From Acidithiobacillus sp. AMEEHan (GTDB lineage Bacteria > Pseudomonadota > Gammaproteobacteria > Acidithiobacillales > Acidithiobacillaceae): DNA of 64,000 nt. Below the pieces are notes generated by a model. It was given only the letters and a program-made list of their open reading frames with translations, was not told the origin of the DNA and searched no databases. A program made the position numbers and the translations under genes. This document shows, piece after piece, positions 1-64,000 of this stretch. The DNA is taken from assembly GCF_030996345.1 (NCBI RefSeq), contig NZ_CP118747.1, positions 1,548,001-1,612,000 on the forward strand, in the 5' to 3' direction. Position 1 is the stretch's first letter. Each line of letters begins with the position of its first letter.

Positions 1-791
1 ATCGATCGCGCGCGTTTCGATCAGGGCTTGGCAGAACTCGCCGAAATGGCAGGTGCAACGATCTGGCGGCGTACGCAATTCCGTTCGTGGGACGGCGAGA
101 TCGCCGAAATTCAACGCGATGGGGAGAGCATCGCTCTGCGCCCACGTTTTCTTCTTGGCGCTGACGGGCCCCACAGCGCGGTGGCGGCGGCTCTCGGTGT
201 GCCGGATCAGCCGGTGGTTTTTACCCGCCAATATACGGTGCCGCTTTTGCAGGAATACTTCGACACCGATATTTTTCTGTCCGATGCTTTCCCTGGCGGC
301 TACGCCTGGCTCTTTCCGCGCGGGCCGGTTGCCAATTTGGGTCTGGGGGCGGATCGTCGTTTCGAGAGCAACCTCAAGGCGCCTTTGGAGACGTTACATC
401 GGCAGATGCAGGAGCGAGGTATCGTCGGGGCGGAGATCCTCGGACGCACGGGGGGCGCGATTCCAGTGGGGGGATCCGCCCCATGGTACATGAACGGGCC
501 CTGTTGCTGGGGGATGCTGCAGGTCTGACGCATCCCATCACCGGTGCCGGCATACCTGCGGCAGTCATCAGCGGTGAAGCCGCCGGGCAGGCGACGGTCG
601 CCTGGTTGGCTGGTGATGCGGGTGCCTTGGAAGAGTACGCAGAGGATATGACGGACCAATTTGGTCCGGCGCTCCAGCGTGCCGTGCAGCGGCGGCGCGA
701 ACTGGAGACGGTCTGGCGCAAGCCGGCGGCACAAGAGGATCGCGTGATGCGGTCTGGATGGATTGCTTTTGAGGAATATTTTGCCGCCTGA
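1..791 (+). CDS. lipT: LipT-like FAD-dependent oxidoreductase (geranylgeranyl reductase family), 5' partial and frameshifted
   Basis: The reading frame is open from base 1, so the N-terminal FAD-binding part lies outside the window. The visible part has the RARFD motif of geranylgeranyl-reductase-type flavoproteins, then LLGADGPHSAV, then the second FAD motif LLGDAAGLTHPITGAGI near the C terminus. The two halves lie in different frames. The first runs to a stop at 528, and the second covers 483-791. Adding one G to the six-G run at 468-473 joins them as VGGIRPMVHERALLLGDAAG, so one base seems to be missing. Homologues named LipT lie between lipS1 and lipS2 in sHdr-LbpA loci and are thought to supply electrons for lipoyl assembly. 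The radical SAM gene next door fits that role. The LipT name rests on family and context. Whether the frameshift is real or a sequencing error cannot be told from the sequence. Confidence 0.72.
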
Positions 792-817
792 GGGTGGCTT
801 GTCGAGGAGGATTTCAC

Positions 818-1954
818 ATGAGTGCGGTAGCCCCGGAAACCAATCAACCCCTGAACTTCTATCGGCCCGACTACTTTGTCAAGACGCCGGCCATGCGTTC
901 TCCCGACTATGTGCAGTTGAGCACGGCGGCAGCCATCACTCTCGGACTCATTCCTGGCGTGATGCACCGCACCAGCTGCACTCATTGTTTGAACCTGCTC
1001 ATGACCTATCCCGAGGGTTGTCGCGCCAATTGCACCTATTGCGGCTTGGCGCGCCATCGGGAAGAGAGCCGGGACTATGCCGATCGCAACTTCATTCGCG
1101 TTGATTGGCCGACGGTGCGGGTGGACGAGATGCTCGAGCGCATTGCCGCCAACAGCGATAAGGGGCAGTTTGAGCGCATGTGCATCAGCATGATCACCCA
1201 TCCCGATTCCGACTACGACACCCAGGTGGTGCTCAAGCGCTGGATGGAAGTGGCACCACATATTCCTGCATCCATTCTTTCCAACCCCACTACCATGGAA
1301 AAGCAGGATCTCATCACGCTGAAGGAATTGGGCGCGGATATCTTTACCGTGGCACTGGATGCAGTAACGCCGGAGATTTTCGAGCGTACTCGCGGTAAAA
1401 CAGTGCAAAGCCCCCACTCTTGGGACAAATATTGGCAGACGATCGAGTGGGCAGCGGAGATCTATGGGCCAGAGAAGTTCGGCGCCCACCTGATCTGTGG
1501 CATGGGCGAGACCGAGCAGGAAATCCTGCAGGTCTGTCAACGCATGAAGGACATGGGCGGGCACAACCACATGTTTGCCTTCTTCCCGGAGAAGGGCTCG
1601 ATGATGGAAGACTGGGATCCGGTGCCGCAGGACCAGTGGCGGCGGGTACAGCTCGGACGCTTCCTCATCGACTATGCCGGTGGTCGCTTTGAGGATATGA
1701 GCTTTGACGAATACGGCCGGGTGGCGGACTTTGGCTTCCCGCAAGCCGAGCTTGAGGACATCATCGACTCGGGCAAGCCGTTCCAGACCTCCGGTTGCCC
1801 GGGCAAGGACGACGAAGAGGTAAGCGCCTGCAATCGTCCCTATGGCGATTCTTCGCCTTCGGACATTCGCTCCTTCCCCTTTGCCCTCAACAAGCAGGAC
1901 GTGGAGATCGTGCGGCGCCAGATGCGCCTGAAGGATCTGCAGTTCCCCGGCTGA
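818..1954 (+). CDS. lipS2: Radical SAM protein of the LipS lipoyl synthase type (probably LipS2)
   Basis: This 378-residue protein carries the radical SAM cluster motif C68-x3-C72-x2-C75 (EGCRANCTYCGLAR). A further CTHC pair lies at residues 54-57, and more cysteines lie near the C terminus in SGCPGKD and SACNRPYG. These extra cysteines could bind a second iron-sulfur cluster, as sulfur-inserting enzymes require. The C-terminal segment DIRSFPF is faintly reminiscent of the RSSY cluster-ligand motif of LipA. The start at 818 follows GAGGAGG at a good distance, 26 bases after the lipT-like gene, so the two are probably cotranscribed. LipS1 and LipS2 together insert two sulfur atoms into octanoyl groups. 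Position after lipT suggests LipS2, but LipS1 or another biotin-synthase-like enzyme cannot be excluded. A terminator follows at 1976. Confidence 0.7.
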   Translation: MSAVAPETNQPLNFYRPDYFVKTPAMRSPDYVQLSTAAAITLGLIPGVMHRTSCTHCLNLLMTYPEGCRANCTYCGLARHREESRDYADRNFIRVDWPTVRVDEMLERIAANSDKGQFERMCISMITHPDSDYDTQVVLKRWMEVAPHIPASILSNPTTMEKQDLITLKELGADIFTVALDAVTPEIFERTRGKTVQSPHSWDKYWQTIEWAAEIYGPEKFGAHLICGMGETEQEILQVCQRMKDMGGHNHMFAFFPEKGSMMEDWDPVPQDQWRRVQLGRFLIDYAGGRFEDMSFDEYGRVADFGFPQAELEDIIDSGKPFQTSGCPGKDDEEVSACNRPYGDSSPSDIRSFPFALNKQDVEIVRRQMRLKDLQFPG

Positions 1955-1975
1955 TCGGGGTTACTACCGAAACAA

Positions 1976-1997
1976 GGGGCCAGAATGGCCCCTTTTT
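1976..1997 (+). terminator. Rho-independent terminator after the lip operon
   Basis: A six-base-pair stem, GGGGCC with GGCCCC, encloses the loop AGAAT and is followed by five T. It sits 22 bases after the stop of the radical SAM gene. Confidence 0.85.
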
Positions 1998-2071
1998 CAG
2001 TCCATTAGAATTTTATGATCCAACATATCATCAAATGACAGTATTTTCTCCTTTGATCCAAGCGAAAAAAC

Positions 2072-2121
2072 TTTGATTGTGACGGTTATTGCAACACTTT
2101 GTTCTATCCGCCACAATCAAA
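2072..2121. promoter_or_regulatory. Long inverted repeat upstream of the FadL-like gene
   Basis: TTTGATTGTGACGG (2072-2085) and CCGCCACAATCAAA (2108-2121) are reverse complements at 13 of 14 positions, with a 22-base spacer. The repeat ends 28 bases before the GTG start of the FadL-like gene, in an AT-rich intergenic stretch. It could be an operator for a dimeric regulator or an RNA hairpin in the leader. No T-run follows it, so it is not a plain terminator. Confidence 0.55.
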
Positions 2122-2149
2122 ACACGTTTTGACAACAGAGGGCGAGGAA

Positions 2150-3511
2150 GTGAAGAAGACGAAAATCTTGGGCTATGCAGTTGCCGCGGCCATTGCTGCT
2201 GCGGGTTTCTCCAGTAATGCGTTTGCCACCAACGGCTACCAGCTGATCGGTATCGGTCAGTATGCAATCGGTATGGGCGGTGCGGTTGTGGCTGCTCCTG
2301 ATGATCCTTTGTCTGCGGCCATCAGCAATCCTGCGGGTCTGGCTTTGATGCGGCCGCAGGCGGCCTTCTCTGCCGAGATATTCAACCCTACTCGCAAGAC
2401 CAACATGGGTTTCGGGGAGATTGGTAGCCACAGTAACGTTTATGGTATTCCGGCAATTGGTTGGGTGGCACCGGCTTTTGGCGACGGGATCGTATTCGGC
2501 GGTGGCGTCTACGGCACCTCTGGTTTGGGCGTGAACTATCTGCAACCTAATGTGATGGGTCCGGCATATCAGTATGTCAAGAATAATCAGGTTCAAATGC
2601 CTACCCCCACATTAGCGCAAGGTGTGGCGCAGGCCTACAGCAGCATCACCTTCATCCAGATGGCTCCGTCCATTGCGATGAAGGTGAATTCGCATCTCGC
2701 AGTAGGAGCCTCACTAAACATCGCGGCGGAACAGGGATCTTTTCAGCAAACATTTTCCCCTTATAGCCCTGTTGTTGTGAACAACAGACTGAACGCCTAC
2801 GTTGGTGGTGGTCTGAATCTGTCCACGCCTTCTTGGGCTTATGGTGTTGGTTTGACCATTGGTGCGTTGTACAAGGTCAATGATATGGTCACCTTGGGTG
2901 CGACCTACAAATCACCAATGATTTTTACTCCTCTCACTTTCCAGGCTGGTGCTCAAGCAACGCCTAACGGTACGCAAGGTAATCCTGGTCAATACAGTGG
3001 TCATCTAAACTACCCGCAGCAGATCGCTCTGGGATTGGCTATCCGACCCATCCCGCAATGGTTAGTCAGTGTGGAAGGGCAATGGATCAATTGGCACAAT
3101 ACCCTCAACACCTTCAATATTTATGGTCCTTGGCAGGGCACCAATGTAGTGGCATTACCACTCAACTGGCGCAACCAGTGGGTAGCCAATATTGGCACGC
3201 AGTATGATGTCAACAATTGGCTGCAAGTGCGTGCGGGCTACACTTGGGGCTCCAACCCGGTGCCGAACACCAGTGCGGCAATTGCGTCCAACACCATCTT
3301 CCCCGCTATCGTCCAGAATGCGATTACCTTCGGTGCAACGCAAAAGCTGGGAATGGGTTGGAAGTTGACCGAGGCCTACATGCATGCCTTCAGCAATACG
3401 ATGACTGGTGCCCCCGGCTCCGCGCCCTTCGCTCCTGGAGATCCTCTGCAAGCAGCATCTTCGACCCTTGCCGAGAACTCCTACGGTATCCAAGTCGGTT
3501 ACGACTTCTGA
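2150..3511 (+). CDS. FadL/TodX-family outer-membrane transport protein
   Basis: This 453-residue protein belongs to the OMPP1/FadL/TodX family, whose members form outer-membrane beta-barrels that take up hydrophobic molecules. It starts with GTG at 2150 after GAGGGCGAGG. The signal peptide begins with basic residues, continues with an Ala-rich core and ends at SNAFA before TNGYQLIGIG. The family landmark DDPLSAAISNPAGLALM follows the mature N terminus. The chain ends in YGIQVGYDF with a terminal aromatic residue, as outer-membrane barrels do. In fatty-acid-using bacteria the substrate is long-chain fatty acids. In a sulfur lithoautotroph uptake of hydrophobic sulfur or lipids is conceivable but only a guess. 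It stands alone between two terminators, with a strong inverted repeat in its upstream region. Confidence 0.88.
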   Translation: MKKTKILGYAVAAAIAAAGFSSNAFATNGYQLIGIGQYAIGMGGAVVAAPDDPLSAAISNPAGLALMRPQAAFSAEIFNPTRKTNMGFGEIGSHSNVYGIPAIGWVAPAFGDGIVFGGGVYGTSGLGVNYLQPNVMGPAYQYVKNNQVQMPTPTLAQGVAQAYSSITFIQMAPSIAMKVNSHLAVGASLNIAAEQGSFQQTFSPYSPVVVNNRLNAYVGGGLNLSTPSWAYGVGLTIGALYKVNDMVTLGATYKSPMIFTPLTFQAGAQATPNGTQGNPGQYSGHLNYPQQIALGLAIRPIPQWLVSVEGQWINWHNTLNTFNIYGPWQGTNVVALPLNWRNQWVANIGTQYDVNNWLQVRAGYTWGSNPVPNTSAAIASNTIFPAIVQNAITFGATQKLGMGWKLTEAYMHAFSNTMTGAPGSAPFAPGDPLQAASSTLAENSYGIQVGYDF

Positions 3512-3536
3512 GACTGTTACCCCTCCTCAAGGGTAC

Positions 3537-3563
3537 GGGGGAGACGCAAGTCTCCCCCTTTTT
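3537..3563 (+). terminator. Rho-independent terminator after the FadL-like gene
   Basis: A nine-base-pair perfect stem, GGGGGAGAC with GTCTCCCCC, has the tetraloop GCAA and is followed by five T. Confidence 0.93.
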
Positions 3564-3632
3564 GCGCTCAGCGGGCTTGCATCGAAGGTCGGTAGGCCAG
3601 ACACTAGGCGGCATTGGATACGCGAGGAGCCT

Positions 3633-4022
3633 ATGAAGACGATACCGATTGCCGATGTCAGTACCCTCAAGAATGAGCTGAACAAGTACAAGAAGGGCAA
3701 GAAGCTCGAAATTCCTCGCTTCAACCAACTCGCTCGCATGGCCTATCTGGGGCGGCTGGTGATGGCGCCTCTCGACCCCGAGGATCCCGCCTGTAAGTCC
3801 TATCTGGTCCACGTGCAGGAGCCGCAAGGGTTGGCTGCGCATTTCATTGAGCTCGATGAAGATCTGATCGACGGTATTCTCATCCTCGACGGAGAACAGG
3901 CCATGGCCATGGCAGGGATCATGCAGCAGGGGGTGGAAGACCGTGCCCGTTGGCATGAGGAGCTGAACCAGCGCGATTTCTATTTTTCCTCCTTTTATCG
4001 CCCCAAGGAGCGCGCAGAGTAG
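3633..4022 (+). CDS. Hypothetical protein, 129 aa
   Basis: I do not recognise this family. The ATG at 3633 is preceded by GAGGAG at a good distance. The protein opens with a Lys-rich helix (LKNELNKYKKGKKLE). Its middle alternates hydrophobic strands with acidic segments (HFIELDEDLIDGILILDG), and it ends in an aromatic, charged tail (FYFSSFYRP). No signal peptide or membrane segment is visible, so it is probably cytoplasmic. It lies eight bases before the lipoate-ligase-like gene and is probably cotranscribed with it. Confidence 0.7.
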   Translation: MKTIPIADVSTLKNELNKYKKGKKLEIPRFNQLARMAYLGRLVMAPLDPEDPACKSYLVHVQEPQGLAAHFIELDEDLIDGILILDGEQAMAMAGIMQQGVEDRARWHEELNQRDFYFSSFYRPKERAE

Positions 4023-4030
4023 AGTCGAGC

Positions 4031-5053
4031 GTGGTGCCCGGAGTGCGAAGGGAACTGCGCTGGCTGGATCTCGGGCATTTGGGTGCAGGGGAACTCCACC
4101 AGTCCTATCAGGCCTTGGCCGAGTTGCGCCGTGCCGATGATCCCATCTTTTTCTTGCTGGCGACTGCCGATGCGCATCTGAGTCTCGGTGCCGCCCAGAC
4201 TGCCTCTGCGGAGCTGGATGAGGCCGCTTGCGCGTCCGTAGCCGTCGTTCAGCGTCCTCTTGGTGGTGGGCTGGTTTGGGTGGAGCCGGCGCATCTGAAC
4301 TATTTTTTCCTGGCTACCCCGGATGCGCGGTGTCGACGTCCGGAGGACTTGCTGGGGCGGATGGCACCGACCATCCAGGCCGTCCACGCGCAGTATGGGT
4401 TGCCTATAGAGCTGGCGGCGGGGCAGGAGTTTCGCTGTCGCGGGCGGCGTATTGGCAGTACCGGTGCCGCTACCATCGGCAAGAGTTTGGTGCTGGCGGG
4501 GAGTTTTCTGCTGCAGACCGATTGGCGCCCCCTCGTCGCCAGTGTCGCCACGCCGTCGCCGGAGTTCCGCAACACGCTGGCGCGCGCCTTGTCCGCTTCG
4601 CTCACCAGCTGGAAAGCAGAGCTCGGGTCCACGATGCTGCCCAGTCATGGCGATCTGAAGAATGCGTGGAAGGCGCAACTGCTGGCACAGGACTGGCAGA
4701 TTTCCGAGGCGACGCTTGGCAGCACAAATCGTTCAGCATGGCAAAAGGTGGAGTGCGAGCCAGTGGATTGGTGGAGCCAGGGCCGCCGCCGGGTGCGCAA
4801 TGGTATCAAACTGCGCGCTGAGGCATTCCTCACGGAAGAACACTGGCCGGATGGCTGGCTGCGGGTCTGGACGGAAGACGGTTACTATCGGGAAATCGGG
4901 AGTGATACCTGGCCAGAGGAATTGTGCTGGGCTTTGCAGGGAGTTGCCGCGGGCTCCACCTTGCTTCCGCGCCTGTTGGATGGCTATCTCGGTAGCAGCG
5001 CGAGGCTTTGGCAGAAACGACTGGAAGAACTTTCTGTCTGGTCCGATTCATGA
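4031..5053 (+). CDS. Divergent lipoate-protein-ligase-like protein (BPL/LPL fold)
   Basis: This 340-residue protein looks like a lipoate-protein ligase A relative. Residues 74-83 (QRPLGGGLVW) match the RRxGGGxV substrate loop. ADAHLSLG near residue 46 matches the segment before it, and RRIGSTGAA (139-147) corresponds to the K-[IV]-S-G motif. The C-terminal 90 residues resemble the accessory domain of LplA. At the position of the catalytic lysine an arginine (R140) is seen, and the glycine order after it is altered, so ligase activity is doubtful. It begins with GTG and follows a small unknown gene by eight bases. The LipS/LipT genes are only 2 kb upstream, which supports some role in lipoate handling, perhaps binding or an unusual transfer. 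Function is inferred. Confidence 0.65.
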   Translation: MVPGVRRELRWLDLGHLGAGELHQSYQALAELRRADDPIFFLLATADAHLSLGAAQTASAELDEAACASVAVVQRPLGGGLVWVEPAHLNYFFLATPDARCRRPEDLLGRMAPTIQAVHAQYGLPIELAAGQEFRCRGRRIGSTGAATIGKSLVLAGSFLLQTDWRPLVASVATPSPEFRNTLARALSASLTSWKAELGSTMLPSHGDLKNAWKAQLLAQDWQISEATLGSTNRSAWQKVECEPVDWWSQGRRRVRNGIKLRAEAFLTEEHWPDGWLRVWTEDGYYREIGSDTWPEELCWALQGVAAGSTLLPRLLDGYLGSSARLWQKRLEELSVWSDS

Positions 5054-5069
5054 AGAACAGGAGAATGGG

Positions 5070-5441
5070 ATGCCGACGATAGAAGATCGCTTACGCAAGC
5101 GCTTGATCTGGATGACGAGCGATGAGGAAATGCTCAAGCTGGCGCGTGACAGCCTGCCGGCCGAGTGGTCGCTGACCGCGGCCTTGGCGGTGGAGGATTT
5201 TGACGACTGGCAGGAGATCCTGCTGCATCGCTTTTTGGTATTGGACTTGGGAGATCCGGCGATCGACCACAGCGTGATCGACGAAATCCGCCGTGAACAC
5301 CAGTTGAACATCCCCATTTTCTGCTATGGGGGCAGCGAAGAAGAGCGCCTGGCTGCACGCTCCGCGCGGGCCGACCGTTTCTTCAACCAGGAGGAAATCC
5401 TACAAAAACTGCCGGAGTTCCTGCGCCAATTTTCCTGGTGA
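5070..5441 (+). CDS. Hypothetical protein, 123 aa
   Basis: I do not recognise this family with certainty. The start at 5070 follows AGGAG. The pattern of hydrophobic strands (RFLVLDLGDPA, NIPIFCYGG) alternating with helices, ending in FNQEEILQKLPEFLRQF, looks like a Rossmann-like or response-regulator-receiver-like alpha/beta fold. A clear phosphoacceptor set is not evident. It follows the lipoate-ligase-like gene by 16 bases and probably closes that operon, since a gene on the other strand converges on it. Confidence 0.65.
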   Translation: MPTIEDRLRKRLIWMTSDEEMLKLARDSLPAEWSLTAALAVEDFDDWQEILLHRFLVLDLGDPAIDHSVIDEIRREHQLNIPIFCYGGSEEERLAARSARADRFFNQEEILQKLPEFLRQFSW

Positions 5442-5450
5442 GGGAAGTCA

Positions 5451-5472
5451 GTGCCCGTCAGTAGGCGGGCAC
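5451..5472. terminator. Hairpin between convergent genes, possible bidirectional terminator
   Basis: GTGCCCG and CGGGCAC form a seven-base-pair stem around an eight-base loop, between two convergent stop codons. No T-run follows on either strand, so an intrinsic terminator is only a possibility. Confidence 0.4.
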
Positions 5473-5481
5473 CGCAGTCGA

Positions 5482-5805
5482 TCAGCCGACTTTGGCGTGC
5501 GCCTCGGTGTCGAGGAGCAGCTCATGGCTCTCGCTCTGTCCGTCGCTGGAAACTGTCAGTGTGGCAACGCGAACGCCAGCATCCTTGAAGGTCAGTTCGT
5601 AGGAGAACATGCCGGGCAACTCGACATTGCTCTCTTTCAAGGTCTTGCCCTCGCAGGTCAGGGTCACCTTGGCGCTACCTTGCCCGTCAAGCATGGCCTG
5701 GATGCGGAAGGGATGCCCCACCACCCGACGATAGACCTGCGGGTCACGATTGGTGTTGTATTGGAGGTTGTTGAGTTTGACCATCTTGACGAGTTTCTTG
5801 CTCAT
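5482..5805 (-). CDS. Small cytoplasmic protein with beta-rich, SoxZ-like character, 107 aa
   Basis: The ATG at 5805 follows AAGGGG on the minus strand. The protein has no signal peptide. Its last 75 residues are a series of short beta strands (FRIQAMLDGQ, KVTLTCEGKT, SYELTFKDAG, VATLTVSSDG) that resemble an Ig-like sandwich such as SoxZ or the C-terminal half of SoxYZ proteins. The resemblance is in pattern only, and the conserved SoxZ motifs are not clearly present. It is the only minus-strand gene within the first 12 kb and is divergent from the AAA+/VWA operon, so the 114-base gap at 5806-5919 probably holds promoters for both directions. Confidence 0.6.
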   Translation of the reverse strand: MSKKLVKMVKLNNLQYNTNRDPQVYRRVVGHPFRIQAMLDGQGSAKVTLTCEGKTLKESNVELPGMFSYELTFKDAGVRVATLTVSSDGQSESHELLLDTEAHAKVG

Positions 5806-5919
5806 GAAAGCCCCTTTTCCGTGCATAAAATCCATTGTGGATGTCGATAGGTAAAACACGCCTATCCTAGACGAAGCAGAGGAAAAAAGGTAGCTTAGAG
5901 CGACGCGAGAGGAGTTCTC

Positions 5920-6318
5920 ATGTACGACAAAACCCTGACGCTGGCGCGGCTGGACGCGGCGCAAGCCCGTATCGAGGGGCTTGGGCGCAATGCTGCAAAT
6001 CGCGAGTTCTCTGCAAATCTGCAGGAAGGCATGGCGATTGCTGGCGACATATTGCAGGCGTTGCTGGCATCGGAGGGTAAGGAATCCGATCCGAACGCGG
6101 ATCTGCTCGCGCTTTGGAAAACTCTGGTGAAGGGGCAGCCGCACTGGAATACCATCCGCGATAATTGCCGCGAGTTAGTGTATTACCAGAACTGTCTGGC
6201 AATGGATCGCGCAGATGCCTTGCCGCCGCAACCACAAAAAATGCTGCTGCACACCCTGCGGCATTTGTATCTTTACGCCCGCAGCCATACCGAACAATCG
6301 CAAGAGGAGACATCATGA
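5920..6318 (+). CDS. Hypothetical helical protein, first gene of the AAA+/VWA operon
   Basis: This 132-residue protein is largely alpha-helical and has no membrane segment. I do not recognise it. The ATG at 5920 follows GAGAGGAG. Its stop overlaps the start of the CbbQ-like ATPase by four bases (ATGA), so the two are translationally coupled. As the leading gene of the operon it may encode an adaptor or a subunit of the ATPase complex, but that is inference from position. Confidence 0.68.
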
Positions 6319-7136
6319 GTCGGAGCAGCCATGGCGACAACGCCCTGCGCTATATCAGCGAAGAACCGTTTTACCAGCCGGTGGGGAGTGAGCTGGGGAT
6401 CTTCATGGCGGCCTGGGGGCGGCGCCTGCCGGTCATGCTCAAGGGTCCGACGGGCTGTGGCAAGACCCGTTTTCTCGAGCACATGGCGTGGCGCCTCAAG
6501 CGTCCCCTGATCACCGTGGCTTGCCATGAGGATCTGACCAGCTCGGACTTGGTGGGACGTTTCCTGATCGAGGGCGACGAAACGGTCTGGCAGGATGGTC
6601 CCCTGACTCGGGCAGTGCGGGAAGGCGCTATCTGTTATTTGGATGAGATTGTTGAGGCACGCACCGATACCACCGTCGTCATCCATCCCTTGACCGACCA
6701 TCGCCGTCACCTGCCCATCGATAAATTGGGAACGGAACTCACCGCCCACCCCGACTTTTTGTTGGTGATTTCCTACAACCCCGGTTATCAGACTGTATTG
6801 AAAGATCTCAAGCCTTCCACCAAGCAGCGTTTTGTCGGCATGAACTTCACCTACCCGCCGGCGGAGCTGGAGGCGCAAATCGTGATGCGCGAGTCGGGCC
6901 TGGATGCCGATCGTTCCAATAAGCTGGTGCAGGGGGCGGCGAAAGCTCGTAATCTCAAGGATCAGGGCCTACAGGAGGTTACTTCCACCCGAGCCCTGGT
7001 CTATGCCGGCACCCTGATGGCCGCGGGCCTGGCCCCGCTCGAGGCCATCGAGGCGGCCATCATCAGTCCACAAACGGACGATCCTGAACTCGCCTCGGCA
7101 CTGACGGAAATCTTTACCACCTTCTTTGGCGCCTGA
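6315..7136 (+). CDS. CbbQ/NorQ-family MoxR-type AAA+ ATPase
   Basis: This 273-residue protein has Walker A GPTGCGKT (residues 44-51) and Walker B CYLDEI (107-112). It also has the strongly conserved [17 protein letters not shown] and ISYNPGYQ segments of the CbbQ/NorQ/GvpN group. Members form hexamers that, with a VWA partner, remodel or activate a metal enzyme. Known clients include Rubisco (CbbQ) and nitric oxide reductase (NorQ). The VWA partner is encoded immediately downstream. No Rubisco or nor genes are in the window, so the client is not known and I give no gene symbol. The start at 6315 follows AGAGGAGA and overlaps the upstream stop. Confidence 0.9.
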
Positions 7137-7143
7137 GGCCGAC

Positions 7144-9636
7144 GTGTCTGCTGCCAGCGAGGAGATCCTCGAGCATCTCGAAGCGATCAGTTTTGTAGCC
7201 GGTCGCGACGCTCGAGCAGCCCTGCCCGCTGTCGAGGCGCTGGGCGATGCAGCAGTTCTGCGGTATCTGGAGACGGGTCGAGATCTGTTTTTTTACGATC
7301 GCGAAGCGGGCAAGGCCTTTTTCCATGCAACTGCGGCTCTGGTGCGTGCCTTTGGTGGTCTCGACCCGTGGTTGGAACAGTCGCGCGTCTTTCTCACCCA
7401 GCGCGGCACCTTTCGCGCAGCAGTGGGGTATTTCGAGCAAGCCGCGCAGGTTCGCGAGGAATACGGCGTAGCCGGAGAGAAGATCTGGTATGAGGAAGGC
7501 GCGGACTGGATCGACCGTCATGTCGATAGCGCTGCAGCGTATTTTCGCACGCCCATAGCCCGGCTCTTTGGTGCCTATGCGGCCGAAGACCTGCGCATCC
7601 TGCTGGCGCCGGCACGGGAATTGGCCAAGGGTCGTCTGGGGCTGGCCAGCTATCTCGAGGGCGCGATCAAGGTGCGTGCCATTTGTGGGCTGGAGGGGGT
7701 GCAGGACTGGGCGCTGCGCGGTCGCGACATTCTTGCTGCCGGTCGTATCCGGGGCGAGGCCTGGTACAAACTCGAGAGCGACGAGGCCCGTGCCTTTTTG
7801 CTGGAGGTCTTGCCGGGCTTCCGCATTGGTCCGCACAAGCGTCTCTTCGCCCTGCTTTTGCAGGCCTGGACGGGGCTGCACCTGCCCTTCGAGGACGGCG
7901 ACTGGAGTGTGGAAGGAGGACGCAGCTTCCTGGAAACCGATGGGCGCAGTCTTTTCGTTCCCGCAGTGATGCCCGATCGAGAAGAGGCCATTCTTGCCTT
8001 CTATCACACCGGCGCCCATCTGGCCTTTGGTAGTTACGACGAGGAGGCCATTCGCGCCTTGTTCCGGGAGATCGGCAGCGAGCATCCGCCCCTCGATGCC
8101 GACCAGCGCATCACCTGGCGTCCGCTTTTTGCCCAGTTCGGTGCGGATCTGCTGCGCTTTCAGTTGATCTTCGATATCTTGGAAGATTTGCGCGTCGATC
8201 TCGCCATGGAGCGGGAAATGCCGGGGTATTTGGCGCGGCTGTTGCGCGCCGCGGGGCAGCGAGCGCTGCCCCCGGGTGCGGCCGGGGCCTACTGGCGCGA
8301 AGCCCTGCATCTCACTCGTCTAGCGGCGTCCGCCCAGCTTCCGGCGGAGTTGGCCATTCTCGCATCTCCGTCTGCGGGTATCCTCGACGCCTTCCGCTTG
8401 GCGCTGGCGCGCTACGCGCACACCGAGCTTCCTCCCATCACTCTGGCGGAACGGGCGGCAGCATTCCTGCCCGGACACTCCCCCAATGCGGCACGCCCGG
8501 TCTACCCTCGTAAACAGGGTAAGAGTGAGGCGGTGGAGATGGACGCCGGGGGACAGCTCGGTGCAGCCGGCCACAAAGAAAAGCCGCGCGAGGCGCCGCA
8601 GCAAGCAGAAGGCAACGACCCGGATCTGGAGATTCCGCCCGAGGACATTCAAGGTACTGGCGGTCGGGTAGGAGTGGGGATTCCCATGCCTGCCAAGGTC
8701 CATGGCAGTGGCCGCGCCGTAAAAGGCCCGAAGGGTGGTTGGCCCTACAAGGAGTGGGACTATCGGCAGGAAAAGTACAAAGATCACTGGGCGCGGGTAC
8801 ACGAGCGCAAACTGCGGGAGCATGACGAGGCACGAGCGGTGGAGATTGCTGCGGAATATGACGGCACCATGCGCCGTCTAAAGAAGGCCCTGCAGGCACA
8901 GAAGCCCACGCGCATGTCACCTCTGCGGCGACAAAAGGAGGGGGAAGAGCCAGACATTGACGCCGCCGTACAGTTTGTCGTCGAGCGGCGCGCCGGGCAG
9001 AGCCCCAAGGCCAATATCTACCGACAACGTCGGCCCTTGCAGCGCGATACCGCGGTGCTCCTGCTTGCCGATCTCTCCACTTCGATCATGGCCGAGGCGG
9101 CAGATACCGGCATCCGCGTCGTCGATCGTCTCCGCGCGGCCATGCTGCTCTTTGGCGAGGCCTTGGTCGAGGTAGGTGATCCCTTCGCCCTCTATGGCTT
9201 TGCCAGCAAGTACCATCAGGAGGTATTGCTCTATCCGATCAAGCGCTTCGACGAGCGCTTCGACGCGCGGGCGCGGGCGGTCCTCGGGGGCTTGAGCGGA
9301 CGTCTGGCGACGCGTATGGGAGCGGCGATTCGTCACAGTACCCGCCAGTTGTTGCGCAGCCCTGCACAGCGGCGCTTGCTCCTGATCCTCTCCGACGGCC
9401 GTCCTGCCGATTATGACGATGGTGGCGATCCCCGTTATCTGCAGGAAGACACGCGTATGGCGGTGCGCGAGGCGAGAGAGCTGGGGGTGCATGCCTTTTG
9501 TATCAGCCTTGACCCACGCGGTGGCGACTATCTGCCTCTGGTCTTCGGGCAGGGGCATTATCTGGTCCTGCCCCAGATCGACCACTTGCCGCAGCGACTC
9601 CCGGAAATCTATCTGCGTCTACGAGGCCATCGATGA
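7144..9636 (+). CDS. CbbO/NorD-family VWA-domain protein
   Basis: This large protein (830 residues from the GTG at 7144) has a long alpha-helical N-terminal part and a charged linker around residues 455-560. A C-terminal VWA domain has the MIDAS motif DLSTS near residue 643. It also has LSDGRPADYDDG and the closing pattern HLPQRLPEIYLRL typical of NorD and CbbO. Its length is closer to CbbO (about 780) than to NorD (about 640). Such proteins bridge the hexameric ATPase encoded just before and the target enzyme, with the MIDAS metal binding an acidic residue of the client. GAGG stands just before the GTG at 7144. A TTG at 7126, inside the ATPase gene, is an alternative. The downstream gene overlaps by four bases. 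Confidence 0.87.
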   Translation: MSAASEEILEHLEAISFVAGRDARAALPAVEALGDAAVLRYLETGRDLFFYDREAGKAFFHATAALVRAFGGLDPWLEQSRVFLTQRGTFRAAVGYFEQAAQVREEYGVAGEKIWYEEGADWIDRHVDSAAAYFRTPIARLFGAYAAEDLRILLAPARELAKGRLGLASYLEGAIKVRAICGLEGVQDWALRGRDILAAGRIRGEAWYKLESDEARAFLLEVLPGFRIGPHKRLFALLLQAWTGLHLPFEDGDWSVEGGRSFLETDGRSLFVPAVMPDREEAILAFYHTGAHLAFGSYDEEAIRALFREIGSEHPPLDADQRITWRPLFAQFGADLLRFQLIFDILEDLRVDLAMEREMPGYLARLLRAAGQRALPPGAAGAYWREALHLTRLAASAQLPAELAILASPSAGILDAFRLALARYAHTELPPITLAERAAAFLPGHSPNAARPVYPRKQGKSEAVEMDAGGQLGAAGHKEKPREAPQQAEGNDPDLEIPPEDIQGTGGRVGVGIPMPAKVHGSGRAVKGPKGGWPYKEWDYRQEKYKDHWARVHERKLREHDEARAVEIAAEYDGTMRRLKKALQAQKPTRMSPLRRQKEGEEPDIDAAVQFVVERRAGQSPKANIYRQRRPLQRDTAVLLLADLSTSIMAEAADTGIRVVDRLRAAMLLFGEALVEVGDPFALYGFASKYHQEVLLYPIKRFDERFDARARAVLGGLSGRLATRMGAAIRHSTRQLLRSPAQRRLLLILSDGRPADYDDGGDPRYLQEDTRMAVREARELGVHAFCISLDPRGGDYLPLVFGQGHYLVLPQIDHLPQRLPEIYLRLRGHR

Positions 9637-10814
9637 ACGAGGCTCGGCTCCTGCGGGAGCGGATTCCAGCAACGCGTCCGGCGCTCTTCGTGGGGGCGGC
9701 GCGCTATCGGCGGAATAGCTACGGCAGAAATCATCCCCTTGCCATTCCGCGCGTGTCCTTGACCCTGGATCTCATCAACAGCTATGGGGCGATGGGCTCG
9801 GCGGAGTATCGCCTGGGCCGGCCCGCCAGCCATATCGAGCTCTGGGGCTTTCATACCCGCGAGTACATTCAGGCCTTCGAGAAAGCGCAATTTCGCGGTC
9901 GTGTCACCGATCAAGATCGCCGCGTCTACCAGCTTGGCACCTTGGAGAACCCCTGTTTCCCGGGATTTTTTGATACCCCCAATCTCGCAACGGGGTCGAG
10001 CATCCAGGCGGCGGAGTTCGTCTTGCAGGGGCAGACGGCCTTCAGTCCGGCGGGAGGGATGCACCATGCCGCGCCCCATCAGGCGCGCGGGTTCTGCTAT
10101 TTGAATGATCCCGTATTGGCCATTCAGCGATTGCGCCGTGCGGGTCTGCGGGTACTGTACTGGGATCTCGATGCGCACCATGGTGATGGGGTAGAAGCGG
10201 CCTTCGTCGCCGACCCCGAGGTACAGACCGTCTCCATCCACATGGATACTGCCTATGCCTATCCTTTCCAGGGCGGTGGCCTGATGGACCAAGCGGGTGG
10301 CGCCGTGAACCTGCCGCTGCCGCCGGAGGTCAACGACAGCGAGTACCGGCAGGTTTTTTCCAGCCTCTGGCCGCGGGTGCTGGAGGCCTTTGCTCCCGAT
10401 GTGGTGGTGCTGCAGGCGGGTACCGATATCCTCGCTCCCGATCCGTTGAGTAAGTTTCGTATCAGCAACGTCTTTTTTTGGGAAATGGCGCGGCGCATCG
10501 TCGCCGAGAGTCCGCGTTTGTTGGTACTCGGAGGGGGCGGCTATCATCCCATTGCCTTGGCGCGTTGCTGGACCGGCCTTTGGGCCATCCTCTCCGGCCG
10601 GGAGTTGCCCAACGCCATGCCTGCCACTGGTCGTACGTTGCTCGAAGACGTGGAATGGGAACTGGATGATGAAGATGCCCCGGATTATTCGCGTCAATTC
10701 GAACGCCTCGATGACCTGCCCCATCAGGGCCCGATACGACCGGAAATCAGCGAGCGGTTGCAAATCCTTTTGCGACAGCATCCCCTTTTTATCGATAGGA
10801 GAGTCTGGGCATGA
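9633..10814 (+). CDS. Histone-deacetylase-fold hydrolase (AcuC / acetylpolyamine amidohydrolase class)
   Basis: This 393-residue protein has the full zinc hydrolase signature of the arginase/deacetylase superfamily. The His pair H144-H145 sits in GGMHHAAPH, followed by GFCYLND. The zinc ligands D180 and H182 are in DLDAHHGDG, and QAGTD carries the third ligand. Known members deacetylate acetyl-lysine (AcuC) or acetylpolyamines. It overlaps the VWA gene by four bases and the aldo/keto reductase gene by four bases, so all are in one operon. A deacetylase in a MoxR/VWA operon is unusual. It could control the acetylation of the client enzyme, but nothing in the sequence names the substrate. Confidence 0.87.
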   Translation: MNEARLLRERIPATRPALFVGAARYRRNSYGRNHPLAIPRVSLTLDLINSYGAMGSAEYRLGRPASHIELWGFHTREYIQAFEKAQFRGRVTDQDRRVYQLGTLENPCFPGFFDTPNLATGSSIQAAEFVLQGQTAFSPAGGMHHAAPHQARGFCYLNDPVLAIQRLRRAGLRVLYWDLDAHHGDGVEAAFVADPEVQTVSIHMDTAYAYPFQGGGLMDQAGGAVNLPLPPEVNDSEYRQVFSSLWPRVLEAFAPDVVVLQAGTDILAPDPLSKFRISNVFFWEMARRIVAESPRLLVLGGGGYHPIALARCWTGLWAILSGRELPNAMPATGRTLLEDVEWELDDEDAPDYSRQFERLDDLPHQGPIRPEISERLQILLRQHPLFIDRRVWA

Positions 10815-11956
10815 GTGAATCCCCTGATTTGATCCCTGGCGCCGCCAACAGTCTGGCGACCAAGAAGTACGCCGAACGTTTTGTTGCCGCGGGCCTGCCC
10901 GAGGGACACTACAGCGATTTCCTCAATACCCGTATCAAGCTCTCTTCCCTTGGAGTAGGCACCTTCCCCGGCGCCATCGACGAGGTAACGGATCTGGCGG
11001 TGGCTGCCATCGTGGTGCAGGCCCTGCAGTCAGGAATCAATGTGATCGATACCGGCGCCAACTATCGCTATGGGCACGCGGGACGTGCGGTGGGTGCCGG
11101 GATTGCCAAGGCCCTACAAGCGGGGATCAAGCGAGAGGAATTCTTTGTTTTGGGCAAGGGGGGCTTTCTCACTTTTCCCAACGGGAAACCAGATAATCTC
11201 GAAACCTTTTTTGCTGAGGAAGTCGAGGCCAAAGGACGCGGCAAAAAAGAAGATCTTGCTCACGGTATCCACTGCCTCAGCCCAGAATATCTCCTTTGGC
11301 AACTGGATGAGCTGCGCGCGCAGACCGGTTTGGCAACCCTGGACGCCTTCTTGGTGGACCAACCCGAAGTGCAGATCCCCGTCATTGGCAAGGAGCAGGT
11401 CTACCGTAAGCTGATCGATGTTTTTGCGGCCCTGGAGGGGGCGGTGGCGGAGGGCAAACTGCGCTACTACGGAATTTCCACCTTCAACGCCTGCCGGGTA
11501 GAGACTGATAATCCCCTGTTTCAATCGATGACCAGCCTGCTGGGCCTGGCCGAAAAGGCGGCGGGGGAGGGCAAACGCCACCACCTGCGCATCGTTGAGC
11601 TGCCCTTCAACGCCCTGATGCCCGAGGCCTATACACGTTTCAGTCAGGTGACCGGCCAAGGTAACATCGCCTCCACCATTCAGGCAGCCTATCAGCTCAA
11701 ACTGACGGTCATGGCCAGTCACCCGCTCGGCAAAGGGCTTCTCGGGCGGGAAGAGGTGCCATCATTGCAAGAGGCCATGCCCGAGCTGGCCAACGCTGCG
11801 CAGCGCGCTACGCAATTCGTCCGCTCGACGCCAGGAATTGCGGTGACTCTGGTGGGGATGAGCAATCCCCTGCACATGGCTGATTTCCTCGCCGTTGCCA
11901 AACAGCCACCCCTGGAGAAAGAGCGCTTCCTGGCCATGTTCGAGAAGGAGAAGTAG
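10811..11956 (+). CDS. Aldo/keto reductase family protein
   Basis: This 381-residue protein has the TIM-barrel aldo/keto reductase pattern. GINVIDTGANYRYGHAGRAVG contains the catalytic Asp and Tyr, and FFVLGKGGF the catalytic Lys. LVDQPEVQ stands where most members have LHNPE, so the usual active-site His is missing. The segment KLRYYGISTFN and the late VTLVGMSNPLHM are cofactor-binding positions. It is longer than the usual 280-350 residues. The start overlaps the deacetylase stop by four bases, and this is the last gene of the operon. The substrate is unknown. The missing His suggests altered catalysis or a role as a ligand-binding subunit. Confidence 0.82.
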   Translation: MSESPDLIPGAANSLATKKYAERFVAAGLPEGHYSDFLNTRIKLSSLGVGTFPGAIDEVTDLAVAAIVVQALQSGINVIDTGANYRYGHAGRAVGAGIAKALQAGIKREEFFVLGKGGFLTFPNGKPDNLETFFAEEVEAKGRGKKEDLAHGIHCLSPEYLLWQLDELRAQTGLATLDAFLVDQPEVQIPVIGKEQVYRKLIDVFAALEGAVAEGKLRYYGISTFNACRVETDNPLFQSMTSLLGLAEKAAGEGKRHHLRIVELPFNALMPEAYTRFSQVTGQGNIASTIQAAYQLKLTVMASHPLGKGLLGREEVPSLQEAMPELANAAQRATQFVRSTPGIAVTLVGMSNPLHMADFLAVAKQPPLEKERFLAMFEKEK

Positions 11957-12185
11957 GGTCTAACCACAAGGCGAAGTCTTTGCGTGGCGTTACTGGTTGC
12001 CAATGTGTTGGTAGGTCTGATGCTTTTCTTCGCCATTATCATGTTAAATGCAAGCGCGATAAATCAGCGGGTTGCGAGAGAAGCCGAGAGAATCGGGCCG
12101 TTTTTCGCAAAACATAAGTAGTTGGGTTGAATTTTGCTTTCTCCCACGGCAGCGGCCGCCATTATCGGAGCAGGGGACGCGTTTC

Positions 12186-12770
12186 CTATGGCTGATCGGA
12201 GTCAGTTCCCTTTTTCTTTCTACTGATCTCGGTGAGGAGGCGCTCTTGTTCGGCAAAGGACATGCGGCGGCTGCCGGCGGTGAAGCCCTTGCTCGTTGCA
12301 CCTGGTGCGGCCGGATGACCAGCGCGCTCGCTTTCTTTGATGTTCCGGTATTCCCGTAATTCCTTCTCCCACTGCTGGCCGGCATCGAGATTTTCCGGGC
12401 GTCCTTGAAAATCTTTGGGTGCTGCCGGCGTTTGCTGGGCAAACCACGCGGCCTTGCGTTGCTCGCGGTTGAACCGGCTGACCCAGTTGCCCAATTGGCG
12501 CAGGTCGATCAGGGCGAAGAGCAGCATCAATACGCCAAGGCCCAGGGGAAACGACCATGGCAGTGTCAGAGCGAGGATGACGACCACCAGGCTGGCCATT
12601 GGATAGAGCCAAGCCAGCGGCTGCTGCAAGTAGAAGCGGTGTAGGCCCAGGAAAAACCCCAGCCAACTCAGATAGGCGGTAGAGGTCTTCTTCTGCAGTC
12701 GTTGTAATCGAATCTGCACGCTCTGCAGCCCCTCGCCCTTGAGGTCGAGTTTCTCCCAGGCTTTCGGCAC
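12186..12770 (-). CDS. TM2-domain-like membrane protein, 194 aa
   Basis: GTG at 12770 follows GGGAG. A short cytoplasmic N terminus precedes the segment YLSWLGFFLGLHRFYLQQP, which resembles the TM2 domain with its G-x-H-R-F-Y turn. One or two further membrane helices follow (MASLVVVILALTLPW, LGVLMLLFALIDL). The C-terminal 90 residues are charged and probably cytoplasmic. The function of TM2 proteins in bacteria is not established. It is divergent from the LysR gene at 12852, with an 81-base shared promoter region. The 229 bases between it and the aldo/keto reductase show no gene. Confidence 0.7.
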   Translation of the reverse strand: MPKAWEKLDLKGEGLQSVQIRLQRLQKKTSTAYLSWLGFFLGLHRFYLQQPLAWLYPMASLVVVILALTLPWSFPLGLGVLMLLFALIDLRQLGNWVSRFNREQRKAAWFAQQTPAAPKDFQGRPENLDAGQQWEKELREYRNIKESERAGHPAAPGATSKGFTAGSRRMSFAEQERLLTEISRKKKGTDSDQP

Positions 12771-12851
12771 CAGTGATTCTCCCGGAAAATGTGTTGAACC
12801 GCTCTGATATTACCCCTAAACTCTGGCAAAGTCGCGAGCGACAGGAAAAGT

Positions 12852-13787
12852 ATGGCAGATAGAAGATTGCAGGTCTTTCACACGGTGGCGCGTCTGTTGA
12901 GCTTCACCAAAGCGGCGGAGACTCTGCACATGACGCAACCGGCGGTGACCTTCCAGGTCAAGCAACTGGAAGAGCAGTTCAATACCCGCCTCTTCGATCG
13001 TACCCACAACCGCATCAGCCTCACGGAGGCGGGCATGGTGGTGTACGAATACTCGGAACGGATTTTATCGTTGTATTCAGAAATGTCCAACCGTGTCGGC
13101 GAGATGACAGGAGACCTCCGCGGCCATCTCCTGATCGGCGCGAGCACGACGATTGCCGAATACATGCTGCCGCGCGTCTTGGGCGATTTCAAAATGAAGT
13201 ACCCGGATGTCCAGGTGCGGCTGCACGTCGGCAACACCGACAAGATCGTACACATGATTGAAGACAACAGCATCGATCTGGGTCTGGTCGAAGGGGTGGT
13301 GACCAATAAGAGTCTGGCCACGCTGAAGTGCTGCATGGACAACATGATCGTCATCGCGCCGGCGGATCATGTGCTGGCGGAACATCAGACGGTTTCGCCT
13401 CGAGAGCTGCTCGACTTCCCCTTCGTATCGCGAGAAGAGGGTTCTGGCACCCGGGAAGTCACCATGGAATATCTCAGTCAGGAAGGTGTCGATCCCCAAG
13501 ATCTGCATATCACCATGGAACTGGGCAGTCCGGAGGCGGTCAAGGGTGCCGTAGAGGGTGGCTTGGGGGTTGCAGTTGTCTCTGAGGCGACGGTCCTCAA
13601 GGAGCTCGCCCTGGGTTCGATTGTCGCCCGTCCGCTCGACCCGCCGCTGGCGCGACCCTATTTCTTCGTCTACCAAAAGCAGAAATTCCGTAGTCTGGTG
13701 ATGGACGAGTTCCTCGAATTTTCCAAAGAGCGTTGTGCCAAGGACTTCCTCAGCTTGCCAAAGCAACGCGGGGTGATCCGATCATGA
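12852..13787 (+). CDS. LysR-family transcriptional regulator (CysB/CysL/CbbR-like)
   Basis: This 311-residue regulator has the N-terminal winged helix-turn-helix typical of LysR proteins (FTKAAETLHMTQPAVTFQVKQLEEQF, residues about 18-43). A two-lobed effector-binding domain follows, with the conserved LLIGASTTIAEYMLP start and the REEGSGTR segment. The pattern is closest to the CysL/CbbR branch, which senses sulfur or carbon metabolites. ATG at 12852 follows AGGAAAAG. The next gene overlaps it by four bases, so regulator and target protein are made together. The effector is not known. Confidence 0.9.
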   Translation: MADRRLQVFHTVARLLSFTKAAETLHMTQPAVTFQVKQLEEQFNTRLFDRTHNRISLTEAGMVVYEYSERILSLYSEMSNRVGEMTGDLRGHLLIGASTTIAEYMLPRVLGDFKMKYPDVQVRLHVGNTDKIVHMIEDNSIDLGLVEGVVTNKSLATLKCCMDNMIVIAPADHVLAEHQTVSPRELLDFPFVSREEGSGTREVTMEYLSQEGVDPQDLHITMELGSPEAVKGAVEGGLGVAVVSEATVLKELALGSIVARPLDPPLARPYFFVYQKQKFRSLVMDEFLEFSKERCAKDFLSLPKQRGVIRS

Positions 13788-14539
13788 AGCATTTTGCCGT
13801 CGTACAGCATAGTTATTCAGAGTTCTTGGGCATTATCGAGAGCCAGCTGGAAAAGCGGGATATTGGATTCAGTTATTTCCGCGTCTTTCTCAGCCAGGAG
13901 TTGCCGAGTAGCGCTCTGACTTTTGACGCATTATTTCTGCTTGGTGGGCCCATGTCGCCCATGGAGCAGGACAAATATCCTTGGCTGGAACAGGAATTAC
14001 AGACCATCGGTGCCTTTCGCAAGGCTGGACGTCCCATTGTCGGTTTGGGACTGGGAGCGTTGCTGATCGCACAGTATGAAGGTGCGGAGCTTAGCTTGGA
14101 GCCTTATCACAATGCTTACTTCACGACCGCGCACGCGACCGCTGCCGGGCGTGACGATCCACTGGCGCGGGCGGTCGATGGACGTCAGGTCATGGTGTGG
14201 TCTGCGGGTACTGCCAAGTTACCAGAGTCCATACAGCCCCTGGTAGTCGATGATGAGGGGCGCTGGATTGCCTTCCGACCGAAGGACGGCGGCGCCATGG
14301 CCATGCTCTTCCGCCCGGAAATGAAGCCGGGCCTGATTGAAGACATACTCATGGAAGAAGATCGGGAAACCCCGGACAATATTGGGGAGTTACTGGCGCA
14401 GGCGCGCGAGCTCTGGCCCGAGATGCAGAAGACCACGGATCGAGTACTGGTGGCCTTGGTGCAGGAACTTTCCTTGATGTCCGAGAAGCGGAAGCCACGG
14501 GTCTTTGCTCTCAACGTTGCCCCAGCCGAGAAGTCATGA
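13784..14539 (+). CDS. Class I glutamine-amidotransferase-like protein lacking the catalytic cysteine
   Basis: This 251-residue protein follows the class I amidotransferase fold: FDALFLLGGPMSP, then RPIVGLGLGALLIA, then a late segment MVWSAGTAKLP. The nucleophile elbow normally reads G-x-C-x-G-x-Q. Here it reads G87-L-G-L-G-A-L, so both the Cys (now G89) and the oxyanion Gln are replaced. The His of the triad is also not evident. The protein is therefore probably not an amidotransferase and may be a binding or regulatory protein. Its start overlaps the LysR stop by four bases, and its own stop overlaps the next gene by four bases. Confidence 0.78.
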   Translation: MKHFAVVQHSYSEFLGIIESQLEKRDIGFSYFRVFLSQELPSSALTFDALFLLGGPMSPMEQDKYPWLEQELQTIGAFRKAGRPIVGLGLGALLIAQYEGAELSLEPYHNAYFTTAHATAAGRDDPLARAVDGRQVMVWSAGTAKLPESIQPLVVDDEGRWIAFRPKDGGAMAMLFRPEMKPGLIEDILMEEDRETPDNIGELLAQARELWPEMQKTTDRVLVALVQELSLMSEKRKPRVFALNVAPAEKS

Positions 14540-14892
14540 ACGCCTATGAGCGCCGCTTACTGCGCGTGAGTCGTAAGCTGGATGATTCGCAGCGTGAGCA
14601 ATTACTGACTTTCGCCGAGTTTCTCGTCAGTCGCAGGAAGGATACCGCAGCCAACGCCAATCCTACCCTGCATGAGCCTCTGCCGATTCCCGCGCGGGAG
14701 GGGGAGACAGTGGTTGGGGCCATCAAACGTCTGCGCGAGGCATACCACATGCTCGATGCCAAATTGATGCTCAACGACACCGCCTCGGTGATGTCGAAGC
14801 ACGCCGTCGGTGGCCTGCCCGCAGAAGAAGCAATCGCTGAGCTGGAAAGCCTTTTTCTGCGCCATTACGAGCGCTATCGCGACGAGCCTTGA
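14536..14892 (+). CDS. Hypothetical helical protein, 118 aa
   Basis: I do not recognise this family by name. The N-terminal 30 residues (RVSRKLDDSQREQLLTFAEFL) form an amphipathic helix of a kind seen in small regulatory or toxin-antitoxin-like proteins. The rest is helical with two conserved-looking stretches, GAIKRLREAYHMLD and EEAIAELESLFLRHY. Start and stop overlap the neighbouring genes, so it belongs to the operon of the LysR regulator, the amidotransferase-like protein and DedA. Confidence 0.72.
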   Translation: MNAYERRLLRVSRKLDDSQREQLLTFAEFLVSRRKDTAANANPTLHEPLPIPAREGETVVGAIKRLREAYHMLDAKLMLNDTASVMSKHAVGGLPAEEAIAELESLFLRHYERYRDEP

Positions 14893-15521
14893 TGTTGCAC
14901 CTGCTGCAGGTGGTCCTGCATTTCGATCAATGGCTGGCGCTGTTTTTGCGAGAATATGGGGCATGGGTCTATTTGGGACTCTTCCTCATCCTCTTTGCCG
15001 AGACGGGGCTGGTGATCATGCCCGTATTGCCCGGTGACTCCATGCTTTTTGTCTGTGGCACTCTGGCCGGAGCGGGCCATATGTCGCTGGCGATCCTGAT
15101 TCCTTTGCTGGTTTCCGCGGCAGTGCTGGGAGATGCTCTGAATTACAGCTTGGGCCGACGTTTCGGGCCGCATCTGTTTTCGGGTCGCTGGCGTCTGCAG
15201 CCCGGTCATCTGGCGATGACCGAGGCCTTTTATCGCAAGCACGGTGGCAAGGCCATCATCATTGGCCGCTTTTTGCCGATCATCCGCACCTTTGTGCCTT
15301 TTGTTGCTGGTATTGCGCGCTTGCCCTGGGCCCGTTTTACCTCTTTCAACGTGGTCGGCGCCGTCCTATGGATCGTTGGTCTGCTCCTTGCTGGGTTCTT
15401 TTTGGGCAGCTTACCTTGGGTAAAGGCCTACCTGACTCCATTCCTGTTGTTGATCATCCTGATTTCCTTGCTCCCGGCGATTATCGCCTGGCTGCAGAAC
15501 CGGCGACGGGCGTCCGTGTAG
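14892..15521 (+). CDS. DedA-family membrane protein
   Basis: This 209-residue integral membrane protein is a DedA family member. It shows the ETGLVIMPVLPGDSMLF segment, the GDALNYSLGRRFG segment, and the FLPIIRTFVPFVAGIARLPW core with its conserved Arg and Pro. A terminal pair of hydrophobic helices follows. DedA proteins act in lipid-carrier flipping and membrane-potential homeostasis. The start shares one base with the stop of the upstream gene; a TTG at 14889 is an alternative. It closes the LysR operon. Confidence 0.88.
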   Translation: MLHLLQVVLHFDQWLALFLREYGAWVYLGLFLILFAETGLVIMPVLPGDSMLFVCGTLAGAGHMSLAILIPLLVSAAVLGDALNYSLGRRFGPHLFSGRWRLQPGHLAMTEAFYRKHGGKAIIIGRFLPIIRTFVPFVAGIARLPWARFTSFNVVGAVLWIVGLLLAGFFLGSLPWVKAYLTPFLLLIILISLLPAIIAWLQNRRRASV

Positions 15522-15530
15522 GGCGTATGG

Positions 15531-15932
15531 TCAGGGCGTAACGTTGTCGTAATACGGGCCATATTTTTCACCTGTTGCCCGCGCTGGGAAAATATACAAA
15601 ATCAAAAGGATGAGTCCACCGATGTACGGTAGGAGGTTGAGCAGCAGTAGCCAAGCTGAAAGCCCAGCGTCATGTAGGCGACGTGCTTGCGCGGCGAGAT
15701 TGGGTAGCAATAGGGCAAGCATGTATATTGCGTAGATTGCGATCACCAGGCCGCCGAGTACGGAATTCTCTCCAGCGGAGAACGCTCCGATGAAGCCGGC
15801 AAACAGAGCATAAAGCATAACAATAAGAAAATTGGCAAGGGTAAACCACCAGAATTCGGCACGGGACATGCGTCCATCAAAGCGGGCATAATTATGAAAA
15901 ACTGCGTGGCGGAAAGCGGTGATCATGCGCAC
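15531..15932 (-). CDS. DUF805 family membrane protein
   Basis: This 133-residue protein has the N-terminal soluble pattern YARFDGRMSRAEFWWF, four hydrophobic helices, and the AAQARRLHDAGLSAWL motif that marks DUF805 proteins. The function of the family is unknown. GTG at 15932 is preceded by AAGGAG at six bases and is preferred to the ATG at 15926. The gene converges with dedA, ten bases away. Confidence 0.83.
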   Translation of the reverse strand: MRMITAFRHAVFHNYARFDGRMSRAEFWWFTLANFLIVMLYALFAGFIGAFSAGENSVLGGLVIAIYAIYMLALLLPNLAAQARRLHDAGLSAWLLLLNLLPYIGGLILLILYIFPARATGEKYGPYYDNVTP

Positions 15933-15955
15933 GTCGGTCTCCTTTCTGCGGAAAG

Positions 15956-16825
15956 TCAATTACCAGTTTGGCCGTCAAAACTGCAAATGGGGGCATAGAG
16001 ATCGGGGCGCCGGTCGCGGAACAGTCCCCAATCGATGCGCTGGCGAGCGATGGCCTGCAGATCCAGGTCGGCGTGTATGAATCCTTCTTTCAGATCAGCC
16101 TGGGCCAGGAGAGCACCCGTACCGTCGGTAATGAAGGAGCCGCCGTAGAAAGTGATGCTGGCGCTCTCCCCATCCTCTCTGCCAACGCGGTTGGCGGCAA
16201 TGACCGGCATGACGTTGGCAGCGGCGTGACCCTGCATGGTACGTGTCCAGTGGTCGCGACTATGGATCTCGGGCGCCATGGGCTCTGAACCGATGGCGGT
16301 GGGGTAAAGCAGTATCTCCGCCCCCTGCAAGGCGAGGATACGCGCCGTTTCAGGAAACCACTGATCCCAGCAGATGGCGACACCAAGCCGACCATAGCGA
16401 GTGGAAAAGACCTGAAAACCGGTGTCTCCAGGACTAAAATAGAATTTTTCCTGATAGCCGGGACCATCAGGGATATGCGCTTTGCGATACAGACCCAGGT
16501 CGCGGCCATCGGCATCGAAGGTGACGAGGCTATTGAAATAGGCGTTGCCGGCGCGCTCAAAGAAACTGACAGGCAGCACGACCGCAAGTTCGGCCGCGAG
16601 GGCCTGCATGCGCAGCAGTGCAGGGTCATCCGTGCGGGGGCGGGCAAGGGCAAAAAAATCGATGTTCTGATCCTTGCAAAAATATGGGGTGCTGAACAGT
16701 TCTTGCAGGAGAATGATGTTAGCGCCGGCGGCTGCTGCTTGGCGCACCCAATGCTCGGCCTTGGCAATGTTGGCGGAGCGCTCCTCCGAAATCGCCATCT
16801 GTATGGCAGCCACCCGTACTTGCAT
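15956..16825 (-). CDS. aguB: N-carbamoylputrescine amidase
   Basis: This 289-residue nitrilase-superfamily enzyme has the catalytic triad E42 (LLQELF), K115 (LYRKAHIPDGPGY) and C152 (VAICWDQWFPE). The stretch KAHIPDGPGYQEKFYFSPGD is characteristic of AguB, which hydrolyses N-carbamoylputrescine to putrescine, CO2 and ammonia. The preceding enzyme, agmatine deiminase, is encoded at 32743-33786, so both steps are present but unlinked. The start follows GGGGGAATC. The DUF805 gene lies downstream on the same strand. Confidence 0.93.
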   Translation of the reverse strand: MQVRVAAIQMAISEERSANIAKAEHWVRQAAAAGANIILLQELFSTPYFCKDQNIDFFALARPRTDDPALLRMQALAAELAVVLPVSFFERAGNAYFNSLVTFDADGRDLGLYRKAHIPDGPGYQEKFYFSPGDTGFQVFSTRYGRLGVAICWDQWFPETARILALQGAEILLYPTAIGSEPMAPEIHSRDHWTRTMQGHAAANVMPVIAANRVGREDGESASITFYGGSFITDGTGALLAQADLKEGFIHADLDLQAIARQRIDWGLFRDRRPDLYAPICSFDGQTGN

Positions 16826-16866
16826 GATTCCCCCGCGATTTTCCTTCGCCGAAGGATACGTGGGGG

Positions 16867-17517
16867 CTACTGAGCTGGCAAGCTCTTACCTTGCTCCGGG
16901 ATATCCTTCAGGACGTCACGCAGGCTATTTGGCCCGAGAGCCTTCTGAACGACCTGATAGCTACCGTCCTTTTCCGGGTAGATCATGGTGGGTACGAGTT
17001 TCTGCCCGATGCTGGTCAGCAACGCAAGGTTGTCTTTGAGGATCTTTTCACTGCGGGCATCGGGAAGTACTTCGGGTACGCCGCCGAAATGTTCCATATT
17101 GAACTTCTTTTCATTTTCGAGAATGGCTGCAAGAGGATCCTTCGCCTGCAGGATATAAGCGGCCTTTTCCTCACTGCTGCCTGGATCCAGAAACCCGACC
17201 AGCAGGTAGCGTACCTGCAGATGCATCGGTTGGATCAGGGGTTGGAGCTCATCGATGAGTACATGGCAATAAGGACAGTTGGGATCGAAGATCACATAGA
17301 GCACGCGCGTACCAGTCCCTTGCGCGATCCAGTGGCTGTGTCCCAACTGCGACCATACCTTCGCCGGGACTGCGCCAACCCGCGCAAGTGCCGAGCCAGT
17401 GACCAGGAGCAGACTCAGCAGAGTGAGGGCGAAACCTAGCCGGATACTTTTGTAACCCTTTATAATAAATATAGAATTCATCAAAACGCTGGACCAGAAA
17501 GCTTTGCGCGTCGCCAC
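16867..17517 (-). CDS. DsbG/DsbC-like periplasmic thiol:disulfide interchange protein
   Basis: The protein has a hydrophobic export segment (LGFALTLLSLLLVTGSALA) and then a thioredoxin-fold domain with the active site C81-P-Y-C84 in FDPNCPYCHVL. A helical insert and the cis-Pro loop region KLVPTMIYP follow. The pattern is that of the catalytic domain of DsbC or DsbG, periplasmic disulfide isomerases, but the N-terminal dimerisation domain is shorter than usual. GTG at 17517 is preceded by GGGGAGG at six bases. This start gives an unusually long, basic N-terminal region, and an ATG at 17481 would give a more ordinary signal peptide. The 295 bases up to the NlpC/P60 gene hold promoter-like AT-rich sequence but no gene. 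Confidence 0.8.
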   Translation of the reverse strand: MATRKAFWSSVLMNSIFIIKGYKSIRLGFALTLLSLLLVTGSALARVGAVPAKVWSQLGHSHWIAQGTGTRVLYVIFDPNCPYCHVLIDELQPLIQPMHLQVRYLLVGFLDPGSSEEKAAYILQAKDPLAAILENEKKFNMEHFGGVPEVLPDARSEKILKDNLALLTSIGQKLVPTMIYPEKDGSYQVVQKALGPNSLRDVLKDIPEQGKSLPAQ

Positions 17518-17812
17518 AATACACCTCCCCAAGAACAGGTCCCTCAGGAAGAAGCAGGATTTGCGCCAGCGGAACTTTTTTCTCCTGTTTCGGGGGCTTA
17601 CAGAGGCTTGCGTGATGGAACATTTTCGCCTAGATTCCCAAAGGAGAGTTATGGGGCATTCGTGTTAGTTATGGCTAATACAGTGCATCGGGTGTAGGGA
17701 GGCGACCTGCCGTCGTGGCGTGGTGCGGTGTGTCGTCGGGGTGTGTCTCTGCCTGTGGTTCTCGCGATAGAACCCATGCAGCGATGCTTCCAGAGCGTTT
17801 GGAGGAAACGCA

Positions 17813-18931
17813 ATGCGTAGAAGTTTGTTGGGGGTGGCGGTAACGCTGGCGGTATTTTTTTCGGGAACGGTCATAGCGCAGGCGCATACCGCGACGCGCC
17901 ATCACGAAGGCACCAAACACTTGCATGCTGTTGTTGACCATCACCGGAAAACGTACGTTGTGCATGAGCGCTGGCAGCATAAGCCGCGGGTCGCTGGGCT
18001 AAAGGCCTATCGAAAATCCCCCGCGGCCAAAGTCGTTGCTGATGCTGTGGATAGTCAGTCGGCCAGTTTCGATAGCCTGGCTCCAAGCGCCTTACAACTG
18101 ATGCACCTTTCCCCTGTGCCTTTCGCCGGGGTGGGTGCTGCACCACAGCCCAACCCCCTGCCACACTATTCCTTCTCGCGCCCCATCCCTGACGAAGTAC
18201 ACGCAGTGGATTCGGCGCACTTCATCAACGCCTCCCTAATCCTCGACAAAGTGGCAGACAACACGCCTGCGGCTGCCGTTCCGGCGGTCAAAGCGAGTGA
18301 GGCCGTGGCCGTGACTCCGGCCGAAGGAAATGCCGAAGCGTCGCGCCCGGGTGGAACCCTGGGTGTTGCCTTGCAGATGCTCGCCAGCCAGGCCTACTAC
18401 TGGGCGAGCCACCCTCTGGAGGCGTTGCAGCAGGAAGGGGATTTTGCTGGCGGAGAAAATGCCCGATCTGAACTGCGCAATGATGTGGCTTTGGCAGCTC
18501 AGGACGCGACGGCGGAAGCTGCCTCCGACAATGGCAGCTGGCTTTCACCGCACGGTCTGGTTTCCGCTGCTTTGCGTTTTATCGGTGCGCCTTATGTGTG
18601 GGGTGGGACCAGTCCGCGCACGGGCTTCGACTGCAGCGGATTCGTGAAGTACATCTTCGCCAAGTTTGACATCTTCGTGCCGCGTACGTCCTACGCGCAG
18701 GCGGCCAGCCTTCCGGCAATCCCCCGCCGGGACCTGAAGCCGGGCGATCTGGTCTTTTTCAACACCATGCATCGCGCGTTTTCTCACGTTGGCATTTACA
18801 TCGGTCATGACAAGTTTGTGAGTGCACAAACGCCGGCTACGGGCGTGCAGGTAGCCAGTCTTAGCGACCCCTACTGGGCCGCGCGTTTTGATGGTGCACG
18901 TCGGCTGCCGCACGGGGTCAGCTTTTCCTGA
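17813..18931 (+). CDS. NlpC/P60 family cell-wall hydrolase
   Basis: This 372-residue protein has a signal peptide ending at VIAQA, then a His-rich segment and a low-complexity Ala/Pro linker to about residue 240. A C-terminal NlpC/P60 domain follows. The catalytic Cys is in TGFDCSGFVKY, the His in FSHVGIYIG, and the third polar residue lies in the following strand. GTSPRTGFDCSGFV and LKPGDLVFF are typical of gamma-D-glutamyl-diaminopimelate endopeptidases such as Spr/MepS. It likely cleaves peptidoglycan cross-bridges in the periplasm. It is monocistronic and followed by a strong terminator. Confidence 0.9.
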   Translation: MRRSLLGVAVTLAVFFSGTVIAQAHTATRHHEGTKHLHAVVDHHRKTYVVHERWQHKPRVAGLKAYRKSPAAKVVADAVDSQSASFDSLAPSALQLMHLSPVPFAGVGAAPQPNPLPHYSFSRPIPDEVHAVDSAHFINASLILDKVADNTPAAAVPAVKASEAVAVTPAEGNAEASRPGGTLGVALQMLASQAYYWASHPLEALQQEGDFAGGENARSELRNDVALAAQDATAEAASDNGSWLSPHGLVSAALRFIGAPYVWGGTSPRTGFDCSGFVKYIFAKFDIFVPRTSYAQAASLPAIPRRDLKPGDLVFFNTMHRAFSHVGIYIGHDKFVSAQTPATGVQVASLSDPYWAARFDGARRLPHGVSFS

Positions 18932-18947
18932 TGTCCACCTAATGAGA

Positions 18948-18972
18948 GGCGAGGCTTGCTGCCTCGCCTTTT
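18948..18972 (+). terminator. Rho-independent terminator after the NlpC/P60 gene
   Basis: GGCGAGGC pairs with GCCTCGCC around the loop TTGCT and is followed by four T. It lies between convergent genes. Confidence 0.87.
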
Positions 18973-18988
18973 GGGGTGCCCTTGCGCT

Positions 18989-20152
18989 TCAGAGTTTCCC
19001 GTAGGAATGGAGACCGCCCAAGAAAAGATTGACGCCAATGAAACAGATGGTGACGACAATGAGGCTGATCAGCGCCCACCAGGCCATCGGGCGTCCATGC
19101 CAGTTTTTCTGACTGCGCGCATGCAGAAAACCAGCGTAATTCAGCCAGACGATCAAAGCCCAGGTCTCTTTTGGGTCCCAGGACCAGAAACCACCCCAAG
19201 CCTTTGCCGCCCAGACCGCTCCGAGGATGGTGCCGACCGTAAAGAACAGGAATCCGAAAGCGATGGTCCCCGAGTAGCTGCGCTCCAGGATTTCCAGACT
19301 GGGCAGCCGATCACGCAAAAAACCCCCCCGTTTGACTGCGCGCTCCTTGAGCAGGTAGGCAAGACCGGCCATGGCAGAGATGTAGAAATTTGCGTAGGCA
19401 ACAAACATCGAGGGTACGTGGATCTTCATCCAGAAGCTTTGTAGTGCGGGAATCAACGGCGCAATGCGGTCGAGGTGATAAGCCGCGCCCACCCAGAACA
19501 TGAAGATATCGGCAATCAGCACCAAGGGCAGAACAAACGCTCCCAGGCCACGGCTCTGGCTCTCTTCTTCATAGTACAGGTAGAACAGGATGGTCATGGC
19601 ACAGAACAAGGCCATGACATCGTAGATGTTGCTGACTGGAATGTGCCCCCAACTCGGGTGTCCGATGTAGGTTTCCCGCCAGCGAATGGCGAGCCCGGCG
19701 AAGCCCAAGGCAGATCCAACCCAGGCAAAGCGTTGGCCCCAGCGTCCGCCAGTCTCGCTCCCGCGAAAAAGGTAGGCATAGTAGCCAACGGCACTGCAGA
19801 GAATGGCGACGCTCATCCAGTCAAACATGGCGTTGCTGTGGAGAAAGTAGCGCAGAAGCAGGCTATCCCCATTCCGGTAGCCGAGGCCATACAGTCCTAC
19901 GCCAACACTGGCAATCGCCAACACTGCCAGAGTGAACAAACGAAAGTGCGGCCATTTCAGGCCGAACCACAATAGACCGGCGTACCACAGAGCGAGGATG
20001 ATATACTGCCACATCCAGAACTGTGCCCGAAAAACGACCCAGATGCCGAGGGCGCCAGCAGTGAGAAAGACCGTCCAGGCGAGATTTTGTTTGAAATTGC
20101 TCGGAAACGTTTTGTCATAACGTGTATACTGCTGTTCGAGTTGAACAGACAT
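18989..20152 (-). CDS. ccsB: System II cytochrome c biogenesis protein CcsB (CcsA/ResC family)
   Basis: This 387-residue multi-pass membrane protein has the Trp-rich heme-handling motif WGGFWSWDPKETW near residue 320, with conserved His residues in flanking helices (HVPSMF, GYRNGDS region). System II proteins of this family carry heme across the membrane and attach it to apocytochrome c together with ResB/Ccs1. The ResB partner is not in the window. GGGAGG lies ten bases before the ATG at 20152. Abundant c-type cytochromes are expected in a lithoautotroph. Confidence 0.92.
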   Translation of the reverse strand: MSVQLEQQYTRYDKTFPSNFKQNLAWTVFLTAGALGIWVVFRAQFWMWQYIILALWYAGLLWFGLKWPHFRLFTLAVLAIASVGVGLYGLGYRNGDSLLLRYFLHSNAMFDWMSVAILCSAVGYYAYLFRGSETGGRWGQRFAWVGSALGFAGLAIRWRETYIGHPSWGHIPVSNIYDVMALFCAMTILFYLYYEEESQSRGLGAFVLPLVLIADIFMFWVGAAYHLDRIAPLIPALQSFWMKIHVPSMFVAYANFYISAMAGLAYLLKERAVKRGGFLRDRLPSLEILERSYSGTIAFGFLFFTVGTILGAVWAAKAWGGFWSWDPKETWALIVWLNYAGFLHARSQKNWHGRPMAWWALISLIVVTICFIGVNLFLGGLHSYGKL

Positions 20153-20326
20153 GATGCGGTTGCCTCCCTGTTTTGCTATTTTGCTTGCAACCTGTAGCAA
20201 TTCTGGGACCTTAGGATGGATATCCGCAGAATCATGCTTTGGAGTATATAGTCGAGTCTCGGCTGGGCCGAGCCGCACAGTTTGGCTCGAAAAACTGCCC
20301 AGGTCGGGACAAAAACAGCGGTGACG

Positions 20327-20647
20327 TCATTGCGATGGCGCGCTGCTGTCATCCAGGCGGGCCAGCAGGCGGAAGCCGCCAATCATGCCGGCGATACGCT
20401 GCTGCAGTTCTGACTCCCAGTCTGGCCCCAAGGGCCACGACTTCCCGCGAGTGTGACGGGAAAGTTCCAGCTTGTCTGGGCTTCGTCCATCCAATAGGAT
20501 CAACAAATCAGGCCAATTTCGATCCAGGTGCTCATGTCGCGCTTCCAGCCATCTTCCGCCAGACTGTTCGGCCAGCGCAACCGCGCGCTTGGCGACTTCC
20601 GGGTGCTGTTCGTGCAAAAAGACCATGCGAGCGCGGCGCTTGTACAT
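20327..20647 (-). CDS. Small protein, possibly a P-loop-less LMW-phosphatase-like fold
   Basis: This 106-residue reading frame starts with MYKRRARMVFLHEQHPEVAKRA. Its order of elements (Rossmann strand, long helix, DLLILLDG strand, then WPLGPDWESELQQRIAGMIGG) resembles low-molecular-weight phosphatases or ArsC-like proteins. The catalytic CX5R loop is absent. The Shine-Dalgarno sequence is poor. The gene overlaps no neighbour if started here, but it lies head to head with dinG only 29 bases away. It may be a real small gene; the assignment to a fold is weak. Confidence 0.5.
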   Translation of the reverse strand: MYKRRARMVFLHEQHPEVAKRAVALAEQSGGRWLEARHEHLDRNWPDLLILLDGRSPDKLELSRHTRGKSWPLGPDWESELQQRIAGMIGGFRLLARLDDSSAPSQ

Positions 20648-20676
20648 GCCCGGCAGGGTAAATCGCGCCACTGCTT

Positions 20677-22623
20677 TTGTCGAGGCCTCAGGTGGGCCGG
20701 TCCTTGAGCGCTGCCGGGAGTCTGTCTGATTGGCAGGAAATACTGGGCGCGACAAGTCCCCTGGCCGCGTTGCTGCCGGGATTTCGCGTGCGTGGCCAAC
20801 AGCAGGAGATGGCGGCGCGGGTGGCTGCATTATTGATGGACGGCGGGGTGGCACTGATAGAGGCGGGCACGGGAACGGGCAAAAGTTTTGCGTACCTCCT
20901 ACCCGCGCTTCTTTCTGGTCGGCAGGTCATTGTCTCTACTGGCAGTCGCGCCTTGCAGGACCAGCTCATTGAAAAGGATCTGCCGCTCTTGCGCCAGGCG
21001 TGGCCGCAGTCGCTGCGTATCCAGCGGCTCAAGGGGCGCAGCAATTACCTCTGTCCCTATCGTTTGCAGGAAGCGCTGCGGGGAGGCGTGGCGGTTGCTC
21101 TGCAGCGCGACTTGCTGCGGGTTGCAGACTGGGCTGCCAGCAGCCGGGAGGGCGATATTGCGGAATTGCGCAGCGTGGCCGAGGATTCTGCGGTCTGGCC
21201 GCTGGTGACTTCGACCCGAGACAATTGCCTCGGCGGGGACTGCCCTGAACAATCCTCCTGCCCGGTCCTCGAGGCCCGGCGCCAGGCGCAGGAAGCGGAG
21301 CTGATCGTCGTCAATCATCATCTTCTGCTGTCGGACCTTGCGCTGAAGGCGGATGGAAAAGGCGACTTGCTGCCAGCTGTCGATGCGCTGATCGTCGACG
21401 AGGCGCATCAACTGCCGGAGCTCACCGCACAATTTTTCGGCCGGCATTTGAGTGCCCATCGCCTGAGCGAATGGGGGCGAGATCTGCGCGTTGCAGCCCT
21501 GGCAGAGGCCGCTGACGATCTTGCCCTGTGCACCGCAGTGCAGGACTGGGAGCGTGCCGTACAGAGCTGGCAGGAGAGTGCTGGCGAGGGAAGGCAGGAG
21601 TGGCGACCCGATGATGATGCGCACGTGGCCCAGCAATTTCGCGCGCTACTGCGCTGTTTCGAACCCCTGCAGGAGCAGTTGCACGCTGCGGCCATACGCG
21701 GCAAGGGCCTCGAGCAGTGCAAGCGCCGTGGTGAAGAGCTGCAAGGTATGTTGGCGCATTTCGCCGCCCCCGGTCTGGAGGAACAGGAAGTCCGCTGGTG
21801 TGAGCGACGTGGGCGTGGTCTCTTGCTGCACGCCACCCCTCTCGACCCTGCGGAGACCATGCAAAAACACCTGTTTTCGCAATTCGATACGGTCTTGCTC
21901 ACCAGTGCCACCTTGCGTATCGGTGGTGATTTCGTGCAAACGCGAAAGCTTTTCGGTTTGCACGACAGTCAGGATTTTCTTGCCGCAGCTCCCTTCGACT
22001 ACGCACGCCAGGCCTTGCTGTATCTGCCCGATGGCCTTCCCGAGCCGAGCAGTCCCGCTTATACCCGCGCCTGTCTGGAGGCGGCCCTTCCGGTGCTGGA
22101 GGCCAGCGCAGGCCGGGCCTTTTTTCTCTTTACCAGCCATCGTGCCCTGCAAGAGGCCGCGACGCTTCTTTCCAGTCGTCTGCGCTATCCGTTACTGGTG
22201 CAGGGGCAGGCGCCGCGCTCGCGTTTGCTCGAACGCTTTCGCGCCGCGGGCGATGCAGTCTTGCTCGGAGCGGCAAGTTTTTGGGAGGGGATCGATGTCC
22301 AAGGGGAGGCGCTATCGACGGTGATTATCGACAAACTTCCCTTTGCCAGTCCGGGCGATCCGGTGCTGCAGGCGCGCATGCAGCGTATTCGGGAGCGAGG
22401 TGGAGACCCCTTTCGCGACCTGCAGATTCCGCAGGCGGTCATTGCCTTGTGTCAGGGGGCGGGCCGTTTGATTCGCTCGGAGCAGGACCGTGGGGTGTTG
22501 ATGCTTTGTGATCCGCGTTTGCGCAGTAAGGGCTACGGTCGCATTTTCTTGCAGAGTTTGCCGCCCATGCGGCAGAGTAGTGAGCTCGCAGAAGTGCGGG
22601 ACTTTTGGCGGGCAAGCGCATGA
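20677..22623 (+). CDS. dinG: DinG/YoaA-type ATP-dependent DNA helicase
   Basis: This 648-residue XPD-like superfamily 2 helicase has Walker A EAGTGTGKSFAYLLPALL and the DEAH box in LIVDEAHQLPEL. It also has four cysteines for an iron-sulfur cluster (SNYLCPYR, then CLGGDCPEQSSCP) and the C-terminal motifs LGAASFWEGIDV and CQGAGRLIR. The family unwinds branched or R-loop DNA in the 5' to 3' direction. The size fits YoaA more than the longer DinG. The start is uncertain: TTG at 20677, GTG at 20692 and TTG at 20704 are all possible. tsaB overlaps its stop. Confidence 0.9.
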   Translation: MSRPQVGRSLSAAGSLSDWQEILGATSPLAALLPGFRVRGQQQEMAARVAALLMDGGVALIEAGTGTGKSFAYLLPALLSGRQVIVSTGSRALQDQLIEKDLPLLRQAWPQSLRIQRLKGRSNYLCPYRLQEALRGGVAVALQRDLLRVADWAASSREGDIAELRSVAEDSAVWPLVTSTRDNCLGGDCPEQSSCPVLEARRQAQEAELIVVNHHLLLSDLALKADGKGDLLPAVDALIVDEAHQLPELTAQFFGRHLSAHRLSEWGRDLRVAALAEAADDLALCTAVQDWERAVQSWQESAGEGRQEWRPDDDAHVAQQFRALLRCFEPLQEQLHAAAIRGKGLEQCKRRGEELQGMLAHFAAPGLEEQEVRWCERRGRGLLLHATPLDPAETMQKHLFSQFDTVLLTSATLRIGGDFVQTRKLFGLHDSQDFLAAAPFDYARQALLYLPDGLPEPSSPAYTRACLEAALPVLEASAGRAFFLFTSHRALQEAATLLSSRLRYPLLVQGQAPRSRLLERFRAAGDAVLLGAASFWEGIDVQGEALSTVIIDKLPFASPGDPVLQARMQRIRERGGDPFRDLQIPQAVIALCQGAGRLIRSEQDRGVLMLCDPRLRSKGYGRIFLQSLPPMRQSSELAEVRDFWRASA

Positions 22624-23285
22624 AGAACATCTGGTTGGCCATCGAGACCGCGACCGAGGCCTGTTCAGTAGCCGTTGCGGATGGCCAGGATCTCTGGCAG
22701 GACATGGTCATCGCCCCCAACCGCCACAGCGATCTGCTTTTGCCGATGATCGATGCCCTCCTGGCTCACGCCGGCCTGCAGCTCGGGCAAATCGAAGCTC
22801 TCGCCTGCGGCGTCGGTCCGGGCGGCTTCACTGCTGTGCGGCTGGGGATCAGCACCTTGCAAGGTTTGGCCATCGCAACGGATCGGCCACTCTATCCCGT
22901 CTCCAGCCTGCAGGCCCTGGCAGCCTCGACACCCGGTCAACGGGTTCTGGCAGCCTTCGATGCCCGCAAAGGAGAGGTCTACGCGGCGGCCTTTCGCCCC
23001 GATGACGCTGGTGTTCCCGAGCTTCTTGACGCAGAACGGGTCTGCCGCCCTGAAGACCTCGCTTGGCCGCCAACAGCAGAGCCGTGGCGGGGCCTGGGCA
23101 CCGGCTGGACTCCCTATGCACAGCACTGGTCCGAGGTTCGTTGCTGGCGCGGTGACGCGTATCCCCAAGCGCTGCAGGTCTTGCAACTTGCCCGCCTGCG
23201 CGCCGCTGCCGGCGATCCAGGAATCCCGCCCGAAGCACTGGAGCCGCATTACATCCGTCCTTCCCAGGCCGAGGAGGGCAAATAA
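22620..23285 (+). CDS. tsaB: tRNA threonylcarbamoyladenosine biosynthesis protein TsaB
   Basis: This 221-residue protein opens with IWLAIETATEACSVAV and has GVGPGGFTAVRLGIS, both diagnostic of TsaB, the non-catalytic partner of TsaD in making t6A on tRNA. The ATG at 22620 overlaps the dinG stop by four bases. rimI follows with a one-base overlap, a common arrangement. Confidence 0.95.
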   Translation: MKNIWLAIETATEACSVAVADGQDLWQDMVIAPNRHSDLLLPMIDALLAHAGLQLGQIEALACGVGPGGFTAVRLGISTLQGLAIATDRPLYPVSSLQALAASTPGQRVLAAFDARKGEVYAAAFRPDDAGVPELLDAERVCRPEDLAWPPTAEPWRGLGTGWTPYAQHWSEVRCWRGDAYPQALQVLQLARLRAAAGDPGIPPEALEPHYIRPSQAEEGK

Positions 23286-23752
23286 TGCCGCTGCGGATCA
23301 TGACCAGCGATGATCTCGATGCCGTAGCGGCCCTGGAAGAACAGATTTCTCCCGGTCCATGGACGCGGGGGATTTTTCGGGACTGTCTGCTCGCCGGTTA
23401 CGACGCCTGGGTGGGTGTGGCAGGCGACCAGCTGCTGAGTTTTGGCGTCCTCTCGGTGGGGGCGGCGGAGGCCCATGTGCTGAATTTGGGGGTCAATCCC
23501 TTCCATCGGCGCCGTGGACATGGCCGGGAAATGCTCCACCACTTGCTGGGCCGTGCCAGACAACTGGGCGCCGAACGGGCGTTTCTCGAGGTGCGAGTTT
23601 CTAACCGCGCTGCGCAGGAGCTCTACCATCAGGCGGGCTTTCATGAAATCGGCGTGCGTTTGCAGTATTATCGGAACAAAGAGGGTCGCGAGGACGCCTT
23701 GGTGTTATCCCTCTCCTTGGCCAATGCCCTCCCCACTTTGTCTGAGAGTTGA
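23285..23752 (+). CDS. rimI: Ribosomal-protein-alanine N-acetyltransferase
   Basis: This 155-residue GNAT acetyltransferase has the acetyl-CoA loop [14 protein letters not shown] and the following [18 protein letters not shown] segment typical of RimI. RimI acetylates the N-terminal Ala of ribosomal protein S18. Its coupling to tsaB is widespread in proteobacteria. Confidence 0.94.
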
Positions 23753-23757
23753 ACGAG

Positions 23758-25374
23758 ATGTCGGAAAATGCCGAGGCGCTGGCGCGCCCCCACAGTCTGG
23801 ACGAGATTCGTCGCCGTCGTACCTTTGCCATTATCTCGCACCCGGATGCCGGTAAGACGACCCTGACAGAGAAGCTGCTGCTCTTTGGCGGGGCCATACA
23901 GATGGCAGGGACGGTAAAGGCCCGCAAAAGTAATCGTCACGCCACCAGCGACTGGATGGCCATCGAAAAGAGTCGCGGAATTTCCGTAGCTAGTTCGGTG
24001 ATGCAGTTCGAATATGCCGATCACGTGATCAATCTGCTCGATACGCCAGGCCACCAAGACTTCTCCGAAGATACCTATCGGGTGCTGACGGCAGTGGATT
24101 CGGCGCTGATGGTCATCGACGCGGCCAATGGCGTCGAAGCGCAGACCATCAAGCTGCTGGAAGTCTGTCGGCTGCGCGACACCCCGATCATCACCTTCAT
24201 GAACAAATTCGATCGCGAAAGCCGCGACCCCACCGAGCTCATGGATGAAGTGGAATCCGTACTCGGTATCGCTTGTGCCCCGGTCACCTGGCCGGTGGGC
24301 ATGGGCAAGCGCTTTCGCGGGGTGTATCACCTGCTGCGCGACGAGATGCTGGTTTTTGTGCCGGGACAGGAGAGTCGTGAGCAGGAGTTGGAAATCATCT
24401 CTGGTCTCGATAATCCTGCGCTAGACGAGCGATTTCCAGAGGAAATGGCGGACTTGCGCGCTGAAATCGAGCTGTTGCGTGCCGCCGCCAACCCCTTCGA
24501 TCTCGAGGCGTTTCTCGCCGGACGCCAAACACCGGTTTTTTTTGGCTCGGCCATCAATAACTTTGGTGTGCGCGAATTGCTGCAGGCCCTCGTCGACTGG
24601 GCGCCGGGACCGCTGGCGCGTCCTGCTACCAGTCGCCTGGTCGCGCCTGAGGAAGAAAAGTTCTCGGGCTTTGTCTTTAAAATTCAGGCCAACATGGACC
24701 CGCAGCATCGCGACCGGGTCGCGTTTCTACGCATCTGTTCCGGACACTTCCAGCGCGGCATGCGCGTGCGTCACCTGCGCCTGGGTCGGGAGATGCAGAT
24801 TCACAATCCCATCACCTTTCTCGCGCGTGAACGTGAACTGGTGGAAGACGCTTACGCTGGTGACATCATCGGTTTACACAACCACGGCAGTATCCAAATC
24901 GGTGACAGCTTCAGCATGGGCGAGGACCTTCAGTTCACCGGGATCCCGTACTTTGCCCCGGAACTGTTTCGTCGCGTCCGCCTGCGCAATCCTCTCAAAG
25001 CCAAGCAGTTGCAAAAAGGCCTGCAGCAGCTGGCGGAGGAGGGCGCAACGCAAGTCTTCCGGCCCCTGCAAGGGGGCGACCTCATCCTCGGTGCGGTCGG
25101 GGTCCTGCAGTTTGATGTAGTTGCAGAGCGGCTGAAAAGCGAATATGCCGTCGAGGCCAGTTTTGAACCCGTGAATGTGCAGACGGCGCGCTGGGTGGAA
25201 TGCGCGGATGCCAAACGCCTGGCGGAATTCCGCCGCAAGCTGGAAGAACATCTGGCGGAAGATGCTGGCAATCGGCTGGCCTACCTTGCTCCCTCACGGG
25301 TGAATCTAGAACTGACCCAAGAGCGCTGGCCAGAGATCACCTTCCATGCTACCCGTGAGCACGCCGGCGCATGA
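23758..25374 (+). CDS. prfC: Peptide chain release factor 3
   Basis: This 538-residue translational GTPase has G1 HPDAGKTTL, the switch region [14 protein letters not shown]3 DTPGHQDF and G4 MNKFDR. Domains II and III typical of RF3 follow. RF3 recycles RF1 and RF2 from the ribosome. ATG at 23758 is preferred to a TTG nine bases earlier. The next gene overlaps by four bases. Confidence 0.96.
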
Positions 25375-25847
25375 GATTGCCCCTCCGCGCCGTTGCCTTG
25401 GTCGCCGCTTTTCTTGCAACGGCGGCGTTTGCCCAAGATTGGGAAGCCCTGCGTAATCAGGCGGAACAGGATCCGCAGGCTCTGGCGCGACTACAGCAAG
25501 CGGCGGGCAGCGGCCATGCTGAGGCCGCGTTTTTCCTGGGTACGCTCTACGCTCCGCCCATTTGCAAAGCGGAACGCACGGTGCCCAAGAGTTGGGAACA
25601 GGCACTGCACTGGTATCGCATCGCCTCCGACCTGGGGGTGGCGAAGGCCGATTTCGACTTGGGTCTTGCGTATGAAAAGGGTCTTGGCGTGCGCAAGAAT
25701 CCGGCATTGGCACGCTACTACTATCGGCGTCTGATGACCCAGGCGGCACGCGAGGTCGGCGTACCTGCCGATCGTGCCGAGGCCCTCGGTACGGGCGAGG
25801 CATATTCCCGAGATGCTGTCACTGGCCGGCCCCCAGGCAGGGAATGA
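25371..25847 (+). CDS. Sel1-repeat exported protein
   Basis: This 158-residue protein has a signal peptide ending TAAFA before QDWEALRNQ. At least two Sel1-like TPR units follow ([33 protein letters not shown]). Such proteins serve as periplasmic protein-protein interaction modules. Cysteine is rare (one in PPICKAE). It overlaps prfC by four bases, which suggests cotranscription rather than a functional link. Confidence 0.8.
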
Positions 25848-25990
25848 CCCGCACCATCCTGCTGCGGCGCGGCCAGCAGCACCTTGCGCCAGGGACTTGA
25901 TCCTCGTATAGTCTGCGCCTCATTCAGGGGAGAAAGGCACGGTCGTCCCTCGCCCCGCTCGTGACAACGCAATAGAAGGAGTGATCATCA

Positions 25991-26607
25991 ATGACCGAAG
26001 CAAATTTTGTCCTTGCTGCCGAGACACGCAGTGAAGAAGGGCGCCGTAACAGCCGGCGCTTGCGCCGTGCGGGCCGGATCCCGGCGGTCGTTTATGGCGA
26101 CGGCAAGCCGGCGGAATCCATCAGCCTGGACGTCTTTGCCGCCTACAAGTTTCTTGGCAATGAACAGGTATACAGCAACGTCGTCACCCTGGAGCTGGGT
26201 GGCCGCAAGGAAAGCGTGCTGATTCGCGACCTGCAGATGCATCCCTACAAGGATGAGATCCTCCATGTGGACTTCATGCGCGTGCATCAGGGCGAGCTGG
26301 TGACCTTGAATGTGCCTGTGCATCTGCGTAACGAACAGACCGCTAGGGGAGTGAAGATGGGAGGCGGTCTGCTGCATCGTGCGCTGACGGAAGTCGAGAT
26401 CCAGGCCCCAGTCGGCAAGTTGCCGGAAGCCATCGAAGTCGACGTGGCAGAGCTGCAGGTGGGAGAGAGTATCCACTTGTCGAATCTGACGCTTCCCGCG
26501 GGTGTCGTACTCGTCGCGCTCAAGCATGGGGACGACAAAGAAGTGGTGTCGATCCATGCCCCCATGGTCCGGCGGCTGACGAAGAGGAAGGCGCCGCGGC
26601 AGAGTAA
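25991..26607 (+). CDS. rplY: 50S ribosomal protein L25 (Ctc type), frameshifted near the C terminus
   Basis: The protein has the L25 N-terminal domain (ETRSEEGRRNSRRLRRAGR, PAVVYGDGK) and the TL5/CTC beta domain (HVDFMRVHQGE, VPVHLRNEQTARGV). In the given sequence the frame reads on to 26785, through the start of pth. Adding one C to the five-C run at 26559-26563 restores the expected acidic tail HGPAADEEEGAAAE and a TAA at 26605-26607, eight bases before pth. The coordinates given use that corrected end. The protein binds 5S rRNA. A missing base in a homopolymer is more likely than a natural readthrough fusion. Confidence 0.88.
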
Positions 26608-26615
26608 ACCATTCC

Positions 26616-27185
26616 ATGGACTGGCTGATCGCTGGCCTGGGCAATCCCGGGTCGGACTATACAAAAACCCGCCACAATGCGGGTTTTTGCTTTGTACAGG
26701 AGCTGGCGCTACGTCAGCATGCGTCCTGGCGCCTGGAAAAGGCGTGGAAGACGGAGTTGGCCCGAATCGAGGTGGACGGCAATGATGTCCTCCTGCTACA
26801 GCCGCAGGATTTCATGAATCGTTCGGGTGCGCCGGTGCAGGCCGCTGCCGCCTTCTACAAAATTCCTCCTGCGCGTATCCTCGTGGTGCACGATGATCTC
26901 GACCTCCCCGTGGGCGTGGCGCGTTTCAAGTGGTCGGGTGGCCATGGTGGGCACAACGGCCTGCGCGATCTCGACCGTGCTCTGGGTACGCGGGATTACT
27001 GGCGCCTGCGCATCGGCATCGGTCACCCCGGCCACCGGGATCGTGTCGTAAATTATGTGCTGGCACGCCCTGGGGCGATGGAAGAAAGGGAAATCCATGC
27101 CGCCATCGACCGCAGCTTGGGTGTTTTGGATGATTTTCTCGCCGGGCGGCAGGAAGCTGCCATGAAGACCCTGCACAGCGAATAG
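26616..27185 (+). CDS. pth: Peptidyl-tRNA hydrolase
   Basis: This 189-residue enzyme has the catalytic set N10 and H20 in GLGNPGSDYTKTRHNAGF, FMNRSG, VHDDLDLP and GGHGGHNGLRD. It releases peptides from dropped-off peptidyl-tRNA. The order rplY-pth-ychF is the classic arrangement. The ATG lies eight bases after the corrected rplY stop. Confidence 0.96.
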   Translation: MDWLIAGLGNPGSDYTKTRHNAGFCFVQELALRQHASWRLEKAWKTELARIEVDGNDVLLLQPQDFMNRSGAPVQAAAAFYKIPPARILVVHDDLDLPVGVARFKWSGGHGGHNGLRDLDRALGTRDYWRLRIGIGHPGHRDRVVNYVLARPGAMEEREIHAAIDRSLGVLDDFLAGRQEAAMKTLHSE

Positions 27186-27194
27186 GAGCTCTCC

Positions 27195-28286
27195 ATGAGT
27201 TTGGCTTGTGGCATTGTTGGTCTCCCCAACGTTGGTAAATCCACTCTTTTCAACGCCATCACCAAGGCGGGAATTGCGGCAGAAAACTACCCCTTTTGTA
27301 CCATCGAACCCAATGTGGGGCTGGTCAGTGTCCCCGATTCCCGTTTGCACGCCCTTGCCGAGATCGTTCATCCGCAGAAGGTGGTGCCGGCGGTGATGGA
27401 GTTTGTCGATATCGCCGGACTGGTGGCTGGCGCAGCCCAAGGCGAGGGTCTGGGCAATCAGTTTCTCGCGCACATTCGCGAGACCGATGCCATTGCCCTA
27501 GTGACCCGGTGTTTTGTCGATCCGAATGTGGTGCATGTGAATGGGCAAATCGATCCCGTTGCTGACCTGGAAACTGTCGTGACGGAGCTGGTGTTGGCGG
27601 ATCTGGCCAGCCTGGAAAAGGCACAGGCGCGCGCAACCCGGCAAGCCAAGGGCGGCAACAAGGAGGCGATCGAGGAGCTTGCCGCCATCAATAAACTGCA
27701 GCCGCATCTGGATGCTGGCAAGCCGGCGCAAAGCGCGCCGTTGACGGCAGAGGAACGCCGAGCGCTACGCGGACTCTTTTTGCTGACCTTGAAGCCGTTG
27801 ATGGTCATTGCCAATGTAGCCGAGAACGAGCTCGAAGATGGCCCATGGCGCGCGCCCCTGGAGGCCTGGGCAGGGGAGCGGGGCGCTCGGGTGGTACCGG
27901 TTTGTGCCGCCATCGAGTCCGAGCTGGCGGAGCTGGAGCCAGAAGAGCAGCTCGCGTTTTTGCAGGACCTGGGACTGCAGGAGCCAGGACTCAACCGAAT
28001 CATCCGCGCCGCCTACCAGCTTTTGGGTCTACAGACCTATTTCACGGCGGGTGAAAAGGAAGTGCGTGCCTGGACGATCCCGGTAGGGGCCACCGCCCCA
28101 CAGGCCGCCGGTGTAATTCATAGTGACTTCGAACGTGGTTTTATCCGAGCGCAGACAATCTCTTACGAAGATTATATTCACTATCGTGGCGAGACGGGTG
28201 CCAAAGAGGCCGGCAAACTGCGTGCCGAAGGCAAGGACTATGTCGTCCACGACGGTGACGTAATGAACTTCCTGTTCAATGTCTGA
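27195..28286 (+). CDS. ychF: Redox-regulated ATPase YchF
   Basis: This 363-residue Obg-family P-loop ATPase has [46 protein letters not shown] and the C-terminal TGS-like domain ending [16 protein letters not shown]. YchF binds ATP in place of GTP and associates with ribosomes. GGAG precedes the ATG at 27195. It is the last gene of the rplY-pth-ychF unit. Confidence 0.96.
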
Positions 28287-28304
28287 CGCCTCCTCTGCTG
28301 TCTC

Positions 28305-28706
28305 TCAGGACGGCAGTAGGCTTGCCAGAAGAAATCCCCTGAGCAGCTTGTTTTGTTGTTCCTGCAGCTCCATCCACGCGGTATGCAGAGGGCAGGGGTG
28401 GAGGTCAGAACACTCTTTTTGTCCGAGAATACAGTGTACCTGTTTTTCTGGGGCGGTGCTTACCGCTTGCAGGATGTCGTAGACGCTCAGGCTCGCAGCC
28501 TCAGGTCGCAGCGCAAAGCCGCCACCCTTACCCTTGAGGGACTCCAATACACCGCGTTTGGCCAGAATCCGTAAAACGCTCGCCACGCAGGGTTCAGAAA
28601 CCCCTATGGCGTGCGCGATGTCGCGACAGAGAATCGGTACCCCAATCCCCTTCTCCGCAAGGAACAGCAAACAGCGCAGAGCACATTCAGTATTTTTGTT
28701 GAACAT
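28305..28706 (-). CDS. Rrf2-family transcriptional regulator with three cluster-type cysteines
   Basis: This 133-residue protein has the Rrf2 winged-helix N terminus (CALRCLLFLAEKG, HAIGVSEPCVASVLRILAKRGVLES, KGGGFALRP). C92-x6-C99-x5-C105 is the spacing seen in some NsrR/IscR proteins that bind a redox- or NO-sensitive iron-sulfur cluster. The ATG at 28706 is the natural Rrf2 start. It lies directly downstream of hdeD on the same strand and may sense nitrosative or iron-sulfur stress. The target is unknown. Confidence 0.87.
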   Translation of the reverse strand: MFNKNTECALRCLLFLAEKGIGVPILCRDIAHAIGVSEPCVASVLRILAKRGVLESLKGKGGGFALRPEAASLSVYDILQAVSTAPEKQVHCILGQKECSDLHPCPLHTAWMELQEQQNKLLRGFLLASLLPS

Positions 28707-28797
28707 TCGTAGTCGGTTGTCGGGTGGCAATTAGGGTGGAGGAAGCTTTGCAGCACTTCCTCGCACCCATGGAACAGGAAATTCTGGTGGATGGATC

Positions 28798-29406
28798 TTA
28801 GTGAGCGGCAACAGCGGAAGGCTTGCCTCCACTGGTGCGCAGGGCATTGCGCCGCATCGCCCAGCTCATACCCAGCATGGCTGCCGAAAAAGCTGCCGAG
28901 AATCCGATGACGATCCAATTGTAGATGCCAGAGCCTGCCTGTGGAGCGACGGCAAAGATCACCTGCAAACAAACGGCCAGGGCGAGGTAGGCCGAAGATC
29001 CAATGATCAGGACCATTTCCTTGTTCTGGACATTGCGAATTACCCAGATCCCTTCCAGCACGCCGACGATGGCGACCCAGGCAAATACGGTCAACAGGGT
29101 AAACACCATGTTGCCCTGCGTGGCCAAAATGATAACGGCGATGCCGGCAGCGACGCCAACGACGGCCTTCAGGGCGATCAAAACCCGCGGGCAGGCGCCT
29201 GAGCCCTTCTGTGCCAGACGAATCGCTGAGTAGCCGCCGTCAAAAAAGACATAGATAGCAAAAAACCAGATGAGCAGTGTCATGGTGGCACCGAAATCCA
29301 GCAGCGCGGCAATCACGAATGCCAACGCGGCAATACCGCGGGCAAAAAGCAGTTGCCAGGAGAATAATGTGATACGGTCTTCCCGCCCGAGTGTCTGTGT
29401 ATTCAT
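28798..29406 (-). CDS. hdeD: HdeD-family acid-resistance membrane protein
   Basis: This 202-residue protein has about six membrane helices with the DUF308/HdeD pattern (LLFARGIAALAFVIAALL, IYVFFDGGYSAIR, GILEGIW-like VGVLEGIWVIRNV). HdeD of E. coli contributes to acid resistance at high cell density. GGAGATACACC precedes the ATG at 29406. A hairpin sits 37 bases upstream. Confidence 0.88.
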   Translation of the reverse strand: MNTQTLGREDRITLFSWQLLFARGIAALAFVIAALLDFGATMTLLIWFFAIYVFFDGGYSAIRLAQKGSGACPRVLIALKAVVGVAAGIAVIILATQGNMVFTLLTVFAWVAIVGVLEGIWVIRNVQNKEMVLIIGSSAYLALAVCLQVIFAVAPQAGSGIYNWIVIGFSAAFSAAMLGMSWAMRRNALRTSGGKPSAVAAH

Positions 29407-29775
29407 AGGTGTATCTCCTTTGTTCCTGTCCCGAAAATTAGTAAAGAATGAGAAAAAGCATTCTTTCATCTGTTTTATAGTCAAATGGAAAACGCAAAGC
29501 AACTATTATTTTTTTATTTTTCTGATTATCCTATAACATTTATTATTGATAGTTATTGGTTAAGTTTAATTATTATTAAATTAAAGTTCTCTTATAAATT
29601 GATTTTCCTGCCCTTTAACCCGGTGGAGTCGGGCGGGTTCTCCGCTTTTCGCCTCCAGAACTGCCTGATATTTCTTTTTCTTCCTTGCGAACTATGCTAG
29701 AGTTCCAAGGTAGGGGAGGCTCCACCATGCCCCTCCTTGAGCAAGTAAGTCAGGATTGACCCAGAAGGGAGCGTT
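29407..29775. other. AT-rich intergenic region upstream of hdeD
   Basis: This 369-base region is strikingly AT-rich between about 29480 and 29610, with runs of T and TTATTATT. It contains no convincing gene. It likely holds the promoters for hdeD on the minus strand and for the small gene at 29776. An imperfect palindrome, AGGGGAGGCTCC with a later CCCCTCCTTG, lies near 29713-29747. Confidence 0.5.
29443..29466. promoter_or_regulatory. Inverted repeat upstream of hdeD
   Basis: AAAGAATG and CATTCTTT are perfect reverse complements, separated by eight bases. The repeat ends 37 bases before the hdeD start codon, a position suited to an operator. Confidence 0.45.
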
Positions 29776-30048
29776 ATGCCCATCGTTGCACCGCAGTATG
29801 GTATCACCCCGGAGCGCAAGCGTGCGCGGGATCAGGAAAGTGGGACGGATCAGCGCGTCCCCCGGCGTCCGGCCGAGTCGACGCCTGTCGGAAATGCCGA
29901 TCAGAATGGTCGACCGCAGTTCTGGTATCCAAAAGACCTTCCCATCCCGGAGGAGACGGCGCATCCGGTCACTGCTCAACCCGCCTCTCGTTCGAGCACA
30001 CGATCCGTGACCGTGGAAGTGCGTAAGCGACGCAGCATTCCACGCTGA
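29776..30048 (+). CDS. Hypothetical basic, disordered protein, 90 aa
   Basis: The ATG at 29776 follows GAAGGGAG at a good distance. The protein is rich in Arg, Pro and Gln with no predicted fold. Its last 14 residues (SVTVEVRKRRSIPR) resemble the basic VTVEVRKKR motif in the N-terminal part of IF-2. I do not recognise a family. It is followed by two small genes on the same strand. Confidence 0.5.
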   Translation: MPIVAPQYGITPERKRARDQESGTDQRVPRRPAESTPVGNADQNGRPQFWYPKDLPIPEETAHPVTAQPASRSSTRSVTVEVRKRRSIPR

Positions 30049-30113
30049 CCCTTGAATGGCCTGATGCTCTGCGGTATTTTCCACCGCGGATATACGAAAA
30101 CGGGAGGGCGGAC

Positions 30114-30509
30114 ATGGGCCTGCTTGACGATGTGTTATCCAGTGGTATGGCGGCCATTGGCGCGGATCAGGATGGCTTTTTGGGCACTGCACTGCGCTTT
30201 TTGCAGAACCAGCCAGGCGGGGTGAGCGGCACTTTGCAACAGCTGCGCGACAACGGATTGGGTTCAGTTGTCGATTCGTGGATCGCCAATGGACAGAACC
30301 AGCCGATCAGCGCGGATCAAATCGAATCCGCCATTGGCAGTGATCGAATTCAAAACATCGCCAGCGTGATCGGTGTGGATCCGCAAACCCTCACGCAGGG
30401 GTTGAGTCAAGTCCTCCCGGGGATCATCGATCGTTTGACGCCGGGAGGTCAGACTCCGGACGCAGGAGGTCTGGATCAGGCCCTGCAAAGCTTGAAAGGA
30501 TTGTTGTAG
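30114..30509 (+). CDS. YidB-like (DUF937) protein
   Basis: This 131-residue protein starts MGLLDDVLSSG and has the repeat-like pattern LRDNGLGSVVDSWIANGQNQPIS and then LTQGLSQVLPGIIDRLTPGG of the YidB/DUF937 family. The family is small, soluble and of unknown function. AACGGGAGGGCGG precedes the start. The C-terminal Gly-rich part is short. Confidence 0.85.
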   Translation: MGLLDDVLSSGMAAIGADQDGFLGTALRFLQNQPGGVSGTLQQLRDNGLGSVVDSWIANGQNQPISADQIESAIGSDRIQNIASVIGVDPQTLTQGLSQVLPGIIDRLTPGGQTPDAGGLDQALQSLKGLL

Positions 30510-30542
30510 TTGCTGTTGTACTCAAAACCAAAGGAGAACACC

Positions 30543-30812
30543 ATGTTGAAACAAGTATTGGCTTCCTGTGTTGCCGTGTCGTTCCTGGTCTCCGGTGCCG
30601 CTTTTGCGGAAACTGCCGCACCGGTCGCGCCGATGAAGATGGAGAAGAAGGTAGAGCAGCACAAGATGGAAAAGAAAGTGGAGAAGAAAACCGAGGCTCC
30701 GCGCAAGCTCACCGCACAGCAGGAAAAGATGAAGACCTGCAATGCCCGTGCGAAGGGCATGAAGGGCGAGCAGCGCAAGGCTTTCATGAGCAGCTGTCTG
30801 AAAAAGAAGTAA
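30543..30812 (+). CDS. PsiF-repeat exported protein
   Basis: This 89-residue protein has a signal peptide ending GAAFA before ETAAP. A Lys/Glu-rich linker (MEKKVEQHKMEKKVEKK) follows, and then one PsiF repeat, QQEKMKTCNARAKGMKGEQR, with its conserved Cys pair. PsiF was named for phosphate-starvation induction in E. coli; its role is unknown. The ATG at 30543 follows AAAGGAGAA. A strong terminator follows. Confidence 0.88.
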   Translation: MLKQVLASCVAVSFLVSGAAFAETAAPVAPMKMEKKVEQHKMEKKVEKKTEAPRKLTAQQEKMKTCNARAKGMKGEQRKAFMSSCLKKK

Positions 30813-30834
30813 TTCAGGTTCGTGAAGGACGGAA

Positions 30835-30863
30835 AGGCTGGCCGCGCCGCGGCCAGCCTTTTT
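30835..30863 (+). terminator. Rho-independent terminator after the PsiF gene
   Basis: AGGCTGGCCGC (30835-30845) pairs perfectly with GCGGCCAGCCT (30849-30859) and is followed by T residues. It lies at the convergent junction with rppH, whose stop codon it touches. Confidence 0.9.
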
Positions 30864-31419
30864 ACGTTGCGCTGCTGGGGTGCCGACGACGTTGTGGGTA
30901 ACGACTTCCCCGATGGGGCAGCGTGTTGCCCCGTTCTGGAACGGGGAAGGGCGCCGGTGGCGCGCCGATCAGTGGCGCCAGCTCCTGCAGGGCCAGGCAG
31001 TAAACGCGCCGCTTGAAAGCAATGATTTCTGCCGCCGGGCGCCAATAATCCACCCACTGCCAGTCTTCAAATTCTGGGTGCGCCGTCTTCAGATTGATTT
31101 CCGCCTCACTACCCTCAAAGCGCAATAAAAACCAGATCTGTTTTTGTCCGCGATAGCGCCGTTGCCGACTGCGATTCCGCGCATTGGGCACGTCGTAGCG
31201 TAGCCAGCCCCGGGTACGGCCCAAAATACACACCTTGTTGGTGCCGACTTCTTCCAGGAGCTCACGGAATACCGCCTGTTCGGGACTCTCGTTGCCATCA
31301 ATACCGCCCTGGGGGAACTGCCAGGCATTCTCACCTACTCTTTTTGCCCAGAGTACTTGATTGTCTTGGTTGCAAATGATCATGCCCACGTTGGGGCGAT
31401 AGCCGTCTGCGTCGATCAT
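30862..31419 (-). CDS. rppH: RNA pyrophosphohydrolase
   Basis: This 185-residue Nudix enzyme begins MIDADGYRPNVGMIICN, as RppH does, and has the Nudix box GGIDGNESPEQAVFRELLEEVGT within WQFPQGGID. RppH removes pyrophosphate from the 5' end of mRNA to start decay. The C-terminal 25 residues are basic and not conserved. Confidence 0.95.
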   Translation of the reverse strand: MIDADGYRPNVGMIICNQDNQVLWAKRVGENAWQFPQGGIDGNESPEQAVFRELLEEVGTNKVCILGRTRGWLRYDVPNARNRSRQRRYRGQKQIWFLLRFEGSEAEINLKTAHPEFEDWQWVDYWRPAAEIIAFKRRVYCLALQELAPLIGAPPAPFPVPERGNTLPHRGSRYPQRRRHPSSAT

Positions 31420-31504
31420 CGCTGTGTCTCTCTACAGAATTTATTCCACTGTAACAAAATTCTGGGGAGAGGTCATGGGCGCTTGCGGATGGCAAATTTG
31501 CAGA

Positions 31505-31945
31505 TTAGAGCGAATGAAGGAGATCGAGGGAGCAGCGTTGTCCGGCAAGAAAATCCTGAATACATTGCTCTACCATTACCGTACGTAGCCTTGCTGCGGG
31601 GAGTTCCTCCCGCCGCAACCAACGCGGACCCAGGATACCTGTGTCGAGGGGCGCCAGCGGATCATGTCCGTTGGTGTGGCCGGCGAAGGCAATGCGGAGA
31701 TAGGTGAGGTCTTTGTGCGGATGTTGCCAGTGGTAGATGCCCAAAATGGCTTCCGGGACAAAATCGTAACCCGTCTCTTCCCGGGTTTCACGTATGACGG
31801 CCTCGATCAGGCTCTCCCCTCTTTCCCAATGACCGGCAGGTTGGTTGAGGCAGGGTACACCATCGATGAGCTCTTCAACGAGAAGGAAACGCCCGGAGGT
31901 ATCGCAGGTGACGGCGGCAACGGTAACATGCGGGCTCCATCTCAT
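31505..31945 (-). CDS. nudJ: NudJ-like Nudix phosphatase
   Basis: This 146-residue Nudix hydrolase has the opening HVTVAAVTCDTSGRFLLVEE, NQPAGHWERGESL and the box residues AVIRETREETGYDF. The pattern matches NudJ, a nucleoside tri/diphosphatase that can also hydrolyse HMP-PP. Its start overlaps the rsuA stop by four bases. Confidence 0.88.
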   Translation of the reverse strand: MRWSPHVTVAAVTCDTSGRFLLVEELIDGVPCLNQPAGHWERGESLIEAVIRETREETGYDFVPEAILGIYHWQHPHKDLTYLRIAFAGHTNGHDPLAPLDTGILGPRWLRREELPAARLRTVMVEQCIQDFLAGQRCSLDLLHSL

Positions 31946-32658
31946 TCGGCGGTCTCCTGCTGCATCTCGTTTTCCTGCAAAAAGCGCCAGGCACCGGGCT
32001 GCAGATCGCCGAGAGTAAAGGGGCCAAAGCCCTCGCGATGCAGTGCCTGCACATGATTGCCCAAAGCTGCCATCATTCGGCGTACCTCATGGTAGCGCCC
32101 TTCCCGCAGGGTCAGGCGGATTTCCCGCTCGCCCAGTCTCTGTACCTGCGCCGGTTTGCAAGGGGTGTTTTCGCCCTCCAGAAGCAGATTGCCGCTGGCG
32201 AGAATCTGCTCCGCATCGTTCCGCAATGGCTCCGCCAGCAGCACTCGATAGTGACGCGGAACGAGGTTACGCGCGTGACTCCAGCGGTGCAGCCATTGCC
32301 CGTCGTCACTCAGCAGCAGCAGGCCACTGGTGTCGCGATCGAGGCGCCCGGCACTGCTCACGACCGGACGGCGGTAGCGCCAGCGCATGGGCAAGTCATC
32401 ATAGATGCTGTGCGGATCGTCGTGCGCACAGACCGTGCCCAGAGCTTTGTGGTAGAGCAGATAGAGAGGGCGTGCTGGATCGATGGCCTCGCCATCGACA
32501 CGGACTTGATCGGCATTGACCTTGCTTCCAGATCGTAGCCTCTCCGTTACACCGGGGACGCTGATGCGGCCTGCGCGCAGCCAGTCCCGTACCTCCGAGC
32601 GGCTGCAATAGCCCAGTCGGGAAAGAAGATGGTCGAGGCGCTCCTGTCTGATGGTCAT
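31942..32658 (-). CDS. rsuA: 16S rRNA pseudouridine synthase RsuA
   Basis: This 238-residue enzyme has an N-terminal S4-like domain (ERLDHLLSRLGYCSRSEVRDWLRAGRIS), the catalytic Asp in SAGRLDRDTSGLLLLSDDG, and EGRYHEVRRMMAALGNHV. The short, single-S4 layout suits RsuA, which makes pseudouridine 516 in 16S rRNA; RluB/E-type specificity is possible. Confidence 0.87.
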   Translation of the reverse strand: MTIRQERLDHLLSRLGYCSRSEVRDWLRAGRISVPGVTERLRSGSKVNADQVRVDGEAIDPARPLYLLYHKALGTVCAHDDPHSIYDDLPMRWRYRRPVVSSAGRLDRDTSGLLLLSDDGQWLHRWSHARNLVPRHYRVLLAEPLRNDAEQILASGNLLLEGENTPCKPAQVQRLGEREIRLTLREGRYHEVRRMMAALGNHVQALHREGFGPFTLGDLQPGAWRFLQENEMQQETAE

Positions 32659-32742
32659 CAGCGGAGTGTAGCCGCCAAAAGGCGGTGACGGAAGCGTGGC
32701 GAGGACCTACAATGCGGCTTGATTTTTCTTCGGGGAGCGATC

Positions 32743-33786
32743 ATGGCCGACGGGTTTACCCTGCCTGCAGAGTGGGCAGCACAGCAGGCGGTGCAATTGA
32801 CTTGGCCGCATCCGGCCACGGATTGGGCGCCGCGGCTGGAGCAGGTCTTACCGGTCTTTGCTGCCATCGGCGCGGCTGTCAGTCAGCGGGAAGATTTGCT
32901 GGTGGCCGTGCATGACGATGCCAGCCAGCGCGAAGGTGAACGACAGCTGCGCGCAGCGGGCGCTGATCTCTCGCGTTGCCATTTTCATCGTGGTCCCAGC
33001 AACGATTCCTGGGCGCGAGACCATGGCCCCATTACCCTGCGGCACCCGGATGGACGCCGTCGACTGCTGGATTTTGCCTTCAATGCCTGGGGCCTGAAGT
33101 TTGCCGCCGACCTCGATAATCAATTGACGCGGCGCCTGCACGCTGCGGGAGCGTATGGTGATCTGCCCCTGCAATCCTTGGGTATGGTGCTGGAAGGCGG
33201 CAGTATCGACAGCGATGGCCAGGGCACGCTGTTGACCACGGAGGCCTGTCTGCTTTCGCCCAATCGCAATCCGCAATGGTCCCGAGAAGAAATCAGCAGC
33301 CAACTTTGCATTCTGCTCGGTGTCGAGCGGGTGTTCTGGCTGCAGTCGGGCTATTTGCAGGGCGACGACACCGATGCCCATGTGGATACCCTGGCGCGTT
33401 TTTGCAGCCCGGGCGTCATTGCCTATCAGTCCTGCGATGATCCCCTGGACGATCACTTCGCCGCTCTGCAGCAGATGGCAGCAGAACTGGCGGGATTTCC
33501 CCAGATCGATGGCCGCCCCTATCACCTGATTCCGTTGCCTTGGCCAGCTGCTCGCTATGATGAAGATGGCGAGCGACTGCCCCTTAGCTATGCCAATTTT
33601 CTGATCATCAATGGTGCTGTGCTGGTCCCGAGCTATGATGATCCTGCCGATGCGGTAGCGGCGGAGCGGCTGGCGGCGGCGTTCCCGGATCGCGAAATCG
33701 TCCTGCTCCCCTGTATCGAACTAGCGCGCCAGCATGGCAGTCTGCATTGTGTCACCATGCAGATTCCCGCCGCAGGCTCTGCTTGA
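32743..33786 (+). CDS. aguA: Agmatine deiminase
   Basis: This 347-residue guanidine-group hydrolase has the N-terminal pattern FTLPAEWAAQQAVQLTWPH, NDSWARDHGPI, LEGGSIDSDGQGTLLTTEACLL, and the catalytic Cys336 in HGSLHCVTMQIP. It converts agmatine to N-carbamoylputrescine. The next enzyme, AguB, is encoded at 15956-16825. The ATG at 32743 follows GGGGAGCGATC. lgt lies 50 bases downstream on the same strand. Confidence 0.95.
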   Translation: MADGFTLPAEWAAQQAVQLTWPHPATDWAPRLEQVLPVFAAIGAAVSQREDLLVAVHDDASQREGERQLRAAGADLSRCHFHRGPSNDSWARDHGPITLRHPDGRRRLLDFAFNAWGLKFAADLDNQLTRRLHAAGAYGDLPLQSLGMVLEGGSIDSDGQGTLLTTEACLLSPNRNPQWSREEISSQLCILLGVERVFWLQSGYLQGDDTDAHVDTLARFCSPGVIAYQSCDDPLDDHFAALQQMAAELAGFPQIDGRPYHLIPLPWPAARYDEDGERLPLSYANFLIINGAVLVPSYDDPADAVAAERLAAAFPDREIVLLPCIELARQHGSLHCVTMQIPAAGSA

Positions 33787-33836
33787 CAGAATCGTATCAG
33801 ATGGCCATCGTGACTTATCTGTAAGGGAGTAGTTCC

Positions 33837-34667
33837 ATGCTGCACTATCCCAATATCAACCCCATCGGTTTTCAATTGGGGCCCATCACCATCCATTGGT
33901 ATGGTCTGCTTGAGATCATTAGTTTTGTCATTGCCACCTTGTGGCTGATTCGCCGCGGGCGCCGCAGCCACACGCCCTGGAAGAAATCCGAGGTGGTCGA
34001 TCTCGAATTTTTTGTGGCGATCGGCGCCATACTCGGCGGCCGCGTGGGGTATATTCTCTGGTACAACCTCCCCTACTATGTGCAGCATCCCTTGCACATG
34101 CTCTTTATCTGGGATGGCGGCATGTCCTTCCACGGCGGTTTGCTGGGGGTTGTACTGGCTTGCTGGCTCTTTGCCAGGAGCAAGCCGCAGCATGGCTTCC
34201 TACCCACGCTCGATTTTATCGCACCCGCAGTTCCCATTGGCTTGGGTCTCGGCCGCATCGCCAACTTCATCAATGATCAGCTCTTTGGCCGGGTGAGTCA
34301 CTTGCCCTGGGCGATGGTCTTCCCGGCCGGGGGACCGCAGCCGCGCCAACCGTCACAACTTTATGAATTCCTGCTTGAAGGAGTTCTGCTATTCGTGATT
34401 CTAGCGATCTACAGTCGGCGTCCCCGTCCCATCGGCGCGGTGGGTGGACTGTTTGTGTTTGGTTACGGTGTGTTCCGCTTTCTGGTCGAGTTCGTCCGGC
34501 AACCCGATATTCAGTTGGGCTTTGTCCTCGGTCCGCTGACCATGGGACAGGTGCTTTCCATTCCCATGATCATTCTCGGGCCGGTCATCATTTGGTGGGC
34601 CTATCGTGGTGGCTTTGCCGAACAGGCGGGCAGCGCGCCGGCGCCGTTGGAGGCTCAGGCTGAGTAG
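33837..34667 (+). CDS. lgt: Prolipoprotein diacylglyceryl transferase
   Basis: This 276-residue membrane enzyme has the Lgt signature GLGRIANFINDQLFGR and the HGG loop in MSFHGGLLGV. Seven hydrophobic segments are visible. It adds diacylglycerol to the lipobox Cys, the first step in lipoprotein maturation. AAGGGAG precedes the ATG. The helicase gene begins inside or at its end. Confidence 0.96.
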   Translation: MLHYPNINPIGFQLGPITIHWYGLLEIISFVIATLWLIRRGRRSHTPWKKSEVVDLEFFVAIGAILGGRVGYILWYNLPYYVQHPLHMLFIWDGGMSFHGGLLGVVLACWLFARSKPQHGFLPTLDFIAPAVPIGLGLGRIANFINDQLFGRVSHLPWAMVFPAGGPQPRQPSQLYEFLLEGVLLFVILAIYSRRPRPIGAVGGLFVFGYGVFRFLVEFVRQPDIQLGFVLGPLTMGQVLSIPMIILGPVIIWWAYRGGFAEQAGSAPAPLEAQAE

Positions 34668-36654
34668 CCGTCCCGATCTCAATGGGCCGCAATGGGAAGC
34701 AGTGCGCCATGTGCATGGGCCACTGCTGGTGTTGGCCGGTGCAGGCTCGGGAAAAACCCGGGTGATCACCCAGAAGATCATCCACCTGATTCAGAACGAG
34801 CAGGTCGCGGCGCAGCACATTGCCGCCGTTACCTTCACCAACAAAGCGGCGCGCGAGATGAAGGCGCGGGTTTTTCAGCGTCTGGAGGGGCGAGTAGGGC
34901 GCGGGCTGATGGTCTCGACCTTTCATCGTCTGGGCTTGCAGATTCTACGACGAGAGCTGCCGCGCCTGGGCTACGGTCCGGCTTTCAGTGTCATCGATCC
35001 CGGTGATGGGCTGGCAATCGTGCGCGGACTGCTGCGTGAGAGCAACGGAGCGGCGGCCGATCTTGCCGAGGTGATCCAGGCCCGCATCTCGCGCTTCAAG
35101 AACGATGGCCTGACGCCGGAAGAAGTCGTATCCGAAGATCAGATCGGTGCGTTGGCGCAGGCCCTCTACCCCGAATACAACAAGTCCTTGCGTGCCTGTA
35201 ATGGCGTGGATCTCGACGACCTGATTCTGCTGCCCACCCGCATTCTCAGCACCGACGAGGCAGCGCGCGCCTATTGGCAGGATCGCATCCGCTACCTCCT
35301 GGTAGACGAATATCAGGACAGCAATGGCGCGCAATATCGGCTTCTGCGCGTGTTGTTGCAACAGCGCCAGAATCTGACGGCGGTGGGAGACGATGATCAA
35401 AGCATCTACTCCTGGCGTGGCGCCGCTGCGGACAATCTGCATCGTCTGGCCGAAGATTTTCCGACCCTAAAGGTGATCAAGCTGGAGCAGAATTATCGCT
35501 CTACGGCCCGTATTCTGCGAGCTGCCAATGCCGTCATCGCGCAAAACGAGCACTTATTCGAAAAACGATTGTGGTCGGATCTGGGGGAGGGCGAGCGCAT
35601 CCAGGTGCATGCCTGTGTGGATGAGAGTGATGAGGCGGAGCGAGTCGCGAACACGATCTTGCGTGACCGCTTTCAACGTGATGGTGCGTATCGCGATTAT
35701 GCGGTGCTATACCGCAGTAATCATCAGTCTCGCCCGCTGGAAGCAGCGTTGCGCGCGGCGCGGATCCCCTATCAGGTCTCCGGTGGGATCTCGTTTTTCG
35801 AGCGTGCGGAAATCAAGGATTTTCTTGCCTATTGTCGATTGATCCACAATCCCGAAGACGATCCAGCGCTGTTGCGGGCCGTGAACACCCCGCGCCGAGG
35901 AATCGGCAGTCAAAGTCTGGAACGCCTATGGCAACATGCGCGGGTCCAGGAGCAGTCCTTCTTCGCCAGCATCTTTGCGGAAGATTTGGAGTTGCCGGTG
36001 CGCAGTCGCAGCGCCTTGGAAGAATTCGCCAACTGGATCAATCAGAAAAATGACGAAGTACAGCGCGCTGCAGAATTGCTCCCGGTCTTGCAAAGCATCC
36101 CAGAAGAGATTGGCTACTGGCAATATCTTTTGGACGAGGAAGATGAGCGCAGTGCCCGGCGCCGCTGGGAGAATCTGCAGGAATTGTTGGATTGGATGGG
36201 CCGTCTGCTTGAGCAGGAGGATGGTCCCAAGGATCTCGGTGAGCTGCTGCAACGTCTGATGCTCTATACCATGCTCGAACGGGAAGAGGACGATGATCGC
36301 GATGTCGTGCGCTTGTCGACCCTGCATGCGGCGAAGGGGCTGGAATTTCCGCAGGTATTTCTGGTGGGACTGGAAGAGGAGTTATTGCCGCATCGCAATA
36401 GCGAGACGCCGGAGCAGATCGCCGAGGAGCGTCGTTTGTTCTATGTGGGAATGACCCGCGCGCGCTTTCGTTTGCAGCTCAGCTTCTGCCAGAAGCGTAA
36501 GCGTTATGGAGAAACCCTGAATCCCGTACCATCGCGATTTTTGCAAGAGATCCCCGCCGAGCATCTGGACTGGCCAGGCGCTGCGAACACAGTGGCTGCA
36601 CCCGAGGAAACCGAGGACGCCTTTGTGCGCCTTCGCGCTCTGCTCGACGGTTGA
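34660..36654 (+). CDS. rep: UvrD/Rep-family DNA helicase (Rep)
   Basis: This superfamily 1A helicase (664 residues from 34660) has Walker A LAGAGSGKTRVIT, FTNKAAREMKARV, VDEYQDSN, GDDDQSIYSWRGA, QNYRSTARIL and the C-terminal STLHAAKGLEFPQVFLVG and YVGMTRAR. It is closest to Rep in length and the early SSRPDLNGPQWEAVRH start. The first residues of the homology lie just after a CTG at 34660 that has GGAGG six bases before it. Ordinary starts (GTG 34606 and 34609, TTG 34615) would overlap lgt by up to 62 bases. The start is therefore uncertain. A terminator and rpsT face it. Confidence 0.94.
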   Translation: MSSRPDLNGPQWEAVRHVHGPLLVLAGAGSGKTRVITQKIIHLIQNEQVAAQHIAAVTFTNKAAREMKARVFQRLEGRVGRGLMVSTFHRLGLQILRRELPRLGYGPAFSVIDPGDGLAIVRGLLRESNGAAADLAEVIQARISRFKNDGLTPEEVVSEDQIGALAQALYPEYNKSLRACNGVDLDDLILLPTRILSTDEAARAYWQDRIRYLLVDEYQDSNGAQYRLLRVLLQQRQNLTAVGDDDQSIYSWRGAAADNLHRLAEDFPTLKVIKLEQNYRSTARILRAANAVIAQNEHLFEKRLWSDLGEGERIQVHACVDESDEAERVANTILRDRFQRDGAYRDYAVLYRSNHQSRPLEAALRAARIPYQVSGGISFFERAEIKDFLAYCRLIHNPEDDPALLRAVNTPRRGIGSQSLERLWQHARVQEQSFFASIFAEDLELPVRSRSALEEFANWINQKNDEVQRAAELLPVLQSIPEEIGYWQYLLDEEDERSARRRWENLQELLDWMGRLLEQEDGPKDLGELLQRLMLYTMLEREEDDDRDVVRLSTLHAAKGLEFPQVFLVGLEEELLPHRNSETPEQIAEERRLFYVGMTRARFRLQLSFCQKRKRYGETLNPVPSRFLQEIPAEHLDWPGAANTVAAPEETEDAFVRLRALLDG

Positions 36655-36660
36655 AAAGCG

Positions 36661-36682
36661 AAAAGCCAGTCGTCCGACTGGC
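36661..36682 (-). terminator. Terminator of rpsT (minus strand)
   Basis: GCCAGTCG and CGACTGGC (36665-36682) form a perfect stem with a tiny loop. On the minus strand it is followed by TTTT from the A-run at 36661-36664. It also separates the converging helicase gene. Confidence 0.78.
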
Positions 36683-36710
36683 CCCGTATCTCGCTAGCTA
36701 CAAGAGAGAG

Positions 36711-36989
36711 TTAGGCGGAAGCCTGCTCTCCCATCGCCTTCACCCGTGCCGACAGGCGACTCTTGGTACGCGCCGCGGCATTGCGATGGATGACGCCTTT
36801 GCTCGCGGTCTTGTCGATGATCGACTCGGCAGTGTGCAGGGCAGCACGAGCCTGCTCCTGGTTACCCTCATGGACGGCGCGCAGCACGTGCTTGACGTAG
36901 GTGCGCATACGGGAATGCAGACTGTCGTTGTGCAGCCGCCGCTTTTGATTCTGAATTGCGCGCTTGCGCGCCTGAGCCGAATTCGCCAC
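36711..36989 (-). CDS. rpsT: 30S ribosomal protein S20
   Basis: This 92-residue basic protein opens MANSAQARKRAIQNQKRR and has the two long helices of S20 (HSRMRTYVKHVLRAV, IHRNAAARTKSRLSARV). It binds the 5' domain of 16S rRNA. It stands alone, as rpsT usually does. The 271 bases upstream, to mrdA, hold its promoter and no gene. Confidence 0.96.
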   Translation of the reverse strand: MANSAQARKRAIQNQKRRLHNDSLHSRMRTYVKHVLRAVHEGNQEQARAALHTAESIIDKTASKGVIHRNAAARTKSRLSARVKAMGEQASA

Positions 36990-37260
36990 GCTACCACTCC
37001 TGATACATGCAAAACGAAGGCCCCGTTGCTGGGGCGAAAGATCAGCGGAGTGTGCGCAGTTTCGCCAGGAAAGTCAAGACGTGTGTCAGCCCAACGAGCC
37101 AGCGATGGAGATTTCAGAGCGAATTGGCACGTCGTCGCAACCACCTCCTTCGCTTTCCCGGCTTGGGAACCGCGGGCATTGGCTACCCAGCCAGCCGAGG
37201 TACCCTCGGCAAGATTGGATTGACAGACTGAGGCGGCCAAATTGTGTCACTGTTGCGCGG

Positions 37261-39105
37261 TCAGTGCTGCGGATGCAAATGCGCCGCGGGAGGGCCGGGG
37301 TCGCGGTCAGGCTGCAAGTAAGCGGCAATGGTGGCACGGGCCACCGGCAATGCCTGCCAGGCATTGTGGCCGCCATTCTCCACCACCACCGCCACGGCAA
37401 TTTTCGGCTGATCTACCGGAGCCCAGCCGATGAACAGGGAGTCATTGTTGTAAATCGTCCGGCCATGGGCATAGCCCTCGGGAATCTGTGCAGTGCCGGT
37501 TTTGCCGGCGATGCTGATGCCGGGGATGCTGACGGTATGACAGGTTCCGGTATTGACGCAGGCCTCCATCCCCTTGCGCACGGCATGTAATGCTACCGGA
37601 TCGATATGGAGATTTTCCGGTGCCGCATTGGGGATGGGACTCCGTTCTCCGGTGCTGGGGTTGACCCATTCCTTGCCGACCTGTGGCTGCACCAGATAGC
37701 CGCCGTTGGCAATGGCGGATACGGCGCGAGCGAGTTGCAAGGGGGTCACCAGGAGATAGCCCTGCCCAATGCCCAGGATGACCGAATCACCGGTATACCA
37801 GGGTGCGTGCAGATGGGCCCGCTTCCACTCGGGGGTGGGAACCAAGCCTGCCAGGCCGCCGGGTAAATCGATGCCGGGCGACTTGCCAAAACCGAAGCGC
37901 CACAGGGTTTGATCCTGGAGCTGGATGCCCATCTTCACCGCCAGTTTGTAGTAGAAGACATCGACGGACCAGGCTAACGCCTTGGTTAGATTGGTTTCGC
38001 CAAAACCACTGCGGTTCCAGTCCCAGTAAGTGTGTCCGCCGAGCTGAAAATTGCCCGGACAATAGGTCTGAAAATCCGGGCCAATTACCCCCGACTGAAT
38101 GGCCTGGATCGAGAAGAAAGGCTTGGCGCAGGAGCCAGGCGGGTAGAGGCCATTGTCGGCGCGGTCAGTCAGGGGATGACCGGGGTTGTCGAGGAGACTG
38201 CGCCAGTGCGCCGTGCTGATGCCATCAACAAACCAGTTGGCATCGAAACTGGGGCTGCTGACCATGGCGAGTACATGCCCATCATTGGGATCAAGAGCGA
38301 CGACGGCGCCCCGATAATGGTTGCTCTCAAGGGCATTGGCGGCTGCCTCCTGCACCCGCAGCCGTAAATGGGTCACCAGATTGTCGCCAGCCACCGGCTG
38401 TTGCTCTTCCAGCGTGCCGACCTGCAAGCCTTCAGCATCGATCTGTTTGATCTGATACCCCATCTGGCCGCGCAATCGTTGCTCGTAGTGGCTTTCCAGA
38501 CCGGTCTTGCCGATGTAGTCCCGCCCGCGATAGTTCTCTGCCTGATGTCGTTTTAGATCGCTCGCGGTGATGGGACCCACATAGCCGACGACATGGGCAA
38601 AAAGGGCACCGAAGGGGTAGTTGCGATGCATCAGTGCGGTAACGCGTACCCCAGGAAATTCTGCCTTGCGCACCGCTAAGGCGGCGACTTGCTGGGGACT
38701 GAGATCGGCTTTGAGGATGATGGGATCGAAGCTCGCCTTGGCCGCCATGCTTTTGTCGAAACGGGCCATATCACCGTCGGAAAGATCGAGCAGTTTCTGC
38801 AGCCGATCGAGGGTGCTGTCCAGGTCGTTGGTCTGATCCGGTGTGACTTCCACCGCGTAGGTGGGCTGATTTTGCGCAAGAACCTGGCCATGATCGGCAA
38901 GGATCAAGCCGCGGGGTGGGTTGACGGGAACCAGGGCAACATGGTTGTCGTGGGCGAGTTGCCGGAATTTTTGATAATGCAACACCTGCAGGTCGAGCAG
39001 GCGGGCGAGCACGACCAACAACAGCAGCAGCACCACGACGGCAGCAAGGCCGAGCCGGTTACGAAAATTCTGCCCGGAAACAAGAGGGGTGGAGGTCTTT
39101 TTCAT
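37261..39105 (-). CDS. mrdA: Penicillin-binding protein 2 (transpeptidase MrdA)
   Basis: This 614-residue class B PBP has an N-terminal membrane anchor (residues about 20-38). The pedestal domain motif VNPPRGLILADHGQVLAQN follows. The catalytic serine motif is S325-C-A-K328 (PPGSCAKPF), then the SVD motif in AWSVDVFYYKLA, and KTGTAQ. PBP2 works with RodA in cell elongation. RodA, MreC and MreD are not in the window, so the usual cluster is split. The start at 39105 is the Met before KKTSTPL. Confidence 0.95.
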   Translation of the reverse strand: MKKTSTPLVSGQNFRNRLGLAAVVVLLLLLVVLARLLDLQVLHYQKFRQLAHDNHVALVPVNPPRGLILADHGQVLAQNQPTYAVEVTPDQTNDLDSTLDRLQKLLDLSDGDMARFDKSMAAKASFDPIILKADLSPQQVAALAVRKAEFPGVRVTALMHRNYPFGALFAHVVGYVGPITASDLKRHQAENYRGRDYIGKTGLESHYEQRLRGQMGYQIKQIDAEGLQVGTLEEQQPVAGDNLVTHLRLRVQEAAANALESNHYRGAVVALDPNDGHVLAMVSSPSFDANWFVDGISTAHWRSLLDNPGHPLTDRADNGLYPPGSCAKPFFSIQAIQSGVIGPDFQTYCPGNFQLGGHTYWDWNRSGFGETNLTKALAWSVDVFYYKLAVKMGIQLQDQTLWRFGFGKSPGIDLPGGLAGLVPTPEWKRAHLHAPWYTGDSVILGIGQGYLLVTPLQLARAVSAIANGGYLVQPQVGKEWVNPSTGERSPIPNAAPENLHIDPVALHAVRKGMEACVNTGTCHTVSIPGISIAGKTGTAQIPEGYAHGRTIYNNDSLFIGWAPVDQPKIAVAVVVENGGHNAWQALPVARATIAAYLQPDRDPGPPAAHLHPQH

Positions 39106-39174
39106 GGGGTTATCGATTTGCAAATGCCTGCTGCCCTTCGTACACTCCTTTTCACACGGAAGCCGGGGGTAAGC

Positions 39175-39420
39175 GTGCGGGAATCTCGGGTCGAATCTCT
39201 CCTGGGTCAAGTCGAAGCCATGATACTCGATTATCACGCTCTGCGCCGCCAGGTGCGGGGGGTAGGTCAGATTGCCGAACTTGCGCGGCTACGTCGGGAA
39301 AAAGAGATCCTGGAAGCAGAAAATCTGCAGCTTCGTCGACAGCAGCAAGACATTCGCGAGCGTCTGGATCACTTACTAGAGCAAATCTCCATCTGGGAAC
39401 GGGAAGAGTATCAGCGATGA
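39175..39420 (+). CDS. Small ZapB-like coiled-coil protein (TIGR02449 type)
   Basis: This 81-residue protein is almost one long coiled coil (LRREKEILEAENLQLRRQQQDIRERLDHLLEQI). Such a gene regularly lies just upstream of zapA in proteobacteria. GTG at 39175 with GGGGGTAA before it gives 81 residues; an ATG at 39220 gives 66. It overlaps zapA by four bases, so the products probably work together at the division ring. Confidence 0.8.
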   Translation: MRESRVESLLGQVEAMILDYHALRRQVRGVGQIAELARLRREKEILEAENLQLRRQQQDIRERLDHLLEQISIWEREEYQR

Positions 39421-39734
39421 GTCAGGGCAATGCCGCCGATACGCGCGAACTGATCGCCGCAGAGTTTCTCAATCAGTCCTATCAAATCACCTGCTCGCCC
39501 GAGGAACGGAATCTGCTCGGGCAAGCCATTGCCTTGCTGCAGGAGCGGTTGCAGGCAGCAAAGGTGCGTCAGGGCGTGGGCGTCCAACGCGAGCGCGCCC
39601 TGCTCATGGTCGCGTTGAATCTCGCTGCCGACCTGCAGCGCAGCCAGGGTGAATTGCAACAGGCGCAGCACACTTTGGAGACCGTGACTGCCCGACTGCA
39701 GAACCTGGTTGACATGGGGCAGGGCGCGGAGTAG
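39417..39734 (+). CDS. zapA: Cell division protein ZapA
   Basis: This 105-residue protein has the ZapA N-terminal domain (FLNQSYQITCSPEERNLLGQAIALL) and a C-terminal coiled coil (DLQRSQGELQQAQHTLETVTARL). ZapA bundles FtsZ protofilaments. The block of zapB-like gene, zapA, 6S RNA and fau is a conserved neighbourhood. Confidence 0.93.
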   Translation: MSQGNAADTRELIAAEFLNQSYQITCSPEERNLLGQAIALLQERLQAAKVRQGVGVQRERALLMVALNLAADLQRSQGELQQAQHTLETVTARLQNLVDMGQGAE

Positions 39735-39743
39735 CTTGGAATC

Positions 39744-39922
39744 ACTCCCTGCGGGGCTCGTGGTTCCGGGATATTTCCTGAACCAACATTGTCTATCCAG
39801 GGGGCCTTGGTCCATATCGTTGGTGTGCCGCTCCCCTGCGGAGTAGCCTGATACGATTCCGGGGCTCCCGACCTGGTCGTCAGGTTCGTGGGATAGCGGG
39901 CGCCACGACCCAAGCGGGGAGT
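39744..39922 (+). ncRNA. ssrS: 6S RNA
   Basis: The gap between zapA and fau holds a long imperfect hairpin. Its closing stem pairs 39744-39763 (from ACTCCC) with 39903-39922 (to GGGGAGT) at 17 of 20 positions, counting one G-U pair. Further paired segments lie inside, including GGTTCCGGGA and GACCTGGTCGTCAGG regions. Position between zapA and fau, length of about 180 bases and the rod-like shape are all typical of 6S RNA, which binds RNA polymerase with the housekeeping sigma factor. A T-run directly follows. Exact ends are estimated. Confidence 0.85.
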
Positions 39923-39928
39923 TTTTCT

Positions 39929-40525
39929 TTGTCAGTATCTAAAACCGATATTCGTCGCAGCATGCGGCAACGGCGTGCGGCCCTGAGCGCCGCTGATCTC
40001 CGCCAAGCGGAAGGTGGCCTGCTCCATCAGTTGCGAAAATCTCTGGTTCTCCGCAAGGCGCATACCATTGCTTTATATTGGCCCATGCGCGGGGAGATCA
40101 GCGCATTGCCCATTTTGCAACTGCCTTGGTCGCATCGCCAACGATTCTTTCTCCCCGTCCTGGCTGGCTTGCATGCGACCGAACTTCGTTTCGCGCCGTT
40201 TTCCGCAGGTACAACCCTGCGCAAGAATCGTTTGGCCATCCCCGAGCCCGAGGTGGCGCGTCGTTACTGGAAATCCGCCGCAGAGCTGGATTTGTTGCTG
40301 TTGCCGTTGGTCGCCTTCGATGCTACCGGCCATCGACTGGGCATGGGGGGCGGTTTCTATGATCGTAGCCTGGCGTCGTTGCGGCACCGCCGTCACTGGC
40401 GTCGACCGCGTTTGGTGGGGGTGGCCCACGCCTTTCAGGAGCTGCAAGAATTGCCTACGGAGCCATGGGATATTCCTCTGGATGCCATTGCCACGGAACG
40501 AGAATATCGGAGTTTTCGACGATGA
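39929..40525 (+). CDS. fau: 5-formyltetrahydrofolate cyclo-ligase
   Basis: This 198-residue enzyme has IRRSMRQRRAALSAADLRQ, TIALYWPMRGEISALPIL, the ATP and folate motifs LLLLPLVAFDATGHRLGMGGGFYDRSL, and a late DIPLDAIATE. It turns 5-formyl-THF to methenyl-THF. The TTG start at 39929 has GGGGAG (39916-39921) before it, which is also the 3' end of the 6S RNA. ymdB-like overlaps by four bases. Confidence 0.92.
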   Translation: MSVSKTDIRRSMRQRRAALSAADLRQAEGGLLHQLRKSLVLRKAHTIALYWPMRGEISALPILQLPWSHRQRFFLPVLAGLHATELRFAPFSAGTTLRKNRLAIPEPEVARRYWKSAAELDLLLLPLVAFDATGHRLGMGGGFYDRSLASLRHRRHWRRPRLVGVAHAFQELQELPTEPWDIPLDAIATEREYRSFRR

Positions 40526-41316
40526 ACATACGAATCTTCTTTGCGGGCGATGTGATGGGAGCGCCCGGACGCCGTGCCTTGCAGCACGGCTTGGCCGATC
40601 TGCGCGCGCAGATGAGGCTGGATGCGATAGTGGTCAACGGCGAGAATGCTGCGGGCGGTGCGGGAATCACGCGCAAGATTCTGGACGAATTTTTTACCTG
40701 GGGCGTTGATGCGGTTACGGCTGGCAACCATGTTTGGGATCAAAAGGAAGCGATCTCCTTTATCGTCGAGGAGCCGCGCCTGCTTCGGCCGTATAACGCG
40801 CCTCCCGGTACGCCGGGGCGCGGGGCGCTGCGTATCGAAAAAAATGGCTGGAGCCTGGGCGTGCTCAACCTCATGGGGCGCCTGTTCATGCATCCGCTCT
40901 ATGATTGTCCCTTCCGCGCTGCAGATGCAGCCTTGAGCGACGATCTAGCCGACTGTGACGTGATTCTCGTCGATTTGCACGCGGAGGCCACGAGTGAAAA
41001 ATATGCCCTTGCCTGGCATCTGGACGGCAGGGTTAGCATGGCGGTGGGTAGCCATACCCATGTTCCCACGGCGGACGAGCGGGTGTTCCCGGGGGGAATG
41101 GCCTATCAGAGTGACGCCGGTATGTGCGGTTGTTACGATTCGATCATCGGGGTGGATAGGGAGGTTGCCAAACGTCGCTTCATCGACGCCATGCCTGCCA
41201 AGGCACCTGTGGTCGATGGCGTGGCGAGCCTCTGTGGTCTGCTGGCAGAAATCGACACGCAGACCGGTAAGGCGATTCGGGTGGAGCGGATTCGTCGGGA
41301 CTACGCCGCAGGCTGA
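40522..41316 (+). CDS. YmdB-like metallophosphoesterase (TIGR00282 family)
   Basis: This 264-residue protein has the metal ligands in FFAGDVMGAPGRRAL, NGENAAGG, TAGNHVWDQKE and GSHTHVPTADERVFPGGMAYQSDAGM. Bacillus YmdB hydrolyses 2',3'-cyclic nucleotides and affects biofilm genes. The ATG at 40522 overlaps the fau stop by four bases. The 3' end overlaps the convergent M61 peptidase gene by 16 bases. Confidence 0.93.
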   Translation: MNIRIFFAGDVMGAPGRRALQHGLADLRAQMRLDAIVVNGENAAGGAGITRKILDEFFTWGVDAVTAGNHVWDQKEAISFIVEEPRLLRPYNAPPGTPGRGALRIEKNGWSLGVLNLMGRLFMHPLYDCPFRAADAALSDDLADCDVILVDLHAEATSEKYALAWHLDGRVSMAVGSHTHVPTADERVFPGGMAYQSDAGMCGCYDSIIGVDREVAKRRFIDAMPAKAPVVDGVASLCGLLAEIDTQTGKAIRVERIRRDYAAG

Positions 41317-43064
41317 TTTGCCAAAGTCCCGCTGAGCCATTCGCTGCAGCGCTGATTTCCGCCGTCGCTGATCTGCAGATAGGCAGTATCCAGCGGGGGG
41401 GCGAGCGGAAGGCAGTCGCATTCACGCATCCGGCCATCGCGTAGAAAGTGCAGATGCCGGGGGATTCCCGGGGGCAGTCGATCGAATTCGGTCTGCAGGC
41501 GCTCCGCGAGGATCTCTTCTCCGTCCAGGGCCAGCAAACGATCGCCCGGGCAGAGGCCCGCCTGTTCCGCCGCAGCGCCAGCGCGCACAAAGGTCAGTTC
41601 CACGCCCAGCGCTGCCTTTTTCCAGTGGGCACCGAGATCCGAACGTCGACCTTCCGTCTCCTGGCCACCACGGTCCTGCTCGTCGCGGGCGGCACGCCAG
41701 TGCAGATCGATCCCCAGAATCTGCAGGCATTCTTCTAGCGGTAGAGGCTGCGCTTCGATAACCCACTGCCGCACTTCGTTACCCACGCTATTTCCCAAGA
41801 CTGTCTCCAGCAGGGAAAAGATTTCGCCCTCGGGCAGGGACCGCTGCGTTTGTCCATACTCTTGCCAGAGTTGGCGTAGAAACGCGTCGAGGCTTGAGCC
41901 TCGCTGCCGCAGTCGAGCGTCGAGACAGAGGGCGGCCAGGGCGCCCTTGTTGTAGTAGCTGATCTCGAAGTTGGCCGCGGATGGATGCGGATGATAAAGC
42001 TTGGTCCAGGCGTCGGCACTGGATTCCGCAAGACTCTGATAGGCCTCCCCGGGACGTCGGGCGAGGCGGGTGATTTCCTGTCCCAGCTCTTCCAGGTACT
42101 CGCCAGGAGACCAGAGGCCTGCGCGACACAGAAGCAGGCTATCGTAGTAAGAAGTGATGCCCTCGAAGACCCAGAGATCGCGGCTGATAATCTCTGTTTC
42201 CCAGAAACTGTCGCTCCATGCCGCCGGCCGGATACCCTGGACCAGCCAGGAGTGAAAATATTCGTGGCTGGCGAGGCCAAGAAACTGACGGTAGCCTTTG
42301 GGATCGGTGCCGTCGAGATCACTACGACTGCACAACAGGGCGGAGGATGCCTGGTGTTCGAGGCCACCGTAGACGTTTTGCCCACCCATACACAGAAAAT
42401 GATAGCGCGAGAAGGGGCTGCCGCGCCAAAACTGCTGCTGGTAGGCACAGATTCGGGCAAGATCCTCGCCCACGCGCAACAATTCTGGGTTGTCGTGGCC
42501 CAACAGAGCAAGGTGGTGAGGCAGTTCCCCAGCACAGAAATCCACCCGGTGGAGGGGGCCGAAGAGCAAGGGATGGTTGCAGAAGCTGCGGTAGTCGGCT
42601 GCCTGGAACTCGCCCCACGACCAGGCGCTGGCAGAGAGCGCCTGCATGCTGGTGGCTAGTTGCCAGTCGGCTGGACCGCTGATTCGCAGGATATGTTCCC
42701 GCTGCTCTTGGCCAAGCACCCGCAGAAATACCGCCGGGCCATTGAAAAACCCGCCCATATCATCGAGATAGGCAGTGCGCACCGATCTGTCGAAGGCATA
42801 GACCTGATAGGAGATGGTTACCGGGCCGTTGCCAGGGGCTAGGCGCCAGTGGTCCTTGCGGAATTTTTCCACGGGCAACTCTAGCCCGCCCGCAGTTGCC
42901 CGCATGCTGACAATGTGGCGGGCGAGATCACGGACGGTATAACTACCGGGCACCCAGGCGGGCAGCGCGAGAATCTGGCCGTCAGGGTCGGGCTCGGCAA
43001 GATGCAGATCTACCTGAATCAGATGCGCACTTGCGTGGAGGCGGATATGGTATTGCAAATTCAC
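41301..43064 (-). CDS. M61-family metallopeptidase with C-terminal PDZ domain
   Basis: This 587-residue protein has the zinc motif H267-E-Y-F-H271 within LASHEYFHSWLVQGIRP. GGLEHQ (233-238) takes the substrate-recognition place of GAMEN. A C-terminal PDZ domain (about 475-560: LGVELTFVRAGAAAEQAGLCPGD) completes the M61 glycyl aminopeptidase layout. There is no signal peptide, so it is probably cytoplasmic. It is downstream of the isochorismatase-like gene on the same strand and the three minus-strand genes here are tightly packed. Confidence 0.92.
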   Translation of the reverse strand: MNLQYHIRLHASAHLIQVDLHLAEPDPDGQILALPAWVPGSYTVRDLARHIVSMRATAGGLELPVEKFRKDHWRLAPGNGPVTISYQVYAFDRSVRTAYLDDMGGFFNGPAVFLRVLGQEQREHILRISGPADWQLATSMQALSASAWSWGEFQAADYRSFCNHPLLFGPLHRVDFCAGELPHHLALLGHDNPELLRVGEDLARICAYQQQFWRGSPFSRYHFLCMGGQNVYGGLEHQASSALLCSRSDLDGTDPKGYRQFLGLASHEYFHSWLVQGIRPAAWSDSFWETEIISRDLWVFEGITSYYDSLLLCRAGLWSPGEYLEELGQEITRLARRPGEAYQSLAESSADAWTKLYHPHPSAANFEISYYNKGALAALCLDARLRQRGSSLDAFLRQLWQEYGQTQRSLPEGEIFSLLETVLGNSVGNEVRQWVIEAQPLPLEECLQILGIDLHWRAARDEQDRGGQETEGRRSDLGAHWKKAALGVELTFVRAGAAAEQAGLCPGDRLLALDGEEILAERLQTEFDRLPPGIPRHLHFLRDGRMRECDCLPLAPPLDTAYLQISDGGNQRCSEWLSGTLANQPAA

Positions 43065-43071
43065 GAATGCC

Positions 43072-43614
43072 TCAGCGCCAAGCGGGTGCCAGTTCTCGAA
43101 AACGGGGATCGGCAGCGTCCTCCATCCATTCGTAAAAGATGGATTCGGTACTGCTCAAGGTGACGCCAGTCTGCCGCAGACGTGCGAGTGCCCACTCGCC
43201 CTGCTGGGGATCGCGACTGCCTATCGCGTCGATGGGGATAACCACCTCCCAGCCTTGGGACTGCAGGTCGAGGGCAGTCTGCAGCACGCAAATGTGGCTT
43301 TCTACCCCAAGCAGGCAGATCTGCCGTCGATCTACCCGGGAACGCAGGGCATTGCGCAAGGCAGGATTTGCGTAACAGGAGAACTCAGTCTTCTCGAAGA
43401 CGGTACCGAAATCCTGGAGGCTGGGGTCGATCGCGCCGAGGCCTTTGGGATATTGGGCCGAGAGCAGAATGGGAAGCTCCAAGGCTCTGGCACTGCCCAG
43501 GAAGCGATGGACGTTGTACAGCAGGGTTTCCTTGCGTTCGCCCCCCAGCATGGCCAGCAGCTTGTCCTGCAGGTCGATGACGAGGACGAGACTGCGCGCC
43601 GCACGAATGCGCAT
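43072..43614 (-). CDS. Isochorismatase-family hydrolase
   Basis: This 180-residue protein has the catalytic Asp in LVLVIDLQDKLL, a Lys in FEKTEFSCYANP, and the Cys in LGVESHICVLQTALDLQSQGW. This is the triad of the cysteine-hydrolase/isochorismatase superfamily. Closest behaviour is that of YcaC-like hydrolases of unknown substrate. It lies two bases after the pcm-like gene. Confidence 0.9.
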   Translation of the reverse strand: MRIRAARSLVLVIDLQDKLLAMLGGERKETLLYNVHRFLGSARALELPILLSAQYPKGLGAIDPSLQDFGTVFEKTEFSCYANPALRNALRSRVDRRQICLLGVESHICVLQTALDLQSQGWEVVIPIDAIGSRDPQQGEWALARLRQTGVTLSSTESIFYEWMEDAADPRFRELAPAWR

Positions 43615-43616
43615 CT

Positions 43617-44276
43617 TCAGAACTGGAATTTCTTGCTGACGGGATGGCGTAGCGCGGGAATGTCTGTTTCAAACAGATCCCTGCTGCCCAAACTGCCTTC
43701 GGCAGTACGGCGGTAGCGGCGCACCTCACAGAGCGGTGACTCACCGAGGATGGCGAGCAGGCGCCCGCCGGGCTTCAGCTGCTCGAGAAAGGCCCTGGGA
43801 AGCTGTGGGAGAGAGCCGGTTAGGACAATAACGTCGTAGGGGCCGGGTACGGGCCAGCCGCCCGCAGCATCGCCCACGTAGAGATGCACATTGGTAATGC
43901 CCTGCAGCTGCAGACGTCCTTCGGCGGCGTGGATAAAATCAGCGCGATCGTCCACGCTGTGGACGAGCTTGCCCATGCTGGCCAGCAGGGCGGTAAAGTA
44001 GCCGCTGCCGGTGCCTACCTCGAGGATCTGGTCTTGCGGGCGAATTTCCAGCTCCTGCAAAACCCGTGCTTCCATCTTCGGCGTCCACATGCGTTCGCCA
44101 TGCCCCAAAGGGATTTCAAAATCGGCAAAGGCGAGGCCCTGCAGCTGCGTGGGCACGAACTGTTCCCGCTTGACGCGTTGCAGAACTTGCAGAACTTCCG
44201 GGTCGAGGACATCCCAGGTGCGAATCTGGGTGTCGATCATGGTTTGGCGAAGGCTGTCGAAGTGCATGGGAATCAT
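43617..44276 (-). CDS. Protein-L-isoaspartate O-methyltransferase-like protein
   Basis: This 219-residue methyltransferase has the PCMT pattern RQTMIDTQIRTWDVLDP, WTPKMEARVLQELEIRPQDQILEVGTGSGYFTALLA and DVIVLTGSLPQLP. PCMT repairs isoaspartyl residues, but this subgroup (found near tolC in other proteobacteria) lacks part of the typical active-site segment, so another substrate is possible. It leads the minus-strand unit with the isochorismatase and the M61 peptidase. Confidence 0.86.
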   Translation of the reverse strand: MIPMHFDSLRQTMIDTQIRTWDVLDPEVLQVLQRVKREQFVPTQLQGLAFADFEIPLGHGERMWTPKMEARVLQELEIRPQDQILEVGTGSGYFTALLASMGKLVHSVDDRADFIHAAEGRLQLQGITNVHLYVGDAAGGWPVPGPYDVIVLTGSLPQLPRAFLEQLKPGGRLLAILGESPLCEVRRYRRTAEGSLGSRDLFETDIPALRHPVSKKFQF

Positions 44277-44340
44277 CCAAAATACCTGCTACATTTAGGC
44301 ATGCCGTCCAGGGCAAGTCAATTTTTCCGGGGGTCGATCA

Positions 44341-45279
44341 TTGGAAAGTCGGGCGCATGCTTTGATTGCCTTGGTCTTTATTGTCGTGTTGGGGGCAGCA
44401 CTCGCCGCGGCTGGACTCTGGATGCACCACTCGGCGCCGGTCGGCAAACTCTATAATGTCATCTCCCCGTACAGTGTGACCGGTCTTACGGTGCAGGCGC
44501 CGGTGCGTTTCAAGGGCGTGCGCGTGGGCGAGGTGAAGTCCATTGGCTTCGATCCACGCAATCCGCGTATGGTACAGGTGCAGATCAGTATCGATGCCAA
44601 GACCCCCATTACCAAAGCGACCTTTGCCGAGCTGGAACCGCAGGGAGTGACGGGCTTGAGCTATTTGTCGCTCAGCGATGCCGGTACGGATTTTTCGCCG
44701 CTGGCGCATGCGCCAGGGCAGGCCCCCGACATTCCCATGCATCCCAGTTTCATTCAGGTGCTGTCCCGCAGCGGCGAATCCTTGGTCAACCATGGCAATG
44801 AATTGGCCTTACGCATGAACGACCTCCTCGACGAACAGAACCGCAAGCACTTCAGTGCGACCTTGCGTCATCTGGATCAGGCCAGCGCCGAGCTGGCCGA
44901 GCTGGAGGCCGCTTTACAGCCGGCGCTGCGGGAGTTGCCGTCGACCATTGCTGCGACCCGCTCGACCATGCAGTCCAGTCAGCAACTGTTGCGTCACCTC
45001 GATGAGCTGGCGCTTGCCGCCAAGGCGCCTTTGCACCAGCTCAGCGGTACCAGCATCGCCTTGCAGCGGCTGGCAAGCTCTGGTCAGCAGAGTGTTGCCG
45101 TCCTCAATGATCAGACCCTGCCGCAGCTCAATACCCTGACGCAGAACCTGTTGCAAAGCAGTGAGGATTTGGGCGCCTTGAGTCGGGAATTGCGGCAAAA
45201 CCCCCAGGCACTCCTGTATGGGCGTGGCTCCCCTCCGCCCGGGCCTGGACAGTCGGGCTTTGCCGGAGGGAAATCATGA
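44341..45279 (+). CDS. MlaD-like MCE-domain protein
   Basis: This 312-residue protein has an N-terminal membrane anchor (ALIALVFIVVLGAALAAAGLWM), one MCE domain (VTGLTVQAPVRFKGVRVGEVKSIGFD, LEPQGVTGLSYLSLSDAG) and a helical C-terminal part with repeated Gln/Leu-rich helices. MCE proteins carry lipids between membranes. The start is a TTG at 44341 with GGGGG before it. Unlike mla operons, no ABC ATPase or permease gene stands next to it. The lipoprotein gene downstream overlaps by four bases. Confidence 0.88.
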   Translation: MESRAHALIALVFIVVLGAALAAAGLWMHHSAPVGKLYNVISPYSVTGLTVQAPVRFKGVRVGEVKSIGFDPRNPRMVQVQISIDAKTPITKATFAELEPQGVTGLSYLSLSDAGTDFSPLAHAPGQAPDIPMHPSFIQVLSRSGESLVNHGNELALRMNDLLDEQNRKHFSATLRHLDQASAELAELEAALQPALRELPSTIAATRSTMQSSQQLLRHLDELALAAKAPLHQLSGTSIALQRLASSGQQSVAVLNDQTLPQLNTLTQNLLQSSEDLGALSRELRQNPQALLYGRGSPPPGPGQSGFAGGKS

Positions 45280-45911
45280 GAGGAAAGGCGATGTCTTGGC
45301 GTGTTCTTGCGTCCAGTGCGCTTGCGGCAGTCGGTCTGGCCCTGGCGGCCTGTGCCAGCGCGCCGGCCTGGCAGCAGCCGTATGCCTTGACGGCGGTGCC
45401 GCATAGCCAGCCCACAGGGCAGCATCAGGCCGGCGTGTTGCGTCTGGAAGCCGTCACGGCGCCGAGCTGGCTGGCCGGCGAGGAGTACCTCTACCGCTTG
45501 CAGTATGCCGACCCGCAGGCCCTGCGACCATACAACGACGCGCGCTGGGCGGCGGCTCCGGGCCAGATGCTCACCCTGTTGCTGAGTCAACGCCTGCGCC
45601 AGCAAGGCACCTGGCGCGCCGTCTTGGGGCCGGCGCAGGCGGGGCATCCAGAGCTGCTGCTACAACTCGGTCTGCAGGACTTTAGTGTGCACTACGTCAG
45701 TGCCACAGCCGGCGAGGCGCAGATTTCCTGCACTGCCACCTTGCTGGCAGCCCAGGGCTATCGGGTTCTGGCACAGAAGAGCTTTGCCGTCCAAGCGCCT
45801 CTGCCGAGGGTCGGACCTGCGGGGGGCGCGATGGCTATGAACCGGGCCGCTCAGGATCTGGTGACGCAAATCGGCGCCTGGGCGGCGCAACACAGTCCTG
45901 CCGCAGACTAG
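45276..45911 (+). CDS. ABC-type transport auxiliary lipoprotein (PqiC/DUF330-like)
   Basis: This 211-residue protein has a lipoprotein signal ending in the lipobox LAAC near residue 27. A PqiC-like domain follows (PYALTAV, WAAAPGQMLTLLLSQRLRQQG, LLLQLGLQDFSVHY). Such lipoproteins pair with MCE transporters. GGAGGG lies before the ATG at 45276. Its end overlaps the convergent uspA gene by four bases. Confidence 0.87.
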   Translation: MRGKAMSWRVLASSALAAVGLALAACASAPAWQQPYALTAVPHSQPTGQHQAGVLRLEAVTAPSWLAGEEYLYRLQYADPQALRPYNDARWAAAPGQMLTLLLSQRLRQQGTWRAVLGPAQAGHPELLLQLGLQDFSVHYVSATAGEAQISCTATLLAAQGYRVLAQKSFAVQAPLPRVGPAGGAMAMNRAAQDLVTQIGAWAAQHSPAAD

Positions 45912-46357
45912 GCGGCCGCTGGCGTTTTGACCACCAGCACCGGACACTGCGCGTGATGGACCACGGCAGTGGCCACGGAACCCAACAATAGGCGACCAAT
46001 CGCCCCTTGTTCCTGACTGCCGATGACGATCAGGTTCTGACCCTTTTCCGTCGCATACTCACAGATATTCCGGCCGATACCACCAGCTTTCTCGAGCAAC
46101 ACGCTGTGGCTCGGAACGCGGATGGGCTTCTGCAGGGTATCGAGTCGCTCCTGCGCCAGCGAACGCAGGCGCTGTACCATTTCCAAAGAGCTCGGTAACA
46201 ACTCCTCTGGTAGCTGCAGGTCCATGATCTGGGTATCGAAGACATGCAACAGGGTGAGCTCCGCCTGATGCAGTCGCGCCTCCTCTTCCGCATGCTCGAG
46301 CACCACGCTGGCCATACTGCTGAAATCGATGGCGACGAGGATTTTTTGGTAGTTCAT
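45908..46357 (-). CDS. Universal stress protein (UspA family)
   Basis: This 149-residue protein has the Usp fold: KILVAIDFSSMASVVLEHA, LLHVFDTQIMDL, and the ATP-binding pattern GSQEQGAIGRLLLGSVATAVVHHAQCPVLVV. Its start overlaps the proS stop by four bases, so it is translated with proS. The second UspA at 60746 is of a different subtype. Confidence 0.93.
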   Translation of the reverse strand: MNYQKILVAIDFSSMASVVLEHAEEEARLHQAELTLLHVFDTQIMDLQLPEELLPSSLEMVQRLRSLAQERLDTLQKPIRVPSHSVLLEKAGGIGRNICEYATEKGQNLIVIGSQEQGAIGRLLLGSVATAVVHHAQCPVLVVKTPAAA

Positions 46358-48060
46358 CTGCGCTCTCCTTGCAAAATGCTCAGCACTTCTGCCTCACTGA
46401 GCAGGCGATTTTGGCTGTCGCGTCGGCCGCGATACTCCCAGACGCCCTGCGCCAGGGTCTTTTCACTGATGACTAGGCGGTGCGGCAGGCCAATCAGGTC
46501 CATGGTCGCAAACTGCACCCCTGGACGCTCGTCACGGTCATCGAGAAAGACCTGCATTCCGAGATGCTCCAAGCTTTCCATCATCGCCTCGGCAGCCGCC
46601 AGAACCTCTGGTGATTTCTTGGCCTGGATGGCAACGATGCCGACGTCGAAGGGGGCCAGGGCGGGTGGCCAGCAAATGCCGCGTTCGTCAAAATTCTGCT
46701 CGACAGCAGCGGCGACGATGCGCGATACGCCAATGCCGTAACAGCCCATGAGCACGACCTGCTCTTTCCCGGCTTCGTTGAGGATGCGTACGCCCAGTTT
46801 GTCGCTGTACCGGGTGCCCAACTGAAAAACGTGTCCTACCTCGATACCGCGGCGAATGCCTAGACTGCCCGTGGCACAGTGCGGACAGGCATCTCCTGCC
46901 TGAACGTTACGGAGGTCTGCTGCTTGCGGGCGCGGCAGATCGCGATCCCAGTTGAGATTCAGCCAGTGCTGTCCGACACTGTTGGCGCCCGTACTGAAGT
47001 TACGCAGGGCCAGAGCCCGTTGGTCCGCCACAATGGGTAGAGGGGCCGGCAGATCTTTGGGGCCCAGGAAGCCAAAGGGCACACCGAGCAGCTCCAAGGC
47101 TTCCTCGGCGCTGGCGAGGCGCAAGGTATCTGCATCCAGCGCCCGTGCTGCCTTGACCAGATTCAGCTCGTCGTCTCCCCGCAGCAGGAGCAGCACGGGT
47201 TTGTCATCGGCAAAGACGAGAAGATTCTTGACCACCTGAGCCGTGCTGATGCCGAGCATCTTCGCCTGTTCTTCTACCGTGCGAATCCCCGGAGTGGCCC
47301 GTTGCTCGGCAGGTAGAAGGGGATCGTTGCTGTCGTCCAGCGGACGGCTGCGGGCCAGCTCCCGATTGGCCGCGTAGTCACAGGCCGAGCAATGCACGAT
47401 GGCATCTTCCCCGGAATCCGCCAACACATGGAATTCATGGGAAGCCTTACCACCGATGGCCCCGGTATCGGCATCGACGGCACGAAATTCCAGGCCCAGG
47501 CGGGTAAAGACTCGGCTGTAGGCGTCATACATATCCTGATAGGTAGCCTGCAGGGAATCCTGGTCGATGTGAAACGAATAGGCATCCTTCATGATGAACT
47601 CACGTGCGCGCATGAGTCCAAAGCGCGGACGAATCTCATCGCGAAACTTCGTCTGCACTTGATACAGGTTCAGCGGCAGTTGTCGATAAGAGCGGATCTC
47701 CCGCCGCGCCAGATCGCTGATCACCTCCTCGTGGGTCGGTCCCAGACAGAAATCACGTTGATGGCGATCTTTCAGGCGCAGTAGTTCCGGTCCATAGAGT
47801 TCCCAGCGCCCAGATTCCTGCCACAGCTCTGCAGGTTGTACCACCGGCATCAGCACTTCCTGAGCGCCAGCGCGTTCCATCTCCTCGCGGACCACCGTCT
47901 CCACTTGGCGCAGGACGCGCAGGCCGAGCGGCAGCCAAGTATAGAGGCCCGAAGCGAGGCGGCGGATGAAACCCCCGCGGAGCAGTAGCTGATGGCTGAT
48001 GAGCTCAGCCTCCGCTGGGGTTTCCTTGAGGGTGGGAAGAAAGAATTGACTGGCGCGCAT
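46354..48060 (-). CDS. proS: Prolyl-tRNA synthetase
   Basis: This 568-residue class II synthetase has motif 1 and 2 segments (LLRGGFIRRLASGLYTWLPLG, FGLMRAREFIMKDAYSFH) and the bacterial editing insertion domain between them and motif 3. It also has GCYGIGVSRIVAA and the C-terminal anticodon-binding domain. The Met at 48060 (MRASQFFLPTLKE) is the standard start; earlier Mets are unlikely. The adjoining uspA overlaps by four bases. Confidence 0.96.
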   Translation of the reverse strand: MRASQFFLPTLKETPAEAELISHQLLLRGGFIRRLASGLYTWLPLGLRVLRQVETVVREEMERAGAQEVLMPVVQPAELWQESGRWELYGPELLRLKDRHQRDFCLGPTHEEVISDLARREIRSYRQLPLNLYQVQTKFRDEIRPRFGLMRAREFIMKDAYSFHIDQDSLQATYQDMYDAYSRVFTRLGLEFRAVDADTGAIGGKASHEFHVLADSGEDAIVHCSACDYAANRELARSRPLDDSNDPLLPAEQRATPGIRTVEEQAKMLGISTAQVVKNLLVFADDKPVLLLLRGDDELNLVKAARALDADTLRLASAEEALELLGVPFGFLGPKDLPAPLPIVADQRALALRNFSTGANSVGQHWLNLNWDRDLPRPQAADLRNVQAGDACPHCATGSLGIRRGIEVGHVFQLGTRYSDKLGVRILNEAGKEQVVLMGCYGIGVSRIVAAAVEQNFDERGICWPPALAPFDVGIVAIQAKKSPEVLAAAEAMMESLEHLGMQVFLDDRDERPGVQFATMDLIGLPHRLVISEKTLAQGVWEYRGRRDSQNRLLSEAEVLSILQGERR

Positions 48061-49069
48061 ACCCGATCCATGACTACAGAAAGATGGTGCAGTGTAGGCA
48101 AAGTCAGGGCCACACAAAAGGGGGAGTAGCGCGTTGCTGGGGTAATCCATGTCTTCGCTTCCAGCTCGATCCCCAGTACGCCACCAATTCCGAGGCGGAG
48201 CGTCGTCCAGTATCTCGCATATATTGGGGTGGGAGTTGCCAGGGGCAGAGCATATGGGCATTGCCTACGCGATACTTGATTATCGCTGCCTGTTTCATTT
48301 TTCCGATTCGATACTTGATTGGTAACACTTCTTCGGAGAACAGAAAAGCGGATTCAACCCTGTCTGCATGCCCTATGCGGTGGCCAAGGCCACCGGCGGA
48401 ACTACGAGCGTAGCGGCGGCAGCTGTTCTTTGGCTGCTGGCCACGGTTGGCCTTGGCGTGCTTACCGGCGGGTTTCCTCCCTCTCCCCTGGCTTTGGCGA
48501 CGACGCCACGATTTATCCTTGTTGGCATGCCAATTTTTGCCGAAAAAACAGCCGAGCAATATCTTGGCGTCCAGGCCGCTCCCCTGCGATTGGTAGTGTT
48601 GAATTCCGGGACGGCATTTTTGCGCAAGTGCCGGAGATGGCTACCTTGCTGGATCTGGCAGAAATTCTGCTCGTGCCTGGTTGGTTATTGCCAATTCTTA
48701 TTGAGGGCACGACTACGCCACAACAATTTACCCCATGCCTACTCAACCTGATGAAGAGCCACATATCCACGCCTCCAAGGGCCGTTCCAGACCAAGAATT
48801 GTTGTCCAGATATGAACGGCAGTGTGGAGCCGCGCATGCAAACCTGCTAGCCACACGGCGGTGCGTGTTGCTTGATTGGGCGGTGAGGTCCACTTCACAT
48901 TCAGGACCACCAAGCCTATTATGACCGTAGCAAAAGTTGTAGACATGGAGCAGAGTTATGCGACCGACTACTGCGACGCCGCAAGACCAAGGAATGCAGC
49001 AGTTGGCTGTCTGTCGTACGAGTTAGGATATGCACGTCACAACTACAGATAGCTACCATGGGGTAATTC
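48061..49069. other. Intergenic region at the edge of the accessory island
   Basis: This kilobase between proS and the phzF-like gene has no confident gene. Reading frames of 127-201 codons exist on the plus strand (48319-48924 and 48368-48751). They share no recognisable family, and the hydrophobic N terminus of the second is followed by Cys/Trp-rich sequence, as in non-coding DNA. A fragmented gene with frameshifts is possible. The region also holds the proS promoter and a direct repeat at 48270-48320. Confidence 0.45.
48270..48320. repeat. Pair of 12-base direct repeats upstream of proS
   Basis: CGATACTTGATT occurs exactly at 48270-48281 and again at 48309-48320, 39 bases apart start to start. 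The copies lie 210-260 bases upstream of the proS start codon. The half-site looks a little like the first half of IscR-type boxes (ATACTTGACT), but no matching inverted half was found. Confidence 0.4.
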
Positions 49070-49849
49070 ATGAAAATAAAACAATATCAGGTTGATGCTT
49101 TTACTGATCGCGCCTTTAAAGGAAATCCAGCAGCCGTTTGCCAACTTAAATTCTGGCCAGATGATTCACTGTTGCAGAATATTGCGATGGAGAACAACCT
49201 CTCCGAGACCGCATTTTTTGTCAGAACGAAAAAAATATTTTCCATACGTTGGTTTACACCATTAACGGAGGTTGATCTCTGTGGTCATGCAACCTTAGCA
49301 GCAGCTCACGTTATTTTTTCAGAACTAGGTTATAAAAATGACAGGATTTTATTTGATTCGCGTAGCGGTGAATTGATCGTAAATAAAATAAATAATGTTA
49401 TCCAGATGGATTTTCCTTCTTATGATTTAAAACAGATCGATGCGCCGGAGATATTAGTAAATGCTTTGGGAATACCACCAAAGGAAGTTTTGTTATCTGA
49501 TGATTACATTGCAGTTTACGATACAGAAGAGATGGTAGTAAAAATAAGACCAGATAATTTTCTTCTAAGCACATTGGATTCTCGCGGCGTAGCAATCACT
49601 GCCCCAGGTAATCAGGTTGACTTTGTTAGTCGTTTTTTTGCACCAAAACTCGGCGTTCCAGAAGACCCGGTTACAGGCTCTGCCCATTGCGCTCTTGCTC
49701 CGTACTGGGCTAGCAGATTTGGAAAGAAAAAATTACAAGCGAAACAGCTTTCTCAGCGTGGTGGAAATCTTCTTTGCGAAGTGCTCGGAAACCGCACTCT
49801 TTTATCTGGTAATGCAGTAACCGTAATGGAGACAAAAATACGCCTCTAA
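49070..49849 (+). CDS. PhzF-family isomerase/epimerase
   Basis: This 259-residue protein has the PhzF pattern VDAFTDRAFKGNPAAVC, the catalytic Glu in NNLSETAFFV, TPLTEVDLCGHATLAAAHVI and FAPKLGVPEDPVTGSAHCAL. PhzF-like proteins isomerise small metabolites; most are not phenazine enzymes. The gene is much richer in A and T than its neighbours and sits next to IS remnants, which indicates recent transfer. A start at 49070 has only a weak GGGG before it. Confidence 0.92.
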   Translation: MKIKQYQVDAFTDRAFKGNPAAVCQLKFWPDDSLLQNIAMENNLSETAFFVRTKKIFSIRWFTPLTEVDLCGHATLAAAHVIFSELGYKNDRILFDSRSGELIVNKINNVIQMDFPSYDLKQIDAPEILVNALGIPPKEVLLSDDYIAVYDTEEMVVKIRPDNFLLSTLDSRGVAITAPGNQVDFVSRFFAPKLGVPEDPVTGSAHCALAPYWASRFGKKKLQAKQLSQRGGNLLCEVLGNRTLLSGNAVTVMETKIRL

Positions 49850-49886
49850 AGACGGTTAATAATCGATTGTTTTCTGAACACCCTAG

Positions 49887-49950
49887 TTTCTGGACACTTT
49901 TTGGCGTAGAAAACCGTCAAACATCCCATCCACCATTCTGTGTCCAGAAA
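49887..49950. repeat. Inverted repeat left of the IS3 remnant
   Basis: TTTCTGGACAC (49887-49897) and GTGTCCAGAAA (49940-49950) are perfect 11-base reverse complements 42 bases apart. They lie in the 325-base gap between the phzF-like gene and the IS3 remnant, which otherwise holds no recognisable gene. They may be terminal repeats of vanished or nested IS elements. Confidence 0.45.
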
Positions 49951-50174
49951 ACATCCCGACCAAGCCCAGCAGGTCATGTCAATGACGGCTATCGCTGCAC
50001 AACAGCCGTTCATCGCACGCGACATACCGAGCGAAGCTAGCCTGCTGCCGAACCTTCCCCTACAGGGGATGACCCGATCAACCAGATCACGCACCCGGAC
50101 CACTACTTCGGCTGGCGACGCCTGCTTGCTGGAAATAGCGAAGGCTGTGAGCAAACTTTATTACCTACGAACAT

Positions 50175-50978
50175 ATGGAGGTGTCGGAGCGGCAACGAAT
50201 CCAAGAGCTGGAGCGGGAGGTCAAAGAGCTTCGGCGCGCCAATGAGATCCTGAAGCTCGCCAGAGCGTTTTTTGCCCAGGCGGAGCTCGACCGCCGATGC
50301 AAGCGCTGAGAGCCTTCATAGACCAATACCGAGGAGACTATGGGGTCGAGCCCATCTGCCGCGTTTTGCAGGTGGCCCCATCGGGGGTATCGTCATGCCC
50401 TTGCTTGTCGACGACGTCCAGAATTGCGGAGCCGGAGAGCCAGAAGAGAGGAGGAGCTTCTACCGCTTATTTAGGCTGTCTGGGAGGTAAGCGGGCAGGT
50501 CTATGGAGCCATCAAGGTATGCCACAAGCTGCGTAGACAAGGGGTCCAGGTGGCCCGCTGCATCGTCGAGCGGCTGATGCGCTTACAGGGCTGGCAAGGA
50601 GTCCGGCGCGGCAAACGGCAACGGATCACGGTTCCAGACCAGCGGAATCCGTACCCTCAAGATCTTATCCATCGGGACTTTCGCGCGGATCGGCCCGATC
50701 AGCTCTGGGTGGCAGATTTCACCTATGTGTCGACTTGGGAAGGGTGGATTTATGTGGCTTTCATCATCGATACCTTTGCCCGGAAGATTGTCGGCTGGCA
50801 GACCAGCACTGCGATGCATACAGACTTTGTCCTGGATGCCTTGGAGCAGGCCCTTCATGCGCGCCACCCTGGCCAGGGATTGATTCACCACTCTGATCGC
50901 GGCTCCCAGTACCTCAGCATTCGCTACTCAGAGCGGTTGGGCGAGGCTGCCGTGGAGCTGATCGATGGTGGCTACTCT
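50175..50978 (+). pseudogene. IS3-family transposase remnant (orfA end and broken orfB)
   Basis: 50175-50309 encodes the last 45 residues of an IS3 OrfA (coiled-coil [18 protein letters not shown]). OrfB starts at 50297 ([24 protein letters not shown]), breaks by frameshift near 50380, and resumes in another frame from about 50480. The resumed part includes LWVADFTYVSTWEGWIYVAFI and the second DDE aspartate region HHSDRGSQY. The coding sequence stops abruptly at 50978, where an IS66 element begins, so the third catalytic residue is lost. The transposase cannot be active. Confidence 0.88.
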
Positions 50979-51065
50979 GTAAGCGATCGCTCCGCGGCGT
51001 TCTTTCGTTGAGGGTATTGTGTTGCCAGCATGATGGCTCCTTGGGACGCTTGGAGAAGTAAGATC

Positions 51066-51365
51066 ATGCGCAGCTCGGAAGAAAAGACGCGGTATTGGCA
51101 GGAGATGGTGACGGCACAAGAGACCAGCGGGCTGTCAACGCCGCAGTTTTGCCAAGGGCAGGGTCTGGTTCTTTCGCAATTTTACTACTGGCGGCAGCGG
51201 CTGCGGGGTGGGGCCAGCCAAAAGACGGCGGCATCTTCCAGCGTTGCCCCCTTGCCCGAGTTCCTGAAGCTGGGATTGCCAAGCGAGCGGGAGACAGGGA
51301 TTTCTTCCTTGGAGATTCGTCTGGACTTGGGCGCCGGCTGCACCCTTACCATTCGCCGCGGCTGA
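51066..51365 (+). CDS. IS66 accessory protein TnpA (Orf1)
   Basis: This 99-residue protein has the small DNA-binding pattern SSEEKTRYWQEMVTAQETSGLSTPQFCQ and FYYWRQRLRG typical of IS66 Orf1. ATG at 51066 is preferred to one at 51030. The gene ends one base before tnpB. Confidence 0.85.
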   Translation: MRSSEEKTRYWQEMVTAQETSGLSTPQFCQGQGLVLSQFYYWRQRLRGGASQKTAASSSVAPLPEFLKLGLPSERETGISSLEIRLDLGAGCTLTIRRG

Positions 51366-51366
51366 G

Positions 51367-51732
51367 ATGTTTTTTCCCGAGGGGCGCATCCGGGTCTTCG
51401 TCTGCCGGGTACCGGTAGACATGCGCAAGTCTTTTGACGGGCTGTCGGCTTTGGTGCGGCAGTTCCTGGGGCAGGATCCCTTGTCTGGGCACTGTTTCGT
51501 CTTCGTGAACCGCCGCGCCACGCAGATGAAGGTGATCTACTGGGATCGCACAGGGTATTGCCTCTGGGCCAAGCGCCTGGAGCGCGGCCAATTCTGGAGC
51601 TGGCAGCGACCTCCAGCGGGGGAGTTGGATTGGACCGGTTTGAAACTCCTGCTCGAGGGCCTCGAAGTGGCCAAAACACGCCGTCGCTATCAGCGCCAAG
51701 TCCCCGAAAAACTGGCGGAAACTGGGAGTTAG
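51367..51732 (+). CDS. IS66 accessory protein TnpB (Orf2)
   Basis: This 121-residue protein has RVFVCRVPVDMRKSFDGLSALV and VIYWDRTGYCLWAKRLERGQFW, the diagnostic sequences of IS66 Orf2. It is required for transposition of IS66 members that carry it. Confidence 0.93.
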   Translation: MFFPEGRIRVFVCRVPVDMRKSFDGLSALVRQFLGQDPLSGHCFVFVNRRATQMKVIYWDRTGYCLWAKRLERGQFWSWQRPPAGELDWTGLKLLLEGLEVAKTRRRYQRQVPEKLAETGS

Positions 51733-51747
51733 CGCTATGATTCTGCA

Positions 51748-53343
51748 ATGGAAACAGAGACTTCCTCGCTCCCACGCAACTACCCCGAAGCCCTCGCCGC
51801 TTGGCAATTGCAGGTGCTCCTCAACCAGTCCCTGCGGGAAGAATTTCAGGCACAGATCCAAGGTCTTCAAGCCCAGCTGGATTGGTTTCGCCGCCAGCTC
51901 TTCGGACCCAAGAGCGAGCGCCGTCTTCCGCCTCCTCCCATAGAGCAGCTCAGTCTCGGCGAGATCTTCGAGGCGCAGGAAAAACAGCCGGTTCCTACCC
52001 GTACCGTCGCTGCCCATACCCGCACGGTGGCCAAGCGCCCCGAGGAGAAGGCAGAGAGCCTGCCCTTCTTCGACGAATCGCGCCTGCCGGTCGAAACCAT
52101 CGTGCTGCCGGCTCCCGAGACCCAGGGGCTGGACCCTTCGGCCTATGAGATCATCGACACCAAGATCAGCTATCGCTTGGCCCAAGAGCCCGCCAGCTAT
52201 GTAGTTCTCAAATACGAGCGGCCCGTAGTGAAACTGCGCGACTCCGGAAAGATCACCCAGGCCCCGGCGCCTGCCGCGGTCTTGGAGGGTGGTCGGGCTG
52301 ACGTCAGTCTCCTGGCGGGAATCCTGATCGACAAATTCCTCTACCATCTGCCCTTGTATCGGCAACATCAGCGCATGACCCAGCAGGGGCTGCGGGTGAG
52401 CCGCTCCTGGCTCACGGACTTGGTGCAACGCTCCATCTTCCTGCTTGCACCGATTTATGCGGCGCAGTTCGAGAGCATTCGCCAATCGCGGGTGCTGACC
52501 ATGGATGAAACCCCCATCAAGGCCGGATTGTCAGGGAAGGGCAAGATGCACCGAGGGTATTTCTGGCCCGTCTTTGGCGATGCCCAGGAGATCTGCTTTC
52601 CCTATGCCGCCACCCGGGGCACGGTCCACATCGAAGAGCTACTCGGCAAGCTGCCGCCGGGCACCGTACTCCTGAGCGATGGCTATGCCGCCTATGCCCG
52701 GTTCCAGAAAGAGAACGAAGGGCTAGTCCATGCCCAGTGCTGGGCGCATAGCCGCAGAGAATTCGTCAAGGCCGAGGCCCATGAGCCCGAGCGGGTGGCC
52801 GAAGCCCTCCGGCAGATCCGGGAGTTCTATCGCATCGAGGAAGAAATCCAGGAGAAACAACTCACCGGGCAGGCCAAGCGGGAATACCGCAGACGACATA
52901 CCCTGCCGCTGGTGACAGCCTTCTTCCACTGGGTAGAGCAACAGCTCCAGGACATCGCCCTGCTACCGAGCAACCTCTTCACCAAGGCCTTGGCCTATGT
53001 CCATAGCCGCAAAGGTCCGCTCCAAGTCTTTCTGGAAGATCCCGACGTACCCATAGACAGCAACCACATCGAACGACAGATCCGACCGATTCCCCTGGGC
53101 CGGAAGAACTGGCTCTTTTGCTGGACCGAGTTGGGCGCCGAGTATCTCGGGATCATCCAGAGCCTGCTCAGTACCTGCCGGCTTCAGGGGGTGGACCCGT
53201 ACGACTACCTCGTCGATGTCCTGCAACGGGTGGCCACCCACCCCGCCAAGGACGTGGCGCAGCTCACCCCAAGACTCTGGAAAGAGCACTTCGCCGCCAA
53301 CCCCCTGCGTTCTCCGCTGTATCACGTCCGCAAGCCCGCATAA
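51748..53343 (+). CDS. IS66-family transposase TnpC
   Basis: This 531-residue transposase has an N-terminal coiled coil (LNQSLREEFQAQIQGLQAQLDWFRRQLFG), a mid zinc-finger-like stretch, and a DDE core. The core has TMDETPIKA, LSDGYAAYARF and the late Glu in DSNHIERQIRP. The C-terminal domain is complete. Confidence 0.95.
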   Translation: METETSSLPRNYPEALAAWQLQVLLNQSLREEFQAQIQGLQAQLDWFRRQLFGPKSERRLPPPPIEQLSLGEIFEAQEKQPVPTRTVAAHTRTVAKRPEEKAESLPFFDESRLPVETIVLPAPETQGLDPSAYEIIDTKISYRLAQEPASYVVLKYERPVVKLRDSGKITQAPAPAAVLEGGRADVSLLAGILIDKFLYHLPLYRQHQRMTQQGLRVSRSWLTDLVQRSIFLLAPIYAAQFESIRQSRVLTMDETPIKAGLSGKGKMHRGYFWPVFGDAQEICFPYAATRGTVHIEELLGKLPPGTVLLSDGYAAYARFQKENEGLVHAQCWAHSRREFVKAEAHEPERVAEALRQIREFYRIEEEIQEKQLTGQAKREYRRRHTLPLVTAFFHWVEQQLQDIALLPSNLFTKALAYVHSRKGPLQVFLEDPDVPIDSNHIERQIRPIPLGRKNWLFCWTELGAEYLGIIQSLLSTCRLQGVDPYDYLVDVLQRVATHPAKDVAQLTPRLWKEHFAANPLRSPLYHVRKPA

Positions 53344-53368
53344 AGAACGCCGCGGGGAGACCGGTTAC

Positions 53369-53799
53369 CTTGGTAAAATGCTGCTTCGGCGTAGGCACCA
53401 AGGTGGCGTCGACAATTTGCCCGGCACGTGCTTCCAAGCCATGGGCGTGAAGTTGCCGATCAAGCTCCTCGAATAAGGCAGAGACACCCTCTACTCCAAT
53501 CCGGTTCTCAAAGTTCCAAATCGTGGTCCGGTCAGGAACTCAGGAACGTAGCGAGAATGTTCCAAGCCGCAGAAACACAGGAAACTACGACGATCCAGGA
53601 GCTGGTACTCGGTCTGCTCATCAGAGAGGCCATACATGCGCTTGATGACCAGAATTCGCACCATCACTTCCGTGGGATAGGATGGCCGCCCACCCTTGGG
53701 CTGCGCAGGACGGGGAGGAATCTTCTCTATGGCCGCGTCCAATGCAGAGAGATCCACCACTGCATCGATCTTCTGCAGTGGATCGGCAAAGCCATCCAT
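53369..53799 (-). pseudogene. IS5-family transposase remnant, truncated and frameshifted
   Basis: From ATG 53799 the protein reads MDGFADPLQKIDAVVDLSAL, then RPSYPTEVMVRILVIKRMYGLSDEQTEYQLLDR, an IS5-type N-terminal region. Near 53535-53550 the eight bases GTTCCTGA are repeated in tandem (minus strand), which breaks the frame. Without one copy the sequence continues as VPDRTTIWNFENRIG and on to PTPKQHFTK. There it is cut by the IS66 right end at 53368. The C-terminal catalytic part is missing. Confidence 0.82.
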
Positions 53800-53834
53800 C
53801 TTCAGGGCTCATTCCTGATCTGCCATCTGATACC

Positions 53835-54541
53835 GTCTTGAACGCCATTACGCAATAGCGAGCTGCCTGGAAAGGTTTCCCCGATTTGAGCACGCCGTAG
53901 GCGACGTGTAGAAGCTTGCGCATGGCCGCGACGACTACTTGCATTGGGCATTTTCCGTTGGCCAAGAGGCGGCCACAGAATGCTGCGAGCGCGGGATTGT
54001 ATCTTTGTGCTACCACCGCTGGCAGATACAGTGCCTTACGTAGGAGGCCATTCCCGGCCTTGGCAATGGGGGTTTTGCCAGCCCACTGCCCCGACTGACG
54101 GATGCGTGGATTGAGGCCAGCGTAGGCTACGACTTGCTTGGCCGTGTGGAAACGGTCCCATGGACTGAGGAAGGCGAGCAAGCTGGCAGCGGTGCCATCT
54201 CCTATGCCAGGAATGCTGGAGAGCAGCTCCTTCTGGTTTTTGAGGCCGGAATGGTTGTCAATATAGATCTCAATCTGCAAACGTACCGTCTGAATCTGCT
54301 GTCCGATAACTTTCAGGAAGGCTTCCACCGACTTCCGTGCGGGCCCCTCTGCTAATTCCAAGCGATTGTTCTCCAGCGCCTCCAACGCTTGGTGCTTCTT
54401 CAGCCATTCACGGTATTGCTGAAAGCCCGTGGGAGTGTTGGGGAATACCTTACTGCCTTACTTGTCCTGCGGATTCAGCAGCACGACATTGAATTTGGTC
54501 TTGGCCACATCGATGCCAACGAAAAAGGTTGGTTCAATCAT
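53835..54541 (-). pseudogene. IS110-family transposase remnant with nonsense codon and internal deletion
   Basis: From ATG 54541 the N terminus MIEPTFFVGIDVAKTKFNVV is a typical IS110 start. A TAA follows after NPQDK. The frame then continues to KKHQALEALENNRLELAEG. The roughly 100 residues that usually carry the rest of the DEDD catalytic domain are gone. The C-terminal IS110 motif SIPGIGDGTAASLLAFL and YAGLNPRIRQSGQWAGK are intact. The end of the original gene near 53840 runs into the IS5 remnant. Confidence 0.8.
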
Positions 54542-54581
54542 GCTAGCCTCCGTGTGCTAACGATTAGCGGTGATCTGCGGA

Positions 54582-54894
54582 CTATGCCGGTTCATCCTTA
54601 TCTGGGCAGGCCAATGGCAGGCCTCGGATACCGTCCGAACTAATAGCAAAGTTGAGGCGGATGATTAATCTGCTATTCAGGATCAAGTCCTTAGCCTGCC
54701 ATCAATCTGACCCGCCTCGCTCCGGGGATCAACCGAAGGGTACCAGCCCATAGGAACTGGTACCAAGACATAAGATCGTTCGTTACCGCAGTTCTCCCCG
54801 CAATCATCCCATCACGCCCAATCTCTCCGGACTGTCACTATTCTACCAAATCCGTGAGACCAAGGAGTTATTCGAGGTACCCGATAGCGACTTT
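54582..54894. other. Non-coding stretch between IS remnant and TauE-like gene
   Basis: No gene is evident in these 313 bases. A short open stretch near 54770-54905 (RYRSSPRNHPITPN, LFYQIRETKELFEVPDSDF) could be the end of a lost gene. GGTACCAGCCCATAGGAACTGGTACC near 54748-54773 contains a GGTACCAG/CTGGTACC inverted repeat. Confidence 0.4.
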
Positions 54895-55650
54895 CTAAAA
54901 ATACCATAATTTAATACCCATAACAAGAATCACAAAAGTAACCATGATTTTTATCCAAAATTCTCCATGAGAACTTAACGTGATCTTACTAGAAAAATAA
55001 GCACCAAAAATCCCGCCAGCTGCGACGAACAAGCCGGACACCCAAGCGATATTCCCTTGCATCACGAATATTATTAAAACCGGCACAGTGTATGCGCTAA
55101 TGATAGTGGTCTTTAATCCATTTATTGCGGCCAGATTGATTCGCAGTGTCCACCTAAGAAAGAAAATAAATAGAAAGCCGATGCCAGCTTGAATGAAACC
55201 GCCATAAAATCCTAGCAAAACCATTATTGGATATATTGCAATCGACTTATTTTCTATGAGATCAATTACCTGCTTAGATGGACGAATTGGGAGGTAGAGT
55301 GTAATAGCGGAGAATCCTAAGATAATTACTAAAATCCTCTGAAACCAGAAGCTGCCAACATGAATGCTAGACCAGGCACCAATCACCGCGCCGGGCAATG
55401 CCCACAAAGCAAGCCTGAGTGCAAAGCTTGGTTGCACGACTCCCGCGCGGACAAATTTGTGACTCGCTAATACATTTTCAAAAAGAATTCCTATTCTATT
55501 AGTTCCATTAGCGACAGCCGGAGTCAACCCAGAAAATATCAAAATTGGCAATGTTAAAGCAGAACCGGCGCCAGCCAGAATATTGACAAAACCAGCAATT
55601 ATTCCAGAGCTAAAAAGAATAAGATACATTATCCAATGAGGTAACATCAC
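54895..55650 (-). CDS. TauE/SafE-family permease (sulfite-exporter-type)
   Basis: This 251-residue membrane protein has the TauE/SafE pattern GIIAGFVNILAGAGSALTLPIL, ANGTNRIGILFEN and a second copy of the motif (GGFIQAGIGFLFIFFLRW). About eight helices are visible. The family exports anions such as sulfite or sulfoacetate. The gene is AT-rich compared with the chromosome on either side and sits between IS elements, so it is probably transferred. In a sulfur oxidiser sulfite export would make sense, but this is inference. Confidence 0.88.
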   Translation of the reverse strand: MMLPHWIMYLILFSSGIIAGFVNILAGAGSALTLPILIFSGLTPAVANGTNRIGILFENVLASHKFVRAGVVQPSFALRLALWALPGAVIGAWSSIHVGSFWFQRILVIILGFSAITLYLPIRPSKQVIDLIENKSIAIYPIMVLLGFYGGFIQAGIGFLFIFFLRWTLRINLAAINGLKTTIISAYTVPVLIIFVMQGNIAWVSGLFVAAGGIFGAYFSSKITLSSHGEFWIKIMVTFVILVMGIKLWYF

Positions 55651-55754
55651 CTATTAGACGCCTGCACTTTTTCGTTAGCTACCAACCAAATACAATTAGT
55701 CAAGCTCTGCATGTGTCATCCTCAGTCAGGCCATCCGGATATTAAGCTAATTTT

Positions 55755-57058
55755 GGCTCCTCGACACATTGAGTGGGTAAGGCGGTATGATTGCTTTATG
55801 GGAAGGGCAGCGAGCTGAGGATAAGGATGGACCAAGGTAATCAACTGTTCACTCTGGCGTTGGGGTTGGTTCCGCCGTGGATGGTGGACGATGTGCGGTT
55901 CACGGTGGAGGAAAAGCGCCTGGACCTGCATGTGAACTTCCCAAGGGGTAGTCAGTTTCCCTGTCCGGTCTGCGGCCAGGACTGCCCGGTCTATGACACC
56001 CAGGAGAAGGTCTGGCGTCACCTCGACTTCTTCCAGCATGCGGCTTATCTCCATGCCCGCGTACCACGGGTCCATTGCCCGGAACACGGCGTGCATTTGG
56101 TATCCGTCCCTTGGGCGCGGGAAGGCTCGGGATTCACGCTGCTCTTTGAGGCTCTAGTCATGGCCATGGTCCGGGAGATGCCCGTGTTGACGGTCTCCCG
56201 CCTAGTGCGGGAGACGGACCAGCGACTCTGGCGGGTGCTCGATCATTACGTCGCCAAGGCCCGCGAGGCCGCGGACATGTCAGAGGTCCATTCCGTCGGT
56301 ATCGATGAGACGAGCAGCCGGCGCGGCCATGATTACATCACCCTGTTTGTGGACCTCGTGGCGAAGCGCCTGCTGTTTGCCACACCCGGCAAGGATGCCG
56401 AGACTTTTGCGCAGTTCGCCGAAGATCTGCAGGCCCATGGCGGCAGCGCCGAGGCCATTACGGAGGTCAGCATGGACCTCTCGCCAGCCTTCCAAAAAGG
56501 GGCCGCAGAACACCTGCCCAACGCCCAGGTCACCTTCGATCGCTTTCACCTCATGAAGCTCGTCAATGAGGCCGTAGATGCCGTACGCAAGGGGGAAGCC
56601 CTCTCCCAACCAGACCTGAAAAAGAGCCGCTGGCTTTGGCTCAAGAACCCGGGAAAGCTCTCCGCCAAGCAAAGCGCCAGGCTCCGGGAGATCCTCAAGA
56701 ACCAGAACCTCAAGACAGCACAGGCTTATCAGCTTCGCCTGACCTTCCAAGAAATCTTCACCGTCCAGAATCGCCACCAGGGCGCCACCCTGCTCAAGGC
56801 CTGGGTGGAAAACGTCAAGGACAGCGGATTACCGCCAATGGTCAAGGTCGCCTACACCGTCATGAATCACTGGGATGGTGTGCTCCGCTGGTTCGAGAGC
56901 CAGATCACCAACGGGATTCTGGAAGGCTTCAATAGCCTCCTCCAGTCCGCCAAGGCAAAAGCCCGTGGCTACCGTACCCACAAGAACTTTATCAACATGG
57001 CCTACCTGATCCTCGGTAAACTGGATCTCAGGCTACCCACATGAAACATCGAAGAACC
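55755..57058 (+). mobile_element. Complete ISL3-family element, 1304 bp, with 8-base target duplication
   Basis: The left end (GGCTCCTCGACAC) and the reverse complement of the right end (GGTTCTTCGATGT) match at 16 of 25 positions. Both inner edges read GTGGGTA. CTAATTTT stands directly before (55747-55754) and directly after (57059-57066) the element, an exact 8-base target duplication, as ISL3 elements make. The transposase is intact, so the insertion is recent. Confidence 0.93.
55827..57044 (+). CDS. ISL3-family transposase
   Basis: This 405-residue transposase has an N-terminal zinc ribbon (CPVCGQDC, HCPEHG) and a helix-turn-helix region. The DDE core has VGIDETSSRRGHDYIT, VSMDLSPAFQKG and the Glu in NGILEGFNSLLQSAK. 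ATG at 55827 (MDQGNQLF) is preferred over an earlier one at 55791 because homology begins there. Confidence 0.93.
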   Translation: MDQGNQLFTLALGLVPPWMVDDVRFTVEEKRLDLHVNFPRGSQFPCPVCGQDCPVYDTQEKVWRHLDFFQHAAYLHARVPRVHCPEHGVHLVSVPWAREGSGFTLLFEALVMAMVREMPVLTVSRLVRETDQRLWRVLDHYVAKAREAADMSEVHSVGIDETSSRRGHDYITLFVDLVAKRLLFATPGKDAETFAQFAEDLQAHGGSAEAITEVSMDLSPAFQKGAAEHLPNAQVTFDRFHLMKLVNEAVDAVRKGEALSQPDLKKSRWLWLKNPGKLSAKQSARLREILKNQNLKTAQAYQLRLTFQEIFTVQNRHQGATLLKAWVENVKDSGLPPMVKVAYTVMNHWDGVLRWFESQITNGILEGFNSLLQSAKAKARGYRTHKNFINMAYLILGKLDLRLPT

Positions 57059-57156
57059 CTAATTTTACATTCCATTAGGAGCAGTTATGTTGCTTGCGAC
57101 TAGAGCTACGGGTACCTTCAGAGGCAGTAAAAGAAATCGAACACGCCCTCCACTAA

Positions 57157-58416
57157 CAGGATGCTGAAAAAGTCCGTGGTATAATTGGCGGACCAGGGCA
57201 CGGAGGGATTCGATCATGCGTGGAACCAAGGTAGAGTCGGGTGCGATGTTCAGTTATCTGTCCCCCGAGGAGCGAGTGCCGAAGGATCATCCCCTACGTG
57301 CTATTCGGGTGATCGTAGATCGCTCCTTGGCAGAGCTCGACGGACATTTCAACCAGATCTACTCAGACCTGGGGCGCCCCTCGATTCCCCCAGAGCATCT
57401 GCTTCGTGCTTTGCTGTTGCAGGTCTTTTATAGCGTGCGCTCCGAACGGCAGCTCATCGAGCAGCTGAACTACAATCTCCTGTTCCGCTGGTTCGTGGGC
57501 TTGGGTATGGATGATTCGATTTGGGTGTCCACGGTGTTCAGCAAGAACCGGGATCGCTTATTGGACAACGGAACAGTGCAACGCTTCTTTCAGACGGTTT
57601 TGGCGCAAGCAAGGTCTCAGGGACTACTATCCGAGGAGCACTTTTCTGTAGATGGCACCTTACTGGAAGCCTGGGCTTCACAAAAATCCTTCCAGCCCAA
57701 AGACCCCGAGGATCGGCAGGGCGACGGCTCGGATTTCCGTGGGCAGAAGCGCAGCAATGACACCCATGCCGCGGTAACGGACCCCGATTGCCGTCTCTAC
57801 AAGAAGGCACCGGGGGATGCCTCGCGGTTGGCGTATCTGGGGCATGTGCTCATGGATAACCGCCATGGTTTGATTGCCGGAGAGAAGGTCACTACGGCGG
57901 ATGGGACAGCAGAGGTGGATGCTGCGTTACAGCTCATGGATGAGCTGGGTGGAAGCCACCGGATCACCCTTGGCGCCGATAAGGGTTACGATCGTCATGG
58001 CTTCGTCCAGGACCTTCGTGATCGGAATGTCACCCCGCACGTGGCCCGTAAGTGCAAGGGATCCGCGGTAGATGGTCGCACGACCCGTCATGTCGGGTAC
58101 AACATCAGCATTCGTGTCCGCAAGCGGATCGAGTCGATCTTTGGGTGGATGAAGACCGTGGGCGGGATGCGCAAAACGCGATTCCGTGGATTGGAACGGG
58201 TGGGGCTGCACTTCACTCTGGTGTCCACCGCCTACAATCTGGTGCGTATGGCACGACTGGGGGTAGCGTGATGGGAGTACTGCGTCCAGAGTTCGGGAAT
58301 CCGGGCAGATTGACCAGAAAAACCGCACAAAAGTGGTCCAGAACTGCCTTCAGGCCGCGTTTTTCGAGAAAAATAGGTGCCGAGCAGATTTTATTGCTCG
58401 GTTTTTCAGCGACCTG
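57157..58416 (+). mobile_element. Complete IS5-group element, 1260 bp
   Basis: The ends are inverted repeats CAGGATGCTGAAAAA and (reverse complement) CAGGTCGCTGAAAAA, 13 of 15 identical. CTAA precedes and TTAA follows the element; both fit the YTAR target of IS5-group elements but differ at the first base. The transposase is intact. It abuts a truncated alpha-glucan phosphorylase gene. Confidence 0.88.
57216..58271 (+). CDS. IS5-family transposase
   Basis: This 351-residue transposase begins MRGTKVESGAMFSYLSPEERVP. The DDE residues are in FSVDGTLLEAW, LGADKGYDRHGF and RKRIESIFGWMKTVGGMRKTRFRG. No frameshift is present, so it is probably functional. It differs clearly from the IS5 remnant at 53369-53799. 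Confidence 0.93.
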   Translation: MRGTKVESGAMFSYLSPEERVPKDHPLRAIRVIVDRSLAELDGHFNQIYSDLGRPSIPPEHLLRALLLQVFYSVRSERQLIEQLNYNLLFRWFVGLGMDDSIWVSTVFSKNRDRLLDNGTVQRFFQTVLAQARSQGLLSEEHFSVDGTLLEAWASQKSFQPKDPEDRQGDGSDFRGQKRSNDTHAAVTDPDCRLYKKAPGDASRLAYLGHVLMDNRHGLIAGEKVTTADGTAEVDAALQLMDELGGSHRITLGADKGYDRHGFVQDLRDRNVTPHVARKCKGSAVDGRTTRHVGYNISIRVRKRIESIFGWMKTVGGMRKTRFRGLERVGLHFTLVSTAYNLVRMARLGVA

Positions 58417-58420
58417 TTAA

Positions 58421-58772
58421 ACTCGGGGAATTTCACGGAGAGTCCAAACTCCATACTAAAATAAGCGATCCACGTTTGCAGGGAGGATTTTGAAAAATAT
58501 TTCTGAAACCAACGTGTCGGTCGCAACTTTTGGCGATGCTGCTGTAGATCAAAAAAATCAGCATCGTTGGCTAATCGGTCGACAATGCTGGAATCCAGAT
58601 TTTGCAACAGTAACCAGGGATCCCTGGTGGCCTTCCAGACCGTCTCATCCAAGCGTTCCCATAACAAGTCGCTACTGTAGCTACGAGACCAACGAAGATC
58701 GAAAGTGAGTTCAGTCAAGCCCTCAAGAGCCTTGGGAAGCTGGAGTAATACATAGAAGGGTGTGATGTCCAT
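58421..58772 (-). pseudogene. glgP: Alpha-glucan phosphorylase N-terminal fragment
   Basis: From ATG 58772 the protein follows the DUF3417 domain that opens bacterial alpha-glucan phosphorylases (GLTELTFDLRWSRSYSSDLLWERLD, DPWLLLQNL). It reaches the conserved IAYFSMEFGLS. There homology ends: the expected SEALPIYSGGLG is replaced by VKFPEF, and 14 bases on begins the IS5 element. About 85 percent of the gene is missing. Alpha-glucan phosphorylase releases glucose 1-phosphate from glycogen. Confidence 0.85.
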
Positions 58773-58922
58773 GGATTTCTCCTCAGGCGCTACGTCCTAG
58801 TATACAACATTTACACTGGGGAGATTGCAACTCGCACCATCCCAGAGGATGAAAGAGAAAGGGTAATGAGGCCGAGCCACTGTTGAGCGATACCACTCTA
58901 AATCTAACCGGACTGCTTTGTG

Positions 58923-59171
58923 CTATTCCATACCCTGGGATGCCACTTCGAGACCGCACAGCAAGGGGCGCACCGCAGGCAGGTGATTTCGATATATGTA
59001 CGCACCATCATGCCCGGTATATATAAAACCAGATTGCTTTTTATATAACTGCACCACATCATAGGGCCAGATGGTCATAATACCCAAATCATCACCTGCT
59101 CTCTCATCAGAGAAGCCGACGGCGCCGTCACGATAGAACGCTGGTAATCCAGCGAATCCAGTTTGTAGATC
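58923..59171 (-). pseudogene. Unidentified gene remnant downstream of the MFS exporter gene
   Basis: The minus strand is open from 59171 to a TAG at 58923 and reads like a real protein tail. Segments include GLPAFYRDGAVGFSDERAGD, IMTIWPYDVVQLYKK and GFIYTGHDGAYIYR, with no good start codon. A stop precedes it in frame. It is probably the 3' end of a decayed gene. I do not recognise the family. The stretch from 58773 to 58922 shows nothing. Confidence 0.4.
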
Positions 59172-59185
59172 TCATAGTACACCTA

Positions 59186-60730
59186 TCACCTCTTATGCGG
59201 CTCAGGGTTGGCAGTTTTTTTTGCGGAAGGCATCAGAAGTGCAATAACCAACATAGCCAGAAAACTAAATAATAAAAAGTAAAAGGCATCTAGAATTCCG
59301 CGCATAGCCGCATGCCGACCTAGTTCCATGCCCAAGATTTGCCAATTCAGCTCTCCGGGATGAGTCCCCATGATTGCTAATGAACTTCTTAGCACTGGAG
59401 AGTATGGATTGATATGCCCGCCCATCTGGTTCCAGGCCACTTGCGCCTCTTCTGTCAGGATTGTCGAAACGATAGCAATTCCAATAGATCCGCCCAGATT
59501 GCGCATCAGGTTAAAAATTCCAGACCCTGCAGGAGTATCTGCTTTGCTAAGAGTAGCGAAGGCCAATGTAAATAGTGGTATGGAGATTAATCCAAATCCC
59601 AATCCACGAATCACTCCAGGCCATATAATCCAACTTTGGTTGATATGCAAATTATATGAAAGGCTCAGCCAAGTGCCCAAACTTCCCAAAGCCACACCAA
59701 CCATCACCATCAGTCGGGGATTTGCCCCACGATTGAGTAATCGTCCAGCCATCCACATAGAAATCCAGGAACCGATTCCTTGAGGAGCCATTACCAAGCC
59801 GGTCGTTTGTGGTTCGTATCCCATAAAATCTTGTAGATAGATGGGAAGTATAACCATGGTTCCGTAAAGAGCAAGACCAAACAGGCCAATGCCCAAACTA
59901 CCCAAAGTTAGTGAACGATCAGCCAAGAGAGAAAGATCGACTACAGGACTGGAGATAGAGAGGCTGCGTACCAGAAACAGGAAAAAACCCAACCCAGATA
60001 CCACCGCAGCGCCGACAAGAAAATGAGAACTAAACCAATCATCTTGATCACCAAGACTGAGAATTAACTGAAGGCCGCCGAGACCAATCGTCATCCAGAT
60101 CAATCCGAGCCAATCTAGGGGGCGTGGATGGTCACTACGCCCAAAATCTGGCACATAAAAGAACAGCAACAAAAGAGCAATCGCTCCGACAGGCAGGTTA
60201 ACATAAAAACACCATCGCCAAGAAAGATCCTCGGTGAGGTATCCGCCTAGCACTGGCCCAACGATGGGGCCCAGCATCGTGCCCATTCCTAGAGTCGCCA
60301 TTGCCACACCTCGCTTGGCTCGCGGATAGCTTTCGACCAAAATTGCTTGCCCAACGGGAACCAGGGATGCGCCAAAAACGCCTTGAATGAAGCGCCAGAA
60401 AACAATTTCCAAAAGGGTATGAGATTGTCCGCTCAAAGCAGAGCAAATTAGAAAACCCGCAACGCTCCAAAGAATCAGACGACGCTGCCCAAGATGCTCT
60501 ACTAACAGGCCGGTCAGTGGTGTCACAATTACCATGGCAAGCATGTAGGTGGTCAATGCCCAAGTAATTTGGTCACTATTCGCATGCAGTGAACCCTCCA
60601 TGTGCGGCAGGGCAACATTCACAATGGTGATGTCCAGTACATTCATGATGATGGCAGTCATCACCGCAATGGTAATAATTAACAGGTGGGGAGTAATAAC
60701 CACCACGCTTGGCTCAGATGTGGAATTCAC
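59186..60730 (-). CDS. DHA2-family (EmrB/QacA-type) MFS exporter
   Basis: This 514-residue transporter has 14 hydrophobic helices and the DHA2 motifs: LDITIVNVALPHM in helix 1, GLLVEHLGQRRLILWS (motif A) and GPIVGPVLGGYL (motif C) typical of drug-proton antiporters. The EmrA-type partner is absent. It is followed by a gene remnant and preceded, 15 bases away, by a UspA gene on the same strand. The start is the ATG at 60730. Confidence 0.92.
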   Translation of the reverse strand: MNSTSEPSVVVITPHLLIITIAVMTAIIMNVLDITIVNVALPHMEGSLHANSDQITWALTTYMLAMVIVTPLTGLLVEHLGQRRLILWSVAGFLICSALSGQSHTLLEIVFWRFIQGVFGASLVPVGQAILVESYPRAKRGVAMATLGMGTMLGPIVGPVLGGYLTEDLSWRWCFYVNLPVGAIALLLLFFYVPDFGRSDHPRPLDWLGLIWMTIGLGGLQLILSLGDQDDWFSSHFLVGAAVVSGLGFFLFLVRSLSISSPVVDLSLLADRSLTLGSLGIGLFGLALYGTMVILPIYLQDFMGYEPQTTGLVMAPQGIGSWISMWMAGRLLNRGANPRLMVMVGVALGSLGTWLSLSYNLHINQSWIIWPGVIRGLGFGLISIPLFTLAFATLSKADTPAGSGIFNLMRNLGGSIGIAIVSTILTEEAQVAWNQMGGHINPYSPVLRSSLAIMGTHPGELNWQILGMELGRHAAMRGILDAFYFLLFSFLAMLVIALLMPSAKKTANPEPHKR

Positions 60731-60745
60731 TCTCGAAGACTTGAC

Positions 60746-61177
60746 TTAATCGCGAGCAATAAGTACGGAACAATGTGCCGTCTGTGAAACTTCCGTAGCA
60801 ACACTGCCCATCAGCATCTCACGCCATCCACGGAGACCATGACTGCCAAGCACCAACAAATCTGCTTCTATTTTCTTCGCTATGGCAACAATCATACCTC
60901 CTATATGTCTTGATCCACTGGCATCTGTCTCTAGCAAATGTGTCTGAGGGGTTATTCCGCGTTCGTTGGTCTGCCGAGCGAACTTTTGTAGCAGCTCTCT
61001 TCCCTCCTCTTGTAATAGCGCGATGGACTCGGGAGTAGCATAGTAGGCTCCGTAAACATCCACCACGGTTAGGATATGCAGGGTCGAATGATAGGCCTGG
61101 GTAAGAGTGAAGGCGTGTAGTGCTGCGGACTCTGAGGCTGCGCTGCCGTCCACTGCCAATAGGATGGTCTTAAACAT
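60746..61177 (-). CDS. Universal stress protein (UspA family)
   Basis: This 143-residue protein has KTILLAVDGSAASESAALHA and the ATP loop GSHGLRGWREMLMGSVATEVSQTAHCSVLI. It is of the nucleotide-binding subtype. It lies 15 bases before the MFS gene and is probably its operon partner. Confidence 0.94.
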   Translation of the reverse strand: MFKTILLAVDGSAASESAALHAFTLTQAYHSTLHILTVVDVYGAYYATPESIALLQEEGRELLQKFARQTNERGITPQTHLLETDASGSRHIGGMIVAIAKKIEADLLVLGSHGLRGWREMLMGSVATEVSQTAHCSVLIARD

Positions 61178-61379
61178 TCACTCCTCCTGTGTGCGAAGAG
61201 AACCAAGATACTATCAAGCCTATGTCGTCCGCTACTCGCCGGGAGAGCAAAGCAGTGCGAGTAGTCCCCATGAAGATGTAATGAATGCCTTCTACAGGAC
61301 CAGCAGCGGGGTGTCTTTCAGAAAGGGAGCCCTCGCTTGAGCTGGGCGGCGTCGAATTGCCAAGGTGGAAATTCATTCA

Positions 61380-61800
61380 CAGAAAGGACTCGCTCTGAAG
61401 GTTACAATCTATGATCTGGACTTGGAAAAGCGTGTGATGCTGTTGCACTGGGTGGATTGAGATACCGGTGAGATTCATCGCACGTGGGCGAAACGCGAGA
61501 AAGTCCTGGAGTTTTTCGTGATACAGGAGCCTGGGCTGATCACCAGGGAGTGGTGTGGCAGCGTTCCCCACTGGACCCAGAAGTTAGGCAAGCTTCGTCA
61601 CGAGATACGCTTGATTGCCGCCCTTTGTCATGAGGTGCGTACACTGCCGCATGGTGGGCATCGCCACTTGGGAGACGACTGTGTCGTATGCGCCCCAACG
61701 GGGACGGAGGGACGCACATGACCAGAACAATGTCCGGGGCCTACATCCAATCGCCAGGGTAAGGCCGGTCACGCATGGACGTGCGAAAAGGCTTGTGAGC
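61380..61800 (+). pseudogene. Decayed IS110-like transposase fragment
   Basis: One frame reads YDLDLEKRVMLLHWVD, stop, DTGEIHRTWAKREKVLEFF, then REWCGSVPHWTQKLGKLRHE and IRLIAAL. This order matches the IS110 N-terminal region (FA.LP...MEACGSAHYWARELxxLGHxVRLI). Stops and shifts break it further, and the rest of the gene is absent. The 202 bases from 61178 hold the divergent uspA promoter. Confidence 0.5.
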
Positions 61801-61869
61801 ACGGTGACCCCCCTTCCTCCGAGAGAATGCGATTCCGCCTCACCAGGAACACAGGCCCAGAGGAAAACA

Positions 61870-61898
61870 TTGAAACATCCTTCCGAATTCTATGCTAT
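61870..61898 (+). promoter_or_regulatory. Possible sigma-70 promoter of ppsA
   Basis: TTGAAA (61870-61875) and TGCTAT (61893-61898) are spaced by 17 bases in the gap before ppsA, which gives a leader of about 90 bases. The GC-rich palindromic stretch ACCTCCCC ... GGGGGT near 61940-61966 may form a leader hairpin. Confidence 0.4.
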
Positions 61899-61996
61899 AA
61901 AAGTACAAGAGGGTTTGATTTTCTGCCCCGCGCGGCATACCTCCCCTCCGAATCGTGGGGGTGTTGTAGCAACCTACCAACTTGTCAGGAGTGTAT

Positions 61997-64000
61997 ATGG
62001 AAACGAGTCGATTCATCCGTTTTTTCGATCAAATTGGTGTTAATGACGTGCCTGTGGTAGGTGGCAAAAACGCCTCCCTCGGAGAAATGTACCGCAAGCT
62101 CTCGACTCAAGGGGTGCGTGTACCCAACGGCTTTGCCATTACCGCTGATGCCTATCGCTACGTGCTGGATACCGCAAACGCCTGGGGAGCATTGCACGAA
62201 GCGCTTGATGACCTCAACCCGGCAGACATGCAGGATCTTGCCCGAAGGGGCAAGCGTGCGCGTGAGATCGTGTACGGCGCGACGTTACCCACAGACCTCG
62301 CCGAAGAAATCATTGCTGCTTATCGTCGACTCCAAGCCGAATACGGCGAGGACGTGAGTCTGGCGGTGCGCAGTTCGGCGACTGCCGAGGATCTGCCCAC
62401 TGCAAGCTTTGCTGGTCAGCAGGACACCTACCTGAATATTCGTGGCGACCAGAGCCTGCTTGACGCTTGTCGTCGTGACTTCGCCAGTCTGTTTACCGAC
62501 CGCGCCATCCACTATCGAGTGGACCAGGGCTTTGACCATTTCAGGGTGGCACTGTCCATCGGTGTCATGAAAATGGTGCGCTCGGACCTGGCCGCTTCCG
62601 GAGTGATGTTCTCCCTAGACACGGAGTCCGGATTCCGCGATGTGGTCTTTATCACCGGAGCCTATGGTTTAGGAGAGAACGTGGTCCAAGGCGCCGTCGA
62701 TCCCGACGAATTCTATGTCCACAAACCCACGTTCACTGCAGGACATCGCGCAGTGCTCCGCCGCAGCCTGGGTGCCAAAGCAATGAAAATGGTTTTTGTC
62801 GAGGGCGAAACACGGGAAACCACGCGGAACATTCCCACCCCGCAAAAGGACCGCGAGCGCTTTTGCCTCTCGGACGCAGACATTTTGGAATTGGCCGATG
62901 CGGCGATCAAAATCGAGCAGCACTATGGCCATCCGATGGATATGGAGTGGGCCAAGGACGGGATCGACGACAGGATCTACGTCGTCCAGGCACGACCAGA
63001 AACAGTGGCCTCACAACGTCGTGCCACGACAATTGAAAGTTATGTCATGGATGGAAAGGCAGAGGTACTCACTAGTGGCCGCTCGGTCGGTGAGAAAATC
63101 GCCAGTGGACGGGCGCGAGTCGTTACCAGCGTAGCGCATCTGTCCGAATTCAAGCCCGGAGAAGTTCTTATTGCCGATACCACCACACCGGACTGGGAAC
63201 CGGTCATGAAAACCGCAGCAGCCATTGTCACCAATCGCGGTGGACGCACCTGCCATGCGGCAATCATCGCCCGCGAACTTGGAATCCCTGCTGTGGTGGG
63301 CGCTGGCAATGCGACCAGTACCGTAGGTGATGGCGAGAACGTTACCATTTCCTGCGCCGAAGGAGACAGCGGCAAGGTGTATCGTGGAACTATCCGGTTT
63401 CATGTAGAAAAAACAGAGGTAGGAGACATCCCACGGCCCAGAACCGGCATTATGATCAATATTGGAAATCCGGATATTGCTTTCAAGACTGCGTTTCTAC
63501 CAAATGATGGTGTTGGTTTGGCACGGATGGAGTTTATCATCAACGAATCCATCAAGGCGCACCCGATGGCGTTGTTGCATCCGGAAAAAGTACAAAATCC
63601 GGATACACGACAAGCCATCGAACATCTTCTCTCGGGATACTCGGACGGGGCCAGTTTTTTTGTGCAACGACTATCAGAAGGCATTGGAACAATTGCGGCG
63701 GCATTCTGGCCCAAGCCAGTCGTTGTGCGTATGTCGGACTTCAAATCAAACGAATATGCAAGCCTGATTGGTGGTTCCGATTTTGAGCCTGACGAATCCA
63801 ATCCGATGATTGGTTTTCGCGGCTCTTCCCGTTATGCCCATCCAGCCTACGCCGAGGGCTTCCGATTAGAATGTCTGGCAATGAAACGTGTTCGCGAGGA
63901 CATGGGGTTATCTAATGTGATTCTGATGCTACCTTTCGTGCGTCGCGTTTCTGAGGCAGATGCCGTATTAGCCAAAATGAGTGACTTTGGACTGACACGT
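61997..64000 (+). CDS. ppsA: Phosphoenolpyruvate synthase, 3' partial
   Basis: The frame is open from ATG 61997, after AGGAG, to the last base, 668 codons. The PEP synthase layout is visible. It has an N-terminal ATP-grasp domain (VPVVGGKNASLGEM, SLAVRSSATAEDLP, FAGQQDTYLN), the phosphohistidine domain with the catalytic His in GGRTCHAAIIARELGIPAV, and the start of the PEP-binding barrel (NDGVGLARMEFIINE, DFKSNEY). The full enzyme is about 790 residues. It turns pyruvate and ATP into PEP, AMP and phosphate, an entry to gluconeogenesis in an autotroph. Confidence 0.96.
   Translation, partial: METSRFIRFFDQIGVNDVPVVGGKNASLGEMYRKLSTQGVRVPNGFAITADAYRYVLDTANAWGALHEALDDLNPADMQDLARRGKRAREIVYGATLPTDLAEEIIAAYRRLQAEYGEDVSLAVRSSATAEDLPTASFAGQQDTYLNIRGDQSLLDACRRDFASLFTDRAIHYRVDQGFDHFRVALSIGVMKMVRSDLAASGVMFSLDTESGFRDVVFITGAYGLGENVVQGAVDPDEFYVHKPTFTAGHRAVLRRSLGAKAMKMVFVEGETRETTRNIPTPQKDRERFCLSDADILELADAAIKIEQHYGHPMDMEWAKDGIDDRIYVVQARPETVASQRRATTIESYVMDGKAEVLTSGRSVGEKIASGRARVVTSVAHLSEFKPGEVLIADTTTPDWEPVMKTAAAIVTNRGGRTCHAAIIARELGIPAVVGAGNATSTVGDGENVTISCAEGDSGKVYRGTIRFHVEKTEVGDIPRPRTGIMINIGNPDIAFKTAFLPNDGVGLARMEFIINESIKAHPMALLHPEKVQNPDTRQAIEHLLSGYSDGASFFVQRLSEGIGTIAAAFWPKPVVVRMSDFKSNEYASLIGGSDFEPDESNPMIGFRGSSRYAHPAYAEGFRLECLAMKRVREDMGLSNVILMLPFVRRVSEADAVLAKMSDFGLTR

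Follow-up and report, generated by a model that had tools for sequence, protein, structure and literature searches.

A CbbQ/NorQ-type AAA+/VWA pair at the end of an sHdr-LbpA locus in Acidithiobacillus, with a putative role in sulfur oxidation

The window is a stretch of 64,000 nucleotides from Acidithiobacillus sp. AMEEHan (contig NZ_CP118747.1, positions 1,548,001 to 1,612,000). The genes of interest lie near its start, and all are on the same strand except IgX.

794..1954, plus strand: LipS2-type radical-SAM protein, the end of the lipoate-assembly genes (NCBIfam LipS2 198.7 bits, below the 270-bit cut-off)
2099..3511, plus strand: FadL/OmpP1-like outer-membrane protein, recognised by look; its position fits lipY
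3633..4022, plus strand: hypA, a conserved protein of about 130 aa without a Pfam or NCBIfam match
4031..5053, plus strand: second lipoate-ligase-like protein, diverged (PF21948, 2.7e-14)
5070..5441, plus strand: RR, a 123-aa receiver-like protein by look, without a Pfam or NCBIfam match, conserved near IgX
5482..5805, minus strand: IgX, a 107-aa Ig-like beta-sandwich protein, divergent from the operon
5920..6318, plus strand: hel, a 132-aa all-helical protein with a conserved C-terminal half
6315..7136, plus strand: Q, a CbbQ/NorQ-type MoxR AAA+ ATPase (PF07728, AAA_5, and PF08406, CbbQ_C)
7144..9636, plus strand: O, a CbbO-like adaptor of 830 aa with a GTG start at 7144 and a C-terminal VWA domain with a DxSxS motif
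9633..10814, plus strand: HDAC-fold zinc hydrolase, class-I/HDLP-like (PF00850, Hist_deacetyl, 4.8e-68)
10811..11956, plus strand: AKR, an aldo/keto reductase of a diverged family (PF00248, Aldo_ket_red, 4.4e-20)

The five genes from hel to AKR are packed into an operon. The hel/Q, O/HDAC, and HDAC/AKR overlaps are 4 bp each, and the GTG start of O lies within 8 bases of the Q stop codon, with an in-frame TTG at 7126. An earlier note, made from the letters of this DNA, had described five tightly coupled genes, and all five open reading frames are present with the positions and spacings it gave. Its protein types are borne out as well: Pfam agrees for Q, HDAC, and AKR, hel matches no Pfam family at E 0.01, and O bears a VWA domain, for which Pfam returns only a sub-threshold VWA_CoxE match. 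The operon is more than a chance arrangement, since relatives of O occur in 76 loci and the key motifs are kept across orthologues.

An sHdr-LbpA locus with lipoate-assembly genes ends, on its downstream side, in this module, which does away with the earlier view that no client is near. The locus directly upstream carries HdrC/B/A-like, HdrC/B-like, GCV_H-like (lbpA), DsrE, lbpA, LipS1, ligase, lipT, and LipS2 genes, the Hdr, LipS1, and ligase NCBIfam matches all falling below curated cut-offs. The sHdr genes themselves are further upstream, beyond the window, and the HdrC/B/A-like, GCV_H-like (lbpA), LipS1, and ligase genes were read in locus L087; the sHdr subunit names of the Hdr-like genes are our assumption. 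In the second lipoate-ligase-like protein, the alignment places an Arg in the window copy at the presumed ligase Lys, which we take to be the catalytic one. Conservation of hypA close to the module extends over three groups (Acidithiobacillus, Thioalkalivibrio, and Acidiferrobacter), and the LysR, GATase, and RR neighbours are likewise conserved. The published sHdr-LbpA locus carries lipS1-slpl-lipT-lipS2, and lipY is called a “putative fatty acid transporter” in published clusters (PMC10332631). The window module corresponds to the downstream end of such a locus, but the main text of that paper, in the part available, leaves Q-O, IgX, hel, HDAC, and AKR unmentioned (“deacetylase” and “MoxR” occur 0 times) and does not address sHdr maturation or repair beyond lipoate assembly. 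A link between the Q-O module and sHdr-LbpA was not found reported in the accessible part of the open-licence literature.

Q and O have the features of a MoxR AAA+/VWA pair: an AAA_5/MoxR motor with Walker motifs adjoins a VWA protein with a MIDAS-type DxSxS motif. In the PDB, Q matches the CbbQ-type 5c3c (1.1e-102), and the C-terminal part of O (538-832) matches NorD chains at 8.3e-44. The N-terminal region of O is related to that of CbbO (hhalign 97.6%, E 4e-12 in one comparison, 319 columns, 18% identity), and this alignment reads as a distant relation rather than orthology. By contrast, no relation to the N-terminal region of NorD could be detected against eight NorD-clade proteins (hhalign 0.5%), and the idea that O is a NorD-type adaptor was set aside for this reason. 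In midpoint-rooted trees, which carry long-branch warnings and no AU test, Q and its orthologues form their own clade (support 97/94), apart from Rubisco CbbQ and NorQ. The same is true of O, compared by its VWA part with Rubisco CbbO and NorD (99/97). Rooted in this way, the trees put Q to the CbbQ side but the VWA part of O to the NorD side, and so do not give the nearest known pair. Among the AAA+/VWA pairs of the CbbQ/NorQ type, Q-O makes up a third branch of its own.

The relatives of O were fetched with six short patterns, which gave 76 loci and reach close relatives only; most align across nearly the whole protein. A 12-residue protein motif and the VWA motif DxSTS are each present in 76 of 76 full-length relatives (a few genomes counted twice), and the Walker A, VWA DxSxS, and AKR motifs are found in all full-length relatives examined. 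Because of the six-pattern search, the fact that all named relatives look like sulfur oxidisers is partly by design, and the class survey described below is the fairer sample.

MoxR/VWA machines have few known clients: Rubisco and NO reductase, together with certain respiratory or metal enzymes. CbbQO frees the inhibited active site of Rubisco, and NorQD completes cofactor insertion in NO reductase. The known CbbQO Rubisco activases in A. ferrooxidans are CbbQ1O1, CbbQ2O2, and a carboxysomal pair called Q3O3 in print. Window Q-O resembles CbbQO in its AAA_5 plus CbbQ_C motor and in its large adaptor, which joins an N-terminal region akin to that of CbbO to a C-terminal VWA domain with a MIDAS-type motif, and Q is about 60% identical to Rubisco-linked Q. 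However, most of the BLAST similarity between O and CbbO lies in the VWA part (at about 34-41%), the pair is linked to sHdr-LbpA genes instead of Rubisco, and its partners are IgX and often also hel, HDAC, and AKR. NorQ/NorD, which inserts FeB into NO reductase, likewise couples a MoxR motor to a VWA partner, but it belongs to a separate clade, and window Q-O has, by look, no linkage to NO reductase. COX1-family neighbours were confirmed adjoining three comparison pairs, and none was recognised, by look, beside the window module.

The earlier note had treated the five genes as a unit. This holds within Acidithiobacillus, where all 13 loci with flank have the full order, but not in the other three groups (2/11, 2/20, and 0/11), the group labels being assigned by hand from titles and neighbourhoods. 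The gene-order counts leave out 7 of the 76 loci, whose contigs lack Q or O; upstream counts leave out 8 more with less than 1.2 kb upstream, downstream counts drop short rows of their own, and L079 and L086, two of the 18 Sulfuriferula-like loci, are one draft genome judging from their record names. Among Sulfuriferula-like loci, just 3 of 12 have HDAC and AKR downstream of O. In Acidiferrobacter-like genomes, Q-O is located elsewhere, and IgX lies beside RR, hel, and HDAC in 14 of 14; AKR is present in 10 of 10 extended stretches of this cluster, which adjoins lip, lbpA, or sHdr genes in seven of them (the other three stop at the contig end). Linkage to sHdr, lbpA, or lip genes is thus seen in several lineages, the Acidithiobacillus, Thioalkalivibrio, and Acidiferrobacter groups. 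Matches were found in the fetched stretches of 10 of 19 loci of the Acidithiobacillus type and 10 of 25 of the Thioalkalivibrio type, many of which end earlier, and in 0 of 18 Sulfuriferula-like loci, where only weak dsrE3-like matches occur.

Q-O co-occurs with sHdr-LbpA genes and with IgX even where they are unlinked. The class survey of 369 genomes, in which at most two O candidates were scored per genome, found full-length O in 17, IgX in 20, and sHdrB1 in 22, with O and IgX together in 17, O and sHdrB1 in 16, and IgX and sHdrB1 in 19; Fisher values for these overlaps ignore shared ancestry. The O genomes span 10 families, and the sole one without sHdrB1, G361, is 75% complete. sHdrB1 is also present in 16 of 17 Sulfuriferula-like genomes, despite their unlinked loci, and accompanies O in 27 of 31 further genome handles, G361 being repeated among them. 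Some genomes stand in more than one set (G013/G231, G019/G175, and G020/G180 give the same places). The module is not universal with sHdr. G130, G171, and G215 have sHdrB1 and IgX but no full-length O; G215 keeps IgX-hel-HDAC-AKR, and the G130 stretch holds IgX and AKR only. sHdr can run without the module, since G191, G320, and G346 have sHdrB1 and neither O nor IgX, and IgX was found in 0 of 6 sHdrB1 genomes of other classes.

IgX, absent from the earlier note, is the shared further gene that the genome survey brings out, and it is the most constant partner of Q-O. It adjoins the pair in every one of the 49 loci with flank from the Acidithiobacillus, Sulfuriferula-like, and Thioalkalivibrio-type groups, and it was found in 23 of 24 genomes. 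Its alignment has 22 invariant columns, its predicted-structure model has a pLDDT of 88, and no signal peptide is seen by look. A PDB profile search with IgX gave nothing convincing. The protein has the size of SoxZ, and its fold matches 2ox5, a SoxYZ complex (Z 9.4, rmsd 2.0 over 85), and 1v8h, which we take to be a SoxZ (Z 9.6, rmsd 2.3 over 84). However, IgX has no Pfam match at E 0.01 and no invariant Cys column, although 75 of 77 sequences have a Cys at some position. Ig-like sandwiches such as this one are common, and the SoxZ rows were tied with many unrelated Ig-like rows, so the name “SoxZ-like” for this gene was dropped.

The predicted-structure model of hel has a pLDDT of 94. Its PDB profile search gave nothing convincing, and its fold search placed HEPN domains among the best rows, none at E 0.001 or better, from which no function was assigned. 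AKR has a weak PDB relative only. The closest solved relative of the window HDAC is HDLP (1c3r, 2.1e-82, residues 19-377 of 393), and the alignment keeps the zinc ligands, the His pair, the catalytic Tyr, and the class-I Asp, the last identified from the available part of PMC8556138. GGMHH, GTD, and GGGYH occur in 57 of 57 relatives, and DxDAHHGDG in 55 of 57. With these active-site motifs kept, the enzyme is likely a deacylase; the control of a client by acetylation that the earlier note proposed is hypothetical.

Since Q-O is a separate branch that travels with sHdr-LbpA, IgX, and a deacetylase-like enzyme, its client is probably a sulfur-oxidising enzyme and not Rubisco. From the company that these genes keep, we infer a client within the sHdr-LbpA pathway, and we consider it fairly probable that Q-O is an ATP-driven remodelling or maturation machine for this putative client. 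Q would form the motor ring and O its adaptor, presenting or gripping a cytoplasmic client (an sHdr subunit, LbpA, or IgX) through the CbbO-like N-terminal region and the VWA metal site. ATP hydrolysis would then remodel the client, either freeing an inhibited active site, as CbbQO does, or completing cofactor insertion, as NorQD does. IgX would be the leading candidate here, either as a subunit of the client or as a co-adaptor. HDAC and AKR, often but not always found next to the module, would be accessory enzymes acting on this client, whose acyl-type modifications or damage they would remove or reduce. It is also possible that Q-O matures a new metalloenzyme, which would be sought first in the sHdr pathway. 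With a third CbbQ-type branch tied to it, sHdr-LbpA would gain a dedicated ATP-driven helper, with IgX named as a definite partner and a class-I-type bacterial deacetylase placed in a concrete pathway.

Q-O could be a further Rubisco activase, a fourth kind of CbbQO that is merely located away from Rubisco. The Rubisco large-subunit family PF00016 is found in 48 of 50 tested genome handles (one genome counted twice, and the G022 match a fragment), and the N-terminal relation of O to CbbO points the same way. However, both trees set window Q and O outside the Rubisco-linked clades and apart from the two other CbbQO pairs of the source genome, of which one adjoins form II Rubisco and the other belongs to the form I region, in keeping with the earlier suggestion of a system separate from Rubisco CbbQO. 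A form II query, which detects form I at about 130 bits, gave no Rubisco match in the 76 O loci with flanks up to 10 kb. G043, a single contig, has one PF00016 match with a Rubisco-clade CbbQO pair about 10 kb away, yet it also carries a Q-O pair of the window kind. G401, though a 1.7 Mb draft, gave no match to PF00016, and its partial O stands where a contig ends. The case for Rubisco as the client is weakened by the trees, by what the loci contain, and by G043, and we regard it as improbable. The source genome (G000) and some others also encode a low-scoring PF00016 protein (C1:1453490 in the source genome), but as a client this Rubisco-like protein is close to refuted and barely conceivable, as G043, G247, and G287 have O and one full-scoring PF00016 match each, with no such protein found. 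That the pair matures a membrane enzyme, haem-copper or other, in the manner of NorQD appears very improbable. The VWA and AAA+ parts are alike in all such pairs and the VWA tree leans to NorD, but the Q tree leans to CbbQ, the N-terminal region of O has no detectable NorD relation, and no NorB-type gene was recognised, by look, beside the module.

The genes could also be neighbours without a shared function, placed with sHdr in an old locus but active in some other process, for example redox or general stress; the conserved LysR, GATase, RR, and hypA genes speak for this. It is nonetheless unlikely, because the co-occurrence holds where Q-O, IgX, and sHdr are on different contigs or far apart. 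Alternatively, the deacylase may be at the centre, with hel, IgX, and Q-O presenting to HDAC a lysine that bears an acyl or lipoyl group, for the acyl editing of LbpA or of a subunit of sHdr. The enzyme keeps its motifs, sits in a lipoate-assembly locus, and remains with IgX and hel when Q-O leave. However, it does not directly follow O in 9 of 12 loci of the Sulfuriferula-like group and 5 of 21 of the Thioalkalivibrio type, and the delipoylating enzymes of the literature, so far as accessible, are sirtuins and lipoamidase, not HDLP-type enzymes, so we hold this to be quite unlikely.

A bolder version of the remodelling proposal is a repair and editing machine of Q-O, IgX, hel, deacylase, and AKR, and it is a long shot. 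O would read the near-fixed C-terminal tail of IgX, on IgX itself or on a complex that contains it, the motor would open sHdr-LbpA, the deacylase would strip damaged acyl or lipoyl groups, and the carrier would be recharged. CbbO needs the Rubisco tail KLDxxHK/R, and IgX ends in [LI]D-x-x-x-H-x-x-x-G, a resemblance that is only a hint. Among 77 sequences distinct by their last 60 residues, the terminal Gly is present in 75, the Asp in 74, the His in 73, and all three in 72. Of the genomes without O, G130 and G215 keep the tail and G171 lacks the His, and in G145 and G260, where O is present, the end of IgX is wholly different; with the tail kept without O and altered with it, it is not clearly a signal for O. 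We know of no earlier AAA+ activase for a sulfur-oxidising enzyme, and the repair and editing machine, if real, would be the first, giving HDLP-type deacetylases a pathway. HDLP itself is the class-I-like bacterial deacetylase of Aquifex aeolicus, which presumably also carries sHdr genes.

The CbbQ/NorQ-type AAA+ ATPase (Q) and the CbbO-like VWA protein (O) of the window form a genuine CbbQO variant that is conserved and tied to lipoate-based sulfur oxidation. The pair lies in a run of five genes in which three junctions overlap by 4 bp and one is a step of 8 bases. Both this arrangement and the gene families, as seen in Pfam, agree with what an earlier note had read from the DNA. In PDB searches, Q matches solved CbbQ and NorQ structures, and the VWA part of O resembles NorD chains. 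The features of the window are as follows:

28-528 and 483-791: lipT, in two frames
4031-5053: second lipoate-ligase-like gene
5482-5805, minus strand: IgX, a 107-residue Ig-like protein
5920-11956: hel (helical protein), Q, O, HDAC-fold enzyme (HDAC) and aldo/keto reductase (AKR)
12186-14892: small membrane-like protein (minus strand), LysR regulator, GATase-like protein and 118-residue protein

The same note had held that no client is near, which overlooked an sHdr-LbpA locus (the lipoate-based sulfur-oxidation pathway) leading into the window's LipS2 on the same strand; the window start falls within this locus. On one strand, the order is HdrC-like, HdrB-like, HdrA-like, an unnamed ORF, HdrC-like, and HdrB-like, followed by two GCV_H-like genes (lbpA) flanking a DsrE-family gene, LipS1, a lipoate ligase, lipT, and LipS2. 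The upstream genes carry what we take to be the sHdr subunit names, and in NCBIfam, the genes called Hdr-like, LipS1, and ligase all score below the curated cut-offs. Downstream of LipS2 come a FadL-like gene, hypA, the second ligase-like gene, RR (receiver-like by look), the divergent IgX, and then hel, Q, O, HDAC, and AKR. The lip gene names are those used in passages of PMC10332631.

Several smaller observations concern this locus. In relatives L011 and L035, a single open frame of ~350 residues stands in the place of lipT, and the split in window 1-791 would be either an assembly frameshift or a broken gene. In the second ligase-like gene, Arg replaces the presumed ligase Lys, as it does in two relatives, with Lys in the five others shown; judged by this residue, it is perhaps a non-catalytic paralogue. 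A second copy of sHdrB1, the sHdr query gene, lies at G000:C1:1500874-1502208 (minus strand; stretch L224) in the window's genome, ~37 kb from the sHdr locus (protein 100% identical, DNA 99.25%), and the other query genes gave no match in the 19 kb around it. The genes after AKR are kept in several groups, and at a guess the GATase-like protein may be the published lipX.

Seventy-six related loci were fetched and sorted by hand into four groups: Acidithiobacillus-type (19), Sulfuriferula-like (18), Thioalkalivibrio/Acidihalobacter-type (25), and Acidiferrobacter-like (14).

Gene order at related loci. Order counts cover only loci with enough flank; the last row gives matches within the fetched stretch.
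Feature; Acidithiobacillus-type; Sulfuriferula-like; Thioalkalivibrio/Acidihalobacter-type; Acidiferrobacter-like
IgX divergent, upstream of Q; 15/15; 12/12; 22/22; 0/12
hel near Q; 15/15; 12/12; 3/22; 0/12
HDAC after O; 13/13; 3/12; 16/21; 0/13
AKR downstream; 13/13; 3/12; 17/21; 0/13
Complete five-gene order; 13/13; 2/11; 2/20; 0/11
lip, lbpA, or sHdr match; 10/19; 0/18; 10/25; 0/14

The complete order is thus constant in Acidithiobacillus and seen in few or no loci of the other groups. Because of these counts, the five genes are regarded as a unit only in Acidithiobacillus, and the wider core is Q-O with IgX.

In the Acidiferrobacter-like genomes, Q-O adjoin housekeeping-looking genes. IgX is nevertheless present in 14/14 of these genomes (23/24 genome labels overall, the sole miss being a 1.6 Mb assembly), each time accompanied by hypA, RR, hel, and HDAC. 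Ten of these stretches were extended, and AKR was seen in 10/10 and lip genes in 7/10; in the remaining three (L117, L123, and L124), the contig ends before reaching that region. Since IgX stays with hypA, RR, hel, HDAC, and AKR although Q-O are elsewhere, the same gene set is kept, in two places. Genomes G145 and G260 are a second split case, with IgX adjoining lip genes and Q-O on a different contig; hel, HDAC, and AKR were not found in the IgX stretch. In these stretches (L146 and L145, respectively), IgX has another charged end in place of the near-constant C-terminal tail, and O is present in both genomes. Two of the genomes without full-length O keep part of the set: in G215, IgX, hel, HDAC, and AKR lie together with no Q-O among them, and in G130, IgX and AKR alone of the set are left in the stretch.

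IgX, O, and sHdrB1 were all searched in one set of 369 genomes of the window organism's class. IgX was found in 20 and sHdrB1 in 22 (E 1e-60). Some O match occurred in 183, but near-full-length O (at least 48% identity, more than 700 bits) in 17, from 10 families; the best match below these scored 227 bits and spanned the VWA part. All 17 O genomes have IgX and 16 have sHdrB1, which is also present in 19 of the 20 IgX genomes (the exception, G361, is 75% complete). Fisher values for co-occurrence run from 1e-27 to 3e-22, with independence overstated. Against the link are G130, G171, and G215, which lack full-length O and yet have both sHdrB1 and IgX, and G191, G320, and G346, with sHdrB1 and neither of the others. 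Among further genome labels with O, sHdrB1 was found in 27/31 (Sulfuriferula-like 16/17, Acidiferrobacter-like 11/13, and one other, a repeat of G361, 0/1); in one miss, G004, lipS1 is at a cut contig end (L122). In a phylum sample of 383 genomes, sHdrB1 was found in seven and IgX in the window's genome alone. The six sHdrB1 genomes of other classes (66-76% identity) gave no IgX match, which places the module in a single branch of sHdr users. By extension, Hyphomicrobium denitrificans, the species in which published sHdr genetics has been done, may be without it. The samples overlap slightly, with three genomes under two labels (G013/G231, G019/G175, and G020/G180).

The comparison by trees that had been proposed earlier sets the pair apart from both Rubisco CbbQO and NorQD. 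In midpoint-rooted trees of 49 Q sequences and 51 O sequences (VWA part), with long branches flagged, the window's groups are split off by branches with support of 97/94 (Q) and 99/97 (O), and the Rubisco-linked and NO-reductase-linked pairs fall outside in both. Rubisco linkage was taken from RbcL matches, and NO-reductase linkage from COX1-family neighbours in three pairs and by look in others. The two trees differ on the nearer known group. In a profile comparison, O residues 1-535 show a relation to the N-terminal regions of 14 CbbO-clade proteins, at E 4e-12 and 18% identity; none to the N-terminal region of NorD was detected. On the single contig of genome G043, a Rubisco-clade CbbQO pair lies ~10 kb from the one match to PF00016 (the Rubisco large-subunit family), and a window-type pair ~390 kb further. 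A Rubisco-like protein with a low PF00016 score adjoins a small ORF, a class II aldolase by look (L088 5404-7571; G000:C1 about 1453400-1455600). In PMC5437159, Q3O3 denotes the carboxysomal A. ferrooxidans pair. No link of the Q-O pair or HDAC to sHdr was found in a search of open-licence PMC papers, the literature to which the claim of novelty extends; in the relevant passages of PMC6450195, both terms occur, mutually unrelated.

Gene company, clade, and motifs were observed directly for Q-O, and the mechanism is what we infer from known relatives, as described in parts of PMC4660213, PMC9976466, PMC5437159, and PMC8718961. The Q ring would be the motor, O would act as adaptor via its N-terminal region and MIDAS, and together they would remodel a client. 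This client should be cytoplasmic and within the sHdr-LbpA pathway. Because all O genomes in the class survey carry IgX, this protein ranks first as a single candidate for client subunit or co-adaptor; the sHdr subunits and LbpA are alternatives. The C-terminal end of IgX resembles the Rubisco tail tied to CbbQO, given in the published excerpts as KLDxxHK or KLDxxxR. As a hint of recognition by O this gets a mixed picture from the genomes: of those without full-length O, G130 and G215 keep the tail and G171 has lost its His, and G145 and G260 have O and a different IgX end. Neither Pfam nor NCBIfam gives a match for IgX at E 0.01; it has 22 invariant columns across 15 diverse members and a predicted Ig-like sandwich fold (pLDDT 88), with SoxZ one of many tied fold matches.

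Among full-length relatives, a few genomes being counted twice, GPTGCGKT and YLDE are kept in 76/76 Q proteins, DxSTS in 76/76 O proteins, and the D/Y, K, and DQPE motifs in 59/59 AKR proteins; GGMHH, GTD, and GGGYH are found in 57/57 HDAC proteins and DxDAHHGDG in 55/57. In AKR, DQPE presumably occupies the place of the usual His. The hel model is a helical bundle (pLDDT 94) with weak HEPN-like fold matches. Among solved structures, HDAC is closest to the HDLP protein from Aquifex aeolicus, at 280 bits versus 181 for human HDAC8. A review (PMC8556138) places HDLP in class I and describes it as active in protein deacetylation.
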